Source: Verrucomicrobiaceae bacterium
GTDB taxonomy: Bacteria > Verrucomicrobiota > Verrucomicrobiia > Verrucomicrobiales > Verrucomicrobiaceae
DNA length: 64,000 nt
Assembly: GCA_016795365.1 (NCBI GenBank)
Contig: JAEUHN010000004.1
Location: forward strand, 62,001 to 126,000
Direction: 5' to 3'
Shown: positions 1 to 64,000 of the stretch, one piece after another
Layout: every line of letters starts with the position of its first letter
How positions within the stretch are numbered: the first letter of the stretch is position 1
The notes under the pieces: generated by a model
Told to the model about the DNA's origin: nothing
The model's input: only the letters and a program-made list of their open reading frames with translations
Database searches by the model: none
Program-made: the position numbers and the translations under genes

Positions 1-590
1 GCTGGTCATAGGTCACAGCACCCAAGCCAGGTCCCGTGCGAGTCACCGGATGTGCAAAGGAGTAATCGATGCCGCCGATTGTCAGGGTGCCGACCGCCGT
101 CGAATCGAATGCCGGATAGTAGGCCTGTTGAGGGAGTGTAGCGAAGACCGACGCCAGCCCCGTGTTCTTGTCGATCTTGTAAATCGCGCCCGCAGCAGCG
201 AGCGAGCCCGCTCCTCCTCCCAAGGCTCCGTAGGGGAACAAGCCCGTAGGAACAACCGCTGGCGAGGTGATGATGGCACCACTGTAAGATGAGCTTGCCG
301 CGACGTAGATGTTTCCATCCCTATCAATCGCCGTTCCAAAGACATGACCCAACTGCTGTGTGGTCCACTCATTGCCCGCTGGACCAAAATACATCGACGG
401 TGTCCAGTTTAGAGGCCCGGCAGCTGGGCGAGGGCGGGTATCGACGATGCCCATGGCATACTGAGACGCGGAGCCAAAGCTGAGAGTTGTGGGCTTCACC
501 AAGCCAGTGGTCGCATCCACCGCCGAGCCTGGACGTGATGCCCCGCTCATGGTGACGACAGCGACACCATCTTGCAGGGGGAAGAACGAA
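1..590 (-). other. Propeller-like segment of gene 1, cut by the window edge
   Basis: After the last PIG domain the protein changes to propeller-like text: an AIDRDGNIYVAAS strand pattern and AIYKIDKNTG, which resemble NHL/SMP-30-type blades with D-x-D-G-N-I-Y motifs. It also mentions an ordered repeat of Gly-rich loops. The segment continues beyond base 1, so blade number cannot be counted. It recalls the propellers of gene 2 but is not a close copy. Confidence 0.5.
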
Positions 591-3500
591 CAACTGACGA
601 CGAGCGTGTAAGCCAGTTCGCCCGTGCAGTTGTTGGCATCAGTGGCACGAACGGTAAAGGTCTGTGACTCGACCAACGTCGGCGTTCCACTGACGATCCC
701 CGTCGTGGATGCTAGGCTGATGCCGGAAGGGAGTGCGCCAGCAGTCACACTGAACGTGTAGGGTGCTGTGCCACCTGAGGCCGTGAGTGTCTGACTGTAA
801 GGGAGCAACTGCGTGGCTCCGGGCAAAGAAGCCGGCGAGATGTTGATCTGCGGACAGCCCACAGTCATTGAGTAGGACGCATCGCCTGTGCAGCTCCAGC
901 GGTCGGTAGCGCGCACCACAAAAGTGTAGGTGCCTGGGGTAGCAGTCGTGGTTCCACTGATGACGCCGGTTGTTGCGTTGATCGTCAATCCAGTCGGCAA
1001 AGCACCGGAGAAGATTGACCAGGAATATGGAGTGGTGCCACCAGAGGCGCTCAAATTTGGCCCTGTGTAGGGCGCATACTGCACCGCCACTGGCAGCGGC
1101 GAAGGCGGGCTGATTGTGATCACAGGGCACTCGGTTGTCATCGTGATCACCTGGGCTCCGGTGCAATTGTTCTTGTCCGTAGCATTCACCGTGAAGGCAT
1201 AGGTTCCTGCTGCGGTTGGCGTGCCCGTGATAGCCCCGCTGGAGTTCATGCTCAGGCCTGGGGGCAGAAGCCCCGCAGCAGCGAAGGTATAAGGTGCGGT
1301 GCCGCCTTGAGCAACGATTTGAGCTGCGTAAGCGGAACCAACAATAGGGACAGGCTGAGTAGTCGAGCCAGTCAAGATAGAAGACAAAGACGAGCCAACC
1401 GCTGTGTAGCCGCTTGCATTGACTGAGGCGACCAGACTGGAGGTTGGATCTGAGAACCCTACCACAGTTGTAGCGGCATTCGAACCATCGGCAGTGAGAG
1501 GCACGCGCCGGAAGCGATCGGTGCCGGAGTTGACGAAGTCGGCCGTATTGATGACCGTGTTATTCACGCCGACGGTCGTCACTTCCACGGCTTGAAAAGT
1601 GGAACCGGTCTTCGTCGCATTCAAAGTAGCACTCAAGCCCCGATACTCATAGCCGCTGGCGGGTCCCGTCAAAGCAAAGTCCATGAGCGTGTCCAGCGCG
1701 GTGCCAGCGCTCTGCTCACCCATGGTGAAGCTCACCGACTGTCCGGCAACGGTAGGCACGAGGCCGTTGCTCACGCCATAGAGCGCATAGAAATCGGCCG
1801 TGAATGTCTTGCCATCAGCTGTTCCGGTCGCGCGATACTGTCCCAATCCGTAGGTCGCATTTGGCGAGCCAACGATGGTCTGCCGGGTGATCGAGTTCCA
1901 CTGAATTGGCAAACTCGGGCCTTTGAGCGCCATGGACAACGGCGGACAGGTGATCTCGAGCGAGTATCCTTTGATGCTCACGCAACTGCTCGCATCCACC
2001 ACTTTGACCGTGAACATGTAAGTGCCAGGTGTCGCCGTGGGCGTGCCAGTCAATACTCCACCTGAACTCAATGACAAGCCTGCTGGCAGGGTGCTTCCCG
2101 CATCCAGTGACCAAACGTAAGGCGAACGTCCTCCCGTCGCAACGAAGGTTACAGGCGTCATCGCCGCATACTGCATCACCGTGTTTAACGGCGATGGCGG
2201 ATCAATCGTAATGCCTGCGCAACTCACGTTGACGGTGAACAGACGCTCGCCAATGCAACCATTCTTGTCAGTCGCCCGAATCGTAAACGCCGAGCTTCCT
2301 ACCACAGTCGGTGTGCCACTGACCGTGGAAGTGGTGGAACTCGCACTGGCCAGCGACAGACCTGGGTTCAGTGACCCTAGAACGATCGACCACGTGTAAG
2401 GAGCCGTGCCGCCGGAGGCAGTGAGCAGCTGGGAATAAGGACCATCCTGGATGCCATCCCCAAGCGAACCGGAAATCGTTATGGGAGGACACTCCAGAAC
2501 CAAAGAGAGTGCCTTGGTGCCAAAACATCCCGCAGGGTCAGTTGCCTTGACCGTGAAATTAAAGGTTCCAGGCACTGCCGTCGAATTTGGTGTGCCACTG
2601 ATCACCCCACCGGAGCTAAGGGTGAGTCCTGAAGGCAGGCTTCCGCTTTGCAAACTCCAGGTGTAGGTGACACCCGTCGTTCCTGTTGTGGATGCAGTCA
2701 GCGTCGTGCTGTATGGCACATACTGCACTGAGTGGGGCAACGTTGATTGGTCGATGGTGATGACCGGGCAATTCACAGTGATCGCCATCGATTGAATCTG
2801 GGAGCATCCCTGAGAGTCTGTGGCTTGCAGCGTAAAGTTGTAAGTGCTGATGTTTGCAGAAGAGTTCGGCGTGCCGCTGATCGTTGCCGTCGTGCTGGTG
2901 GCAACTGAAAGCGTGAGTCCTGGTGGCAGCGTCCCATTGGTCAATGTCCAGGTGTATGGTGCCGCCCCACCCGATGCAGTCAGCGTCTGCGTGTAAGCCT
3001 GATATTGAGTGGCGGATGCCAGCGATGATGGAGCAACAGTGATGGTGGGGCAGCCGCGAATACCGAAGTCGATCGTGTTCTCAACATTGGTTGTGCCAGC
3101 GGTTCCCGGTTCGAGACAAGCCTGAAGATTGATCACCGGCGAGTAGATTGGCGTGGTGACTCCGCCTGGCTGCGTGCCGTTGTTGTCACCGTCCACCCCA
3201 TTGTCTCCGCCACTCGTCGTCGATGGCAACTGCTGCCCTGAGGGAGGTGTCACACGAACGAAGTATCGCCCCGTGCTATAAACTTTGAATCCGTAACCGC
3301 CGTTCAGATCCGTGGTGGTCGTTTGCACCACCGCATCGGCGTCTGCACCAGTCCCTCCAATTGCATCGTCCGCCCCAGGATTCATGAGTTCGACAGTCAC
3401 ATTGGGAAGACCCACCTCGGCACCATTCTTGGAACCGTTGTTGTCGTCGTCACTCCAGACGAGGTTCCCCACCTGGACTCCCGTCCACAAACCAAAGTCA

Positions 3501-6500
3501 ACCGTCCAGTCCGTATTCGCATCATTGTCACCGTCGGTGGTAGGCTCGAGTGTCGGCGACAAGCCAATCATCGGACTGTAGATCGCGCTATTGAGCCCAC
3601 CGGGCTGTTCGCCGTTGTTGTCACTGTCGATCCGATTGTCCAGGAGCACAGGACTGCCTGACGTCGTGGCGTGCGTCAAAGGCGGCACCACTTTCACATA
3701 GTAGGTTCCGGGGGGGATGCTGGCGAAGGCATAGGCCCCCGCAGCCGTAGTGGACTGCGTGCTTACGAGCGTATCAAGGGCATCGCGGGTGTTGTTACCA
3801 CTCTCGCGATACAGCGAGACGCTCACTCCGGGAATGCCGCTCTCTCCAGCATCACGTATGCCGTTGTTGTTGCAATCATCCCAAACCAAGTTGCCGATGC
3901 CCATGCTCCGCACATTCAGGACATAGTTCACAGTGGCCACACATCCGAACCCATCAGTCACTTTCACAGTGATCGCATTGGAGGAAACACTGGTAGCCGT
4001 GCCGCTGAAGGCTCCTGAACCATTCGAGAAGGCAATTCCGGCAGGCAACGTGCCGCTGATGATCTGCCAGTTGTAGGGCAAGGACCCGCCAGTTGCCGTC
4101 AACGTCTGGCTGTAAGCACCATTGACATAAGCGTCTGGCAGGACTGCGGGTGTGATCGAGATCGATGGGCAGTTTGTGCTAAAGCTGTAAGTCTTCGTAG
4201 CAAAGCATCCATCCTGGTTGGTCACCTTCACCGTGATGGTGGATGTCGTCGCCACCGAAGGCGTGCCACTAATCACACCCGATGATGAAAGCGTCAGACC
4301 CGCAGGCAAGGCGCCTGAAAGCAAGGACCAAGAGTAAACTTGTGGAGGCACAGACACCCCCACTGTCGAAGCACTTAGAGTCTGGCTGTAGCTTTGTCCC
4401 ACCGTGCCGGGCGGCAGTGTGGGAGGGTTGATGTTAATGGGCGCACACTGCACTTCAATGCTGTAGGCCTTGCTGGATGGACAGCTATTCGCGTCCACCA
4501 TGCGAACCGTGAAACTGTAAGTAGCCGGGGGGGCTGTGGGAGTGCCGCTGATGGTGGCCGTTGCCGCATTGAATACCAGTCCCGTTGGAAGAGGTGCGGC
4601 ACTGTCGATGCTCCAGACATAGGGCATCGTGCCACCCACTGCAGAGAAGGTCACAGGCGTGATCGGACTAAACTGCACCACTGGACTCAGCGGCGAAGGA
4701 GGGCTGATCGTAACGCCCGGACACCCGACATTGATGGTAAAGCCACGATCAAAATAACATCCCCACTTGTCAGTAGCGCGGATCGTCACTGTTCGGCTCT
4801 CCACTCCGGTGGGCGTGCCTGAAATGGTGGCCGTCGTGCCAGTCTCCGAGTTCAGTGCGAGGCCCGCCGGCAGGGTCCCGGACACTGACCAAGTGTAAGG
4901 TGCCGTGCCTCCGCTCGCTGTGAGCGTCGTCGAATAGGGATCGCCCTGCACTCCTTCTGGCACCGTCGTGGGTGCAATCGCAACGGTTGGGCATCCAACC
5001 ACCAATGTGTAACCTTGATTGGCACTGCAAAGCAGCGCGTCCTTGATGCTCAACGTGATGGGATAGCTGCCCGGAGCAGAGACGCCGGTCGGAGTTCCCG
5101 AGAGGGTTCGCGTTGTCGCATTGAAAGAAAGGCCATCCGGCAAAGTCCCGATGATCGACAACGAATAGGGAGGCGTGCCTCCACTTCCATTGAAGGTCAC
5201 TGTGTAAGGTGAAGATTGTGTGGCCGGACCAATGGTGGAAGGACTGGCCGTGATCGTTGGACATTGCAGTGTAAGCGTGCAAGGCAAGATGCCCGCACAG
5301 CCTTTGGCATCGGCTGCACGGAGAATCAGATTGTAGGTTCCAGGCACAGCTGCTGCGCCCGGCATGCCTGACAGCACGCCGGTGTTGCTGTCTAGCGTGA
5401 TACCCGCTGGCAGGGCGGAACTGCCTGCTGCTAGGCTCCATGTATAAGGTGCTATTCCACCAGAGGCCGACATGGCTTGCGTGTAGCTTTGATACTGCAC
5501 TGCATTAGCAAGCGTCGAGGGCGTAATGGTAATGGTGGGGCAGCTGCGCAAACCGAAGTCAATCGTGTTCTCGGCATTGCCCGTTCCCGAACCACCAGGC
5601 TCCGACCCCGCCGCCAGACTGATGAGCATGCTGTTCACTGCGGTGCCTGCCAGCGCGGGCTGGACACCATTGTTGTCATTATCGATGCCATTGTCGGCAG
5701 ATATCGCTGTCGAACTCGCGATCTGGTAAGTGCTGTTGGGCGAGACCCTGACAAAGTAGGTTCCTGGCACATAAACCTGGAATCCATAAGCTCCATTGGC
5801 GTCCGTCGTTGTCGATGCTACGACGGAGTCATCGCCACCACCGATGGCAGCATTGGCTCCCGGATTCATAAGGTCGACTGCCAAAGAGGAGATGCCAGGC
5901 TCTGCTGCTACGGTGCCACGAAGGCCATCGTTGTTCGCATCAAACCAGACTAGATTACCGACGGAGAAGCCGCTCCAGAAGCCAAAATCCACGGTGCAAT
6001 CCGTGTCGGGATTGCCATCGCCGTCAGCGATCGATTCAGCGCCTAGGGCAAGATTGATAACCGGACTGCGCACCTGAGCGCCACGACCACCGGGCTGCAG
6101 ACCGTTGTTATCCTTGTCCACGCTATTGTCAGAGTTGACCGGGGTTCCGGAAGTTTGCGGATAGCCGCTCGGCGGCATCATCACCACGTAGTAGTTCCCT
6201 GGCGTGAGTCCCGTGAACGAATAGCCGCCCGTGCCTGTCGTGTTCTGCGGGCCAGCGAGGGTGGGATCGTCTGCCGTGTAGGCCACGTTGTCGATGCCCA
6301 GCCCCTTCAAAGTCACGGGCACCACGCTCAATCCCGTTTCACCCGTGTCTTGGATGCCATTGTTATTTCGATCACTCCAGACTGTGCCGCACAAGGCGAG
6401 CGTGGATGATGCCGACATGCTGCAAAGAGATACGTAATCCACCGCGACAGGACCGCTGGCTACGCCGGATGACAGCGTGAGAGATGCGGTGTCGATCTGT

Positions 6501-9500
6501 GCCGTTGTTGCGGAGGCGGCGACCCGGAATCGCCAGCTGAACTTGCGCCAGCTGGGCTGTGTCGTGTTGGCGTTCGCTTCGGTCCATCCGTTGTAATCGC
6601 TAGCTGTGAACGGCGATGGAGTGCCCGTAAATTCAGACTGCGGTGCCGTGTAACTTGCATAGAATCCTGGCGCTGTTCCTGTGATAATCTGGAAGATCGA
6701 CGCTGACGCACTGAGCTTGAAGGCGATGCTTGCATTAGCTGCGCTAGCATTGTCCGCCCACACGCTGACCTCATATTCATTACCAGCCATCAATGCACTG
6801 CTCCACGCCCCTCCACCCGACGCTCGCAGACTGATGCCAGCATCCGTCCCATCCAGGACCAAGTAGCGTTTTCCGTGGCGTGATTTGGCACTTTCGATCC
6901 AGGACAACTTCGAGCCTGTGGTGGTCACATTTACCACAGCTCTTGTGACGGGCTGATTCAGCAGGCTCGTGCCATTGGTTCCACCCAACCATTGCATAGC
7001 ATTTACATTCGCTCCAAAGCCAGTCGTTCCAGTCGTATAACCGAGCATCGCCAAAAGGGTGCCTCCATTAGGAGCCGCTGGATTCGTTCCGCTCAGTTCA
7101 AAACTTGGGTTATCGAATTTGTTGCCAGCGATGCGGAAGCACGGATCGCTTTCCGCAAAGCCAAAGTCGATCGTCGCATCGCCATCTGTGTCATCACCAT
7201 CGACACCCGGCGCTGGCTCAGTTCCGAGACCTACGGTGATCTTCGGACTTTGCACTGGCTGACCACTTGAAGCCTGGATGGCATTGCTGTCGTTATTAAT
7301 GCCGTTGTCGATCGTGACTGCCGGAGCAGTTACAGCAGGGAAGAAAAGCGGTGCTGTCGGAATGCGCACATAGTAGCTTCCCGGCGGAACACCGTTGAAC
7401 GAGTAGGTGCCTGAGATTCCGCTGACAACCGTAGAGAACCGCGAATCATCCCCTGCTCCATTGTCCACCGCCCCATTACCGCCTACCGACCAAAGCTCGA
7501 GCTGCACCCCGGAAAGTCCTGATTCCGTTGCACTATCAAAAACACCGTTAGGATTGGTATCAACCCAGACCTGATTGCCAACTCGGAGACTCCGGATCGT
7601 CAGCGTATAGTTCTGCACGCCTTCGCATCCGGCACTGTCGGTCACTTTCACCGTGAATGGTTGAGCATTGGCTGGAGCCGTCGGAGTGCCGCCCAGCACG
7701 CCAGTCGTCGCGTTCAAGGTAAGTCCCGGAGGCAAGGTCCCGGAAACGACGGACCAAGTGTAGGGTTCAGTGCCATTCGATGCTGTGAAAGTCTGGGTGT
7801 AGGTCGCGTTCACCGCTCCATCGCTCAGCGTAGGTGGCGTGATCGCCAGCAGCGAACAAGTGATTGGCAACAAATGATCTTCGACTTCGCCATTGCCATC
7901 GTATCCATCGAAACCTGGATTGCTGACAGAAGTCAGGCGGAACCGAGCAGGCACATCGCCCTGCTGAAGAGTCCCTGGCAAGGTAAAGTTGATCACCTGG
8001 GAACTGCCGACGGTCCCGCTAACGATCGTCCGCTCGCCCATGATTTGTTCGCCAGCATCTGCCAGCCCATTCTTGTTGTAGTCGATCCAGGCATTCAGGT
8101 AGGCTGGCGATCCACTGGAATTGGTCACCTTCACACTTATCGTCGCCGACTGCCCGGCATTGAGCGCGCCATAGGTCAGCGCGTCTTCATCATCCGAACC
8201 AGCAAGGTCATCGCCGGTGGCCGAAGAGTTCTTTTGGGCCGCGACTTCGGGGTCCGTCGCCACAGTGCCCATGAAGAGCGATGCACTGGCCCGGCTGCTC
8301 GCATCATCAAATGACGCGAAGTCACCGTAGTCGTCCGAAGGCGGCGTGATGGGCATCAGGTAATCTTCCACCTCACCACTGCCAGCAGAGCCGACCATGG
8401 GTGGGTTGGCGACGCTACTCAAACGGAAGCGCACCCAGTGATCGCGCGAAGAATCAGCATTGAGCGGAATACTGAAAGGAAGATTCAGGGTCTGTGCTGT
8501 GGCATTGGTTGGAATCGAGAGGCTATCAACAATCCTTTCGCCAGCATCGCCCAGACTGTCGTTGTTGTTGAGGTCGATCCAAACAGACAAGTAAGCTGTT
8601 TGCCCCGTGGTATTAGTGACAGCGAAAGCAAAAGTTCCCGTGCCCCCCGTGGAGACCGAGGTAGGAATTGTGATGTCTTCATCATCATTACCTCTGCCGT
8701 CATCCGCGTTTGCGGCGGTGGTCGAAGGCGTGACACTAGGGTCGTCAGCATCAGTGGCATGCGTTCCCATCCTCAAACGCGAGTCCACCGAAGCCCACGC
8801 TCTTGCCACGTCAGTGACGACTCCATCCGCAGTGCCGCTCACAAGATAATCGCCGTAGTCTTTGTCGCTGTAGGTAACGCCGCAGCAGCCAGTCACAAGG
8901 CACCCGGTCGCGTCGAATCCCGCCCACGTGTATGTGCCGGGCTGAGTCACCGTGTAATAGAGTCCGGTGGCTCCTGGAATTGGCACAGGACCGCCACCAG
9001 TGTCGCGGAACCACATGGCTGAGACGATCCCCGTATCGACCCAAAGTTGATAGTTCTGCCCCAGCGCAAAGGGCTGCTCTGGCGGGCAACTCTGCACGGT
9101 GATGGTAATCGCAATGGAACCCACACAACCCGAGGGGTCGGCAGCCTGGATGTTGACATTGTAGGTGCCGCTCGTCGTAGGCGTGCCGCTCAAGACGCCC
9201 GTCGTGGGGTTCAAGGTTAGGCCTGGGATCACAGGACTCATTGTCCACGAGTATGGAGTCGTGCCTCCCGTTGCAGTGAATGTCTGCGTGGGATAGACCA
9301 CGCCCACCGCTCCTTTGGGGTAACCCGCAGGTCCCGTGATGTTCAAGGTTGCACACGCAAGCACCGTCAACGCATAGTCTTCGACTTCGCCAACAGCTGC
9401 GCTGCTACCGCTGAAAGGCACATTTCCCGTGCCTGCTTGCACGCGCACCCGGAGGTATCGGGTGCCTTCTGATCCCGGAGGTGGTTGAAGCAACACCGTG

Positions 9501-11107
9501 ACGTTCCCTGTGTTCACCACAGCACTTGTCGTCACTGTCTCGTTCGTATCAGTAACGTCACCATCGCCATTCCAATCCACCCACACACCCATCCTCGCAT
9601 CGGCAACAGCGCTCGTGCGCGTCACTGGAATCGAGATCGATCTCTGGACTCCAGCATAGATGTCGGCGGAGAACACCAGGTCTTCATCATCAGGAGCAGC
9701 ACCATTATTGTCGTCCGCATTGGCGAGCCCAGTGGTGGGATTCGCCGCTTCGCCATCGGTGGCCTGAGTGCCCATGAATAGATTCTGGCTGACGATGTTA
9801 GACGCGGCAGCGAAGACCGGATAATCGCCGAAGTCAGTCGTCGGCATCACCTCGCACAAATACATATCATCCACGGCTATGGGGCCTGTGTTTGTGCCAC
9901 CTGCGAGGACGAGGCTAAGTGAATCGATCTGAGCCGCCGTGGCTCCAGCCTTGATCCCGAACTTGAGTGTGAATCGACGCCAGTTGGGGCGGGTCACACC
10001 GGGATCATTCCATCCGTTGTAGTCGCCTGAGACGAACGAAGTGAGTGGCCCTGTCCAGTTGCTTTGAGTAGCAGAGAAATATTGATACGTCCCCTGGTTC
10101 GGCCCACTGAGGATCTCAATCACAGATGCGGCAGCACCCATATCAAGCAGGAAGCCCGCTGGCGCAGAACTGGCCGTTTCGGCGAACAAGGCAAACTCAT
10201 ACACGCCCCCCGCCTTCAGCTTGGTGCTCCATGTGCCACCGCCAACCGCACGAAGTTCCAGGCAGGAGTTTGTTCCCTCCAACAACACAAAACGACGACC
10301 ATGTCGGGCCTTGATGCTCTCCACCCATGAGACTTTGGCCGCTGCGCCGACCGACAGGACCCTGATTCGATCAATGGGAGCACTGAGCGGGCTGATCCCA
10401 TTGACGTTGCCCACCCATTGCAAGGCATTCGCCCCGGTGCCGAAAGAAGTGCCTGAACCGCTGTAGCCCAGCACAGCGACGGGGACACCTGTAGTATTGG
10501 TAGCCCCATCATACTCGAAGCTGGCGTTGTCCGTCAGCGTATTTGCGTAACAAAGGTCGGGATTGGCAAAGCCGAAGTCGATCGTCATTTCACCATTAGC
10601 GTCGTCACCGTCCACCGCGAGTGCGGGCTCACCATTGGCGATGAGGCTGAAAAGAGGACTTCGCACCGGCGTGCCTGGCCCGCCTGGTTGCAGACCGTTG
10701 TTATCGTTGTTGACCCCATTGTCGGTCGTTACCGGCACGCCACTCGTTCTGAGGTAGTTCGTGGGAGGCGATGGAATGCGCACATAGTAGTTTGTGCCGG
10801 CAGTCACGTTGCTGAACTGGTAGTTACCATTCAGATCCGTGACCACGTCCGCTCCGATCTTTTGATCGTCCCCTGCTCCATTCTCTTCGATCCCATTGGT
10901 TCCAGCCGACCACAGCTGAATAATCACCCCAGGCACACCACTTTCGTTCGTGTCCTTGAGACCATTGTTGTTGGTGTCCACCCACACGAGATTCCCCACG
11001 CGAAGAGTCGCTGACTGCGCGTGGGCTACCCCTCGACAGGTCAGCCATGAGACAAGCGCTATCATCAAAAGCAACCAGGGTTGCTGGACACGAAAGACCG
11101 CTCTCAA
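1..11107 (-). CDS. Giant secreted multi-domain surface protein (gene 1), 3' end outside the window
   Basis: An open frame runs leftward through the window edge with no stop. About 3,700 residues are visible, so the C-terminus is missing. From the N-terminus: signal peptide; SdrD_B (GNLVWVDTNNNG); a ~235-residue domain; GEVED; PIG; a short Cys-rich Ig-like segment; two GEVED; PIG; SdrD_B; a second copy of the ~235-residue domain; two SdrD_B; six PIG plus two SdrD_B (2.49-kb cassette); about seven more PIG, one carrying a long insert; and a propeller-like segment at the edge. About 15 PIG domains are recognisable by a CPxI start, a SLPAGLSL-type core and a DxxGC end. The start is uncertain. I chose TTG at 11107, with a weak AGG seven bases upstream, because it gives a signal peptide with a basic n-region. 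ATG at 11065 is the next choice. The role is inferred: an extracellular adhesin or stalk. It lies about 225 bases downstream of gene 2, same strand, with a similar domain repertoire. Confidence 0.9.
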   Translation of the reverse strand, partial: MRAVFRVQQPWLLLMIALVSWLTCRGVAHAQSATLRVGNLVWVDTNNNGLKDTNESGVPGVIIQLWSAGTNGIEENGAGDDQKIGADVVTDLNGNYQFSNVTAGTNYYVRIPSPPTNYLRTSGVPVTTDNGVNNDNNGLQPGGPGTPVRSPLFSLIANGEPALAVDGDDANGEMTIDFGFANPDLCYANTLTDNASFEYDGATNTTGVPVAVLGYSGSGTSFGTGANALQWVGNVNGISPLSAPIDRIRVLSVGAAAKVSWVESIKARHGRRFVLLEGTNSCLELRAVGGGTWSTKLKAGGVYEFALFAETASSAPAGFLLDMGAAASVIEILSGPNQGTYQYFSATQSNWTGPLTSFVSGDYNGWNDPGVTRPNWRRFTLKFGIKAGATAAQIDSLSLVLAGGTNTGPIAVDDMYLCEVMPTTDFGDYPVFAAASNIVSQNLFMGTQATDGEAANPTTGLANADDNNGAAPDDEDLVFSADIYAGVQRSISIPVTRTSAVADARMGVWVDWNGDGDVTDTNETVTTSAVVNTGNVTVLLQPPPGSEGTRYLRVRVQAGTGNVPFSGSSAAVGEVEDYALTVLACATLNITGPAGYPKGAVGVVYPTQTFTATGGTTPYSWTMSPVIPGLTLNPTTGVLSGTPTTSGTYNVNIQAADPSGCVGSIAITITVQSCPPEQPFALGQNYQLWVDTGIVSAMWFRDTGGGPVPIPGATGLYYTVTQPGTYTWAGFDATGCLVTGCCGVTYSDKDYGDYLVSGTADGVVTDVARAWASVDSRLRMGTHATDADDPSVTPSTTAANADDGRGNDDEDITIPTSVSTGGTGTFAFAVTNTTGQTAYLSVWIDLNNNDSLGDAGERIVDSLSIPTNATAQTLNLPFSIPLNADSSRDHWVRFRLSSVANPPMVGSAGSGEVEDYLMPITPPSDDYGDFASFDDASSRASASLFMGTVATDPEVAAQKNSSATGDDLAGSDDEDALTYGALNAGQSATISVKVTNSSGSPAYLNAWIDYNKNGLADAGEQIMGERTIVSGTVGSSQVINFTLPGTLQQGDVPARFRLTSVSNPGFDGYDGNGEVEDHLLPITCSLLAITPPTLSDGAVNATYTQTFTASNGTEPYTWSVVSGTLPPGLTLNATTGVLGGTPTAPANAQPFTVKVTDSAGCEGVQNYTLTIRSLRVGNQVWVDTNPNGVFDSATESGLSGVQLELWSVGGNGAVDNGAGDDSRFSTVVSGISGTYSFNGVPPGSYYVRIPTAPLFFPAVTAPAVTIDNGINNDSNAIQASSGQPVQSPKITVGLGTEPAPGVDGDDTDGDATIDFGFAESDPCFRIAGNKFDNPSFELSGTNPAAPNGGTLLAMLGYTTGTTGFGANVNAMQWLGGTNGTSLLNQPVTRAVVNVTTTGSKLSWIESAKSRHGKRYLVLDGTDAGISLRASGGGAWSSALMAGNEYEVSVWADNASAANASIAFKLSASASIFQIITGTAPGFYASYTAPQSEFTGTPSPFTASDYNGWTEANANTTQPSWRKFSWRFRVAASATTAQIDTASLTLSSGVASGPVAVDYVSLCSMSASSTLALCGTVWSDRNNNGIQDTGETGLSVVPVTLKGLGIDNVAYTADDPTLAGPQNTTGTGGYSFTGLTPGNYYVVMMPPSGYPQTSGTPVNSDNSVDKDNNGLQPGGRGAQVRSPVINLALGAESIADGDGNPDTDCTVDFGFWSGFSVGNLVWFDANNDGLRGTVAAEPGISSLAVDLMNPGANAAIGGGDDSVVASTTTDANGAYGFQVYVPGTYFVRVSPNSTYQIASSTAISADNGIDNDNNGVQPALAGTAVNSMLISLAAGSEPGGSGTGNAENTIDFGLRSCPTITITPSTLANAVQYQSYTQAMSASGGIAPYTWSLAAGSSALPAGITLDSNTGVLSGMPGAAAVPGTYNLILRAADAKGCAGILPCTLTLQCPTITASPSTIGPATQSSPYTVTFNGSGGTPPYSLSIIGTLPDGLSFNATTRTLSGTPTGVSAPGSYPITLSIKDALLCSANQGYTLVVGCPTVAIAPTTVPEGVQGDPYSTTLTASGGTAPYTWSVSGTLPAGLALNSETGTTATISGTPTGVESRTVTIRATDKWGCYFDRGFTINVGCPGVTISPPSPLSPVVQFSPITPVTFSAVGGTMPYVWSIDSAAPLPTGLVFNAATATISGTPTAPPATYSFTVRMVDANSCPSSKAYSIEVQCAPININPPTLPPGTVGQSYSQTLSASTVGVSVPPQVYSWSLLSGALPAGLTLSSSGVISGTPSVATTSTITVKVTNQDGCFATKTYSFSTNCPSISITPAVLPDAYVNGAYSQTLTATGGSLPYNWQIISGTLPAGIAFSNGSGAFSGTATSVSSNAITVKVTDGFGCVATVNYVLNVRSMGIGNLVWDDCNNNGIRDAGESGIPGVSVSLYRESGNNTRDALDTLVSTQSTTAAGAYAFASIPPGTYYVKVVPPLTHATTSGSPVLLDNRIDSDNNGEQPGGLNSAIYSPMIGLSPTLEPTTDGDNDANTDWTVDFGLWTGVQVGNLVWSDDDNNGSKNGAEVGLPNVTVELMNPGADDAIGGTGADADAVVQTTTTDLNGGYGFKVYSTGRYFVRVTPPSGQQLPSTTSGGDNGVDGDNNGTQPGGVTTPIYSPVINLQACLEPGTAGTTNVENTIDFGIRGCPTITVAPSSLASATQYQAYTQTLTASGGAAPYTWTLTNGTLPPGLTLSVATSTTATISGTPNSSANISTYNFTLQATDSQGCSQIQSMAITVNCPVITIDQSTLPHSVQYVPYSTTLTASTTGTTGVTYTWSLQSGSLPSGLTLSSGGVISGTPNSTAVPGTFNFTVKATDPAGCFGTKALSLVLECPPITISGSLGDGIQDGPYSQLLTASGGTAPYTWSIVLGSLNPGLSLASASSTTSTVSGTPTVVGSSAFTIRATDKNGCIGERLFTVNVSCAGITIDPPSPLNTVMQYAAMTPVTFVATGGRSPYVWSLDAGSTLPAGLSLSSGGVLTGTPTATPGTYMFTVKVVDASSCVSIKGYSLEITCPPLSMALKGPSLPIQWNSITRQTIVGSPNATYGLGQYRATGTADGKTFTADFYALYGVSNGLVPTVAGQSVSFTMGEQSAGTALDTLMDFALTGPASGYEYRGLSATLNATKTGSTFQAVEVTTVGVNNTVINTADFVNSGTDRFRRVPLTADGSNAATTVVGFSDPTSSLVASVNASGYTAVGSSLSSILTGSTTQPVPIVGSAYAAQIVAQGGTAPYTFAAAGLLPPGLSMNSSGAITGTPTAAGTYAFTVNATDKNNCTGAQVITMTTECPVITISPPSPLPVAVQYAPYTGPNLSASGGTTPYSWSIFSGALPTGLTINATTGVISGTTTATPGTYTFVVRATDRWSCTGDASYSMTVGCPQINISPASLPGATQLLPYSQTLTASGGTAPYTFSVTAGALPSGISLASTTGIVSGTPTLVESQTFTVRATDANNCTGELAYTLVVSCSFFPLQDGVAVVTMSGASRPGSAVDATTGLVKPTTLSFGSASQYAMGIVDTRPRPAAGPLNWTPSMYFGPAGNEWTTQQLGHVFGTAIDRDGNIYVAASSSYSGAIITSPAVVPTGLFPYGALGGGAGSLAAAGAIYKIDKNTGLASVFATLPQQAYYPAFDSTAVGTLTIGGIDYSFAHPVTRTGPGLGAVTYDQ
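1370..1930 (-). other. Unclassified ~190-residue domain inserted in a PIG repeat of gene 1
   Basis: A PIG domain begins normally (CPPLSM near 1945), then is interrupted by about 190 residues. It resumes at VGSAYAAQIVAQGGTAPYTF near 1350 and completes the normal PIG pattern. The insert contains YGLGQYRATGTADG, FTADFYALYGVSNG and a TVGVNNTVINTADFVNSG segment. It looks all-beta, without Cys. I do not recognise the family. It resembles secreted beta-sandwich domains in style only. Confidence 0.55.
3051..5541 (-). repeat. 2.49-kb PIG6-SdrD2 cassette, copy in gene 1
   Basis: Six PIG domains followed by two SdrD_B-like domains, ending where the next PIG (CPTITVAPSSLASATQY) starts. The order is diagnostic: a QYQSYTQ-type PIG, a SIKDALLC-ended PIG, an EGVQGDPYSTTL type, a type with a SID-AAPLPTGL core, a VGVSVPPQVYSW type, and a short YVNGAYSQTL type leading into SMGIGNLVWDDCNNNG. 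Two gene 3 segments (41431-43922 and 45331-47803) have the same order and nearly the same length. About 2,490 bases separate the first Cys codon here from that of the next cassette. Confidence 0.75.
6415..7145 (-). repeat. Recurrent ~235-residue domain, second copy in gene 1
   Basis: Follows an SdrD_B domain and starts at DPCFRIAGNKFDNPSFE. Landmarks shared with the other copies are LGYTTGTTGFG, NAMQWLGGTNG, WIESAKSRHGKRYLVLDGT, GGGAWSSAL, DYNGWTEAN, PSWRKFSWRF, ATTAQIDTASLTL and GPVAVDYVSLC. It looks like a galactose-binding-like beta-sandwich (CBM or MAM style). I cannot name a family. The Cys at each end probably pairs (inference). Confidence 0.7.
9848..10555 (-). repeat. Recurrent ~235-residue domain, first copy in gene 1
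   Basis: Directly after the first SdrD_B unit of gene 1. Starts DLCYANTLTDNASFE and shares the landmarks VLGYSGSGTSFG, ALQWVGNVNGISP, WVESIKARHGRRFVLLEGTN, CLELRAVGGGTWS, DYNGWND, PNWRRFTLKF, ATAAQIDSLSLVLAGG and GPIAVDDMYLCE. A GEVED domain follows. Probably a carbohydrate- or surface-binding beta-sandwich (inference from its layout and from neighbours of known binding type). Confidence 0.7.
11018..11107 (-). other. Predicted Sec signal peptide of gene 1
   Basis: Reading from the TTG at 11107, the first 30 residues have Arg at 2 and 6, a hydrophobic stretch (PWLLLMIALVSWL) and a VAHA end before QSATL. This fits a signal peptidase I site (AHA|QS). Starting at the ATG at 11065 would leave only the hydrophobic part without basic residues. 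This is a prediction from composition, not a computed score. Confidence 0.65.
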
Positions 11108-11121
11108 ATCATCGCCTGACT

Positions 11122-11143
11122 TGCTTCCACGAGAAAGGAAGCA
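11122..11143 (-). other. Perfect 7-bp hairpin in the gene 1 leader
   Basis: Minus-strand arms TGCTTCC and GGAAGCA with an 8-base loop. It ends 14 bases before the TTG at 11107. It could influence translation start, or it may be chance. No T-run follows, so a terminator is unlikely. Confidence 0.35.
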
Positions 11144-11229
11144 GCTGTTTGATGAAGAGTTCACTGGTGAATTTGATGTTGGGTGGTTCCTCACAAGAAC
11201 AGCCGTATTCAATAAATATGGATTTTATA

Positions 11230-11259
11230 ACTTTAACATCCAATCAACGGCGCTTTCAA
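11230..11259 (-). promoter_or_regulatory. Weak candidate sigma70-like promoter for gene 1
   Basis: TTGAAA at 11259-11254, then 18 bases, then TAAAGT at 11235-11230 (four of six matches to the -10 consensus), inside the AT-rich spacer. The -35 hexamer is the same as the one proposed upstream of gene 2. Weak evidence. Confidence 0.25.
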
Positions 11260-11333
11260 CCCCCATATTGTATTTTTTGTATTTGTTAAACATTTTAGGT
11301 GAAATCCAGAATCCACCCCAACACACAACGCCA

Positions 11334-14300
11334 TCATTTCATGAGCTGCAGCCAGACCGCACCACCACGCTGGCTCACCACGAACGCACCGCTGAAGGCT
11401 CCAAAGACGGGCTGATCTGACTCGTCACGACCGCTTTCATCCTGCCAGAACTGCCCGGTCTGCCCACCATCGGTGAAGACCAACGACCTGAACCCGGTGG
11501 CTCCTGCGGTTTCGTCGCCTAGCCACAGATTGATACGATCTGCCCCGGATGCATCTGCAGAAGCGGTGAATCCGCGACTCATTCCTCGATCAGAAGGACT
11601 TGTCGCCACCGGGAGCACAGACCCGATGAGCTGGCTGCCCTTTACCAAAGTCTGGCGGAACTGCCAGCCTCGCACCTCTCCCACCAGCTTGAGCTTTGTA
11701 GTCCCTTGCCGAACCTGCACCAAGACCGCTGCACCAGGGGCGACCACCGTCCTGCCAGCATCCCCAGATGAAGCGGCTCCTTCTTCGATCCACATCGCAC
11801 CGGAAGTCGTGCTCAGCAGCCAGAGCACCCGATAACTCTGACGAGTCGCGTCGAAGATCATGACTCGATCGGCGGTAGCGGCAGACTTGCTGCCATGGAA
11901 TTCCGAAACCGGAAGAAGCGAAGCAATAGTCCAATGCGGACGTAGCACAACCCGGGCTTCCGGGGCCAACGACGCACCATCTGCAAGCACGAGTCCCTCA
12001 GCGGTGCTGGACACCTCATCGACCTCGAATCGCTCACCTGCTTGCTCCCCACCCACCACCTCGACGTAGAATTCATCGCCCGCAGCTAGCATTGAGGCAT
12101 TCGTTCCGCTCATTGCCCCGGCATAAACCTCATTCCTCAACAAGGGCATTGAAAGGGTCTGCTGACCTGCCGCGAGCATCTTCTCAGTCCAGCCAAACAC
12201 CGGCGTCACCGCACTAGCCTCTGGCGTGCCGTTCAAGTCAGCGTCGAGCGTAACCTTCAGCCTCACGAAAGCCGTTGAGACTTTGGCGAAGAGAAGCACC
12301 TCGAATCCATTTTGGTCGGCCTTCACCTGTGGCGAGATGGGCAGGGCACGCCATGTCTTCAGATCGGTGCTGCCTTCGAGCCCATAGCTCACATCAGGAT
12401 GTCCTCCAACAGGACGAACTGCGACGGCGTCCACCGAGCCTGTCGCATTCGATTCGAGCCAGAAGCGAGGCTTGCCTCCCTCCTCTGGGGACGTGCCCAG
12501 GGCGTATTCGAGCAGACTGCTGTAAAGATCGCCGTCCGCATTCTCGCCTGCCTCAGGGTGGCGATCCAGCCACTGCGCGAAAGTGGAAGGTGCCACTGAC
12601 TGCATGAAGTCGATATCTGTCAGAGGTGCCCCTTCCAGCTTCACCGCCGTCGTTTCCAGATTGCCTCCGTCAGTGTCAAAGGTTGCGTGAGCACCGGGAA
12701 GCACCGTCTGGACGACAAGGTAGTCACCTGGAGCAAGGCTGTTGAAAGCATAGCTGCCAGTAGCGTCTGTCACGGTGAGCTCGATGGCTGACGACTCAGC
12801 GGCATCAAGCTTCCCATTGGCGTTGATGTCCTCGTAAATCGCAACTTCAACACCTTGCAGTGGCGACTCCGCACTCGCCGCTTGCACCACCCCCTGCCCG
12901 CTCAAATCTGCCTTCACCGTTCCAGCCAGCGGCGCCGAGTAATTCGGGATAGGATAGAAACCCAGGTCCACGGTGAGATTGCTATCGGGGTCATAACTGT
13001 CGTCCGAAGTATTCGCCTCGCCATTCTCGCCCGTGACATTCGTGGGCTCAGTGCCCACGCCGAGAGTGAAGTTGCCGGTGCGAACACCAGTGGCAATCGG
13101 CTTGCCCGCTGCGAGCGCGTTCTGGTCAGCACCATCGTCGATAGGCGGGACGAGCAGATCGGTGCGCCCGATGGCAGGCTTGGTGCCATAGAGCACACCA
13201 CCCGCCTGGAACTGGTTAGGTGGAACAAAGACAAAGTAGTCACCTGGCAGCACGCAGAAGCCATACAAGCCGCTGCCGTTGGTGGTGGTGGTCTGGACGG
13301 GCGTTGCGGTCAGCGGATCAGCTCCCACACTGAACAGCTGAAGAGTCACGCCATTGACTGGTTGATCCGTCGCGCTGCTGTAGCTGCCATTGTCATCCAC
13401 ATCTTTGAAAACGAGGTTGCCCACACAAACCGTGGCTCGCACGCCGAAGTCGATGGTGAGATCTCCATTGAAGTCATCACTATCAACACCAGTTGCAGGC
13501 TCGCCCTGGTAAGTCAGCGTAACCAACGGGCTGCGCATCGCCGTGCCTGGGCCGCCAGGCTGCAAGGCATTGCTGTCATTGTCCACACCGTTGTCCACTG
13601 TCACTCCATTGAGCGCCACCACACCACGAGTCGGCGGGAGAGTGGGCATCATCACGTAGTAGCCTGTGCCTGGCGTGATGTTGGTGAAGAGATAGTTGCC
13701 GCTGCTGTCGGTCACCACATCGACACCCACCTTGATGTCATCGCCTGCGCCGTTGTCAGCTACGCCATTCGGACCCGCCTGCCACAGCTGCACCGTAAGG
13801 CCCGACATCCCTGTTTCGGCTGCATCCTTCACCCCATCATCGTCTGCATCATACCAAACGAGATTGCCCAGATGCATGCCATAAATCGTGGTTGAGAAGC
13901 TGCGGCTCGTCTTGCAGCCATAGAGGTCGGTAGCCTCCACCGTGAAGTTGTAACTGCCTTCCTGGGTGGGCGTGCCGGCGAGCACACCGGATGTCGCATT
14001 CATCGTGATACCCGTCGGCAGAGCGCCTGAAGTGACGGCCCAGGTGTAAGGAGCCGTGCCACCCGAAGCAGAAAAAGGCGTGTTCGTGTAAGTCTGGCCT
14101 GTCACCCCCACCGGCACCGTTGCGGGTGCCATCGTGATTGTGGGGCAGACAGTTGTGATACTATAAGCCTGGGTGCCAGGGCAGAGGTTCGCATCCAGGG
14201 CCTGAAGCGTGAAATTGTAAGTGCCCGGTGCCGTCGGCACCCCACTGAACTGCACATTGTCCACTGCGGACTGATCAGCCACCACCACGTGCGCCTTGAT

Positions 14301-17300
14301 GAACATCGAGACGGAACTCAGCACATACGACGGGTTGTTATCCGGCAATTCCAATGTGTAAGGCACATCGACCGTCTTCACTTCACCGACTGCCAGTGAG
14401 CCCAAGTCAAAATAGGGGACTTCGGAGGAACTCGTCAGCACACCTGCTGGATACGCTCCAGCACCGTCGCGATCGTAGCTCAATGGCAGGTCTGTGCTGC
14501 CAACTCGCAGGTAGCCCGAGTGCCCAGAGATCAGGCCTGTGACGTCTGCGGGCACTCCATTGTAGGAGGTTGATACGGAGGCGTCATAGCTGCTCGAAGG
14601 TGCACGGAAGCTATGCGTCGCGTTGTCCCAATTCAGCGCAAACACCGAGTTGGCAGCACCGCTGCTAAACGTGAAGCCTCCATAAACGTAACCGATGGCC
14701 AGTTTCACGCCTGACACAGGACTACCGCCATTGTTGGTGACGGATAACCGTGTGGTCAATACCTTCGCGATGCCACCATTTGCAGTGGTGTTGACATCGG
14801 ACACGATGGAACCGGTGAGCGGCATGCTTCCCGTGTCCACAAGGTGGCTTCCCGGTTGCCCCCCTTGCAAAGTCAGTCCCGTCGGCAAGCTGCCTGCGAT
14901 CGTGCCGAACGTATATCCTGGCGTGCCACCGGCGACCGCCACCACCTGACCATACGGGAAGCCAACGTAAGCTGTGGCCAGAGGCGATGCCGGAGAAAAC
15001 GTCAACGGCGGGCAGAGGACCGTCATCGTGTAATTGCGCAAGCCCACACAGCCGGTCAAGTCGAAGGCTCGGACGGTGAAGTTGTAGGTGCGAGGTGCCC
15101 CCGTCACTGGGCCAGTGAGAGCTCCAGTCGAGGCATTAAGGGCGAGGCCATCAGGCATACCATGATTACCTCCATCTTTATCCGCCTCCTGCTTGTTCTG
15201 CACCTCGGTGTCAGTGAGCACACGATTGTAGATCGCCACTTCATCAATGGCACCGCCCCACGCGCTGCCACCGAAGCCAGAACCAATCGTCAACGCTGTA
15301 GTCGAATGATTGACAGGGCCTGCATAGGCAGTGCTGCCAGCCAGCACTCCATCAATGTAGAGGCGTATGGTGCTACCATCGTAACTACCCACCACGTGCA
15401 GCCACTTGCCAGATTGAATGACGGGTGCGTTCGCGCGATTACCCACACCATTGATCCAGAATCCAAAAGTGCCGGAGCCCCCATTGTAACCAAGTCCCCA
15501 GCCATCATTTCTGGCTGCACTTGTGGTCTTCGTCATCAGAACTGAGTCACTGGACGTGCTGCCGCGCCAGAACCAGGCCTCAACGGAGAACTGCGCAGGA
15601 CGCAGCGCAGCCGAGTCTGGAATCGAGATCGCATCGTCAGTGCCGTCGAGAGTCCAGGCCTTGCCTACCTGACCTGTTTGATAAGCCACCCCATTGAGCA
15701 ACGATGCGCTGTTCCCACCAATGGCATCGGTGCCATTGTTCTCTGCCATCCACCAACCAACCATTCCCGATGGAGGCGTCGCACTGGCCGAGAACGCAAA
15801 AGGAGCCGTGCCTCCACTGGTCGTCAGGGACTGCGAGAAGGAGGCATACTGCGTGGCATTCAAAAGTGATGCAGGCGACAAGGTGATCAAGCAGTTGCCA
15901 ATCACCAGCGTGTAGGCCTTCGATCCTGTGCAACCATAGCTGTCCGTCGCCGTGATTGTGAAGCTGTAAGTGCCGGGCAGCGTCGGTGTGCCCGAGAGTG
16001 CTCCGCTCGATGGATTGAACGACATGCCTGGAGGCAGCGCTCCACCGCTCATCATAAACGTCATCGAACCGACACCACCCGATGAGGTGATCGTAGTGCT
16101 CGGATACACTGTGCCATTGGTTCCAGAGGTCAGTGATGCAGGAGTGATCGTGATGGTCGGGCAGGCACGCACGGCGAGGTCAATCGTCGTCTCAGCATTG
16201 CCAGTGCCGACGGTCCCTGGCTCTGTGCAAGCCGCCAATGTGAAGACCGCGCCGTTGATAGGTGTGTTGATCAATCCTGGCTGACTGAAGGCATTGTTGT
16301 CATTGTTGACACCAGTATCGGTAGCCACACGGTTGAGACCAATCACAGGATAGGTCGAGTTCGGCGTGACCTTGAAATAGTAGGTGCCAGCCGTGTAGAG
16401 CTGGAAGCCGAAGGCGCCCAGAGCGTTGGTTGTCGTCGTGCTCACCTCCACATCGTCCCCGTTGTATGCGGTCGCATCCGGGCCACGTGTCATGAGTGAC
16501 ACGGTCAGTCCGCTGACTCCGCTCTCCGTGCCGCTGTCGTAAAGCCCGTTTCCATTGGCATCGTTCCAGACCAGGTCGCCAATGGTGAAGCCGCTCCACA
16601 AACCGAAGTCCACCGTCCAGTCCGAGCTGGCATCGCTGTCACCATCGGTAGTCGGCTCTGCATTGATCGCCAGATCAATCACAGGGCTGAACAAGGCAGC
16701 ACCGAGTGCTGTTTGCGTGCCGTTATTGTCGCTGTCGATGCGATTGTCTAGGATCACCGCTGTGCCACCCGTCATCGGGTAACCAAGGGGCGGAGTCACC
16801 TTAACAAAATACTTCCCTGGCAGCAAGGAAGCGAAGTGATACGCACCTATGCTGCTGGTGGTCGTCGTCTTGACAAGGACATCATCACCCGTGTTGGCCA
16901 AGTTGTCGCCACCTGCGGTGTAAAGCTGGACCGTGACACCCGATAGCCCTGTCTCTGAGGCATCGAGCGTGCCATTGTTATTGCAGTCATTCCACACCAT
17001 GTTGCCAATGCTGCACAACGGCGCTGGCGTGCATGAGCCACGAGTCAGGTCCGCAAGATTCGCTGGCTTGCCCGTTGCGACGGTGTTGAGCACCGCACCA
17101 TTGGCAGGATTGATTTCATAGAAGGCATGCACGGGACCCGCACCATCGACTCCAGCATACAGCTTCCCGTCGGTGCCGAAGGCGAGCCCATTGTAGGCAC
17201 TTGCAGGATTGGCCAGGAAGGTCGCCGCTGGCGCGGGCACCGTCAGGTTGGCCGTGAAGAAGTCGGTTGGCGTGTTGGCTGGAGAGACCAGGGCCACTCC

Positions 17301-20300
17301 GAAGAGCACACCGTTGCCATTGACGACAATGTCTCCGTAGTTGTGCGCCTTGCTGTTCGAGAACAGGTCCGACACCTTCTGTGCGGAGCTGATCGCATAG
17401 CTTCCCGATGTGCCAGAGATGGCAACCTTCCAGAGGTCATCAGTGCCATTGGCAACAAGCCAATAGAAGCCCGCATGGTAAGCGCCACCACGAATCGGAT
17501 TTGCGGCGGCGAAGCCAAAGGTCGCAAGGTCCCCGGCAACGTTCTGCACGCCTGTGGCACGATCCCACACCGCGAGTCGCGCATCGTTCGCATTACCCGT
17601 GCTGTAGATCACCACACCCTTCGTGCCCAGTTGCTCGGCAAACGCCAGGGCATTGCCATCCGTAACTGCGAATCCTGTGACAACCGGCGTCATGAACCGA
17701 GCGTTGCCCGTGGCGAAGTCGATTTCATAGATGCCCTGGGGAGTAGTCGCTGTGGCGGTCGTATTCACTCCGTAGCCCCATCCTGGGACCGGGCACTTGA
17801 TGACAAAGGCAAAGGCTTGCGTGGCTGTGCAACCATTCGCATCGATCGACTGAACCGTGATGTTCGCCGTCGCAGCCGCAGATGGGTTGCCGCTAAGCAG
17901 TCCGCCGCTGGAGAGGGACATTCCGGGAGGCAATGCGCCACTGGTGATACTGTAGGAGTAGGGAGCCGTTCCACCCGTGGTGGTCATTGTCTGGCTGTAG
18001 CCCGTCGTTAGGTCTCCGTCAGGCAGCGTGGTCTGCACGATGCTCACACCCGGGCACACGCGGGTGAAAGGAATAACGACCTGTCCGGTGCATCCATAAG
18101 CGTCGGTCGCGGTGACGGTGACATTGCCAGTTCCCGCACTTGTGGGTGTGCCAGCAAGCTTTCGATTCACGGTGTCGAAACTCATGCCCGGTGGAACCCC
18201 GGTTGCACTCCAGGTGAAAGCGGTGCTGCCTGCAGTGGATGCCGAGAAAGCGGTCGCCTGCGTGTAAGACGTGCCCACCACACCATTGGCAAGAGATGAC
18301 GGAGTTACTGTGATCGTTGGGCATGAGACCGTGATGGTGTATGCCTGGGATCCTGGGCACGTGTTACTATCGCTGGCACTGACCGTGAAGTTGAAGGTGC
18401 CCGCCATCGTCGGCGTGCCGGTAATCGCACCGGAACCCGACCCCAGGGACAACCCGGAGGGCAAGGCACCCGCACTGATCGAGTAGATGTATGGCGACGA
18501 TCCATTCGATGCGGTCGCTGAGCTGCTGTAGGCAACACCAATCGTCGCGGTGTTCGTGATCGCTGCAAAGCTGAGCACCGGACACACACGGAGACTGATC
18601 ACAACATTTCCCTGGCATCCTGAATACGTCGAATCCGTGGCGCGAATCGTCACGCTGTAAAGGCCCTGCGAACCCGCCGCCGGTGTGCCGATGATTTTCC
18701 GGGCCACGGTATCAAGCGTCAAGCCTGAAGGCAAACCGGTGGCCGTCCAGTTGTAGGTGCCAGTCAGGCCCGTAGCACTGAAGGCAGTCGGCTGCGAATA
18801 GGCGGTGCCCACAGTGGCCGCGGCAAGTGTGCCTGGAGTAACGCTGATCGTCGGACACGAGGTGCTGAAGCTCAGCACCTTGGTTCCGACGCACGACGTT
18901 TGATTGGAGGCCGAGAAAGTGTAGCTGGTCGTCGAGGTCGCCACCGACGGCGTTCCGCTCAACACACCAGCTGTCGAGAGCGTCATCCCCGAAGGCAGCG
19001 CGGGGGTCACACTCCACGTGTAAGTCTGTGCCGGCACAGCAGTGCCTGCGGTGGTCGCAGTCAGAGTCGTCGAAGTGTAAGCCGTGCCCACGGTGCCATT
19101 GGGAAGTGAACTCGTCGTGACAGTCACCGTCGGACAGTTGATCGTGATGGTGTAACCACGTGATCCAGGGCAGCCGCTGTTGTCGGTGAGGTTGATCGTG
19201 GCGTTGTAGTTGCCAGGCGCCGCCGTCGGCGTGCCTGTCAAAACACCACCATTGCTAAGGGTCAGTCCTGCGGGCAGGCCCGTGGCACTCCAAGTGTAAG
19301 GCGACCGTCCACCTGCGGCGCTGAAGGTCACCGCCGAGATCGCAGCATACTGCGTGAATGATCCCACCGATGCAGGCGTGATCGTAATCACCGGACATCC
19401 CACCGCGATGGTGTAGCTCGTGTCTTTGACACAGCCATTGGCATCCGTGGTGCGAATCGTAAAGCTGCTGCTCTGCACCACCGTGGGCGTGCCACTGACA
19501 GTGGCCGTGGTGGATGTGACACCACTGGTCAATGTCAGCCCTGTCGGCAAGGCACCGCTGACCACCGTCCAGGTGTAGGGTCCTGTTCCTCCAGAAGCTG
19601 CCAAAGTCTGAGTGGCATACAAGGTGTCCTGCGTCGCCGAAGATGGGAGTGAACCGCTGATCGAGATCGTGGGACAGACCACACTGAAAGGCACGTTCAA
19701 GGTGCCAGGACAGCCATTGGCATCTGTCACGCTAAGACCAATTGCCGTGCTGGCGGTGGTGCTGGGCGTTCCGATGAGCTTGAAGTTTACACCATCCCAC
19801 GACATGCCGGTAGGAATGCCTGTGGGTGCGGCGAACGAATATGGTCCCGTGCCTCCAGACACACTGAATGCCGTCGCCTGCGTGTAGGGCGATCCGATCA
19901 CGGCATTGGCCAGGGTCGTAGGCGAGATGGTCAGCACCGGACACACACGAAGGCTGATCGCCACTGAACCCGCGCACGAAGTGTAGGTGCTGTCCGTGGC
20001 CGTGACCGTCACATTGTAGAGTCCCTGCGAACCAACCGCAGGTGTGCCTTCCAGCTTCTTCGTCGTGGCATTGAAGGTCATGCCCGAGGGTAGGTTCGCC
20101 GCCGACCATGTGTAAGCTCCCGTGACTCCTGTGGCACTGAAGGCTGTGCCCTGTGTGTAGGCCATTCCGACGGTGGCGTATGGCAGACTGCTTGGCGTCA
20201 CTGAGATCGTTGGGCACGAAGCTGTGATCGAGGTGGCCAGAGTCCCAGGGCAGAGATTCACGTCCAGTGCACGCAGCGTAAAGCTGTAGGTGCCCGATGT

Positions 20301-23300
20301 GGTCGGAGTTCCTGTGAGCGCACCAGACGCAGGGTTCAAAGTGATACCTGGAGGCAAGCTGCCTGCACTAACGGAATAGGTGTAGGGTCCTGTTCCATTG
20401 GAGGCCGTCGTCCCACTGGAGTAAGCCGACCCCACCACGGCGGAAGTCGTGATCGCACTGAGATTAATCACCGGACAAACGCGGAAGTTTATGGTCACAC
20501 TTCCAGAACACGTCGCGTAGGTGCTGTCGGTCGCCGTCACGACGACAGTGTTGAGCCCTGCCGTCGTAGGCGTGCCCGTAAGCTTGCGCGTGCCAGTGTC
20601 GAAAGTCATTCCTGCAGGCACGCCCGTCGCAGACCAGGTAAAGCTGCCGGTCAGTCCGGTAGCACTGAAAGCCGTGGCCTGAGTGTAACTCGCTCCCACC
20701 GTTGCAGCCGACAGCGTCGTTGGAGACACCGTGATCGTCGGGCACGTTGGTGTCAACGTGTAGCTCTGGCTGCCAGCGCATCCGTTAGTATCGGTCGCCG
20801 TGATGGTGAACGAGGCTGGCGCATTGCTGCTCGGAATTCCAGAGATCACACCTGTCGATGGATTCAACGTCGCCCACGAAGGAAGTGCTCCTGCTGACAC
20901 TGAGAAGTTGTAAGGAGATGCTCCGCCCCCTGCTGCGACGGTTCGGCTATAGGCAGTTCCCACCGAGGGCACTGCCAATGAAGCGGGAACCACCGTGATC
21001 ACCGGGCACACTCGGAAGCTGACCGCCATACTGCCAGAGCAGGATGGATACGTGTTGTCCACAGCGTTAGTGTTCACCGTGTAGAGGCCTGCGGTGGTGG
21101 GGGCGCCGGTCAGCACCTTGTTGGTAGCGTCAAACGTCATGCCTGCTGGCACACCCGTGGCCGACCAATTGTAAGCACCCGTCACACCTGTTCCGCTAAA
21201 GGCCGGACTCTGCACATACGATACGCCGACCGTTGCCGACGGAAGGGTGTTCGGAGCCAGGGCGATCGTGGGGCAGGTCGGTGTCAACGTGTAAGCCAGG
21301 GAGCCAGTGCATCCATTGGCATCAGTCGCCGTAATGGTGATGTTCGATGTCGCGGTCGAACTGGGTGTTCCTGAAAGCACTCCGGTGCTGGCATCAAGAC
21401 TCAACCATGACGGCAAGCCGGAAGCCGAGAAGGTGATCGGAGTCGCCCCAGCGGAGGTCGTGATCGTGCGAGCCCATGCCGTTCCCACTAGCGCACCCGA
21501 GAGCGTCGCCGGACTCAGGTTGATCACTGGACAGATCTTGATCGGGCAGACCTTGGCGGTGGTGCAACCATTGAAGTCTTGAGCCGTGATGGTGACGCTT
21601 GTTCCTGCGCCGTTAGAGGCCGTGGGAGTGCCACTAATAACGCCGCCAGATGTCATGCTAAGTCCGGCAGGCAATGCACCCGCAGTGATCGAATAGCTGT
21701 AGGGTCCGGTGCCATTGCTGGCGACAATCGTCTGAGTGTAGGGAACGCCGACGGTGCCGGTCGCAAGAGATGCCGGACTGAAAGCAAACACCGGGCAAAC
21801 CTTCACCGTGTAGTCCTTGGTTTGCACACAAGCATTGTTATCCGTGACACGAACAGTGACGGACACTCCGGGTCCATTGGCAGTGGTCGGAGTGCCACCG
21901 AGAACGCCCGTCACCGAGTTCAGACTGAGCCCTGCTGGCAGCACTCCCGCAGCAATACTCCAGGTGACCGGCGTTGCACCGCCCGACTGCGTGAAGATCT
22001 GTGAGTAAGTGGCTCCCACAGTAGCCGGATTGAGGGAAGACGGGGTGATCGTAATCACAGGGCAGATCTTCACATTGTAGGCTAGAGATGCAGCGCAACC
22101 ATTTGAGTCCATCGCCTGGAAAGTCACACTCGTGCCGTTCACTCCTGTAGTAGCCGCCGTGGGCGTGCCACTGATCACACCACTCGAAGAGATCGAAAGA
22201 CCGGCAGGAAGGGTGCCGCTGATCAGCGACCAGTCATAGGGGCCAGTGCCACCCGATGCCGCCAGAGTCTCATTGTAAGGCGTTCCTACCGTGCCCGATG
22301 AAACCGTCGTGGGCGTGAAGGTGATCGTTGGGCATCCGATCGGAATCACGAAACTTGCACTGCCCGTGCACCCATTCGCATCCGTCGCTGTCACCGTGAC
22401 GCTAGGACTACCTGACACGGTCGGCGATCCACTGAGAACGCCAGCACTGTCCAGTGTCAGACCGGCTGGAAGCGAGCCATTGGTAATCGCAAACGTGTAA
22501 GGCGTTGCCGAACTTCCTGACGCGGTGAACGTCGTCGCGTAAGGCGTTCCAGTGCTTCCCGAGGGTGGTGAACCAGCAACAGTGATAACCGGACAGATCT
22601 TGAGAGTGAAAGTCCTGGTGCCGGTGCATCCATACTGATCGGAGACCTGAATCGTGAGGCTCACCCCCGAAGCCCCTGAGGTAGGTGTCGTGGGCGTGCC
22701 GGTAAAGACACCGCCTGCACTAAAGCTAAGCCCTGGAGGAAGTGATCCCGCCGTGATGGTGTAACTGTAAGGTGATGAACCACCCGTCGTAGTCATCGAG
22801 TAGCTGTAGGCCGATCCTACCGTTGCCGCAGGCAAGGCCGCAGGATTGGTCATCAAGATTGAAGGACAGAAAGTGCTGATTGTGTAGGCACGAGTGCCTG
22901 CACAGCCATTAAAATCGACGGCCTGCACACTGAATGGCATCGCCGATGCCACAGCCGTGGGCGTGCCCATGATCTGGCCCGCACTGCTGAGAGTAAGTCC
23001 AGCCGGCAGCGAGCCGCTCGCCAGCGTCCAAGAGTAAGGCGCGGCTCCATTGGCGGCCGTGAGAGTTTGATTGAAAGCCGTCCCCACAATGCCGCTGAAG
23101 GGACCAGCGGGACTGATGCTCAAAACCGGACAAATCTTCAATGTATAGGACGTCACTACCTGGCAACCATAGAAGTCCGTCACGCGAATCGAAATTGACG
23201 TTCCCGCACCATTCGCCGCCGTCGGAGTCCCACTAATCACTCCCGTGCTTCCATTGATCGACAAACCAGCAGGCCATGTTCCGGATGCAAGTGAGTAGGT

Positions 23301-26300
23301 GTAAGGAGCCGTGCCACCCGACGCGATGATCGCCTGATTGTAAGCTGCTCCCACCGTGCCGGTGGCGAGCGTTCCCGGTGACATGGACAGCGTTGGGCAC
23401 GCCACGTTGATCGACAGCGCCTGGCTGCCTGCGCAACCGCTGCCATCCGTTGCCGTGACTATGAAGTTTGACAATCCCGTGCTGCCTGTAGGTGTGCCGC
23501 TGATGACTCCAGTGGTTTCATTCAGACTAATGCCCGTCGGCAGCGAGCCACTGGTCAAGGTCCAGGTGAACGTCGGCGAAGGTCGCACCACCGTCAGTCC
23601 ACCCGTGCCACCGATGATTTTGAATGCCGTCGTGAACGAACTCAGCGTGCCAGCCGCCGCAAACAACTCGACAGCCTCCCCCCCCGCGCTCTCGAAGAAG
23701 ACAAGCTCGATCGGATAACTGCCAGCAGCGAGAGTGATAGTGCCAAAGCGGTCCGCGTTACTATGAGCTGCATCGTCATTGATCACCGTTGTGCCATTCA
23801 CTTTCACACGCACACCGTCATCTGAATTGGTGCCGAAGGTCCATGCACCCGACGTTGGGATTGTAATGATGCCAGTGGCCTTGAGGGCGAAGTTGTTGCC
23901 GTTCCCAGCGGGGAACACAGTGCCCGTGAAGTTTCCATCCCCTGCCCCGCTGCTGAGGAAGTTCACAGTAGTCGCCGCACCGGTCCAGTTGGTCGTGCGA
24001 TTGGTGCCGGAGAGGACTGCGTCAGCCGTGGCCAGTGATGAGATTGAAGATGACGAGAATGCCTGCTGGACGTCAAAGCCGGGCTCTTTCGCGGTCAGTG
24101 CTTGCGTGTATCCGAAGCCCAGTGCACCACTCGCCAGCGATGTAGGAGTGATCGAGATTGGCGGGCAAGTCGCCAAAGCAACCACCTGGGAAGCCTGACA
24201 GCCAAAAGCATCCGTCGCAGTTACCGTGATGTTATAGACATCGGCGAACGTCGGTGTGCCGATAAACTTCTTGTTGGTCGCATCAAATGCCATCCCCGTG
24301 GGCACACCCGTCGCTGAGAAGGTGTAAGGTGCAGTGCCACCTGACGCACTGAAGGGTGTCGTTTGCACATAAGCACTGCCGACTGTGCCGACTGGCACGG
24401 TCACTGGCGGAATCGTGACCGTTGGGCAAGTCGGTGCAAATGTGTAAGAGCGCGTTCCAACGCAGCCATTCCGATCGGTTGCACGGAAGGTCACAGTCTG
24501 CGCTGTCGTGTTGGTGGCCGTTCCCGCCACGCGAACGACCGAGCCCCAGTTGTCCGTGTTCAGGGAAACTCCGCCGATGACCCGCGTGCCCAAGCCCGAC
24601 ACCACGCTCCAGCTCAGACCGGCAGGCAGGGAGCCAGAGGTCATTGCGTAAGTGTAGGGTGCACCGTCGTAGTTGTCCGCCAGCAACAGGTATTCGTAAG
24701 CTTGTCCGACCACAGGAGCGGGCGGAGCACTGTTGGGGAACAGGGTGTAGACCTGACAGATCATGTAAGTGACAGCCAGCGAGCCCTTGCACCCATTCGC
24801 ATCAGTGGCCTCGATGGTGATCGTTGCCGGATCGCTCAAGCTAGCATAGGGCACGCCACTGATTACTCCAGTCGTCGAGTTCAAGCTCAGCCCACCAAGC
24901 AATGAGCCCGATGTAATCGCATACGTATACGGAGCCTTGCCTCCCGAGGCTGTCACCGCTTGTGAGTAGGCTGACCCCTCTACCGCGCTCGGCAGTGTGC
25001 CGGGTGAGAGGGTGATGGCCGGGCATACCGTGCTGAAAGCAATATCCACCGAACCCGGGCATGATGTCTGGTTTGTGGCAGTGAAGGTGTAGGTTGTGTT
25101 CGCTGTCGCTTGAGTGGGCGTTCCACTGAGCACGCCACCACTGCTCAAAGTCATTCCCGCAGGAAGCGCCGGGTTCACGCTCCAGGTGTAAGTCTGCGCC
25201 GGCACACCCGTGCCTGCGGTCGTCGCCGTCAATGTCGTCGAGGGATAAACCGTTCCCACCGTGCCGTTCGGAAGCGATGTCGTCGTGATCGTCACCCCCG
25301 GGCAAGTGACTGTGATCGTGTAGCCTCGCGATCCGGGACAGCCACTGTTATCGATCAGGTTGATGGTTGCGTTGTAAGTGCCTGGCACTGCAGTCGGAGT
25401 TCCAGAAAGGACACCACCACTGCTCAGCGAAAGGCCTGCAGGCAATCCCGTTGCACTCCATGAATACGGTGATCGTCCTCCTGCCGCCGACATCGTCACA
25501 TTGGTTATCGCGGCATACTGAGTGAAGGAGCCAAGGCTGGCAGGTGTGATTGTGATGACTGGGCAACCAACAGCCACTGTGTAAACCGTGTCCTTGTAAC
25601 AACCCGATGCGTCCGTCGCACGAATGGTAAAGGTGCTGCTCTGCACCACCGTGGGGGTTCCCGTGACTGTCGCAGTCGTGGCCGTGACTCCACTATTGAG
25701 CGTCAGACCTGTGGGCAAGGCACCGCTCTGAACCGTCCATGTGTAGGGGGTGGAACCACCGCTAGCGGTCAACGTCCGCGTGCCATAGGACGCATCCTGC
25801 GTCCCTGCGGGCAGAGTGCCAGCGACCGCCACGGTCGGGCAAGCCACTGTCACAAGATAGTCCTCAACCTCGCCCTTGAGCGGTGAAGCTCCATTGAATC
25901 CGGCTGTGCTCGTTCCCTCATTAATACGCACCCGCATGAATCGGGAACCCGGAGCCACACCCGCCGGCGGCGTCATGGCAAAGACCACGTTGCTGGTTCC
26001 GTTGGTCGTCACCGTTTGTGCTGCCAGCGTCTCGTTGGTGCCCGAGGTATTCCCATCGCCGTTCCAGTTCACGAACACGGCAACCGTCGCCGCGTTGCCG
26101 TTCAGCGCTGCGGTGTTAAGCGTCACCGGCACCGTAAAGTTTGTGGTGCTTCCAATGGTGAAGGTCGGGATCGTCAGATCCTCATCGTCGGTGCCTGTGG
26201 TGTCATCTTTGTTCGCATTGGAGTCTGAAGGATCGCTGATTTCCCAGTCGGTGGCATTGGTGCCGATTCGCACATCGGTGCTCGCCATCTGTGAAGCGGT

Positions 26301-29300
26301 GCTGGACGAGATGACGCCGAGAACCAAATCGCCATAGTCCGTCGGAGGATAAGAGACGGTCAATGAATAGGCAGCAGAGGCCTCGCAGTTGGGTCCGGCA
26401 TCAAGAGACACCGCATCGACGCCGACATAAACATTGCCCGTCTGGCCTGCCACGCTTCCAGTGCCTTCCACCGCAAACGCCAGGTTCCACGTGCCTGCAC
26501 TCGGGATGGAGATAGATGCCGATTCGGAGTTCCACGTGCCGTAGCGACCCACAGGGGCACCCGCACCGTAAAGAACCGTCGGCTTGGCCAACATCGGTCC
26601 GGCAGCGACTTCCACGTAGTTCGCCACCGCGTCCGAAGCATCATCCAGATACCAATGCACCTTGGCTTGATTGTCCCCCCACCACGCACTGACAAAAGAG
26701 TTGTAGAAGCCGAGGTTCGCATCCTTCCAGCTAAGCGTGTAGCTCCCCGCCGCCGGAGCGACGATGGTCATCACATATCCATCCCAGTCGGCATTGCTGA
26801 TGCCCGTGCTGCTCTGAACATGGAACCAAGAACCTGCTCCACTGCTGGACCACGGTCCAAGCCCACCTTGAGTGTAGCCCGTTGAATTCGATACCCGCTG
26901 CCCCGCCGCCCAGCTGCCATCTCCTTTCGAGGTGGGCGAGAAGAAGGACCAGTTTTGATACATAGGAATGAGAGTCTCAAACCCAGGATTCTGAATGGCG
27001 ATCGCTGCGGGTGAACTACTCGAACTGATACCCAGCGTGAACGACGAGGTGCCAGCAACCGTCGGCGTGCCGCTGATCACACCGGTTGCCGGCGTGAGCG
27101 ACAGTCCCGTCGGCAGACTGCCGGACAGCAAACGCCAGTTGTAAGGCGAGGTGCCACCAGACACCGAAGGTGTGCTGCTGTAGCCCGTGTTGACTGTGGC
27201 ACCAACGAGCGATGCTGGAGTAATTGAAAGCGACGGACAGACTCGAAGGATGTGTGTGACACTTCCCGTGCATCCATTCGCATCGGTAGCGGTAATAACA
27301 TAAGTCGCTCCGCTTCCATTCGCGATCGTTGGGGTTCCGCTGATAACTCCCGAGGTGCCATTCAAGGTCAAGCCTGAGGGCAACGATCCACTCGTCACCG
27401 TAAAGGTATAAGGCCCCGTTCCATTGCCGCCCGTCAGAGTCAGTGAATATGGCGTTCCCACCTTGGCCTCCGGGGCGCCATTGGGACTCACCAGAATCCA
27501 AGGACAAATGTTGACCGTGTAGTCCTCGATCTCGCCCGAACCATTGGTGCCGGTCGGCAACGTGCCTGAGGTGTTGCTCAAGCGGAACCTGACACCACGA
27601 TTGTTTCCGTAGATGAGTCCGGCCGGCGTGGTGAAGGTGATCGTCTGGTTGGAAGCCGAAGCACTCGTCGCAATCGTCCGCTCAGCCTCCAGGCGCTCAC
27701 CTCCTGAGCTGACGACAGTGTTATCAAACCAGCCATCATTGTTGAAATCGATCCACGCACTCAGATAGGCATTGGCTCCCGTGTTGTTGTAAACCGACAC
27801 CGTAATGGAAGCACTGGCATCCATGACGAGACTGCCCGGCATCGTCACTCCATTCTCATCGTCTGTGCCGATCGTGTCATCGACCGACGCTGCCGCGTTT
27901 GGAACCACGCTGGCTTCCACATCCACTGAGGTGCCTAGGCGAAGATTGCTGTTCACCACGCTGTAGGTCGTCGTCGTGGAGGCACCCGATCCATTCCAGT
28001 CACCGAAGTCCATCGGCGTGGCCACAGTCACGAGGTAGTCCTCGACCTCCCCATCAAGGGCACCGCCGATCGATGATAGACCACCTGCCGTGCTAATACG
28101 GAATCGTGCACCGATCGGGGTTCCGATGACCGCATTTGAGGGAGGCGTGATGCTCAAGGTGTTGCTTCCCACGGACACCGAAAGCTCAGTGATCACTTCG
28201 TTGGCATCCAGAAAATCGCCATCATTGTTCCAATCAAAGAAGGCATTCACCTTGCCCGTGGCGCTGGAGTTGATTGTGATCGAAGCCGTCAGTCCGGCAT
28301 AGAGCGAAGGTATGGTCACCCCATCTTCGTCATCGCCATCGCTGTCGGCATCATCGCCATTGGCAGCAGGACTGGGAATGCCGTCGGCATCTGCATCACT
28401 CGCCGCACTTCCCATTTTTAAGGTGCCCGCGATGTAGTGGCGCGCACCATTGCGTGAGAAGGCCGTGGGATACTGGGAAGGCAAGTCACCGAAGTCGGAG
28501 GTCAGGCAGGGCACGATGGCGATACCGCAAGGACCATTGAGCCCCGTTGTGATGGTGCGAACCACCGCACCAGCCGACGAGTAAACCTGCACCTCGCTCT
28601 CCTGATAGTCGTTCACATACAGATTGCCATCGGGTCCCCAGATGATGCCCTGCGCTGGCATCGAGCCCGCATCCATGGTGACGAAGGTGGAGCGTGTCCC
28701 CGAGGGAAGCAGGATTTTGTCGATACGGCCGCCGATGCCAGGAGTGAAGGTATTGATAATGGCATACAGAGCTCCATCAGGTCCCACAGTCAGACCACGG
28801 GGCATCTCGGTCCCTGGATACGTGTAGAGGGTGCCTAGCAAAGTGCCGCTGCTGTCATACTTCTTGATGGTGAAAGACGAACCGTTGGAGACATAGAAGT
28901 TGCCCGAGGAGTCACGGGCAATGCCCATCGGTCCTGAGACCCCTTTCGACGCATCCAGGAAGGTGCCCACCAAGGCACCTGTGCTCGCGTTGTATCGAAT
29001 GATCGTGTCCGTTGACCAGCTGCACACATAGATATTGCCGTCAGGGGCAAGCAGGGTGGAGGTCGGTGCAGCGAGGCCGCCTGAACCCGAAGGTGCGAAG
29101 TTGCCAGCATAAACGCCGGTGATCGGATTGAACTTCTCAATGCTATTCTGAGTGCCGCTCATCGTCGCGAGCAAGGTGCCATTCGCCAACGATAGCAGGT
29201 CACTCGGACTCACCACCTGAGATCCGCTGGACAACACGCCGAGGTAGTTGCCCGTGGCACCATCGTATTGGACGATTGTATTGTTGTTAAGGTTGCCGGC

Positions 29301-32300
29301 CACCAGTTTGAAACAGGCCGAGTTGGTCGCCGGATCAGAGACCGCAATCGCATAATCCTCCACCTCGCCCTTCAAAGCAGACGCTCCGGCAAACGTCGGC
29401 GCAGCGCTGCCTTCGGTGATTCGCACGCGCAGGAACTTGGTGCCAGCTATCGTTCCCACTGGTGGGTTTAGCACAAAGAAGTAATTGCCCGCAGCTGCCA
29501 CTGTCTGAGCCGTGATGGTCTCATTGGCATCAGCCACATCATTGTCTCCATTCCAATCAACGAACACCCCTACCCTGGCTGTGCCACCAGACAACGCGCC
29601 CGTGTTCACTGTTACGGGAATCATGAGTTGTGTGGTGGTGCCGAGCAGCACCGTGGGCATCGGCAAGTCTTCGTCATTGCTGCCCGTGGTATCATCCTTG
29701 TTCGCCGACACATCGGAAGGATCTGAGCTTTCACCATCGGTTAGCGTAGTGCCAATCCGAATATCAGCACTGACGGCTTGCGATGCGGAGCTTACAGCAA
29801 GAGAGCCGAACAGGTGATCTCCGAAGTCCGTCGGAGGAGCGGAGATCGTGACCATATAATCCTCCACCTCACCGCTTGAAGACAAACCCGTGGAACCCAA
29901 AGTGGTATCCAGGCTAAGTCGCAAACGCGCACCTACATCCCCCACGTAGGCTCCCGCAGGCACCGCCGCCGTCACGTTGACAGTCTGCTGTGATGGCGAG
30001 TTCGCCACACTAACCTCTGTTAGCGCCTCGCCCGCATCGGCGAAGTCACCATCGCGATTCCAGTCGATAAAACCATACACGTAGGCGGTTGAGCCCGAGC
30101 TGTTCTTGACCGACACAGGAATCTGAACCGTGCTGCCTGCGGGCATGGAGGGAAAGCTCGTTATGCCATCTTCATCATCAGGCGTCGGCAGGTCGTCGCC
30201 AGTCGCCGTGGTGCTTGGGAAACCATCGAGTTCACCATCGATATTGGTGCCGAGCATTAAGGTGCTGCTGACCTTGTGACGGGGACCGTTATCGCTGATC
30301 AGGGTCTGGTAGTCCCCCGTGGCCGTTCCAGCGATCGTGTCAGGCAGGTCACCGAAGTCATAGCGATCCGGAGCAACGCTCAACAGGTGATCTTCGACCT
30401 CACCGAAACCGCTCGCCCCGCTGGACGTTGGGTTCGACGTCGAAGTCAGACGCAAACGAAGAGCTGGCTGGGTTGGGTTTCCACTTCCATACAAATAGAT
30501 GTCATCAGCACCGCTGCTAGCCGTCCGGTGTATGCGGTAGTAAACGTCGGTCACGCCCACACTGCCGGGCAATGAAGCCCATCCTTCATTCCCGTTGCCA
30601 ACAGCCCATGAAGGCGAGATGAAGGTGTAACCACTGGCATTCTGAGGAATCGGATTGGGCGAGTTCTGTTTCTGAACCGAAGTCCACGTGCTCAACGGTT
30701 CAGAGAAGGTGGAGTTGGTGGACAGTCGCCAATCATCAGCGTCCTCTGCCCCAACTCGACCCAAAGTGAAACCGAAGACCGGAGAGGCAAACTGGAATCG
30801 CAGCACCACATAGTCTGCATCAGCATAGACTGAGTAGCTGAGGCAATCCACCGTGCCATCGGACACCGGACCACGCACTCCAGCATTCACCGTCATCGTC
30901 GCCTTAGATATAGCGGACATGGTGTGTGCGGTCGAAACAACGCTCCAAGTGAAGCCAACTCCATCGAGTGTGCCGGTGCCAGATGTCCCTGAGGGCGCAT
31001 TGAAGCTCGCATAATCACCCGTTTTCAGTGTCAAAGGGACGGTGAAGGTCAGGTTCTGGCTAGTCGCCGACCCCGAAGGCAAATAGGAGGTTTGGGCTGC
31101 CAGACGCTCACCACCCGAGGAGAGCAAGGTGTCATTGAGCGATCCGTCGCCATTGAAATCAACCCAGGCATTGAGATAGCCATTTCCCCCACTGTTGTTG
31201 AAGATGGAGACCGGGATTGTCACACTCTGCCCAGGCGTCATCGTCGCAGGAAGGCTCACGCCATCTTCATCGTCACCACCGGTTATGTCGTCACCGGTGG
31301 CAAGGGAATTGACCGTCTGCGAGAACTCGGAATCAACCGTTGCTCCCAGACGAAGATTCGAATTCATCGTGCTCGAAGCTTGGGTGAAATACTGGAAGTC
31401 ACCGTAGTCCGAAGGGCTTGCGATGGTGACCATATAATCTTCGATCTCACCGAGACAGCTGATTCCTGCTGATGAAGCGCCTACGAATGGCGTGATACGA
31501 ACGCGAAGACCAGCAGTGCCTGCCACGGCACTCGCCGGAACATTGAAGGTGTAGGCTTGGGAGCTGTTGTTGGTGCCACTGGACACCAGCTGATCAACCA
31601 CGATCTGCTCACCTGCATCAATGCTGTTGTTACGATTGAAGTCCAGCCACGCATTGAGATAGGCCGAGGCACCGGTAGTGTTGGTCCGGCTGATGGTGAT
31701 ACTTGCACCCGTCTGTCCCACAATGATACTGGAAGGCAGTGTCACTCCGTCCTCGTCATCGGAACCTCCCGCATCGTCCCCGGTAGCATCAATACTTGTG
31801 AGTGGAGACACCTCGCCATCGACGGCAGCACCGATTCGAAGTGTTGAATTCATGAAGCTGCTAGCACTTGGGAAACCACTATAGTCACCGTAGTCTAGCG
31901 AGTGATTGAACCCACCGAACTGAAAGCTGATGTTCTCACCCGTGGATGTAAGCGTCGAAGGAACCGTTTGGGTGATCCGAAAACCTGTGACCGGTCCTGA
32001 GATCGTCCACGAGGCAGCATCGCCCACACTGTTGCCTGTTCCATTGTTCCAAACCAGAGAGACGGATGATGTTCCCACCCCCGAGGGCGCATTGGTATCA
32101 AACTCACTATCGCCGCCCACAGTGCGAGTGAACGCAGACCAAACCCCGCCGCCAAACAACTCGAAGAGATAGTTCTGGTTGTCCACCCCACCTAGCACAG
32201 AACCATTGCTGAAGCGAACTGGCTGACTGAAGTTCACCTCAAGGACACGCTGGTAGGTCGAAGGTGGAAAGACTCCCGTTCCGCCGTCCATGCCCAGCTC

Positions 32301-35300
32301 GGTAAAAAGCCCGCCACCAAACCCGCTGCTGAATCCTTGCCACCAGGCTGGCGTGAAGTTCTGCGATGTCTTCACTGTGGCGGTCACCCCATTGGCAACG
32401 AAGATCTGGCCCGCACTTCCTGGAAAAGATTGAATGGCACTGAAGTTGAAGTGCACCGTGTCGGTAGTGGACACGATCCCGTTTATGTAATCTTCCACCT
32501 CACCCTGAGTTCCCGCACCCGTAGCCCCCACGCCACTCATCGTGTCGAGTCGGAATCGCATCCCAATGCCGCTGCCAGTGATAGCTCCGACTGGCACCGC
32601 TAGATTGAAACCGATGTTCTGGCTGGACACACTGCTGCCCACCGCCTGATTGGCGAGCACTTGCTCGCCTGAGTCAGTGAGGACACCGTTACCGTTGAAG
32701 TCGATCCAGACACTGAGATAAGCCGTGCTTCCCGTGTTGTTGAAGGCAGGCACGGTGTAGCGGCAGGACTGGCCGGCGACGAGCACTGGCAGAGAAAGAT
32801 TCTCGTCGTCGGAGCCCGCGCCATCATCGCCAGTAGCGCTGCTGTTAGGCTGATCAACGTTCTCGGAGTCTGCGGCGACTGATCCCATGTAAAGCGATGC
32901 ATTTGCCACTGTGGATGCGACGCCAAAAGCAGAGTAATCCCCATAGTCCCTGGCAGCTGGAGTCACGCAGGAAAGATTCGCCGACCAGCCAGCACGGGTG
33001 GTGCTTCCATCCGAGACGAAGCGGAAGGTCAGCGCCGATCCCGATCCCGTCACCACGCCTGGGGAGTTGTTGGAGTTATAGCTGCCAATCAGTGTCGATC
33101 CCGTCGATGGTCCGTCATACACGTAGAGCCAGTCTGTGTTGTTGGCTTCCAAAGTGAAGGCCGTGAAAGCCACACGCATCCGGTCCGTCGTGCCGGTGGT
33201 GAATGTGACAGTGTAGTTCTCACTGTCGGAATAGTTGGCTGCTGCTCCACCTGAGTCCGTAAAGCATCCCGTGCATGCTGTAACAGTCATTCCATTGTAG
33301 GAAGCGATGTCGTAGCACGATGTGATTTTCACCGTGTAGTCCTCGACTTCCCCTGATCCCACTGCACCTGTTGGCGTTGTGGTGCTTTGGTTGGTGAGAC
33401 GGAATCGTGCTCCGCGCTGAGTGCCCACACTCGCCCCGACAGGCACTGTGAAGGTAATAGTTTGTGTGCTTGCCGACGTGCTCGTGACGATCGTTCGCGC
33501 AGCCTCAAGCCTTTCACCTCCGCCACTCACCAGCGTGTCATTGAAGACTCCGTCGTTATTAAAGTCGATCCACGCATTCAGGTAAGCCGTGGAACCCGTG
33601 TTGTTGTAAACATGGACCGGAATGCTGACGGTCGCGCCCTGATTGATAGCTACAGGCATTGTTACACCGTCTTCGTCATCGCCTCCGGTGGCATCATCAG
33701 CCGATGCCGCTGCATCTGCCGTCACTGTCGCCTCCGCATCGACCGACGCCCCCATACGGAGATAGGGATCGGTAATGCTGCTGGTTAATGCAGTCGCTGC
33801 TCCGGATCCATTCCAGTCACCGAAGTCATTGCAGTTCACGACTCCACAGAAAAACGACAGTGTCTTGCCGTTGCCAGAGGCATCGAAAGGCAGGTAAGTC
33901 TGCCAAGTGCTCCCGGTCACATTGTAGCGCAGCACGCATTGATTGAACCAGGTCGAGACATAGATGTTTCCATCGGGACCAAAATCGATGTCATTGGGCG
34001 AGTTGTTAACTCCTGGCATGGCGGAACTGCTGATGAGTATGCCATTCGAGTAGTAGCGCCGAATCTGGTCACCCACGGTGCTGTTCCAGCGCTCATTGAC
34101 CACCCAGAAAGTGCCATCAGGCAGGAACTTCAGACCCATGAAGCGATCATTGGCCGTCGGAGCTGTCGCGATCAACGTGGGGCTTCCGGTCATCGCGGCA
34201 GGCAGCTTGTAGATCTTGCCCTGATAGCCGGTGGCAGGGTTGAAACCCACAGCCACGTAAACCTCCCCCGTATGAGGATGCACATCCACCCCCCAAACCC
34301 ACTGACTGGAACTGCCGAAATCAGCATTCGCACGGAAAGCCACTTCCGTCATTGTCGTGGTGTCGATGCGGTGCAAACCCTGTCCTGATGTCACATAAAG
34401 ATACCGCCGGTCAGGACTGAGCGCGACATCAAGACCGCCACTGGAAACGGCAGTGCTAACGCTCGTCGCACCAGTCACCCGATTGTAGCGGCTCACTGGA
34501 CCATTGTATCCGGCGAGGTAAATAATGTTCTGCGCATCGTCGGAAGTCATGCCCTCGCCACCAGTAGTCAGAGGGGTAGGGCAAATGCGAGGCGACAACG
34601 AGGGATTGAACAAAGCAGACACCACTCGCGAGCCTCCGGCGGTCAGAAGCTCACCCACCATCAGCGTGTGCTGGGTGCACCGGGGAGCCATGGCAAAGTC
34701 AATAGTTAGATTACCTCTCGCGTCTCCCGGGGAGACGTTGTCAGTGGCGCTGGAGAATCCGAGTTCAGTGCCCGTATCCGCGGGCCCGTTAAGATTGGTC
34801 GCCGCAATGACCGGACTCCAGACTCCATTGATTTCGGGTGTGAACGAATCGATGCCGTTTTCCCCAACGTTGTCATCCGAGTCATCCAGTTTCCAACCTG
34901 GAGAGGACTGGTAGTTTTGAAGCACAGCGCCCGACGCAAACTGACTCGCCGGAATCTTCACGTAATAGGAGCCAGCACTGAGCCCGCTAAAGGCGTAGGT
35001 CCCGTTGGCTGCGGAAGTGACCACGTAATTCTGAGTCCCAGCAGTGTTTGGATCATCCACCTGCACATCATCAGCCGTGCCGACCACAGTATCAATTCCA
35101 GGACTCCAAAGCTGCACGGATACTCCGCTGATGCCGGCCTCGGCGGCTCCTTTGATCCCATCGCCATTTGTGTCAGACCAGATCAGATTGCCGATGACGA
35201 TCCCTGAACACGGCGGCATCAACGTGTCCGTCGTTGATAGCAAGCAAGTTGCATCACCTGACCAGACGGCCGTCAATGTGTTGGCCACGTTATTGGCTTT

Positions 35301-38300
35301 GAGCCTGACTCCAGTCCAAGTTTGAACGGACGATGTATTGCTAATCGTGACGCTTCCCGCTGGCGAGTAAAGAGCTGCACCCGTGAGGCTCAGGGATCCC
35401 GCCTTGTTGCTCGTCACATTGATCGTCGCCGTGTAGTAGTCATCTGTTGAGTCAGCGGGCGTTCCATTGTCGTCACAAGCACCTTTCGTCACAGTGATCG
35501 CCGTGATTGAACAGGCTGGATCGACGGTTACTGGATAATCCTCGACTTCGCCTTTCAAAACAGAAGCACCACTGAACCCAGGGTGAGAAGCACCTTCAGT
35601 GAGACGGAACCGAAGATACTTAGTGCCTGTCGTCGTTCCTGCGGGAGGCGTGAAGTTGAAAGTAAAGTTGTTCGTTCCTGCCACGCTCACTGTTTGTGTG
35701 GCCAGAGTTTCGTTCGCATCCGCCACATCGCCATCTCCATTCCAATCCGCGTAGGCAGCGATTCTCGCCGTGCCGCCAGAGATGTTGGCAAGGGCGGAAA
35801 CATAGACCGGAACGGTCACAGAAGCTGCACTACCAACCGAGATGACAGGTATCGAAAGGTCTTCATCGTCCGTGCCAGTGCTGTCGTCTGCGGTAGCGGT
35901 CGCGGTGGCCGGATCGACCAATTCCCCATCGGTAGCCACCGTGCCCATCCGCAGATCGGCATTGGCAAGTTGTGAGGCCGAAGCGAAGCCCGAGTAGTCT
36001 CCACTATCGTTCAAGCAAGGAGGCATCGCTAGATTCAATGCCTGATCGAGGTAACTCTTTCCTGTGGTGGTCAGATCAATCAACGGGTCAAGCCAGTCCT
36101 GCTCCAGCACTGGAAGGCCCGAGTTGGCCGTATTCTGCTGGGCCGAGTTCATGTGCAGGCCGAAATAAACACGACGTCCGTGTGTCGATGCTGCACCACG
36201 ACCCGACAATGCTCCGGGAGCATAGTAAACATAGACCGCATTGGTCCGAGTGCTTTGAGATGACGCATCGGCCCACAGGTATCCAGTTCCTTCCGTGTAA
36301 TAGGTCCCCGTCTCGAAAACCGGAGTGTAAGTCGGGGATGGATTGGAGAGATACCAGTTGGTAATCTGCACATTGGCAGTGCCGTTGTAGGCGCTCTCTG
36401 ACCAGTGCAAGCTCGTGGCACTGAACACCTTCATGCCCACGGCTGTTGGAGCCGTCATGACCATGACAGGCTTGACCACATCTCGAAGTGCCGCATCGAG
36501 GCTGGAGGTTGTGCTGCTGTAACAAGTCGCCGAAACGACAATCAGGTCATAGTTCGCCAGATTCACGGTCACTTCCGTGGCAGGAGCATAGACATCATAG
36601 ACGCCTAGCGTCGAACCCGTGGCTTTCGCAAGACGTGGACTGATCACACCAGGACCATAGATCGACTCGATGTATTTCATGAGCCCGTGATCGAAGGCCA
36701 TGCCATCCTGAGGCTTGGCTTCGCCACAAAGAAAAAGGATCTTACAGATCGGAGCAGGCGCAACAAAGCCGAAATCCACCGTGTTGTCGATGTTACCTCC
36801 TGTCGGCTCACCACCAGCGGTGAGTGTGATGATCGGACTCGTGGTCTCGGCTGTGGTATGAGGTTGCAATCCGTTGTCATTATTGTCCGTCTGATTGTCA
36901 GCATTGCTGGTCACCACGCTGCTCAGGTTCATCGTCGCCAGAGGTCCCGTCAGAGTGAAGTTCGATCCAGCGATTCGGACGGCATACTTCCCGGGCGGCA
37001 AACTACCGAACGAATAAGTTCCGGCCACCGTAGAGACTGTCGCGGTTGTGGTGGTCGCAATCGGAGTTTGTTCGGTGACGCCGATCGACCCATCACCGTT
37101 GGCATCTTTGAGCAAATTTACCGTGACGCCGTTGATACCGTTCTCACTGGTGTCTTTGACTCCATTGTTATTGGCATCATTCCAGACCAAGTTGCCAATG
37201 CCCAAGTCAGCTGCGTTCACTTGCACTGGATAATCTTCCACTTCGCCCTTCAGAGACGATGCTCCGCTGAAGACCGGGGCCGTAGCGCCCTCCGTTAGAC
37301 GAATGCGAAGATATTTGATACCTACAGTGGTGCCCACCGGTGGAACGAGATTGAAGGTAACGTTGGTCGTGCCCGCCGCTGCAACTGTTAGAGCTGTCTG
37401 CGTTTCATTGGTGTCAATTACGTCGCCATCACCATTCCAGTCCGCGAAAACGTTGATTCGCGAGGTGGAGCCGGACAAGTTACTCAGCACGGGTATCGTC
37501 ACGGGAACCGTGATCGAAGTTGCATAGCCAATGGTGAGAATGGGCAGCGTAAGATCCTCATCATCAGTTCCGGTCGTGTCATCCAAGGTGGCTGTGCCTG
37601 TTGTCGGGTTGGTTGTTTCAGCATCCGTCGCTGCGGTGCCGATCTTGATGCCTGCACTCGCCGCCTGGCTGGCCGAGGCAAAGCTCGGATAATCACCGTA
37701 ATCAGTGCCAGCGATTGTGACGATGTAATCCTCGACCTCGCCTGTGCCACCTGCTCCCGTCGGTGCCACGCCAGAAGTTGAATTGAGCCGGAATCGCATT
37801 CCGAGCGGCACTCCTAAAGTCGCTGTGGTTGGAACGGTAAAGCTGAGTGCTGCGGTAGTAGCAGCGTTCGCCACCGCTTGATTCGCCACCACTTGCTCCC
37901 CTGAGTCGGTCAGAACTCCATTGTTGTTGTAGTCGATCCAGACACTGAGATACGCCGAGGCCCCAGTCGCATTGGCAACAGGAACGCTGAACGAAGCCAC
38001 CTGTCCAGTGGTCAAGGTGGGAATCGTGAGGTCTTCATCGTCCGTCGATGTCGAGTCGTCAGCCGTGGCAGTTGAGTTTCCTGTGGTGGCGACTTCAACA
38101 TCAGCCACCGCAGTCCCCAGCCTCAAACTGACGTTCTTTGTGGCACTCGCCGATCCGAAGGCACTGAAGTCACCATAGTCCATGGTGGGAGCAGTAGCTA
38201 CAGTCACAAGGTAGTCTTCCACCTCGCCGTTGGCCCCCGCTCCCGTAGCCGCCACGCCAGTGGTGGAGTTGAGCCGAAAACGAATTCCTATCGCTGTCGA

Positions 38301-39155
38301 AGTGACAGCACCCGCCGATACCGTGAAACTCAGACTGACATTCTGCGACGTTGCTGACACCGGCACACTTTGGTTGGAGACGACCTGCTCACCCGCATCT
38401 GTTAGGACACCATTGTTGTTAAAGTCCATCCAGACACTGAGGTAAGAAGTCGCCGCTGTGTTCAACACAGGCACCGTGAATGAGGTCACCTGCCCAGCAG
38501 TGAAGGACGGCAAGGTCAAGTCCTCGTCATCGGTGCCCACAGTGTCGTCGCCCGTCGCCGTGCTGTTTGCCGGATTCGCCGCCTCACTGTCGGTCGGATT
38601 GGTTCCCAGTCTTAGCGTCGAATTGACGACGGAGTTTGCTGAACCGAACAGCGAATGGTCGCCATAGTCCCGGGTTGCCACACACGAAAGCGTAGCCGCC
38701 CAGCCTGTGGAAGTAACGCTGCCATCGGAGGTAAAGACCACCGTCAAACTACTGCCAGACCCCGTTACGGTGCCGGGAGATGTCGATCCGTGCCAGGAAC
38801 CCAGCAGAGTGGCTGCAGTCGTCGTGCCATCATAGATCTTTACGAAGTCGTAGTTCGCCTCGGTAGAGAACGCCGTGAAAGTGAGGCGCATTTTATCCGA
38901 GGTGCCGGTCGTGAAAGTTACCTTGTAATTCTCGTTGTCGAGATAAGCCCCGCCAGAGCCTCCCGAATCATAGAGTGTTCCCGTGCAGGTGGTGATGGTC
39001 TGATTGTTGTTGGTCTTGATGTTGTAAGTCTGGGCCTTCGCAGACACTGCGGCGAACAGGAACAACAAACAGTAAAACAGACCCGCTAGAAGCGGTCGCC
39101 GCAGGGGCACCGTCAAGCTGGAAATGGAATCCTGAGGATGGTTGTCGCCTATCAT
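11334..39155 (-). CDS. Giant secreted multi-domain surface protein (gene 2), complete, 9,273 aa
   Basis: An uninterrupted frame from ATG at 39155 to TGA at 11334-11336. Domains in order: signal peptide (1-41); CUB; GEVEDs and SdrD_B; ThuA-like domain; more GEVED and SdrD_B; propeller; second CUB; GEVEDs, one with an inserted domain; second propeller; GEVEDs; two PIG with an inserted beta-sandwich; GEVED; 28 consecutive PIG, one carrying PA14; third propeller; SdrD_B pair; PIG with LamG and unclassified inserts; SdrD_B units; LEYALG segment; TIGR02597-like C-terminus. I count about 34 PIG and 13 GEVED. Most PIG keep a Cys in CPxI and another in DxNGC. No catalytic module is evident. No LPxTG, transmembrane tail or autotransporter barrel is visible. 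Inferred role: exported adhesin or matrix protein. The start has no clear Shine-Dalgarno; a promoter-like pair lies 30-57 bases upstream. Confidence 0.95.
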   Translation of the reverse strand: MIGDNHPQDSISSLTVPLRRPLLAGLFYCLLFLFAAVSAKAQTYNIKTNNNQTITTCTGTLYDSGGSGGAYLDNENYKVTFTTGTSDKMRLTFTAFSTEANYDFVKIYDGTTTAATLLGSWHGSTSPGTVTGSGSSLTVVFTSDGSVTSTGWAATLSCVATRDYGDHSLFGSANSVVNSTLRLGTNPTDSEAANPANSTATGDDTVGTDDEDLTLPSFTAGQVTSFTVPVLNTAATSYLSVWMDFNNNGVLTDAGEQVVSNQSVPVSATSQNVSLSFTVSAGAVTSTAIGIRFRLNSTTGVAATGAGANGEVEDYLVTVATAPTMDYGDFSAFGSASATKNVSLRLGTAVADVEVATTGNSTATADDSTSTDDEDLTIPTLTTGQVASFSVPVANATGASAYLSVWIDYNNNGVLTDSGEQVVANQAVANAATTAALSFTVPTTATLGVPLGMRFRLNSTSGVAPTGAGGTGEVEDYIVTIAGTDYGDYPSFASASQAASAGIKIGTAATDAETTNPTTGTATLDDTTGTDDEDLTLPILTIGYATSITVPVTIPVLSNLSGSTSRINVFADWNGDGDVIDTNETQTALTVAAAGTTNVTFNLVPPVGTTVGIKYLRIRLTEGATAPVFSGASSLKGEVEDYPVQVNAADLGIGNLVWNDANNNGVKDTSENGINGVTVNLLKDANGDGSIGVTEQTPIATTTTATVSTVAGTYSFGSLPPGKYAVRIAGSNFTLTGPLATMNLSSVVTSNADNQTDNNDNGLQPHTTAETTSPIITLTAGGEPTGGNIDNTVDFGFVAPAPICKILFLCGEAKPQDGMAFDHGLMKYIESIYGPGVISPRLAKATGSTLGVYDVYAPATEVTVNLANYDLIVVSATCYSSTTSSLDAALRDVVKPVMVMTAPTAVGMKVFSATSLHWSESAYNGTANVQITNWYLSNPSPTYTPVFETGTYYTEGTGYLWADASSQSTRTNAVYVYYAPGALSGRGAASTHGRRVYFGLHMNSAQQNTANSGLPVLEQDWLDPLIDLTTTGKSYLDQALNLAMPPCLNDSGDYSGFASASQLANADLRMGTVATDGELVDPATATATADDSTGTDDEDLSIPVISVGSAASVTVPVYVSALANISGGTARIAAYADWNGDGDVADANETLATQTVSVAGTNNFTFNFTPPAGTTTGTKYLRFRLTEGASHPGFSGASVLKGEVEDYPVTVDPACSITAITVTKGACDDNGTPADSTDDYYTATINVTSNKAGSLSLTGAALYSPAGSVTISNTSSVQTWTGVRLKANNVANTLTAVWSGDATCLLSTTDTLMPPCSGIVIGNLIWSDTNGDGIKGAAEAGISGVSVQLWSPGIDTVVGTADDVQVDDPNTAGTQNYVVTSAANGTYAFSGLSAGSYYVKIPASQFASGAVLQNYQSSPGWKLDDSDDNVGENGIDSFTPEINGVWSPVIAATNLNGPADTGTELGFSSATDNVSPGDARGNLTIDFAMAPRCTQHTLMVGELLTAGGSRVVSALFNPSLSPRICPTPLTTGGEGMTSDDAQNIIYLAGYNGPVSRYNRVTGATSVSTAVSSGGLDVALSPDRRYLYVTSGQGLHRIDTTTMTEVAFRANADFGSSSQWVWGVDVHPHTGEVYVAVGFNPATGYQGKIYKLPAAMTGSPTLIATAPTANDRFMGLKFLPDGTFWVVNERWNSTVGDQIRRYYSNGILISSSAMPGVNNSPNDIDFGPDGNIYVSTWFNQCVLRYNVTGSTWQTYLPFDASGNGKTLSFFCGVVNCNDFGDWNGSGAATALTSSITDPYLRMGASVDAEATVTADAAASADDATGGDDEDGVTMPVAINQGATVSIPVHVYNNTGSTAYLNAWIDFNNDGVFNDTLVSGGGERLEAARTIVTSTSASTQTITFTVPVGASVGTQRGARFRLTNQSTTTPTGAVGSGEVEDYTVKITSCYDIASYNGMTVTACTGCFTDSGGAAANYSDSENYTVTFTTGTTDRMRVAFTAFTLEANNTDWLYVYDGPSTGSTLIGSYNSNNSPGVVTGSGSALTFRFVSDGSTTRAGWSANLSCVTPAARDYGDYSAFGVASTVANASLYMGSVAADSENVDQPNSSATGDDGAGSDDENLSLPVLVAGQSCRYTVPAFNNTGSTAYLSVWIDFNGNGVLTDSGEQVLANQAVGSSVSSQNIGFNLAVPVGAITGSGIGMRFRLDTMSGVGATGAGTQGEVEDYINGIVSTTDTVHFNFSAIQSFPGSAGQIFVANGVTATVKTSQNFTPAWWQGFSSGFGGGLFTELGMDGGTGVFPPSTYQRVLEVNFSQPVRFSNGSVLGGVDNQNYLFELFGGGVWSAFTRTVGGDSEFDTNAPSGVGTSSVSLVWNNGTGNSVGDAASWTISGPVTGFRITQTVPSTLTSTGENISFQFGGFNHSLDYGDYSGFPSASSFMNSTLRIGAAVDGEVSPLTSIDATGDDAGGSDDEDGVTLPSSIIVGQTGASITISRTNTTGASAYLNAWLDFNRNNSIDAGEQIVVDQLVSSGTNNSSQAYTFNVPASAVAGTAGLRVRITPFVGASSAGISCLGEIEDYMVTIASPSDYGDFQYFTQASSTMNSNLRLGATVDSEFSQTVNSLATGDDITGGDDEDGVSLPATMTPGQSVTIPVSIFNNSGGNGYLNAWVDFNGDGSLNDTLLSSGGERLAAQTSYLPSGSATSQNLTFTVPLTLKTGDYASFNAPSGTSGTGTLDGVGFTWSVVSTAHTMSAISKATMTVNAGVRGPVSDGTVDCLSYSVYADADYVVLRFQFASPVFGFTLGRVGAEDADDWRLSTNSTFSEPLSTWTSVQKQNSPNPIPQNASGYTFISPSWAVGNGNEGWASLPGSVGVTDVYYRIHRTASSGADDIYLYGSGNPTQPALRLRLTSTSNPTSSGASGFGEVEDHLLSVAPDRYDFGDLPDTIAGTATGDYQTLISDNGPRHKVSSTLMLGTNIDGELDGFPSTTATGDDLPTPDDEDGITSFPSMPAGSTVQIPVSVKNSSGSTAYVYGFIDWNRDGDFADAGEALTEVSVANSPSQQTVNVTAAVPAGAYVGDVGARLRLSLDTTLGSTGLSSSGEVEDYMVTISAPPTDFGDHLFGSLAVSSASQAVSADIRIGTTLTDGESSDPSDVSANKDDTTGSNDEDLPMPTVLLGTTTQLMIPVTVNTGALSGGTARVGVFVDWNGDNDVADANETITAQTVAAAGNYFFVLNPPVGTIAGTKFLRVRITEGSAAPTFAGASALKGEVEDYAIAVSDPATNSACFKLVAGNLNNNTIVQYDGATGNYLGVLSSGSQVVSPSDLLSLANGTLLATMSGTQNSIEKFNPITGVYAGNFAPSGSGGLAAPTSTLLAPDGNIYVCSWSTDTIIRYNASTGALVGTFLDASKGVSGPMGIARDSSGNFYVSNGSSFTIKKYDSSGTLLGTLYTYPGTEMPRGLTVGPDGALYAIINTFTPGIGGRIDKILLPSGTRSTFVTMDAGSMPAQGIIWGPDGNLYVNDYQESEVQVYSSAGAVVRTITTGLNGPCGIAIVPCLTSDFGDLPSQYPTAFSRNGARHYIAGTLKMGSAASDADADGIPSPAANGDDADSDGDDEDGVTIPSLYAGLTASITINSSATGKVNAFFDWNNDGDFLDANEVITELSVSVGSNTLSITPPSNAVIGTPIGARFRISTAGGLSSIGGALDGEVEDYLVTVATPMDFGDWNGSGASTTTTYSVVNSNLRLGTSVDVEASVVPNAAASVDDTIGTDDENGVTMPGSLVMDASASITVSVYNNTGANAYLSAWIDFNNDGWFDNTVVSSGGERLEAERTIATSASASNQTITFTTPAGLIYGNNRGVRFRLSNTSGTLPTGTNGSGEIEDYTVNICPWILVSPNGAPEAKVGTPYSLTLTGGNGTGPYTFTVTSGSLPSGLTLNGTSGVISGTPTIANGSGATYVITATDANGCTGSVTHILRVCPSLSITPASLVGATVNTGYSSTPSVSGGTSPYNWRLLSGSLPTGLSLTPATGVISGTPTVAGTSSFTLGISSSSSPAAIAIQNPGFETLIPMYQNWSFFSPTSKGDGSWAAGQRVSNSTGYTQGGLGPWSSSGAGSWFHVQSSTGISNADWDGYVMTIVAPAAGSYTLSWKDANLGFYNSFVSAWWGDNQAKVHWYLDDASDAVANYVEVAAGPMLAKPTVLYGAGAPVGRYGTWNSESASISIPSAGTWNLAFAVEGTGSVAGQTGNVYVGVDAVSLDAGPNCEASAAYSLTVSYPPTDYGDLVLGVISSSTASQMASTDVRIGTNATDWEISDPSDSNANKDDTTGTDDEDLTIPTFTIGSTTNFTVPVTLNTAALNGNAATVAVFVNWNGDGNTSGTNETLAAQTVTTNGTSNVVFAMTPPAGVAPGSRFMRVRINEGTSTAGFNGASPLKGEVEDYLVTVACPTVAVAGTLPAGTQDASYGTRTLTASGGSTPYTWTVQSGALPTGLTLNSGVTATTATVTGTPTVVQSSTFTIRATDASGCYKDTVYTVAVGCPVITITPASLGSFTQYAAITNVTMSAAGGRSPYSWSATGLPAGLSLSSGGVLSGTPTAVPGTYNATINLIDNSGCPGSRGYTITVTCPGVTITTTSLPNGTVGTVYPSTTLTATTAGTGVPAQTYTWSVNPALPAGMTLSSGGVLSGTPTQATANTTYTFTATNQTSCPGSVDIAFSTVCPAITLSPGTLPSAVEGSAYSQAVTASGGKAPYTYAITSGSLLGGLSLNSTTGVISGVPYASLSDPATITIEATDANGCKGSLAVTYMICQVYTLFPNSAPPAPVVGQAYEYLLLADNYDGAPYTYAMTSGSLPAGLSWSVVSGLGTRVIGGVSLNTDNWGSVVRVAGTATNTTAQTVTFRATDRNGCVGTRSYTFAPTCPTVTIPPVTVPVGTVGSAYVQTTPFSASGGTAPYTFSATGVPTGMAFDATNKKFIGTPTFADVYNITVTATDAFGCQASQVVALATCPPISITPTSLASGALGFGYTQALTAKEPGFDVQQAFSSSSISSLATADAVLSGTNRTTNWTGAATTVNFLSSGAGDGNFTGTVFPAGNGNNFALKATGIITIPTSGAWTFGTNSDDGVRVKVNGTTVINDDAAHSNADRFGTITLAAGSYPIELVFFESAGGEAVELFAAAGTLSSFTTAFKIIGGTGGLTVVRPSPTFTWTLTSGSLPTGISLNETTGVISGTPTGSTGLSNFIVTATDGSGCAGSQALSINVACPTLSMSPGTLATGTVGAAYNQAIIASGGTAPYTYSLASGTWPAGLSINGSTGVISGTPTAANGAGTSISIRVTDFYGCQVVTSYTLKICPVLSISPAGPFSGIVGTAFNQTLTAANGAAPYSWTLASGSLPAGLTLSSAGQIMGTPTAVASAMPFSVQAVDFNGCAGTRAYTISTFCPSILMTNPAALPAATVGSAYSYSMTTTGGSSPYSYTITAGSLPPGLSFSAGGVFTGTPTTPTSGASGVSLTIQVSDQYGCTGTRTFTLKICPVITVAGSPPSGSTGTPYATTFTASGSSATPYTFAITNGSLPAGLTLDSAGVLSGSPTVSGSPSVTVTATDANGCTGSASFVIPIGCPTITFTPTTVSSGTVGTPYNETLAASGGTGPYDWSLISGTLPAGLSISSSGVISGTPTAATTGVNGTSVTFQAMDSNGCAASLAYNVKICPVITITPSSLNPATVGATYSQIFTQSGGATPVTWSIAAGVLPAGLSLNSVTGVLGGTPTTANGPGVSVTVRVTDNNACVQTKDYTVKVCPVFAFSPASLATGTVGVPYTQTIVASNGTGPYSYSITAGALPAGLSMTSGGVISGTPTASNGAGTSVTITAQDFNGCTTAKVCPIKICPVINLSPATLSGALVGTAWARTITTSAGATPITFSASGLPSWLSLDASTGVLSGTPSSTATSNITITATDANGCTGSLAYTLTPTCPTIALAPNTLPSATVGVSYVQSPAFSGTGVTGAYNWSATGVPAGMTFDATNKVLTGAPTTAGLYTVNTNAVDNTYPSCSGSMAVSFRVCPVITVVPASLAVPSVGTAYSRTVAAGGGASPYNFSVSAGALPSWATLNPSTGVISGIPSSNAPASFTITATDTNGCAGSQSYTLTPTCPTITVSPTTLSAATVGASYTQATAFSATGLTGSFTWSATGVPAGMTFDTGTRKLTGTPTTAGLNTVVVTATDSTYATCSGSVTINFRVCPVINLSAITTSAVVGSAYSSGTTASNGTGPYTYSVSAGSLPPGITLNPASGALTGTPTTSGTYSFTLRALDVNLCPGTLATSITASCPTISVTPSSLPYATVGMAYTQGTAFSATGVTGAYTWSAANLPSGMTFNATTKKLEGTPAVGSQGLYNVTVTATDSTYTSCAGSVAISLRVCPVLTISPTTLANAVIGSPYTQATAFSVSGGTGPYSFAAPTGIPTGMSWDGVNFKLIGTPSTTASTAIGLSVTDANGCPGTLNVPFSVVCPTISISGSLPSSATQDTLYATQTLAASGGTGPYTWTVVSGALPTGLTLTSGVTSTTATVSGTPTVVQSSSFTIRTTDANGCVKDTSYTIAVGCPVITITPASVGSFTQYAAISAVTFSAAGGRSPYTWSATGLPAGLTLSNGGVLTGTPTAAPGNYNATINLTDNSGCPGSRGYTITINCPTVTVTTSSLPNGTVGTAYTSTTLTATTAGTAVPAQTYTWSVTPALPSGMTLSTAGVLSGTPSVATSTTSYTFSASNQTSCVGTKVLSFSTSCPTISVTPGTLAAATVGTAYSQPTAFSATGLTGTYNWTATGLPSGLTLDTVARKIIGTPAAGSQGLYSVTIRATDSTYSGCQGNVVISLRVCPVLSFAAITNTATIGVAYSSSATASNGSSPYIYSISAGALPSGLSLGSGSGAITGTPTMAGTFNFTVSASDSNTCPGSQAYTITVSCPTITVTPSSLANGVVGTSYTQATAFSASTAGSTAFTWSATGVPPGMSFDTVNRKLAGTPTSAGTGNVTVTATDAYGCTGQVVIPFTRVCPGVSIVQTTLPDGDLTTGYSQTMTTTGGTAPYSYSITSGALPPGMSLSSGGLLSGNPSAAATANITVQSIDANGCTATQAFAFVIKCPVPGWGYGVNTTATATTPQGIYEIDFATGNARFMTPVVTGFAVTDGNALAFAEQLGTKGVVIYSTGNANDARLAVWDRATGVQNVAGDLATFGFAAANPIRGGAYHAGFYWLVANGTDDLWKVAISGTSGSYAISSAQKVSDLFSNSKAHNYGDIVVNGNGVLFGVALVSPANTPTDFFTANLTVPAPAATFLANPASAYNGLAFGTDGKLYAGVDGAGPVHAFYEINPANGAVLNTVATGKPANLADLTRGSCTPAPLCSIGNMVWNDCNNNGTLDASETGLSGVTVQLYTAGGDNLANTGDDVLVKTTTTSSIGAYHFASLLPGKYFVKVTPPLGYPMTGGTAVILDNRIDSDNNGTQTALGAALFSPVIDLAINAEPTTDGDSDASSDWTVDFGLWSGFTIGDLVWNDANGNGLYDSGTESGVSGLTVSLMTRGPDATAYNGDDVEVSTTTTNALGAFGFQLYTAGTYYFKVTPNSTYPVIGLNRVATDTGVNNDNNAFSQPGLINTPINGAVFTLAACTEPGTVGTGNAETTIDLAVRACPTITITPASLTSGTNGTVYPSTTITSSGGVGSMTFMMSGGALPPGMSFNPSSGALSGTPTLPGTYSFTITATDSYGCTGSKAYTLVIGNCLITLSPASLLNATQYASFSQSLTTSGGTAPFAFSASATPPSGMVGWWMAENNGTDAIGGNSASLLNGVAYQTGQVGKAWTLDGTDDAISIPDSAALRPAQFSVEAWFWRGSTSSDSVLMTKTTSAARNDGWGLGYNGGSGTFGFWINGVGNRANAPVIQSGKWLHVVGSYDGSTIRLYIDGVLAGSTAYAGPVNHSTTALTIGSGFGGSAWGGAIDEVAIYNRVLTDTEVQNKQEADKDGGNHGMPDGLALNASTGALTGPVTGAPRTYNFTVRAFDLTGCVGLRNYTMTVLCPPLTFSPASPLATAYVGFPYGQVVAVAGGTPGYTFGTIAGSLPTGLTLQGGQPGSHLVDTGSMPLTGSIVSDVNTTANGGIAKVLTTRLSVTNNGGSPVSGVKLAIGYVYGGFTFSSGAANSVFALNWDNATHSFRAPSSSYDASVSTSYNGVPADVTGLISGHSGYLRVGSTDLPLSYDRDGAGAYPAGVLTSSSEVPYFDLGSLAVGEVKTVDVPYTLELPDNNPSYVLSSVSMFIKAHVVVADQSAVDNVQFSGVPTAPGTYNFTLQALDANLCPGTQAYSITTVCPTITMAPATVPVGVTGQTYTNTPFSASGGTAPYTWAVTSGALPTGITMNATSGVLAGTPTQEGSYNFTVEATDLYGCKTSRSFSTTIYGMHLGNLVWYDADDDGVKDAAETGMSGLTVQLWQAGPNGVADNGAGDDIKVGVDVVTDSSGNYLFTNITPGTGYYVMMPTLPPTRGVVALNGVTVDNGVDNDSNALQPGGPGTAMRSPLVTLTYQGEPATGVDSDDFNGDLTIDFGVRATVCVGNLVFKDVDDNGSYSSATDQPVNGVTLQLFSVGADPLTATPVQTTTTNGSGLYGFCVLPGDYFVFVPPNQFQAGGVLYGTKPAIGRTDLLVPPIDDGADQNALAAGKPIATGVRTGNFTLGVGTEPTNVTGENGEANTSDDSYDPDSNLTVDLGFYPIPNYSAPLAGTVKADLSGQGVVQAASAESPLQGVEVAIYEDINANGKLDAAESSAIELTVTDATGSYAFNSLAPGDYLVVQTVLPGAHATFDTDGGNLETTAVKLEGAPLTDIDFMQSVAPSTFAQWLDRHPEAGENADGDLYSSLLEYALGTSPEEGGKPRFWLESNATGSVDAVAVRPVGGHPDVSYGLEGSTDLKTWRALPISPQVKADQNGFEVLLFAKVSTAFVRLKVTLDADLNGTPEASAVTPVFGWTEKMLAAGQQTLSMPLLRNEVYAGAMSGTNASMLAAGDEFYVEVVGGEQAGERFEVDEVSSTAEGLVLADGASLAPEARVVLRPHWTIASLLPVSEFHGSKSAATADRVMIFDATRQSYRVLWLLSTTSGAMWIEEGAASSGDAGRTVVAPGAAVLVQVRQGTTKLKLVGEVRGWQFRQTLVKGSQLIGSVLPVATSPSDRGMSRGFTASADASGADRINLWLGDETAGATGFRSLVFTDGGQTGQFWQDESGRDESDQPVFGAFSGAFVVSQRGGAVWLQLMK
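11337..12210 (-). other. TIGR02597-like C-terminal domain of gene 2
   Basis: The last ~290 residues contain QQTLSMPLLRNEVYAG, DEFYVEVVGGEQAGERFEV, VVLRPHWTIASLLP, an AVLVQVRQGTTKLKLVGEV strand and SQLIGSVLPV. These match my memory of the TIGR02597 family of Verrucomicrobia secreted proteins (LPLxRP, GxFYxI, IRPYWTLATLFP, VRN...LTLVGxV). The function of that family is unknown. Its terminal position suggests retention or export at the cell surface (inference). Confidence 0.55.
12220..12605 (-). other. LEYALG-type segment typical of Verrucomicrobiota secreted proteins
   Basis: FAQWLDRHPEAGENADGD followed by LLEYALGTSPEE, then about 80 residues with DVSYGLEGSTDLKTWRALP. In many Verrucomicrobiota exported proteins a D-G-D...NLLEYALG-x-P segment followed by a TYxVExSxDLxTW strand sits near the C-terminus. 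Used here as the main taxonomic clue. Confidence 0.6.
14256..14865 (-). other. Unclassified ~200-residue beta domain nested in a PIG repeat of gene 2
   Basis: The host PIG (CPPLTFSPASPL) is interrupted after SLPTGLTLQ and resumes at FSGVPTAPGTYNFT. The insert includes LTTRLSVTNNGGSPVSGVKL, LNWDNATHSFRAPSS, GYLRVGSTDLPLSYDRDG and VDVPYTLELPDNNPS. This resembles secreted beta-sandwich modules. No family recognised. Confidence 0.55.
15160..15768 (-). other. LamG-like (concanavalin-type) domain nested in a PIG repeat of gene 2
   Basis: Starts GMVGWWMAENNGTDAIGGN and contains AWTLDGTDDAISIPDS, FSVEAWFW, GKWLHVVGSYDGSTIRLYIDG and IDEVAIYNRVLTDTEV, the standard landmarks of Laminin_G_3 domains. The host PIG (LITLSPASLLNATQY) is split after SGGTAPFAFSASATP and resumes at MPDGLALNASTG. 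LamG domains commonly bind glycans; the specific ligand is unknown. Confidence 0.85.
17014..17797 (-). other. Third propeller-like domain of gene 2
   Basis: After the 28-PIG array, CPVPGWGYG leads into about 260 residues with IYEIDFATGNARFMTP, LAVWDRATG, AFGTDGKLYAGVDGAG and FYEINPANGAVLNTV. Blade-like repeats of this kind occur in NHL/DUF-type propellers. It ends at PAPLC, followed by SIGNMVWNDCNNNG of an SdrD_B unit. Confidence 0.6.
18858..19676 (-). repeat. Three-PIG block, second copy (paired with 25023-25843)
   Basis: The same order of three PIG types as at 25023-25843: a TQDTLYATQTL type, a SFTQYAAISAVTFSAAGGRS type and a SLPNGTVGTAYTSTTLTATT type. The two blocks are about 820 bases each. 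Amino-acid similarity is high by eye. Likely an intragenic duplication. Confidence 0.6.
23590..24095 (-). other. PA14 domain nested in a PIG repeat of gene 2
   Basis: The host PIG (CPPISITPTSLASGALG) is interrupted after GYTQALTA and resumes at FTWTLTSGSLPTGISLN. The insert carries FALKATGIITIPTSGAWTFG, SDDGVRVKVNGTTVINDDAA and AGSYPIELVFFESAGGEAVE, the classic PA14 landmarks (S-D-D-G-x-R-V, then Y-x-I-x-L-x-F/Y-x-E). PA14 domains occur in adhesins and glycosidases and often bind sugars through the DD pair. The ligand here is unknown. Confidence 0.85.
25023..25843 (-). repeat. Three-PIG block, first copy (paired with 18858-19676)
   Basis: Begins CPTVAVAGTLPAGTQDASYG and includes the SFTQYAAITNVTMSAAGGRS and SLPNGTVGTVYPSTTLTATT units. 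Matches 18858-19676 in order and length. Confidence 0.6.
26392..26997 (-). other. Unclassified beta-sandwich (CBM-like) nested in a PIG repeat of gene 2
   Basis: Begins IQNPGFETLIPMYQNWSFF, contains GGLGPWSSSGAGSWFHVQSS, AAGSYTLSWKDANLG, AKVHWYLDD and VYVGVDAVSLDAG. The N-P-x-F-E start and V-D-A-V-S end are typical of galactose-binding-like carbohydrate modules. The host PIG breaks after FTLGISSSSSPAAIA and resumes at NCEASAAYSLTV. Confidence 0.6.
28506..29315 (-). other. Second SMP/NHL-like propeller of gene 2
   Basis: Begins ACFKLVAGNLNNNTIVQYDG and has blades such as LLAPDGNIYVCSWSTDTIIRY, GIARDSSGNFYVSNGSS, TVGPDGALYAIINTF and IWGPDGNLYVNDYQESEVQVY. At least five blades with PDGxxYV. A six-bladed SGL-type fold is likely. 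It follows a GEVED and precedes another (LTSDFGDLPSQYP). Confidence 0.75.
30470..31025 (-). other. Unclassified domain nested in a GEVED domain of gene 2
   Basis: The host GEVED has its VWDFNGDG-type loop and NLTFTVPLT, then breaks. It resumes at PALRLRLTSTSNPTSSG and ends GEVEDH. The ~185-residue insert contains LDGVGFTWSVVSTAHTM, VVLRFQFASPVFGFTLGR and DVYYRIHRTASSGADDIYLY. No family recognised; beta-rich. Confidence 0.5.
31900..32490 (-). other. Unclassified ~190-residue beta domain between GEVEDs of gene 2
   Basis: Lies between GEVEDYINGIVSTTD and the next GEVED (LDYGDYSGFPSAS). Contains VHFNFSAIQSFPGSAGQIF, LEVNFSQPVRFSNGSVLGG, YLFELFGGGVW and GFRITQTVPSTL. It resembles the N-terminal beta domains seen in exported (PEP-CTERM-type) proteins. 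Not named. Confidence 0.45.
32967..33317 (-). other. Second CUB domain of gene 2
   Basis: About 117 residues with YNGMTVTACTGCFTDSGG, NYSDSENYTVTFTTG, WLYVYDGPSTGSTLIGSYNS and ALTFRFVSDGSTTRAGWSA. This is the CUB pattern (L-x-V-Y-D-G; F-x-S-D-x-S...G-W/F-x-A). Closely similar to the N-terminal CUB. Confidence 0.8.
33831..34693 (-). other. First NHL-like propeller of gene 2
   Basis: Begins CTQHTLMVGELLTAGGSRV and contains DVALSPDRRYLYVTSGQGLH, GVDVHPHTGEVYVAVG, MGLKFLPDGTFWVVNERWN and DIDFGPDGNIYVSTWFNQCVL. It ends FCGVVNCNDFGDWNG of the next GEVED. A propeller with PDG-x-x-Y-V blades. Confidence 0.7.
36014..36749 (-). other. ThuA-like (Rossmann/glutamine-amidotransferase-like) domain in gene 2
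   Basis: About 245 residues between an SdrD_B and a GEVED. Pattern: strand CKILFLCGEA, DHGLMKYIESIYGPGV, strand YDLIVVSATCY, strand KPVMVMTAP, and YFGLHMNSAQQN near the end. The layout of parallel strands and helices is that of ThuA or class-I glutamine amidotransferase-like folds. No obvious catalytic triad can be assigned. It is the one clearly alpha/beta domain in the window. Confidence 0.5.
38683..39029 (-). other. N-terminal CUB domain of gene 2
   Basis: Immediately after the signal peptide: YNIKTNNNQTITTCTGTLYD, NYKVTFTTGTSDKMRLTF, FVKIYDGTTTAATLLGSW and LTVVFTSDGSVTSTGWAATL. This is a canonical CUB pattern with a Cys at each end. Confidence 0.85.
39033..39155 (-). other. Predicted Sec signal peptide of gene 2
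   Basis: 41 residues: polar N-part, PLRRPLL, hydrophobic AGLFYCLLFLFAAV, then SAKA before QTYNIK. Signal peptidase I site AKA|QT. An Arg pair precedes the hydrophobic core, but there is no convincing twin-arginine motif. Confidence 0.8.
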
Positions 39156-39262
39156 TCAGCGGGTCAATTCGATAGAAACACTAAATTCTACAAAATACCA
39201 TAATGTTTTCAATGGTTTTCGGAATTATTAACAGATTCTGACCATTTGAACGCCGTTCTTGG
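39156..39262 (-). promoter_or_regulatory. AT-rich spacer between gene 3 and gene 2
   Basis: 107 bases with no gene. The minus strand shows TTGAAA and TAGAAT separated by 16 bases (39212-39185). A short imperfect inverted repeat (ACCAT/ATGGT) is not a convincing terminator. No clear ribosome binding site precedes the ATG at 39155. Confidence 0.5.
39185..39212 (-). promoter_or_regulatory. Candidate sigma70-like promoter of gene 2
   Basis: TTGAAA (39212-39207), 16-base spacer, TAGAAT (39190-39185). Expected start around 39178, giving a leader of about 23 bases before the ATG at 39155. Fits the usual housekeeping consensus in all but two positions. If real, gene 2 has its own promoter and is not simply read through from gene 3. 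Confidence 0.4.
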
Positions 39263-42200
39263 CTAATTCTGGGTCACAAACGTCTTGCCGCAGGCTTTGG
39301 GAGTGCAGATCTGAACCAAATAGTCCTCGACCTCCCCGTTGCCGACCACGCCAGACAGCCCAGGAGCCGCCGCGTTCGTCAGACGGAAACGGGCTGCCAC
39401 GTTACCCTCAAAAGCTACCGCTGGGACTGGCACTGTGAGGTCCACAGACAAGTCAGAAGCACCACTCGCGACGACCTGATCCGATACCACCTGCTCGCCT
39501 GCACCCATGACGCCATTACCATCGAAGTCGATCCAACCATTGATGTAAGCCGGACTGCCAGTGGTGTTTGTGACTTTGACTGTGATCAGCGAACTGCTGC
39601 CCATGATCATCGGCGAGAAAGTCACCCCATCTTCGTCATCCGTTCCCGCGGTATCATCTGCGGTCGCCGCAGCATTGCTCTGAGTGGCCGGGTCAGCATC
39701 AGGCGCACCGACTCCCATTTTCAAGCCTGCCACCATGGTGCTCGCCGCCGCCGGCAGAGACGACAGGTCACCATAGTCACGAGACTGCACTACAAGATCG
39801 TAGCTCTTGGTGGAAGCGCAGTTGTAAGAGTCGCGCACCGTCACCACGATCGGGTGACTCGCAGCACCCGAGGTCGCAGAACCACTAATAAGGCCAGTCG
39901 AGGTGTTGAAGTTGAGTCCGGTTGGCAAGGTGCCCGTGTAAGACCAAGTGTAAGGCGCATTGCCTCCAGATACCGTCAGAGGCTGTGAATAGCCGGGCGA
40001 ATACTGGATAGCGACGGCGAGGCTGGCTGGAGTGATTGTGATCGTGGGGCAGGAAATGGCGATGCTGTAGGCTTGGGTTCCAAAGCAGCCCTCACCATTG
40101 GTCACACGGACCACAATGTTTGAAGTGCCCGGCACAGTGGGCGTTCCACTGATCACCCCAGTGGCCGAACCCAGACTGAGTCCCGCCGGCATTGTGCCAC
40201 TATCCAAAGTCCAGATCCACGTCTGCGCCGGAACCGAACTACCCGCCAAAGTGGCTGTCAGCGATTGATTGTATGCTGATCCCACGCTTCCCGAAGGCAA
40301 GGTCGCAGGTGTAATCGTCACCGGTGGGCAGACCAACCCCAGAGCGTAGGTCTTGCTGGCCGGACAGCCTGAAGCATCTACCAAATTCATCGTGACTGGA
40401 TAAGACCCGACCGATGCCGTTGGTATTCCGCTTAGCGTGGCAGTGGAAGAATTGAAACTCAATCCCGCAGGCAATGGCGTCGCACTGTCGATGCTCCAGA
40501 CGTAAGGTGCCCGGCCCCCGGTCGCAGTGAATATCACCGGCGTCATGGCAGTGTATTGAGTCACATCAGCAAGAGCGGCTGGATTGATCGTGATCGGAGG
40601 GCATCCAATCGCAATCGTGTAACCCTGCGAGCCAGTGCAAAGATTGGTGTCCGTGGCCACCACCATAAAAGTGGAACTCTGCACCACTGTTGGTGTCCCG
40701 CTAATGCGAGCCGTATTGGCCGTCATCTGCGTTATTGTGAGCCCAGTCGGCAAAGATCCAATCACCGACCAAGTGTAAGGTGCTGTGCCTCCACTTGCCG
40801 TAAGAGTCGTTGTGTAAGGCTGGTCCTGGATGCCGTCGGGAGGTGCCCCCGTGATTACGACCGGCGGGCAGTTAAGCACCAACGTGTAACCCTTTGTGGT
40901 GAAGCATCCATCCTGGTTCTGCGCGCGCACCGTGATCGGATAGTTCCCTGGAATCGCAGCCACAGTGGGTGTGCCAGTGATGACCGCTGTAGCTGTGTTG
41001 AAGGTGAGCCCTGCGGGTAACGTGCCGGTCAGAGACCAGGTGTAAGTCTGCGCTGGAACGCTAGTCCCCGAGGTCGAAGCTGTGAAGGCCTGCGAATACG
41101 GAGCATACTGAGTAGCCAGGGCCACACTGGCCGGGGCGATCGCGATCGCCGGGCAGTTCACCGTGATCGGATACGCCGCATCCACCACACAGCCGAGGGC
41201 GTCACGAGCACGGATGGTCACATTGTAGGTAGCTGGCACAGCCATGGGGTTGCCACTCACGGTTGCCGTCGTGGAAGTTGCTGCGGCCAGACTCAACCCT
41301 GCAGGCAGACTGCCGCTTTGCAGAGCCCAAGTGTAAGGAGGTGTGCCGCCGGAAGCCGTGAGCGTTGCAGAGAACGGTGTGAACTGAGTGACAGGGCCGA
41401 TGCCCGTCGGATTGATCGCCAGCACTGGACATGGGCGGAGGCCAAAGTCGATCGTGTTGTCCGTCTCGCAATTGCTGAGGGCAAAGACCATACTATTGAT
41501 CGCCGTGCCGGCACCAGCAGGCTGGCTCGCCGCATTGTTGTCATTATCAATGCCGTTGTCAGCAGACACAGGCACCATAGAGGGCAGCATATAGGTGCCG
41601 TTCGGCGTCACTTCGATGAAGTAGTTGCCCGGAGTGTAAGTGAGGAAGCCAAAAGTGCCATCGCCCGCTGTCGTTGTTGTGGATACCACGGTATCGGCAT
41701 TCGCAGCCGTTCCTCCCACCGCATTGTCAGCGCCCGGATTCATGAGGCGCACCGTCAATCCCGAGATGCCGGCTTCGGCCGCGTCCTTCAGGCCATTCTG
41801 GTTGGCATCCGCCCACACGAGATTGCCCACACGAACTCCACTGTAGAGACCAAAGTCCACCGTCCAGTCCGTATTGGAATCTGTGTCGCCATCCGTCGTT
41901 GGCTCGGCTCCATCTGCCAGATTGATGATCGGGCTGATCAACGCCGATCCCACCGCCGCCTGTGAACCGTTGTTGTCGTTGTCCACACGGTTGTCGAGAG
42001 TCACCACCGTGCCGCCCGTCTTCTGATGCGAGGCAGGCGGAGTTACTTTAACGAAGTAGTTCGCCGGCGGAATGTTGGTGAAACTGTAGGTGCCTGACGA
42101 AGATGTCACCACATTTGATCCAACCTGCACATCATCGGCGGTGTTTGCCACATTGTCCGTGCCTGGACGGAACAACTGCACGGTGGCACCGGCAAGGCCC

Positions 42201-45200
42201 GTCTCGCCGGTGTCCTTGATAGCGTTGTTGTTGCAATCGTCCCACACAAGATTGCCGATGCCCATCGTCTTCACGTTGAAGGGATAGGAGTTCGTCGCCG
42301 TGCAGCCATACTTGTCCGTGACGCGGATCACCAGCGTCGTCGTTGCAATGCCTGTGGGCGTGCCACTGATCACACCCGCATTCGTGTCGAAGATGAGTCC
42401 TGGTGGAAGGGTGCCGCTTGTGATAGCATACACATAAGGCGCGTTGCCTCCCGTGGTAGTGAGCGTCTGGGTGTAGGCACCATTCACGTAGGCTGTGGGT
42501 AGCGAGGCAGGTGTAATGGAGATCGCGGTGCAACCCACCGTGATCGAGTAGAGCTGAGTGCCCACACAATTCTGTGCGTTGGTGGCGCTGATGGTGAAGT
42601 TCGCAGTCGTCTCAACGGTCGGCGTTCCGCTGATCACACCCGTGGAGCTACCGAGGCTAAGTCCCGTTGGCAAGGTGCCGGATGCCAGCGCCCAAGTCCA
42701 GGTCTGCACCGGCACTCCTGAGCCAGCCAACGTAGCCGTGAGAGTCTGAGAATAGGGCAAGCCAACAGAGGCCAATGGTAGACTCGTCGGGGAGATCGTC
42801 ACCGTCGGGCAATTAATGGTTAGGCTGTAGCCCTTGCTACCAGGGCATCCACTCGCGTCCGTGATCTTGACCGTGAAGTTATACACGCCTGGAGCAGCGG
42901 TAGGAGTTCCGCTCAAGGTCGCCGTTCCGGGTGTGAAGGTCAGTCCAGCCGGCAAAGGCGTGGCAGCATCGATACTCCACGTGTAAGGCGCAGTGCCTCC
43001 AGCCGCCGAGAAGACCACCGACGCCATGGCAGTGTATTGCGTGACGGATGACAAAGAGGCGGGGGTGATGGTCAGTGGTGGGCAACCCACCGACAGCGTG
43101 TAACTGCGATCAATGAAGCACCCGTTTTTGTCGATCGCACGAAGGGTGAAGGTGCGGCTTTCGATCAGCGAAGGCGTTCCGCTCAATGTCGCTGTAGTGC
43201 TCGTAGCACTGGCAAGCGAGAGCCCAGCTGGCAGAGATCCTGTCTGCACCGCCCAAGTATAAGGAGCCGTTCCGCCCGAAGCCGTCAGGGTTTGAGTGTA
43301 AGCGATGGTCTGAACCGGATCCGGCAGGCTTGCTGGAGCAAGCGCCACTGTCGGGCAACTCAGCACCAACGTGTAGCCTCTCGTGGCAAAGCACCCATCC
43401 TGGTTCTGCACGCGCATGGTAATGGGATAGTTCCCAGGAGCACTCACACCCGTTGGAGTGCCGCTCAATACACCCGTGCTCGTGTTAAGAGTCAGACCAT
43501 CCGGTAACGTGCCGGTCACACTCCACGAATAGGTTTGTGCGGGCACACCCGTGCCAGCAGTGCTGGCGGTGAAAGCCTGCGAGTAAGGCGCATAGGCAAC
43601 GGCAGGCGAGAGCGACGCGGGAGAAATGCTAATGGTCGGACAAGCAATGGTGAGCGTATATGCCTTCGTTCCTACACAACCAAAACTGTCCCGTGCTTGA
43701 ACGGTGAAGTTGTAGTTGCCCGGTGCTGCGGTCGGAATGCCAGAGATGGTCGCCGTGGTTGCGCTCGCAGAAGCCAGCGTTACGCCAGCGGGCAATGCAC
43801 CTGCAGAGATAGACCACGAGAAGGACGAAGAAGCCCCACCCGAAGCGGTCAGGGTCTGGGAGAAGGATTGATACTGAGTGACTGACGCCAGGGTCGCTGG
43901 GGTGATCGCAATCGGAGGGCAGGCTCGCACTCCAATATCAATCGTGCTCTCGACATTGCCTGTGCCCGAAGAACCCGCCTCTGTGCACGGCGACAGCGCA
44001 AAGACCATGCTCGTGATCGCCGTGCCAGCACCTGCGGGCTGAACCCCGTTGTTGTCATTGTTCACGCCATTGTCCGTCTGCACTGGCGACAACGCCGTGA
44101 GCTGATAGGTCGAGTTGGGAGTGACGCGGACGAAGTAGTTGCCAGACGTGTAAACCGTGAAGGCATACAGACCTGCGCTGTCCGTTGTCGTCGTCGCAAG
44201 CACTGTGTCCGCCGCTCCTGCTGTGCCGCCCACGGCATTGTCAGAACCCGGATTCATGAGTTCCACCGTCAGTCCGCTCACGCCGAGTTCGGAGGCCGAC
44301 TGGTAGAGACCATCTCCTGACGAATCATTCCACACCAGATCCCCCACCGTGAACGCGCTCCACAAGCCAAAGTCCACCGTCCAGTCCGTCTTCGCGTCGG
44401 CATCGCCATCCGTCGTCGGCTCAGCACCGTCAGCGAGATTGATGATCGGGCTGTAGAGCGGTGTGTTGGCTCCACCAGGTTGTGAACCGTTGTTGTCGTT
44501 ATCAATGCGGTTGTCGAGCATGACCACCGTTCCACCCGTCACGCGGAAGCCCGCCGGAGGCGTGACTTTCACGAAGTAGTTTCCAGGGGGAATGCTTGTG
44601 AAGTTGTAAGCCCCCGACACTGGCGTGACGATGCTGCTGCCCACGACCACGTCGTCAGCCGTGTTCACCGCATTATCCGCACCGCTGCGATAGAGCTGCA
44701 CCGTGGCACCTCCGATACCCACTTCGGTAGCATCCTTGATCCCATTGTTGTTACAATCATTCCACACCAAGTTGCCGATGCCCATGGTTCGGATGTCGAT
44801 CGTGTAGGCCTTGGAAGCCGTGCAGTTGTTGCTGTCGGTCGAAGTGAAAGTGACGTTGTAAACACCCACGGGAGCGGTGGGAATGCCACTCACCACACCC
44901 GTTGTCGGATTCAATGAGATGCCCGCAGGCAGGGTCGGAGTCACCGACCAGACGACCGCACCCACCGAGCCCGTGGACACCAAGGTCTGCGAGAAATTCG
45001 CTCCATGGTAGGCGACAGGGAATGATGCCGGCGTGATGGTAATCGGCGGGCAACTGACGGCCAGCACGTAGGGCTTGGTTCCGACGCAACCGAGCGCATC
45101 GCGAGCCTGCAACGTGATGTTGTAGCTGCCAGCGGCTCCACTTGGTGTCCCCGCCAGTTGTGCTGTGGTGCTGCTAGTTGTCGTCAACGTGATGCCCGTG

Positions 45201-48200
45201 GGCAAGGTGCCACTTACCACTGTCCAAGTGTAAGCAGATGTTCCACCCGAAGCTGTGATCGAACCACTGTTGTAAGCAGTGCCAAGTTCAAGGCCGCCAA
45301 GTGAGGCTGGATTGATGGCAATCGCCGGACATGGGCGGAGACCAATGTCGATCGTGTTGTCGGTTTCACAGCCACTGAGGTTGAAGACCACCGAATTGAC
45401 GACCGTGCCTGCGAGGCCGGGCTGACTTACGCCATTGTTGTCGTTGTCCGTCTGGTTATCGAGGTTCACCGACACGCCGGAAGGCAGCCCGTAGGTCGCA
45501 TTGGTGCCCACACGCAGGAAGTAGTTCCCCACAGTGTAAACCAGGAATCCATACTGCCCACCAGAGGCCGTAGTGGTCGTCGCCACAACGGAGTCTGCAT
45601 TGAGTCCTGTGCCACCCACGACGTTATCCGCTCCTGGGCTCATGAGATCGACAGTGATGCCATCAACCCCCGTCTCAGCGGTGTCTTTGAGGCCATTGTT
45701 GTTGGCATCGTGCCACACCAAATTGCCCACGCGAGTTCCACTCCAGAGACCAAAGTCGATCGTCCAGTCGGTATTCGCATCCGTGTCACCATCCGTTGTT
45801 GGCTCGGCGCCATCGGCAATGTTGATGAGCGGACTGAACAACGGCGCACCAAGGGCGGACTGCGCTCCATTGTTATCATTGTTCACCTGGTTATCGAGAG
45901 TGACGGGTGTGCCACCAGACTTCTGATGCGTCGAAGGAGGCGTCACCTTCACGAAGTAGATCGCCGGAGGAATGCCAGCGAAGCTGTAGGCTCCCGACGA
46001 GGTGGTGGTGAAGTTTGATCCCACCTGAACGTCATCAGCCGTGTTGACGAGGTTGTCTGCTCCCGGACGGAAGAGCTGCACCAAGGCCCCCGACAGACCG
46101 GCGTCCCCCGCATCAAAGACACCGTTGTTGTTGCAGTCATCGAACACCAGATTGCCGATACCCATCGACTTCACCACCAGAGGATAGGAGCGATTGCCCT
46201 TGCATCCATAGTTGTCAGTCGCCTCAATGACCAGTGTGACGCTGGCAGTCGCAGTCGGGGTGCCCGTGATGGCACCCGTGCCTGTGTTAAAGGCCAGGCC
46301 TGAAGGCAGCACTCCGCTGATGATGGCGTATGAGTAGTTCGGCGTTCCCCCTGAAGCCGAGATCGTCTGAGAGTATGAAGCTCCCACATAACCCGTGGGT
46401 AACGAAGTCGGATTCAGCGTGATCGTAGGGCATGAGATCGTCACGCTCATCGCTTTGGTGCCTAGACATCCTTGAGCATTCATTGCCTGCACTACGAAGT
46501 TGAACGTTCCCGGCGTTGTTGGAATGCCACTGAGGATTCCGCCGCTCGACATGGTCAACCCACCGGGCAGGGCACCTGACGACACCGTCCACGACCATGT
46601 CTGAGCAGGAACAGCCGTGCCACTCAGCGTCGCGCTGAACGACTGCGTGTATGTTGTGCCCACTGTGCCTGCGGGCAGCGGAGTCGAAGTGTTAATCGTC
46701 ACCGTGGGACACTGCACCACCACCACATAGTTCTTCGATGCAGGACAACCCGATGCATCGACGAGCTTCACATTGAAATTGTAGCTTCCGGGTGTCGCCG
46801 TTGGCGTTCCGTTCAACGTTGCAGTGGCGGAGTCAAATGACAGACCAGCAGGCAGCGGCGTCGCATTGTCAATGCTCCAAGCATAGGGCGTGCGACCGCC
46901 TGATGCGCTGAAGACCACCGAGGCCATGGCCGTGTATTGCGTTACTGAAGTCAGCGGTGAGGCCGGATTGATCGTGAAGGCAGGACAGCTCACGGCAATG
47001 GTGAAGCCACGCGATCCGACGCAGCCCTTGGAGTCCGTCGCATTGATGGTGAAGGTGCTGCTCTGGACCACGGTAGGCGTGCCGCTGAGCACACCGGTGA
47101 CCGGATCAAGACTGAGGCCTGTGGGCAGCGAGCCTGTGACCGACCATGTATAAGGCGCGGTGCCGCCACTCGCCGTCATCGCCGTGCTGGTGTAGGCAAC
47201 GTCCTGGATTCCTGCAGGCAGCGAATTCGGACTGACGGCAACATTCGGGCAGTTCAGCACGAGCGTGTAACCCTGTGAAGTGAAGCATCCATTCGCATCC
47301 TGCACCCGCACCGTGATGGGATAGTTGCCCGGTGTTGAAGCTGATGAGGGTGTGCCGCTTAGAACTCCACTCGACGTGTCGAATGTCAGACCTGCTGGCA
47401 GGACTCCCGTCAGACTCCAGCTGTAAGTCTGCGCAGGCACACCTGTGCCTGATGTCGAAGCAGTGAAAGTCTGTGTGTAAGCCACATACTGCGTAGCAGC
47501 GGGAAGAGTGGCAGGTGCCATTGACAAGGTTGGGCAGCCAATTGTTATCGAGAATCCCTTGGTTCCCACACATGAATAGGCATCCGAGGCTTGCACTGTG
47601 AAGTTGTAGGAGCCAGGCACAGCCGTCGGATTGCCACTGACTATGCCTCCACTCGATATCGTGAGCCCAGCAGGCACGGAGCCGCTCACCACGCTCCAGG
47701 TGTAAGGCCCATTTCCGCCTGACGCCACCAAGGTGATCGGAGTGATGGGCGTGTATTGGACCATGGAAGCGATCGACGTGGGCGAGATAGTAATCGTCGG
47801 ACAAGGAGAGAACCCAAGATCCACCGTGAGATCGATGTTTGAGTCACCAGGTATGGAATTGACCGCAAAGTTCACCAGCCCCAGTGTCTTGCCAAAGTTG
47901 GTCTTGCCAGCTCCGAAGTGCACGGCCCCGAGGTTCGCATACGTGCCCGTCACCGAGACAAGTTCCGCGAGTGTATTGGCGCTCAGCACCTGTCCACTGC
48001 CTGTGCCGGTTGGATCGAAGAAGCCGTAGAACTTCCCGCCCAGACGATCATAGGACAGACTGTTGAAGGAGTTCGCCGCCCACGACGCATAGCCCGTGGT
48101 AGTGACCGCCGGAGTGCCGCTATAGAAGTTGGCCAGAGAGGTGTAGCTGCGTCCCACGATTCCCGTGTCCGTGGCGTTGTTCTCGATCGTGTAAACGGTG

Positions 48201-51200
48201 CTACCGACGAGTTCGATACCCTTGAGTTTACCGAGGTTTGTCACACCCGTGCCCGTGAACGGGCTGGCAGTGTTCACGTAGGTGCCGGTCGCGGTCACCA
48301 GATCACTCAATGAGCCCGCGGTCACCACATTGCCCGAGGTCAGCCAGGCGGTGAATGTAGAAGTGGCTGGATCATGGGCGAGGCCCTTGATGCTGTTGGC
48401 CGCATACGACGCCGCACCCGTAATGGTGGCCAATGGATTGCCACCGTAGTAGTCGTTCATCGTCAGGTATGAACGACCCACGATGCCCGTATTCCCTGCA
48501 TTATTCTCGATGGTGAAGACCTGTGCGTCATCGCTGTGCGCATCGTAACCAAGCTCGGTGCCCGGACGGCTCGTCGGCTCGCCGCCAAGAGCGAGCGAGA
48601 TGATGCCACTGCTCACCCCCGAGGTGGCGGCACTGGCCACGTCGATGCCATTTTCGTCGGTCGCATCGTCCGTGCCGTTGTCCGTGCCTGCTCCGACCAC
48701 GGAGAAGTAGTTGAACAAAGGCTTGCCGCTGGCGAACTCGGACGAGGGAATCTTCACGTAGTAGTTGGCCGCACCCAGGTTGCTAAACATGTAGCGACCG
48801 CCGTTGGCCGTGGTCGTGCTCGACAACGCGGCTCCCCCACCCTGCAGCCACAACTGCACTACCACGCCATCGACGCCCTCGCCGTTATCATAGCGACTGT
48901 TCGCGTTGGCGTCTCTGAAGACTACGTTGCCAATGCCAACGACGGCCGGCAGAATCTGCACAACGTAATCTTCCACCTCACCGCTCACCGTGTCGTCTCC
49001 CGTCGCCGAGCGTCCCGTCGCAGCAGACAAGCGCAAACGAAGTCCAAGGTTGGTGCCCGTAACCGCCGAGGCAGGCACCGGAATCGAGAGCGAAAGGGTT
49101 CCGTTGGTTGTTCCCGTGGCCACGTTCACATCGGTGGCAAACTGCTCGCCCGCATCGAAGACGCCGCTGTTGTTGAAGTCGATCCAGCCACTGACATACG
49201 CGGTCGCTCCCGAGCCATTGTTGACCACCACCTTGATCGCCGCCGTCTGGCTTCGGCGAAGGGCAGGAATCGTCACGCCGTCTTCATCGTCAGGGGTGAG
49301 ACCCGCTATATCATCGCCCGTGGCCGTCGCATTCGCTGCACCCGAAGCTTCTGGATCAATCGCCGCACCGAGCTTCAGCGTTGCGTTCACCAACGAGCTT
49401 GCCGCACTGACCCCAGAGAAGTCACCATAGTCGCGACCAATCACCGTCAAGGTGTAGGCCTGGGTGGCAAAGCAACCGACGTTGTCTTGCGAGCGCACCG
49501 TGATCGGGAAGCTTCCCGGCATCACATTGGGCGTGCCGCTGATCACACCCGTTGTGCCATTGAGCGCCAGCCCCGAAGGCAACGACCCGATGGTGAGGGA
49601 GTAAGTGTATGGCGCATTGCCGCCGCTTGTGGTGACGGTCGCCGAATACGGCACACCAGTGGTTGCCGTTGCCAGGGTCGCAGGACTCATCAGCAACGTC
49701 GGGCAGTTGATCGTTAGGGTGAAGTTCTGGTATCCAGGACAGTTGTTGGCATCCACCACCTTGACTCGGAATGTGTAGTTTCCAGGCGCAGCCGCCGGAG
49801 TGCCGGAAATCAGTCCGCTGGTGCTCAATGTCAGTCCTGCTGGCAGAGCATTGCTTCCCGTATCAAGCCCCCACGTGTAAGTCTGCGCAGGAACCGCAGT
49901 GCCACCTGTTGTAGCGGTGAGCTGCTGGCTGTAAGAAGCGAATTGTGTTGCCGATGGTAGAAACGCCGGGCTGATGGTGATGGGAGGGCAGCCAATCCCA
50001 AGCGTGTATGTCTGCACTCCAAAACAGTTGTTGGAATCCACCACCCGAACAGTGAAAGTCTGGCTCTCGATCGTCGTCGGATTGCCACTTATCAGTCCGG
50101 TGCTGGAGTTCAACGTGAGCCCGGCAGGAAGCACGCCGACGCTCACACTCCAGGTGTAGCTCTGCGCAGGCACGCTGGTGCCGGTGGTGGTTGCAGTGAG
50201 TTGTTGCGAATAAGGCGAATACTGTGTGCCTCCTGGCAGAGTCGCCGGTGTAATTGTAATCGTGGGGCAGACGACTTCGAGGGAGAAAGCCTTGGTTGTC
50301 GAGCACCCGTAGAGATCTGAGACCTGCACCGTGAAGTTATAGATGCCCGGTGCGGCAGTGGGATTGCCGCTGATGATACCTGTTCCTGAATTGAGCGAAA
50401 GTCCGGTCGGCAGGGCACCAACGGCAGTTCCCCAATTGTAAGGCACGGTGCCTCCAGTGGCAGCAATCGTCGCAGAGTAGCTGGTGTATTGCGTAGCCTG
50501 CGGCAATGGCGAAGCCGTCGTGATGGTCATCGTTGGGCATGAGACGACAACGGTGTAGGCTTGAGTCGTCGAGCAGTTGCTGGCGTTTGCTACCCGGAGA
50601 GTGAAGTTAAACGTTCCTGCGGAAGTGGGAGTGCCGCTGATGAGCCCCGTGCTGGTGTTAAGCGTCAAGCCATTCGGCAGCGCCCCCGTTGGCACTGACC
50701 ATGTCCACGTCTGCGCTGGCACTCCCGTTCCACTGAGAGTCGCCGTCATGGCCTGTGAGTAGGCCGTCCCGACTGTGCCCGCAGGAAGCGATGTGGGTGA
50801 GATGGATACCGTATTGCAAGCAATCACCACCGCGTAGCTGCGGTTCCCCGGACAGCTGTTCGCATCCGTCACCTTTACATTCACGGTGTAGCTGCCCGGT
50901 GCAGCAGTAGGTGTGCCGCTCAAGGTTGCAGTGGCCGCATTGAAGGTGAGGCCTGCTGGCAGCGGAGTCGCACTGTCAATGCTCCAGGTATAAGGCAGAG
51001 TGCCTCCTGATGCACTAAAGACGACATTCGTAATCGCGCTGTATTGAGTGAATGGACCCGCGGATGCAGGCGAAAGAGTGATTGTAGGGCAACCAACGGT
51101 CAAAGAATAGGCCACCGATCCCAAACAGTTATTCGCATCACGAGCTTCGATGGTGAAGGTGTAGATGCCAGGGGCAGCGGAGACAACACCACCCAGGTTG

Positions 51201-54200
51201 ACCGTGGTCGCTGTGGCTCCACTCAAGCTCAGTCCACCCGGCAAGGTGCTCCCCGAAGCCAGTGAGATCGTATAAGGAGCCGTGCCTCCACTGGCCGTGA
51301 GAGTCTGCGAGTAGCTGGCAAACTTGACTGTTGCTGGAAGCGGTGAACCGGGTGCCAGACTGATCACGGGACAATTCACCACCATGGTGAAGGCCTTGCT
51401 GCCCACACAGCTCTGCTGGTTGGTCGCCGCGATAGTGAAATTGTAGGTGCCCGCGACTGTGGGTGTTCCAGAAAGCACTCCCGCCGGGCTCAAAGTGAGT
51501 CCGGTGGGCAAGGTCCCCGTCGTCTTCGTCCACGAGTAAGTCTGAGCGGGCACACCCGTGCCCGCAGTCGTTGCGGAGAAGCTCTGCGAATAGGAAACAC
51601 CCGTCGTGCCAGTTGGTAGCGGAGAGGCTGTCGTGACGGTGATCGTGGGGCACTGGATCGCGATGGCGTAATTCTTCGATGCCGGGCAGCCCGAGTTATC
51701 GACCAACTTCACGTTGAAGTTGTAGCTCCCTGGAGCCGCCGTCGGCGTTCCACTGAGCGTGGCTGTTGTCGTATTGAAAGTCAGCCCAGCCGGCAACGGT
51801 GTCGCACTGTCAATGCTCCAGGTGTAAGGCGTGCGGCCGCCACTGGCACTGAAGACCACCGAAGTCATGCTTGCATACTGCGTGATCGTCGTGAGCGGTG
51901 ATGCAGGGTTGATGGTAATCACCGGGCAGTCGATAGCGATGGTGTAGCTGATGTCCTTGAAGCAGCCCCACTTGTCCGTCGCACGAATGGTGAACGTGCG
52001 GCTCTCGATCGTGGTCGGCGTGCCATTGATGCGGAAGGTCGTGCTCGAAGGCGTGCTCGTGGACAGACCTGCGGGCAAGGTGCCGGTCACCGACCAGGTG
52101 TAAGGAGCCGAACCACCCGAAGCCGTGAGCGTCTGGTCATAAGCGCTGTCCTGCGTGCCATTCGGCAAGGTTCCTGGTGCCACGTTCACTGAAGGACATC
52201 CAAGCACGACAGTGTAATTCACCACCGACGAGCATCCGAGTGCATCAGTGAGTGTGACCGCGATCGGATAGCTGCCAGGAGCCGCGGTTCCATTCGGTGT
52301 GCCCGTGATCGTTGCGGTCGTCGAGGTGACCGCGTTGTTGAACGTCAGACCGCCTGGCAAGGCTCCACTGATCGACCAGTTGTAAGGCGACACCCCACCA
52401 GACGCCGTGAGTGTTTGAGTATAAGACAGGTAGTGAGTCGAATTCCACGAAGACGAAGCCGCAGAGGCCAGCGTAGGACAGCCACGAAGACCGAAGTCGA
52501 TTGTGTTCTCGATGTTGGTGGTGCCTATGGAGCCCGGCTCACCATTCGCAGTGAGGGTAATCGTGGGGCTGTCCACCGGTTGGTTCACACCGCCCACCTG
52601 CACACCGTTGTTGTCGTTATCGACACCGTTGTCAGAAGCAGAAACGACCGCACTGGCCAAAGGCTGCGCCGCAGGTGGTGTCACGCGAACGACATACTTC
52701 CCAGGCGGCACCACGAAGCTGTAAAGTCCGACGCCAGCAGTGGTCGTTGATGCACTCGTATCATCAGCAGTGCCTTGCAAGTTATCAGCCCCAAAGCCAA
52801 TCGCCGTCACCGTCACGCCATTGATGCCCGCCTCCGTTCCACTGTCGTAAGTGCCATTGTTGTTCAGATCATTCCAAACCAGATTGCCCAAAGTTATTCC
52901 TGCCAGGACCGGCGCAGACAGATAATCTTCGACCTCACCGGAATCGGTGAGTCCATAACTCAGCAGGCCCGTCGTCTTGCTCAGTCGCACGCGAACACCG
53001 ACCTGCGAACCCACTGTCGCAGCCGGAGGCACGGTGACGTTCACATTGAACGTGGTGTTATTGGCACCATTGGATACCAGGACATCATTGGCATGCTTCT
53101 CGCCGACATCTTCAAAGCTACCGTTGTTGTTCCAGTCAATCCAGAGGCTCATGAAAGCCGGTGATCCCGTCGAGTTCGTAGCACGCACGCCGATGGTCGT
53201 GCTCGCGTCCATGACAAACGCAGGCAATGTCAGAGAGTCTTCATCAGCGCCATCCGCAGTCGCTCCAGAACTTGGCTGGCCGTCAAGCTCGCCATCCACT
53301 GTAGTTCCCAGCAGCAGCCCCGATACGATCAGGTGTGCGGCACCTGAGTCCGATTGCACCGTCTTGTAATTCCCTGCTCCTGTGCCAGCACTCGTATCGG
53401 GCAGATCCCCGTAATCGCAGCCACTGTGGAGGGCGACCGTGATCGCGTAGTCTTCCACCTCGCCCTTGAGACCGGAGGCACCATTGAAAACTGGCGTCGT
53501 AGTTCCTTCGATCACCACGAAACGCACGTATTTGGTGCCCAACGTTGTGTTAGCCGGAGGAGTGAACGTAACGGCCGCATTGTTGGTGCCTGCAACCAGG
53601 CTCACGGGTGCGGCCACACCTCCAGTGCCTGTGACGACCTCATTGGTGCCAGAGACTGCGTTGTCGCCATTCCAGTCGGCCCACACCATCAGGCGACCGT
53701 TGGCGACAGCACCGGATAGCGTCACAGGAATCGTGAATGAAGTGCTGAGCCCCGGCGAAACAGTGGGCATGGTGAGATCTTCATCATCGGTGCCCGTCGT
53801 GTCATCCGCTGTGGCAAGTCCCGTGCTTGGGTTGCTTGCTTCAGCGTCAGTAGCTGCGGTGCCGATCTTGATTTCGGTGCTGGCCAACTGCATCTTGGAG
53901 AGGAAGCCAGGATAGTCACCATAGTCGAGCCCCACCGAGATGCTGATGGTGTAGTTCCGCAAGATCTCGCACAGATTCACGTCGCGAGCACGAAGGGTAA
54001 ACGGATACGAGCCCGCAGCCGTTGGTGTCCCGGTGATTGCACCGGTCGAGGGAGCAAGTGTCAGCCCTGGTGGCAACGAGCCCACGGTCACAGCGTAGGC
54101 GTAGGGTGCCGAACCGCCCCCGGCAGTGACTGTTTGATTGTAAGCGAGACCGACGATGCCGCTTGGCAAGGAAGCAGGTGCGAGCGTCAGAGGAGGACAG

Positions 54201-57200
54201 ATCTGAATCGTGTAGAATACGGAGCCTGCGCACCCCGTGGCATCCGTGGCAGAGAAGGTCACGCCCACTCCAGTGCCGTTAGCTGCCGTAGGCGTGCCAG
54301 TAATCGCACCCGTTCCAGTATCGAAAGTGAGTCCGGGAGGTAACGAACCGCTGAGGATGCCATAAGTGTAAGGGGCCGTCCCATTGCTCGCTGTGATTGT
54401 CTGGTTGTAGAGAGATCCCACTGTTCCCACCGCAAGGGTCGCCGGACTGAAAGCCAGCACCGGGCACACGCGGAAGTTGCCACTCCACGTGCCAGAGCAC
54501 GTCGGGTAGCTCGCACTCGTCGCGGTGACAGTGATCGCATACAAACCAACAGGTGATGCACTCGTGGTGGACAATGCTCCGGTAGCCGAATTGATCGTCA
54601 TGCCCGCAGGTGGCGTGCCGCCGAGCGTCCAGGTAAACGTGCCACTGATCCCGCTCGCACTCGGATTGCTAGTCTGTGTGTAGGCCGTGCCGAACGTGCT
54701 CTGCAGCAACGATCCTGGTGTGACGGTGATCGTTGGGCACACGGGTGTGATGGTGTAGCTCGGTGACACGCCGACGCAGCCATTAGCATCCGTGGCCTTC
54801 AGCGTAAACGTTGCCGTCGTTGTGCTGTTCGGTGTGCCCGATAGCACACCCGTTGTTGGGTTGAGCGTCACCCATGTTGGCAGCGCTCCGCTATTGATGC
54901 CAAAGGTGTAAGGAGCCGTGCCACCCGATGCCGTCGCTGTTTGCGAGTATGCGGTGCCCACCGTTGCAGCCGTGCCCGGCAGAGTGACGGTGATGATCGG
55001 ACACACGCGGAAGTTGCCACTCCACGTGCCAGAGCAGGTCGGGTAGCTCGCACTCGTCGCGGTGACGGTGATCGCATACAAACCAACAGGTGATGCACTC
55101 GTGGTGGACAATGCTCCGGTAGCCGAGTTGATCGTCATGCCCGCGGGTGGCGTGCCGCCGAGCGTCCACGTAAACGTGCCGCTAATCCCGCTCGCACTCG
55201 GATTGGTCGTCTGTGTGTAAGCCGTGCCGAAGGTGCTCTGCAGCAGCGATCCCGGCGTCACGGTGATCGTTGGGCACACGGGCGTGATTGTGTAGCTCGG
55301 TGACACACCGACACAGCCATTCACGTCCGTGGCCTTCAGCGTGAACGTTGCTGCCGTTGTGCTGCTTGGTGTTCCCGATAGCACACCCGTTGTTGGGTTG
55401 AGTGTGGCCCACGTTGGCAGCGCTCCGCTGTTGACGCTAAACGTGTAAGCAGCTGTGCCACCCGAAGCCGTCACTGTTTGCGAGTATGCGGTGCCCACCG
55501 TTGCAGCTGTTCCCGGCAGAGTAACGGTAATCACCGGACACACGCGGAAGTTGCCGCTCCACGTGCCGGAGCACGTTGGGTAACTCGCACTCGTCGCGGT
55601 GACGGTGATCACATACAAACCAACAGGGGATGCACTCGTGGTGGACAATGCTCCGGTGGCCGAGTTGATCGTCATGCCCGTGGGTGGCGTTCCGCCGAGC
55701 GCCCAGGTAAACGTGCCACTGATCCCGCTCGCACTTGGATTGGTCGTCTGTGTGTAGGCAGTGCCGACGGTGCTCTGCAGCAACGATCCTGGTGTCACGG
55801 CGATCGTTGGGCAGTTGGTGCTAAGGCTTAGCACTTTGCTGCCAGCACAGCTGGTCTGGTTCGTCGCAGTAAACGTATAGTTGGTCACCGGTGTCACAGC
55901 GCTCGGCGTGCCGCTGATGACTCCTGTGCTTGTGCCCAATGTCAGTCCTGCGGGCAGCGCGGGACTCACACTCCACGTGAAGGTCTGCGCTGGCACGCTT
56001 GTGCCCGACGTCGTCGCGGTCAGTGTCTGATTGTAGCCAGTGCCCAGCACGCCATTGGCCAGTGAGGTGTTGTTGATCGTCACTGTCGGACACCCAATCA
56101 CGATTGTGTAGGGCTTCGAAGCTGGACAGCCGTCGCCATCTACCAAGCTGATCGTCGCGCTGTAGCTGCCGGGAGCAGCCGTCGGGTTCCCACTTAGCAA
56201 TCCGGCGCTTGAAAGCGTCAGTCCGGCAGGCAGTCCGCTGGCGCTCCAGCTCACGGTGCCGCTCGTGTTCGTCGCTGTGGCTGTCACAGTGGTGATCGGC
56301 GTGTATTGCGTGAACGGTCCGATTGTGGCCGGACTAATCGTTATCGGTGGGCAGCCCACACTGATGGTGTAGTTGATCGTTCCATTGCAACCATTGGCGT
56401 CCGTGGCTGTGATCGTCACCGTGCGGCTCTCCACCTTGGTTGGCGTGCCAGTAATCGTCGCGGTCGTGCCAGTCACAGAAGGGGTCCAAGTCAGGCCAGC
56501 AGGCAGTGTGCCGGCCAATGCCCAGGTGTAGTTCGCCGTTCCTGCACCTGCGGTAAACGTCAGTGTGCTCATCGCGGTCCCGCGTGTCAGGCTCAAGGGT
56601 GATGCCGCGCTCGGTGTAATCGTGATCACTGGGCACACGCGGAAGTTGCCACTCCACGTGCCAGAGCACGACGGAGAACTCACACTCGTGGCGGTGATGG
56701 TGATCGCATACAGTCCGACAGGTGATGCACTCGTGGTGGACAATGCTCCAGTGGCCGAGTTGATCGTCATGCCCGTGGGTGGCGTTCCGCCGAGCGTCCA
56801 GACAAACGCGCCGCCGATCCCGCTCGCACTCGGACTTGTCGTCTGTGTGTAAGCCGTGCCGACAGTGCTCTGCAGCAACGATCCAGGTGTCACGGCGATC
56901 GTTGGGCACACGGGCGTGATCGTGTAGCTCGCTGACACCCCGACACAGCCATTCGCATCCGTGGCCTTCAGCGTGAACGTTGCCGCCGCTGTGCTGGCCG
57001 GCGTTCCCGATAGCACGCCCGTTGTTGGGTTGAGTGTGGCCCACGTTGGCAGCGCGCCGCTATTAAGTGCAAACGTGTAAGGAGCCGTGCCACCCGATGC
57101 CGTCACCGTCTGCGAGTAAGCGCTGCCTACCGTTGCAGCTGTGCTTGGCACGAAGACTGAAATTGTAGGGCAAGCACGGAAACCGAAGTCAATGGTGTTT

Positions 57201-60200
57201 TCCACATTGTTTACGCCTGCTGTCCCTGGTTCGCCGAGGACTGACAGAGTGAAAGCAAACGAAGTCGAGGCCGAGCCCTGTCCTCCAGACTGCACACCAT
57301 CGTTATTGTCATTGGCCCCGTTGTCGGTGCCTGAGCTGCTACTTGCCAATGGATACGTGCCATTCGGGATGACCCTCACCTTGTAACTACCCGCCGTATA
57401 AACACTGAACGAATAGGCACCAGAAACATTGGTGGTGGTCGTCCTTGCCGGCACAAAAGAAGCACCAGAGCCATTCAGAAGTTCGACTGTAAGTCCGCTG
57501 ATACCTGACTCACCCACGTCTTTGACGCCATTGTTGTTTGCATCATTCCACACGCAATCCCCCACGGTGAATCCAGTGAAGAGACCAAAGTCGATGGTGA
57601 GATTCGTGTTCGCATCCGTATCGCCATCCGAAGTCGACTCTGCGCCTGGATTCAAAGCAATCACCGGACTGAAGAGCGCCGTGGCAGGACCGCCGGGCTG
57701 GGCACCGTCATTGTTGTTATTGACGTTGTTGTCAGCGGCTGAAGGAGTGCCTCCGGTGAGCGGATAAGTCGCGGGAGGCGTGACTTTGACGAAGTAGCTT
57801 CCGGGGAAGAGACCCGAGAAGAGATAGGCACCGGACACCGACGTCACGATCGACGTTCCCATCTGCATGTCATCAGCTGTATTGACCAAACCGTCTGCAC
57901 CTGGCTGGAACACCTGAACGGTCACACCACCAATGCCAAGCTCGCCCGTATCTTTAATGCCGTTGTTATTGGAATCGGCCCAGACCGTATCGCCGATGCT
58001 CACATTTCCTTCACAGAGGTAAAGATCGTCCACGACAATCGGGCCGCTGTTGGCACCGCCGGCAAGGATGATGCTTGCTTGATCAATCTGGGCCGCCGTG
58101 GCACTCGGAGGAATGCTGAAGCGGAACGTGAATCTGCGCCAGTTGGGCTTCGTTGCATTGCCGGTCGCTTCGGTCCAGCCATTGTAGTCCGCAGATGCGA
58201 ACTTGCTAGCCGGAGTTCCAGACCATTTGGCCTGAGTCGCCACGTAGTATTGATAGTTCACTCCCAGCACCGTGAAGATGTTGGCACCGGCCTGAAGATT
58301 GAGGCTGAAAGATGTGTCTGCCGTGCTTGCCGTATCGGCCCAGAGGCCAATCTCGTAGCTCTTGCCCGGCTTGAGAACGGAACTCCAGGCACCGCCGCCC
58401 GCAGCTCGGAGATCCAGACACGAATTGGTGCCCTGGAAAAGCATATAACGTTTGCCACTGTGCGCCTTGGCACTTTCCACCCAGGTAACCTTGGATCCCG
58501 TCACCGTGGCCAGCACCTGCATGTTCGCTATTGGAGTGTTGAACGGACTAATGCCATTGGTGCCTCCTACCCACTGAAGACTGTTAACGGATGTGCCGAA
58601 GCTTGTGCTCGCCCCATTGTAACCCAACACGGCGATGGGATTGCCATTCGTATTGGCCAAACCCGTGTTTTCAAAGCTGTAGTTGTCGAACAAGTCAAAG
58701 GCGTAGCAGGCATCGGGATTGAGAAAGCCAAAGTCCACCGTCGTGTCGCTATTCGCGTCGTCACCATCGACGCCCACAGCAGGTTCAGAGCCTGGAGCCA
58801 AAGTGATCAAGGGGCTTCTAACCGGTGCTCCGCTGGAAGTTTGCTGACCGTTGCTATCGTTATCCACACCATTGTCCAAGGCGACAACTGTCGTCGCTCT
58901 CGGATAGCTCGCTGGCGGATTCGGGATGCGGACATAGTAGGTGCCAGGCACCAAGCCCTGGAACAGGTAGTTACCGTTGAGATCGCTGGTAACTTCGGAA
59001 CCAATGCTGACATCATCACCCGAACCATTCTCTTCAAGACCATTCACGCCTGGTGACCACAGCTGAACTACTACACCTGGAATGCCCAAATCATTGGCAT
59101 TCCTGATCCCATTGCTGTTCTGATCCAGGAAGATCGTGTTACCGATGCGCAGAACACCATCTTCAAAGTCGCATCCGGTGATCGTTTGGTTGTTGGTCAG
59201 TGAAAGAATGATGCTGTTGGGATGAACTCCGTCAGCATCCGCAAAAGGCGCATAGCCACTCAGTGAAGTATGAGTGATCTCATAACTGCCTGTGGGCACG
59301 CTTGTGAAGGAGTAATCACCAGTGCTGTTCGTTGTGCTCGTCCGGAGAGTATCGTCAGGCGTAGCCAGCACTCCATCAGGACCGGCAGAGCGTAAGCTCA
59401 CCGTCACGCCCACCATCGCCAGTTCGCCTGCCTGAGCGATGCCATCTCCATTCCCCGACACCACTCGCCCAGAGATCGAGTTGAACTGCGACTGATAGCC
59501 GAAGTTTTTGCCCGTCACCGCAGCTGTAACGCTAGTGATTGTATTCTGGTGGTCCTTGGTGGCATCAGGATCCCCCGTCTGCACATAGCCAGCAGCCAGC
59601 AGCGGCGCACTTTGAACCACCAGCGTAACGCGCGCCCCAGTGGGCACACCCGTAAAGCTGTAGTTGCCGCTTGTATCGGTGCTGGCCGTGAGCACGTAGT
59701 CGATGACGCTGTCCACGTTGCTATCCACCCGCGCTTCGACAACCACGGAAGCAATCCCAGCTTCGGCGCCGTCTATGACACCATTGCCAGCGACACCGCC
59801 GCCTGTGCCATTGTCATTCCATACCCGACCACTCACGCTGTAAACAGCAATGGCGGTAGATTTGTAGCCAAAGTTGAAGTTGGAGACTGTTCCCCCGCTG
59901 GAAATAGCAGTCGTTGCGATGCCATCGAGCGGTGCCACCGGATCAGCCGTGGGCGTGGTGTTGTAGCTGGCTGGCAGCGAAGAAGTAGCCACACGCACCT
60001 GGAATGTGTCATTGGCCAATCCATCGAAGCGATACGATCCATCAGAGGCAGTCGTGGTGGAACTCAAGAATGTCGTGGTATCACTCGCGTATAGCTCCAA
60101 CACTACATTGGAAAGCCCTTGTTCACTGCTGCCGCGCGCTCCGTTCCCATCGGCATCATTGAACACCACACCTGTGATGGCCCCATTGTAGGCGCGGCCA

Positions 60201-63200
60201 AAGTTGAATCCCTCCAGTTCCCAGCCGCCCAGAACAAACAGTGAATAGCTGCCAACCGTCGTCAGCCGCGTCATGCCACTCGGGAAGTCGGGGTCTGCGG
60301 CGTTGAAACTGATCGTGTAGCTCCCAGTCGGCACCAGAGTCTCATATTCACCGGCCGCATCCGTGACCAGGGTGCGAGTGATGGCATTCCCAGAAAGGTC
60401 AGTGCCCACAATCGTCACCGTGATACCCGGCAGCCCCGTGTCAGCACCATCCATGTAGCCGTTGCCAATCTGATCGAAGAACACATAACCCTGGACCACC
60501 CCCATTTCAGCAAAGCCAAAGTCAGCGGTGAGAACTGAGCCCCCTGGGGCGAGGATGACCGCAACGGTTTCTCCATTGGTGGAGAGCATGGTCTTGGTCC
60601 TGCCCGCATTCGGGCTTGTTGAAGGCGCTACCACGCTCTGCTCGTCCACTTTCACCACGTAGTTACCAGGCGGAAGACGTGTAAAACTGTATGCGCCACT
60701 ACTGTTGGTTGTGGTGGCAGCAAAGGTTAGCTCAGTGGCATCGATCGCACCGTTGCTATTGCTGTCGATGAACAGGAAAACTGTCGCATTAGGCACGCCG
60801 ACCTCACCTGCATTGCGCACACCATTGCTATTCGTGTCATAGAAAACCAGATCACCAATGACGCCAGTGTGATCGAACCCAAAGTTGTTCCCCAGGCTCT
60901 TCTGAGACGCCACTACTGTTACCGGGCGAACCGCAGCCCCACCGCTCACAAAGATCATACCCGCTGGCGCGCTGGACTGAACAACTGACACCAAGTAGGC
61001 ACCAGGATTGAGCCGTCCAAACGTGTAGACTCCGTCGCCATCTGTCGTGGCAGCCCGGACCAGCAGATCACCCGCATCCACCGAACCATTGCCATTCACA
61101 TCGCGATAGAGTTCCACCAAGACACCACTGATGGGAGCCTCAGTGCTCGCGATGATGCCATCACGATCGGAATCAGTCCACACCGTGCCGGCTATCGTGG
61201 CACCGGACGACACAGGTGCCGGGGTAAAGATGCCAAAGTCAGCATCATCAATCGCCGAACTGTTCGCCGGCAAGGTCCGCTGCAGCACCGGCGTCGTCGT
61301 CATGATCCAGTCCGCCGGTAGCGTCGTGAGATCGACTTTGACCGTCCAGGGGCTGCCGCCATTGGCATCCAGACCGAACACACGATAGGCCCCGCTGCCA
61401 TCAGTGATGGCGCTGAAGCTCTTGCTGCCGCTCGTGACCAGCACCTTGACACCCGCGACTCCAGGCTCGCCCGCGTCGCGAACACCGTTGGCGTTGGTGT
61501 CGGCAAACACCAAGTCACCAATGCTGCCAGTGAGGCCCGTCTGCACCAGATTCGAATAGGTGGGCGGGATGGCGACCGCAGAGACAGGGCTTCCTATCGC
61601 CTCAAAGTCCGTGTAGGCAGAAAAGAAGCTGGTGGGACTGATGAACTGCGTGCATCGCGCATTGAGTGTATTCACCGTCCACAGCCTGTTAATGCTGGTG
61701 GAAGTGCCCGCGGCACCCGTGGAGACATACATCACGCCGTCCAGGCCGAAGGTCATGCCTTGAACATTCGTCAGGTAAGTCGTTGAAGTCCCAATGGTGA
61801 AGCGGCCGACATTGGTCACTGCACCCGTTGTCGGATCGATGATGACCAGGCGGTCCAGGTCGTCGATGCCAGCGGTAGAATCATTCGCAATGGCATAAAG
61901 TTTTCCGCTTCCAGGATCGAAGGCAAGATCATCAAGATTGTAGAGCGGCGTGGACAGCGTGTTCGTCGCTACAATGAGGTAATCAACTCCGGTGCCAAAT
62001 GCATCGACCACATGCGCTCCAGTAACGGGATCAATCTTGAACAAGCAGTCCAGCAAAGTATTGGCCGCCGTTGCATCTTCACGGCGATGAATGGCATAGA
62101 GATCGCCCGAGACCGGGTCAAAGGCCATGCCCCGGATGTCCGCCACTGTGATGCTGCCCAGGCCGCCCACCATAGGATTGGCCGCCGTTACAGCCCTGCC
62201 GATGGGCGACATGTAGCTCGATGATGGAACGCCCGTCAGCTCCACGGCATCGATCTGTTCGTAGCCAGACTTAGTGGTGCGCACAATCACCTGATCGACC
62301 AGGTAACTTGTCGCCGGAGTCGTGAAGGTGTAATAGCCCGGAGCAATGGTCGAGTCGGCGGTGATCGACATCACATGCACGGTGCCATTTGGCTCGACCA
62401 GCTCGATACCTGTCACAAAGGGTGCGGTATAGGTTTCACGCACACGCACGCCAGTGGCATACACAGGAGTAGTGAATCCGAGCCTGATGAATTCAGGACT
62501 GTTCGTATTGGTGGCAGGCGACCAGGCAGTCTTGATGTCACCCGCACTCATGGTGTCGGGAGCGCCCAACGCCTGAGCTGCCGACCAGTCGGTGGAACTA
62601 TACTGGCTGCTGTAGCTCACCACCCGCGAAGCCCACTGGCTGATCGCGGCGGAAGTTACGCCTGGGGTTGTGGCGACGAGCATATCGGCTCCCGCTCCTG
62701 TGGCCGCATCTTGATCAACCCCATACAAGGCGCTGCCATCGGGACTTTGCGCCACGGCACGAAGGTATTTCGTGCCGGTATTCCCCGCATCAACCACGGA
62801 ATTGCCGGAGATCTTGAGCAGACGGTCGGCAGTGCCTCCGCTGGTGGAATTGGCGATCGCATAGATGCCGCGGAATTCGTTGGTCTGAATGCTGGCGACG
62901 TTGTCGATATTGTTGAGCTGGCTGCCACTATTGACACTGACCACAAAGGTAAGGGGTCGAGTGACGAGCACGGAGTTCGACACTGCGGCAGGAAAACTGG
63001 TCGAGCCGGCCAAGAAGGAACCGGAAGAAAACTTGACACTACCGGGCAGAGTGCCGGCATTGACTCGATAGGTCCAGGTAAACGTGAGCGACCCGCCCGC
63101 AGAAATGCTGCCCGAGGCTGGTGATGGCCCAGTAAGCAAGGTAGCAGTGGCGGCATTCGAAGGCGTGACGGTCAAGCTTGGCGGCACGATTCCTGAAATG

Positions 63201-64000
63201 GCCGTCTCACTGGAGGACACCGTCATTTTGACTGTCGCTGTGGCACCATCGACAAGCAGCGTATTGCAAGCCTCAATGTCCACGCTGATTTCTGATGGCA
63301 CTGGCGCTCCATACTCCACAATGGCACCGCCGGAGTTCACGGCTGCTGGCGGCGAAGTCATTGCAGTCCAAGTGTTGGCCTGCGTGCTATAGCGCCAGAA
63401 GGACGTGCTGTTGTCTCCACGCAGCGCATAGAGCGAAGATCCGCCATAAGCAAGGGCCCCGCCGGAATTGACCGTTCCCAAGGCACTGGTCATTCGCGTC
63501 CAGGTATTGGAGGCGATGTTGTAACGATAGAAGTTGGTTCTGTCGCCGCCCCGGAAGGCAAAGATGCTTGTGCCGTCATACGTGAGAGCACCACCCGAGC
63601 TGATGCCATCCGGCGCATCGGCCTGCCGCGTCCAGGTATTGGCAGATACATTGTAGCGATAGAAGACTTTGCTACCTGCACCACGAAGAGCATACAAGTT
63701 GGTCTTGTCCGTGGTCAGTGCACCGCCGGAATCGACGTAGCCACCTGGGAAACTCGTCAGCGAACTCCATGCATTCGTGCTGATGTTGTAGCGGTAGAAG
63801 TCCGTGGCTCCATCTCCGCGCAGCAGGTAGAGGTAAGGCGAGAGGAACACCAGCCGGTTGCCATTCTTCTCGATCGTGTTGGGAGCCTGCGCCAATGTCG
63901 TCCAGGTGTTGGCGGAAACGTTGTAGCGCCAGAACGCACGGGAATTGCCCCCCTGAGCAGCGTAGAGATTCAGGCCATCGGAGCAGAGCATGCCACCACT
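39263..64000 (-). CDS. Giant secreted multi-domain surface protein (gene 3), 5' end outside the window
   Basis: An open frame from the right edge to TAG at 39263-39265, at least 8,245 codons. The first ATG (63991) lies inside a Kelch blade (SGG-M-LCSDG), so the true start is upstream. Order: five Kelch blades; ~125 unclassified residues; propeller with nested galactose-binding-like domain; eight SdrD_B units; ~235-residue recurrent domain; two SdrD_B; 12 PIG; two GEVED; SdrD_B; 11 PIG; GEVED; SdrD_B with a nested duplicated insert; 2.49-kb cassettes; six PIG; final GEVED; 14-residue tail with two Cys. About 43 PIG are visible. It lacks the LEYALG/TIGR02597-like end of gene 2 and stops about 20 residues after GEVEDY. 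Same strand as genes 1 and 2. Inferred role: surface adhesin or stalk. Confidence 0.92.
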   Translation of the reverse strand, partial: SGGMLCSDGLNLYAAQGGNSRAFWRYNVSANTWTTLAQAPNTIEKNGNRLVFLSPYLYLLRGDGATDFYRYNISTNAWSSLTSFPGGYVDSGGALTTDKTNLYALRGAGSKVFYRYNVSANTWTRQADAPDGISSGGALTYDGTSIFAFRGGDRTNFYRYNIASNTWTRMTSALGTVNSGGALAYGGSSLYALRGDNSTSFWRYSTQANTWTAMTSPPAAVNSGGAIVEYGAPVPSEISVDIEACNTLLVDGATATVKMTVSSSETAISGIVPPSLTVTPSNAATATLLTGPSPASGSISAGGSLTFTWTYRVNAGTLPGSVKFSSGSFLAGSTSFPAAVSNSVLVTRPLTFVVSVNSGSQLNNIDNVASIQTNEFRGIYAIANSTSGGTADRLLKISGNSVVDAGNTGTKYLRAVAQSPDGSALYGVDQDAATGAGADMLVATTPGVTSAAISQWASRVVSYSSQYSSTDWSAAQALGAPDTMSAGDIKTAWSPATNTNSPEFIRLGFTTPVYATGVRVRETYTAPFVTGIELVEPNGTVHVMSITADSTIAPGYYTFTTPATSYLVDQVIVRTTKSGYEQIDAVELTGVPSSSYMSPIGRAVTAANPMVGGLGSITVADIRGMAFDPVSGDLYAIHRREDATAANTLLDCLFKIDPVTGAHVVDAFGTGVDYLIVATNTLSTPLYNLDDLAFDPGSGKLYAIANDSTAGIDDLDRLVIIDPTTGAVTNVGRFTIGTSTTYLTNVQGMTFGLDGVMYVSTGAAGTSTSINRLWTVNTLNARCTQFISPTSFFSAYTDFEAIGSPVSAVAIPPTYSNLVQTGLTGSIGDLVFADTNANGVRDAGEPGVAGVKVLVTSGSKSFSAITDGSGAYRVFGLDANGGSPWTVKVDLTTLPADWIMTTTPVLQRTLPANSSAIDDADFGIFTPAPVSSGATIAGTVWTDSDRDGIIASTEAPISGVLVELYRDVNGNGSVDAGDLLVRAATTDGDGVYTFGRLNPGAYLVSVVQSSAPAGMIFVSGGAAVRPVTVVASQKSLGNNFGFDHTGVIGDLVFYDTNSNGVRNAGEVGVPNATVFLFIDSNSNGAIDATELTFAATTTNSSGAYSFTRLPPGNYVVKVDEQSVVAPSTSPNAGRTKTMLSTNGETVAVILAPGGSVLTADFGFAEMGVVQGYVFFDQIGNGYMDGADTGLPGITVTIVGTDLSGNAITRTLVTDAAGEYETLVPTGSYTISFNAADPDFPSGMTRLTTVGSYSLFVLGGWELEGFNFGRAYNGAITGVVFNDADGNGARGSSEQGLSNVVLELYASDTTTFLSSTTTASDGSYRFDGLANDTFQVRVATSSLPASYNTTPTADPVAPLDGIATTAISSGGTVSNFNFGYKSTAIAVYSVSGRVWNDNGTGGGVAGNGVIDGAEAGIASVVVEARVDSNVDSVIDYVLTASTDTSGNYSFTGVPTGARVTLVVQSAPLLAAGYVQTGDPDATKDHQNTITSVTAAVTGKNFGYQSQFNSISGRVVSGNGDGIAQAGELAMVGVTVSLRSAGPDGVLATPDDTLRTSTTNSTGDYSFTSVPTGSYEITHTSLSGYAPFADADGVHPNSIILSLTNNQTITGCDFEDGVLRIGNTIFLDQNSNGIRNANDLGIPGVVVQLWSPGVNGLEENGSGDDVSIGSEVTSDLNGNYLFQGLVPGTYYVRIPNPPASYPRATTVVALDNGVDNDSNGQQTSSGAPVRSPLITLAPGSEPAVGVDGDDANSDTTVDFGFLNPDACYAFDLFDNYSFENTGLANTNGNPIAVLGYNGASTSFGTSVNSLQWVGGTNGISPFNTPIANMQVLATVTGSKVTWVESAKAHSGKRYMLFQGTNSCLDLRAAGGGAWSSVLKPGKSYEIGLWADTASTADTSFSLNLQAGANIFTVLGVNYQYYVATQAKWSGTPASKFASADYNGWTEATGNATKPNWRRFTFRFSIPPSATAAQIDQASIILAGGANSGPIVVDDLYLCEGNVSIGDTVWADSNNNGIKDTGELGIGGVTVQVFQPGADGLVNTADDMQMGTSIVTSVSGAYLFSGLFPGSYFVKVTPPATYPLTGGTPSAADNNVNNNNDGAQPGGPATALFSPVIALNPGAESTSDGDTDANTNLTIDFGLFTGFTVGDCVWNDANNNGVKDVGESGISGLTVELLNGSGASFVPARTTTTNVSGAYSFSVYTAGSYKVRVIPNGTYPLASSSSGTDNGANDNNDGVQSGGQGSASTSFAFTLSVLGEPGTAGVNNVENTIDFGFRACPTISVFVPSTAATVGSAYSQTVTASGGTAPYTFALNSGALPTWATLNPTTGVLSGTPASTAAATFTLKATDANGCVGVSASYTITPVCPTIAVTPGSLLQSTVGTAYTQTTSPSASGIGGAFVWTLGGTPPTGMTINSATGALSTTSASPVGLYAITITATSVSSPSCSGTWSGNFRVCPVITITPSAASPLSLTRGTAMSTLTFTAGAGTANYTWALAGTLPAGLTWTPSVTGTTATITGTPTKVESRTVTITATDANGCNGTINYTISVGCPPITISPATIGPFTQYTPITTVTATATNTSGTVSWSASGLPAGLTLSSAGLLSGNPTAAPGSYSATISLVDGDGCPASKPYTIVIGCPTVTINNTSLANGVLGTGYNQTLTATTSGTSVPAQTFTWSVSPALPAGLTLGTSTGVISGTPSAVTPVTNYTFTATNQTSCAGSKVLSLSTNCPTIAVTPGSLLQSTVGTAYTQTTNPSASGISGTFTWALGGTPPTGMTINSATGALSTTSASPVGLYVITVTATSASYPTCSGTWSGNFRVCPVITVTLPGTAATVGTAYSQTVTASGGTAAYTFSVNSGALPTWATLNPTTGVLSGTPSSTTAATFTLKATDVNGCVGVSPSYTITPVCPTITVTPGSLLQSTFGTAYTQTTNPSASGISGTFTWTLGGTPPAGMTINSATGALSTTSASPVGLYAITVTATSASYPTCSGTWSGNFRVCPIITVTLPGTAATVGTAYSQTATASGGTAPYTFGINSGALPTWVTLNPTTGVLSGTPNSTTTATFTLKATDANGCVGVSPSYTITPVCPTITVTPGSLLQSTFGTAYTQTSNPSASGISGTFTWTLGGTPPAGMTINSATGALSTTSASPVGLYAITVTATSASYPTCSGTWSGNFRVCPVLAFSPATLAVGTVGSLYNQTITASNGTAPYTYGILSGSLPPGLTFDTGTGAITGTPTAANGTGVGVTFSATDATGCAGSVFYTIQICPPLTLAPASLPSGIVGLAYNQTVTAGGGSAPYAYAVTVGSLPPGLTLAPSTGAITGTPTAAGSYPFTLRARDVNLCEILRNYTISISVGLDYGDYPGFLSKMQLASTEIKIGTAATDAEASNPSTGLATADDTTGTDDEDLTMPTVSPGLSTSFTIPVTLSGAVANGRLMVWADWNGDNAVSGTNEVVTGTGGVAAPVSLVAGTNNAAVTFTPPANTTLGTKYVRFVVIEGTTTPVFNGASGLKGEVEDYAITVALHSGCDYGDLPDTSAGTGAGNYKTVQSDSGAAHLIVSGLLLGTTVDGELDGQPSSGATADGADEDSLTLPAFVMDASTTIGVRATNSTGSPAFMSLWIDWNNNGSFEDVGEKHANDVLVSNGANNTTFNVNVTVPPAATVGSQVGVRVRLSKTTGLLSYGLTDSGEVEDYLSAPVLAGITLGNLVWNDLNNNGTYDSGTEAGINGVTVTAIGFGADNLQGTADDTSASTTTAGVGLYSFVVPPGKYVVRVTPPAAQPLASAVVSASDNGVDNDNNGVQVGGVNQPVDSPTITLTANGEPGSIGTTNIENTIDFGLRGCPTLASAASSSWNSTHYLSYTQTLTASGGVSPYNWSISGALPGGLTFNNAVTSTTATITGTPNGTAAPGSYPIAVTLTDALGCSSVVNYTVVLGCPSVNVAPGTLPNGTQDSAYDQTLTASGGSAPYTWSVTGTLPAGLSTSTPSSTTFRINGTPTTIESRTFTIRATDKWGCFKDISYTIAIDCPVITINPASPLTTITQYASMTSVVFSASGGRTPYTWSIDSATPLPAGLTFNTTTATLSGTPTAAPGSYNFNVKLVDNSGCPASKNYAIAIQCPTITVTTASPLPTGTTGVSYSQSFSATTAGTGVPAQTYSWTKTTGTLPTGLTLSPAGVLSGTPTVAGTYNFTIAATNQQSCVGSKAFTMVVNCPVISLAPGSPLPATVKFASYSQTLTASGGTAPYTISLASGSTLPGGLSLSGATATTVNLGGVVSAAPGIYTFTIEARDANNCLGSVAYSLTVGCPTITLSPASAGPFTQYSAITNVVFSASGGTLPYTWSIDSATPLPAGLTFNAATATLSGTPTAAPGSYTVNVKVTDANSCPGNRSYAVVIACNTVSISPTSLPAGTVGTAYSQAMTATLSGTGVPAQTWTWSVPTGALPNGLTLNTSTGLISGTPTSAGTFNFTLRVANASNCSTTQAYTVVVSCPTMTITTASPLPQATQYTSYSATIAATGGTVPYNWGTAVGALPTGLSLNSGTGIISGNPTAAPGIYNFTVQVSDLYGCSTTKAFSLEVVCPTITITPATLPGGTQYSPYSQQLTATTTGTSVPAQSYTWSVSVGVLPAGLTLNSSTGLISGNPTTIESQTFTVRVVDSNNCFGVQTYTLGIGCPPITISPAFLPSATQFASYSQQLTATTGGTAVPAQTYTWGLDTGSNALPAGLTLSTSGLISGTPAAAPGNYTFRVKVVDANNCPGYQNFTLTINCPTLLMSPATLATATTGVPYSATVTTSGGNAPYTYSLTIGSLPSGLALNGTTGVISGTPNVMPGSFPITVRSQDNVGCFATQAYTLTVIGRDYGDFSGVSAASSLVNATLKLGAAIDPEASGAANATATGDDIAGLTPDDEDGVTIPALRRSQTAAIKVVVNNGSGATAYVSGWIDFNNSGVFDAGEQFATDVNVATGTTNGTLSLSIPVPASAVTGTNLGLRLRLSAATGRSATGDDTVSGEVEDYVVQILPAVVGIGNVVFRDANANSRYDNGEGVDGVVVQLWLQGGGAALSSTTTANGGRYMFSNLGAANYYVKIPSSEFASGKPLFNYFSVVGAGTDNGTDDATDENGIDVASAATSGVSSGIISLALGGEPTSRPGTELGYDAHSDDAQVFTIENNAGNTGIVGRSYLTMNDYYGGNPLATITGAASYAANSIKGLAHDPATSTFTAWLTSGNVVTAGSLSDLVTATGTYVNTASPFTGTGVTNLGKLKGIELVGSTVYTIENNATDTGIVGRSYTSLANFYSGTPAVTTTGYASWAANSFNSLSYDRLGGKFYGFFDPTGTGSGQVLSANTLAELVSVTGTYANLGAVHFGAGKTNFGKTLGLVNFAVNSIPGDSNIDLTVDLGFSPCPTITISPTSIASMVQYTPITPITLVASGGNGPYTWSVVSGSVPAGLTISSGGIVSGNPTAVPGSYNFTVQASDAYSCVGTKGFSITIGCPTLSMAPATLPAATQYVAYTQTFTASTSGTGVPAQTYSWSLTGVLPAGLTFDTSSGVLSGTPSSASTPGNYPITVRVQDANGCFTSQGYTLVLNCPNVAVSPNSLPAGIQDVAYTSTAMTASGGTAPYTWSVTGSLPTGLSLDPVTGVLSGTPTVVQSSTFTINATDSKGCVGSRGFTIAVSCPAFTINPASPLTSVTQYTAMASVVFSASGGRTPYAWSIDNATPLPAGLSFDSATATLNGTPTATPGSYNFNVKLVDASGCPASKNYVVVVQCPTVTINTSTPLPAGTVGTTYTQSFSATLSGTAVPAQTWSWTVSSGALPGGLTMSSGGILSGIPTTPGTFNFVVQAMNAQGCLGTKAMSVTISCPTITLNPTSLPTGYVGASYSQTISASGGTPNYSYAIISGVLPSGLAFNTGTGAITGTPTATASVTLVIEATDNYGCKGNRSYPLVVKSMGIGNLVFDDCNNNGVFDAGDAGLSGALVQLFRPGADNLVNTADDVQVGSNFTTTSSGAYSFAGIPPAIYFVKVTPPSTHQKSGGTPVTLDNQVNNDNNGAQSALGAPLFSPLINIADGAEPTTDGDTDANTDWTIDFGLWSGTRVGNLVWHDANNNGLKDTAETGVDGITVDLMSPGADNVVGGTGLNADSVVATTTTASGGQYGFLVYTVGNYFLRVGTNATYGLPSGVSVNLDNQTDNDNNGVSQPGLAGTVVNSVVFNLSGCETDNTIDIGLRPCPAIAINPASLGGLELGTAYNSGSITASGGTSAYTWTVVSGTLPTGITLTTTSSTTAQLAGTPSGAAGSYNITLQARDALGCVGTKPYVLAVSCPPITITPASFPVAYHGANFSQTLVSTGSVGAVVWSVTPTLPAGISLNPTTGVVSGIPTAPVGVYNVTFTSTDSNNCTASKAYTIDIRTMGIGNLVWNDCNNNGIKDATEVGIGGATVQLYRSGADNAVNTADDVVVGSSIVTPVSGAYNFTSIPPGNYFVKVTPPAGFRVTGGTVVMLDNRIDNDNNGSQPGGANTPLYSPIINLADGAEPTTDGDADAKTDWTVDFGLWSAFTVGDLVWNDSSGDGLYQSASELGVSGLTVELMNPGSDNAVGGTAGAADTVLATTTTDSAGLYAFTVYTSGNYFVRVTPNSTYQLTALSPVQTDNGVNNDNNGVQPAGAGTAITSMVFALSPCTEAGSSGTGNVESTIDIGVRACPPIAITPATLASVTQYQSFSQTLTASGGASSSFSWSISAGALPAGVTLASASATTATISGIPTAAPGNYNFTVQARDSFGCVGTKAYTLTIACPTISISPASLSPAVAYAPYSQAFTASTAGTGVPAQTYSWSVTGTLPDGLTLNTSTGVLSGTPTGVSAPGNYPITMRVQNQDGCFATRGYTLVLSCPTVALAPASLPDPVQTIAYTQTLTASGGTAPYTWAVQTGSLPAGLSLASATSTTATLSGTPSLIESRTFTLRAIDKNGCFIDRSYTLSVGCPPLTITPASLSSVTQYTAMASVVFSAAGGTAPYTWSIDAATPLPAGLTFTPGTATLSGTPTAAPGVYNFTVKITDASGCPGSKGYSLTINCPTVTISPTSLPLASVGLPYSQTLTATLAGSGVPVQTWTWALASGTLPTGLSLGSSTGVISGTPTVETTANFTISATNAQNCVGTQLYSITVGCTAISITPASLPTAYVNGAYTQTLTTTGGNAPYVYAITSGTLPPGLIFDTNAGVISGTPTGIATTTLVIRVTDKYGCTATNSYPFNVKTMGIGNLVWDDCNNNAIKDTGETGLAGATVQLFRPGTDNVANTADDVQVGSNVVTSSSGTYSFTNIPPANYFVKVTPPASHQKTGGTVVTLDNRVDNDNNGSQAAVGSALISPIINLADGAEPTTDGDTDSNTDWTVDFGLYSGVRVGNLVWADANQNGLKDAAEAGISGLTVRLMNPGADNAVGGTAANADTVVSTTTTAGDGTFGFLTYTPGNYFIEVTPNGTYMLPSMVPVSADNGIDNDNNAASQPAGAGTAINSMVFALSNCETDNTIDFGLRPCPVLAINPTGIGPVTQFTPFSATLTASGGTPPYTWALQSGSLPAGLSLAAATSTTATVSGNPMAVPATYNVTIRARDALGCVVDAAYPITVNCPAIAIAPASVALATQYAPYSQAFTASTSGTSVPAQTYTWSLTGTLPAGLTFNTATAVITGTPTVAAIPGNYPITVRAQNQDGCFTTKGYTLVLNCPPVVITGAPPDGIQDQPYTTTLTASGGTAPYTWSVIGSLPTGLTITQMTANTARISGTPTVVQSSTFMVVATDTNLCTGSQGYTIAIGCPPITINPAALADVTQYTAMTPVIFTATGGRAPYVWSIDSATPLPAGLSFNSSTATLSGIPTASVGSYPVTMNLVDASGCPASKTYALGLVCPPVTITPATLPSGSVGSAYNQSLTATLAGSSVPAQTWIWTLDSGTMPAGLSLGSATGVISGTPTVPGTSNIVVRVTNGEGCFGTQAYSIAISCPTITITPASLAVAIQYSPGYSQPLTVSGGNAPYTWSYTGTLPTGLNFNTSTGLISGSATSGAASHPIVVTVRDSYNCASTKSYDLVVQSRDYGDLSSLPAAASTMVAGLKMGVGAPDADPATQSNAAATADDTAGTDDEDGVTFSPMIMGSSSLITVKVTNTTGSPAYINGWIDFDGNGVMGAGEQVVSDQVVASGASDLSVDLTVPVPAVAFEGNVAARFRLTNAAAPGLSGVVGNGEVEDYLVQICTPKACGKTFVTQN
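39300..39780 (-). other. Final GEVED domain of gene 3
   Basis: Starts RDYGDLSSLPAAASTMVAG and contains DDTAGTDDEDGVTF, GWIDFDGNGVMGAGEQVV and GEVEDYLV. It is followed only by a short tail with two Cys and the stop. In other parts of the window a GEVED is followed by a full PIG beginning at Cys, so the tail may be a remnant. Confidence 0.75.
41431..43922 (-). repeat. 2.49-kb PIG6-SdrD2 cassette, gene 3 copy b
   Basis: Six PIG (CPPIAITPATLASVTQY through CTAISITPASLPTAYVN) then MGIGNLVWDDCNNNAIKD and VRVGNLVWADANQNGLKD. The same order as in 45331-47803 and in gene 1 at 3051-5541, with a length within 1% of those. Confidence 0.75.
43922..45331 (-). repeat. Contracted cassette in gene 3 (only two PIG retained)
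   Basis: Two PIG (CPAIAINPASLGGLELG and CPPITITPASFPVAYHG) plus the usual SdrD_B pair. Its length, about 1,410 bases, equals the full cassette minus four PIG units of ~270 bases. The retained PIG look like the first and sixth types, which suggests loss of the middle four. Confidence 0.65.
45331..47803 (-). repeat. 2.49-kb PIG6-SdrD2 cassette, gene 3 copy a
   Basis: Six PIG (CPTITISPTSIASMVQY through CPTITLNPTSLPTGYVG), then MGIGNLVFDDCNNNGVFD and TRVGNLVWHDANNNGLKD, ending at the next PIG start. Same composition as 41431-43922. Confidence 0.75.
47866..48525 (-). repeat. Unclassified internal duplication nested in an SdrD_B unit of gene 3
   Basis: Two related segments of about 110 residues, QVFTIENNAGNTGIVGRSYL and TVYTIENNATDTGIVGRSYT, each followed by a YxAxNSxxxLxxD-type stretch. 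They sit between GTELGYDAHSDD and DSNIDLTVDLGFS, which normally run together at the end of an SdrD_B domain. Function unknown. Confidence 0.6.
49440..52485 (-). repeat. 11-unit PIG array in gene 3
   Basis: Eleven consecutive PIG units averaging about 277 bases, from CPTLASAASSSWNS to CPTLLMSPATLATATTG, between an SdrD_B and a GEVED. Every unit carries the starting Cys and the DxxGC Cys or a close variant. Confidence 0.75.
54471..55815 (-). repeat. Near-identical 537-bp tandem units (two full, one half) in gene 3
   Basis: The plus-strand landmark cggaagttgcc recurs at 54471, 55008 and 55545, exactly 537 bases (179 codons) apart. Each full unit encodes two PIG domains: a SLLQSTxGTAYTQT type and an LPGTAATVGTAYSQT type. 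The third unit holds only the first half. Adjacent copies differ at only a small fraction of bases by eye, far closer than typical PIG units. Confidence 0.85.
56640..57176 (-). repeat. Dispersed fourth copy of the 537-bp unit in gene 3
   Basis: The same two-PIG unit (CPTISVFVPSTAATVG plus CPTIAVTPGSLLQSTVG) begins at the same landmark near 56640, separated from the tandem set by about 0.8 kb of other PIG. Confidence 0.8.
58010..58712 (-). repeat. Recurrent ~235-residue domain, copy in gene 3
   Basis: Starts DACYAFDLFDNYSFENTG and shares with the gene 1 copies the landmarks VLGYNGASTSFG, SLQWVGGTNGISP, WVESAKAHSGKRYMLFQGTN, CLDLRAAGGGAWSS, DYNGWTEAT, PNWRRFTFRF, ATAAQIDQASIILAGG and GPIVVDDLYLCE. 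Flanked by SdrD_B units. Confidence 0.7.
58740..61535 (-). repeat. Array of eight SdrD_B/Cna_B-like units in gene 3
   Basis: Eight successive units: GDLVFADTNANGVRDAG, GTVWTDSDRDGI, GDLVFYDTNSNGVRNAG, GYVFFDQIGNGYMD, GVVFNDADGNGARG, GRVWNDNGTGGG, GRVVSGNGDGIAQAG and GNTIFLDQNSNGIRNAN. Each has a DGxYxFxxLxxGxYxVxV-type core. Acidic Asn/Asp loops suggest Ca2+ binding, as known for SdrD B repeats (inference). Confidence 0.8.
61560..62930 (-). other. Propeller of gene 3 with nested domain
   Basis: Blades include FRGIYAIANSTSGGTADRLL, AVAQSPDGSALYGVDQD, GMAFDPVSGDLYAIHRRED, DLAFDPGSGKLYAIANDSTA, LVIIDPTTGAVTNVGRF and MTFGLDGVMYVSTG. A second domain interrupts it at 62228-62637. DUF4394/NHL-like. 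Confidence 0.6.
62228..62637 (-). other. Galactose-binding-like domain nested in the gene 3 propeller
   Basis: Contains VVSYSSQYSSTDWSAAQALG, PEFIRLGFTTPVYATGVRV, ETYTAPFVTGIELVEPNGTV and VDQVIVRTTKSGYEQIDAVE. This is the layout of a discoidin/F5-8-type or pappalysin-type galactose-binding fold. The propeller sequence continues on both sides (GVDQDAATGAGADML before; SYMSPIGRAVTAANP after). Confidence 0.6.
63318..64000 (-). repeat. Kelch-type repeats at the visible start of gene 3
   Basis: Five visible blades of about 46-48 residues with LYALRGxxSxxFYRYN, NTWTxM and VNSGGALxYxG. The first blade at the edge (SGGMLCSDGLNLYAAQGG) is mid-repeat, so the array continues upstream. Confidence 0.8.

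Follow-up and report, generated by a model that had tools for sequence, protein, structure and literature searches.

The window analysed here is a stretch of 64,000 nucleotides (C1:62001-126000) from a Verrucomicrobiaceae genome of 6.74 Mb in 55 contigs, and the sequence of contig C1 beyond the window was also examined, with 178 kb analysed. Four consecutive, co-oriented giant open reading frames were observed at C1:43123-153213, which span ~110 kb and encode 36,580 residues, or 7,895-10,029 aa each (table 1). Using a profile that was built from these proteins and seeded with five units only, we found 122 PIG domains, distributed as 43 in G2, 37 in G3, 28 in G4, and 14 in G1. The Pfam family He_PIG (PF05345) was recognized in 10 stretches of a 904-aa slice at 305.3 bits against a cut-off of 24, and in the scan of this genome itself single B units, as defined below, exceeded the He_PIG cut-off; the Pfam scan of G2 covered the gene up to its final 510 bases. 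Two cysteine columns were occupied in 117/122 and 116/122 of the PIG domains, in all four giants, and this sequence pattern suggests that each PIG domain may contain one disulfide. Hydrophobic N-terminal stretches were present in all four giants, as judged by simple hydropathy only, and no cell-surface anchor family was recognized in any of the four. Upstream of G1, at C1:153602-159689, we observed a small PEP-CTERM protein and a 1,801-aa SdrD_B/He_PIG protein with a related C-terminal domain.

Table 1. Giant genes and repeat features at the locus (numbers without C1 are positions in the window)
Feature	Position	Strand	Details
G1	C1:129526-153213	co-oriented with G2-G4	7,895 aa; outside the window
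G2, gene with the repeat	39263..64000; C1:101263-129414	(-)	9,383 aa; 5' part past the window; Pfam He_PIG, SdrD_B, GEVED
G3, next paralogue	11334..39155; C1:73334-101155	(-)	9,273 aa
G4	2..11212 (5' part); full gene C1:43123-73212	(-)	10,029 aa
Full unit A+B	54471..55007	(-)	179 aa; 91.4% to next unit; domain limits mapped
Second full unit A+B	55008..55544	(-)	94% aa to first
Half unit, domain A only	55545..55813	(-)	269 bp at 92%
Three unrelated PIG domains, spacer between array and dispersed pair	55835..56635	(-)	PIG domain mapping
Dispersed A+B pair	56640..57172	(-)	domains 56681-56908 and 56918-57172; 87% over 511 bp
Block common to G2 and G1	54716..55813	(-)	versus C1:132289-133386; four domains, 1,098 bp, 94.1%

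The repeat unit in G2 consists of two He_PIG domains, A (273 bp) and B (264 bp), which together make 537 bp or 179 aa. A preliminary description of this DNA had reported landmarks that recur in steps of 537 bp at 54471, 55008, and 55545, with a further copy at 56640, and these positions were all confirmed. Its reading of three tandem units was correct for two of them: unit 1 and unit 2 were 91.4% identical over the full 537 bp (E = 1.5e-220), whereas the third copy (C1:117545-117813) matched unit 1 only over the 269 bp of its A domain, at which point the similarity ended. In particular, unit 2 and the 537 bp from 55545 were only 62% identical, and identity past the 269 bp was at the background level. 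Thus, the tandem array has the order A-B-A-B-A, or 2.5 units. The term "near-identical" proved too strong for these copies, close as they are, given that identity was 91% between the two full units, 92% in the half unit, and 87% in the dispersed copy. The repeat had also been placed inside the third gene, which holds when the genes are counted from the left of the window; G2 is the second in transcription order, and the close copies in the neighboring G1 (C1:132289-134988) had been missed. As G2 lies on the minus strand, the order of the copies is reversed in the protein, in which the dispersed pair comes first. Tandem Repeats Finder gave no match in the array because the 537-bp period exceeds the longest period of this tool (500).

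Such identity was rare within the cluster. Among the 6,990 unit pairs of the four giants that were retained from 7,381 possible pairs because they overlapped at 150 sites or more, the median nucleotide identity was 48.8% and the 99th percentile was 65%, with 49 pairs reaching 80%; the copies are indeed far more alike than other PIG units, as had been stated. When the 116-kb cluster was compared with itself at the nucleotide level, 24 matches had a length of 120 bp or more and an identity of 80% or more, and every one of them fell within the G1 and G2 copies of the A/B module. The next-best match (76.9%) was a diverged module copy in G1, and the first match off the module was at 75.8%. Duplication of the whole gene as the source of the likeness between G1 and G2 was rejected, because the matches of at least 80% were confined to the A/B module. 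G3 and G4 were searched for internal repeats (threshold 150 bp, 85% identity), and none was found. Moreover, 93 of the 99 adjacent domain pairs shared less than 50% amino acid identity, and next-nearest pairs reached up to 99%; the strongest exceptions were in G1, where two B domains adjoin each other in two instances (88% and 80%).

The A/B module was also observed in the adjacent giant G1, ~15.6 kb from the G2 array, and the top repeat of the whole cluster was an inter-gene one, in which C1:116716-117813 of G2 matches the G1 part of the common block. The closest of the 122 PIG units likewise pair across genes: G1_6701 and G2_3959 were 97.3% identical in nucleotides and 100% in amino acids, and G1_6789/G2_4047 and G1_6343/G2_4047 were 96.0% identical each, compared with 88-95% for tandem neighbors within G2. 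Counted as differences, the collinear inter-gene comparison gave 62/1,074 sites (5.8%), the G2 tandem neighbors 68/810 (8.4%), and the G1 tandem copies 43/537. Exact inter-gene tracts of 133, 125, and 121 bp also speak for exchange. The AU test, for which the hypotheses were picked after the identities had been seen and in which most tree branches were weakly supported, rejected monophyly for three sets: the three A copies of the G2 array (p 0.020), its two B copies (p 0.002), and the G2 B copies as a whole (p 0.0004). For the four G2 A copies taken together, monophyly was not rejected (p 0.136). Inter-gene transfer of the module is therefore well supported by both the identities and the incongruent trees, and the duplication or conversion that had been claimed for G2 is supported with the amendment that it appears to have taken place chiefly between G1 and G2 rather than solely within G2. 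Diverged A and B copies (71-78%) are present in G1 as well, a hint that G1 has had the module for longer than G2, and the direction of transfer was perhaps from G1 to G2.

Taken together, these results are best explained by lineage-specific amplification of a stalk module, which homologous recombination carried from one of the adjacent paralogous giants to the other, and we put the probability of this reading at roughly 0.7. If the array had instead arisen by tandem duplication within G2 alone, the G1 copies would be separate or older matter; such an origin accords with the head-to-tail placement of the units at exactly 537 bp and with the AU result for the four G2 A copies, whose monophyly was not rejected, but most units of the G2 array have their nearest relatives in G1, and the tandem clades were rejected for both A and B, which makes duplication confined to G2 improbable. 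Whether one copying event sufficed is a finer question. The sliding identity of the shared block (60-bp steps) was mostly 0.85-1.00. The block is collinear over its whole length, with clear ends, as would fit a ready-made four-domain block that was copied once between the genes and was not converted later. The run-length tests on silent sites only (B, p 0.058; A, p 0.31) and the heterogeneity test of the collinear pairs on synonymous changes only (p 0.16) were not significant, again in keeping with a single event. However, with all polymorphic sites the run-length tests gave p 0.0004 for B and p 0.017 for A, and the four collinear domain pairs differed unequally (26, 7, 11, and 18 differences; p 0.003). 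In addition, the pair at the edge of the block, G1_6610/G2_3868, were not mutual best matches, and G1_6343/G2_4047, with an exact run of 121 bp, lie off the register of the block. We thus regard a single copying event as a real possibility that we do not favor, and repeated later conversion after the transfer as suggestive and plausible.

Two further explanations would dispense with exchange altogether. An assembly artifact, in which repeats were collapsed, expanded, or mis-joined between G1 and G2, deserves attention in an assembly of this many contigs, since exact runs can confuse short-read assemblers and those between or within the genes reached 133 and 125 bp (G1 versus G2, in the block), 128 bp (within G1), and 121 bp (G1 versus G2, in the other register). 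Nevertheless, the longest exact repeat within G2 was only 59 bp, so that collapse within G2, the site of short-read misassembly suspected in the preliminary description, is not specifically indicated; the close copies differ mutually by 3-19%, and there was no N in the 178 kb. The frames remain open over 9,383 and 7,895 aa, although this is a weak point and no proof against misassembly because the unit length is a multiple of three. On balance, we consider an artifact quite unlikely. The other explanation, that the units owe their likeness to strong protein selection rather than to recent shared descent, would draw on the low median dN/dS (0.19 for A and 0.15 for B). Against it, synonymous sites were alike too: dS among the copies was 0.10-0.34 for A and 0.10-0.61 for B, compared with a saturated background (pS median 0.71, 5th percentile 0.62), and the other PIG units in the same proteins were not kept alike. 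Likeness at synonymous sites points to common descent and not to protein constraint alone; convergence by protein constraint was ruled out on this ground, and we give selection without shared descent almost no credence. The copies thus share descent and are under purifying selection, with the protein maintained. These dS values also indicate that the copies are not strain-young, and "recent", as they had been called, is true only in a relative sense.

Under the favored reading of exchange between the two giants, A+B would be a stalk module of two immunoglobulin-like domains in a giant protein that is secreted or displayed at the surface, and the module was probably amplified in this lineage inside the two adjacent paralogues. 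Homologous recombination between the co-oriented genes would then have moved the four-domain block across and probably patched it further, and such recombination of module copies may add, move, or patch A+B pairs. The exchange would stay in frame since the reading register does not differ between the two copies, and it would alter the length or composition of the stalk while leaving the gene unbroken. We infer recombination as the agent, a surface stalk as the structure, and length change as the effect. A protein model of A-B-A-B-A consisted of five beta domains, all-beta throughout (mean pLDDT 87.5, pTM 0.56). The top Foldseek matches of this model were mostly cadherin and immunoglobulin bead chains at low TM-scores, and the grappling-hook protein GhpA of Aureispira appeared lower in the list, also at a low TM-score.

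We addressed the distribution of the repeat by analyzing related giants. In relatives, six orthologous giants all lacked internal repeats that reach 150 bp at 85% identity (best 77.6%), and the same search found none in the giants of G014, G004, and G008 or in the giant on contig C20 of this genome. A unit match was sought in one other genome of the same genus, which is only 87% complete, and none was found. Among 22 of the 43 named loci found, which served as a repeat control, 2 had one internal repeat each (150 bp at 85%). Thus, a high-identity array common to two adjacent genes was seen only here among the He_PIG giants compared. The closest named matches to the module were in Verrucomicrobia MAGs at 45-53% protein identity. 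There, A-B alternation recurs at offsets of 528, 531, and ~1,060 bp, with a period of 528-534 bp. Since alternation near 530 bp is common in the named loci, the two-domain unit itself is ancient, and the novelty lies only in how alike its copies are. Separately, two tandem giants on contig C63 of relative G011 (L102-L105) had internal repeats of their own (86.6% over 493 bp; 81% over 821 and 1,093 bp).

The G2 N-terminus was matched in 12 of 59 family-group genomes, this genome included, and the G1 C-terminal domain in 45 of 59, with many of the latter matches in open reading frames of more than 5,000 aa. Of the 11 relatives in which the G2 N-terminus was matched, nine were examined, all except G019 and G067. 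In eight of these (G061, G034, G059, G072, G024, G014, G004, and G008), a complete open reading frame of 2,490-12,114 aa had a G2-type start and G4-type sequence toward its end; in the ninth, G070, the frame runs off the contig. In G067, the N-terminal frame is 3,909 aa long, and the match to the C-terminus falls in another frame of 388 aa on the same contig, which does not amount to an intact single gene. One member of the tandem giant pair in G011 both starts and ends like G4, and the other starts weakly like G1. In this genome, the G2-type start and the G4-type end are in different genes, and the end of G2 (window 39263-40000) has a GEVED domain and a short tail without the TIGR02597-like C-terminal domain of G1, G3, and G4; in the 399-aa C-terminal piece of G1, the TIGR02597 likeness was below the cut-off. 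For the ends to lie apart in G2 and G4, either an ancestral gene may have been split or the relatives may have lost the middle genes. A conserved neighborhood around the single giant of the relatives was not found, with only two weak or partial matches to the present region among the flanking proteins of six regions.

More tentatively, tandem giants might form a recombining set, in which in-frame exchange at stalk modules would swap N-terminal heads and C-terminal tails and so build chimeras. The joined G2 and G4 ends in the relatives fit head-and-tail exchange of this kind as far as sequence comparison goes, and we consider the proposal unlikely enough to be offered only as a working idea. 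If it were true, A-B recombination between G1 and G2 would delete ~15.6 kb and fuse the G1 head to the G2 tail in frame.

Comparison with known systems placed the module in familiar company. Like the He_PIG giants of Verrucomicrobiota and their relatives, the module has domains that match He_PIG, and A-B alternation is common among those proteins. According to the accessible parts of two reports, Periscope Proteins (SasG, Rib, Sgo_0707, and others) have tandem folded domains that exceed 50 residues in length and 80% in identity, and their DNA identity is expected to drive in-frame changes of repeat number in the stalk (PMC8201768, PMC9704523); the corresponding search rule calls for tandem repeats of more than 50 residues at 80% identity or more (PMC8201768). 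With 94% amino acid identity over 179 residues, units 1 and 2 of G2 fall within this rule when it is applied without T-REKS, which concerns the sequence rule only, as the class described in those parts centers on length variation among strains. Unlike the Periscope Proteins so described, only 2.5 of the many stalk units are alike here and neighbors are mostly divergent, and the exchange appears to run between genes. The nearest genomic parallel that we found is giant1-5 of Apilactobacillus kunkeei, which the consulted sections of the source describe as genes that follow one another and encode repetitive extracellular proteins thousands of residues in length, under purifying selection and with much recombination (PMC12863079), although the domains are unrelated and the phylum is another. 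The A. kunkeei giants have alpha-helical repeats and a C-terminal DUF5776 (PMC12863079), whereas a Pfam search of the 399-aa C-terminal piece of G1 returned no family and hence no DUF5776. Recombination in A. kunkeei was inferred, in the same sections, from comparison of strains (PMC12863079), but here it would have occurred between neighboring genes of one genome. In the accessible portions of the literature on giant genes, repeats, and He_PIG, we found no account of the A-B array, although it may have been described elsewhere. The array represents a familiar type of stalk module whose amplification is specific to this lineage, and exchange between adjacent giants is its noteworthy part.

If adjacent giants do trade stalk modules in frame, then the growth, lengthening, and head swaps of proteins of ~10,000 residues become testable, and such giants need not be treated as single, slowly diverging genes. 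Duplication of A and B together leaves immediate neighbors unlike each other, which suggests why the copies need not misfold. The locus also carries a caution, in that identity within a window can mislead when the closest copy sits in the next gene. On a larger scale, the autocorrelation of G2 showed a weak higher-order period of 3,900 bp, which suggests an older duplication of larger domain blocks.
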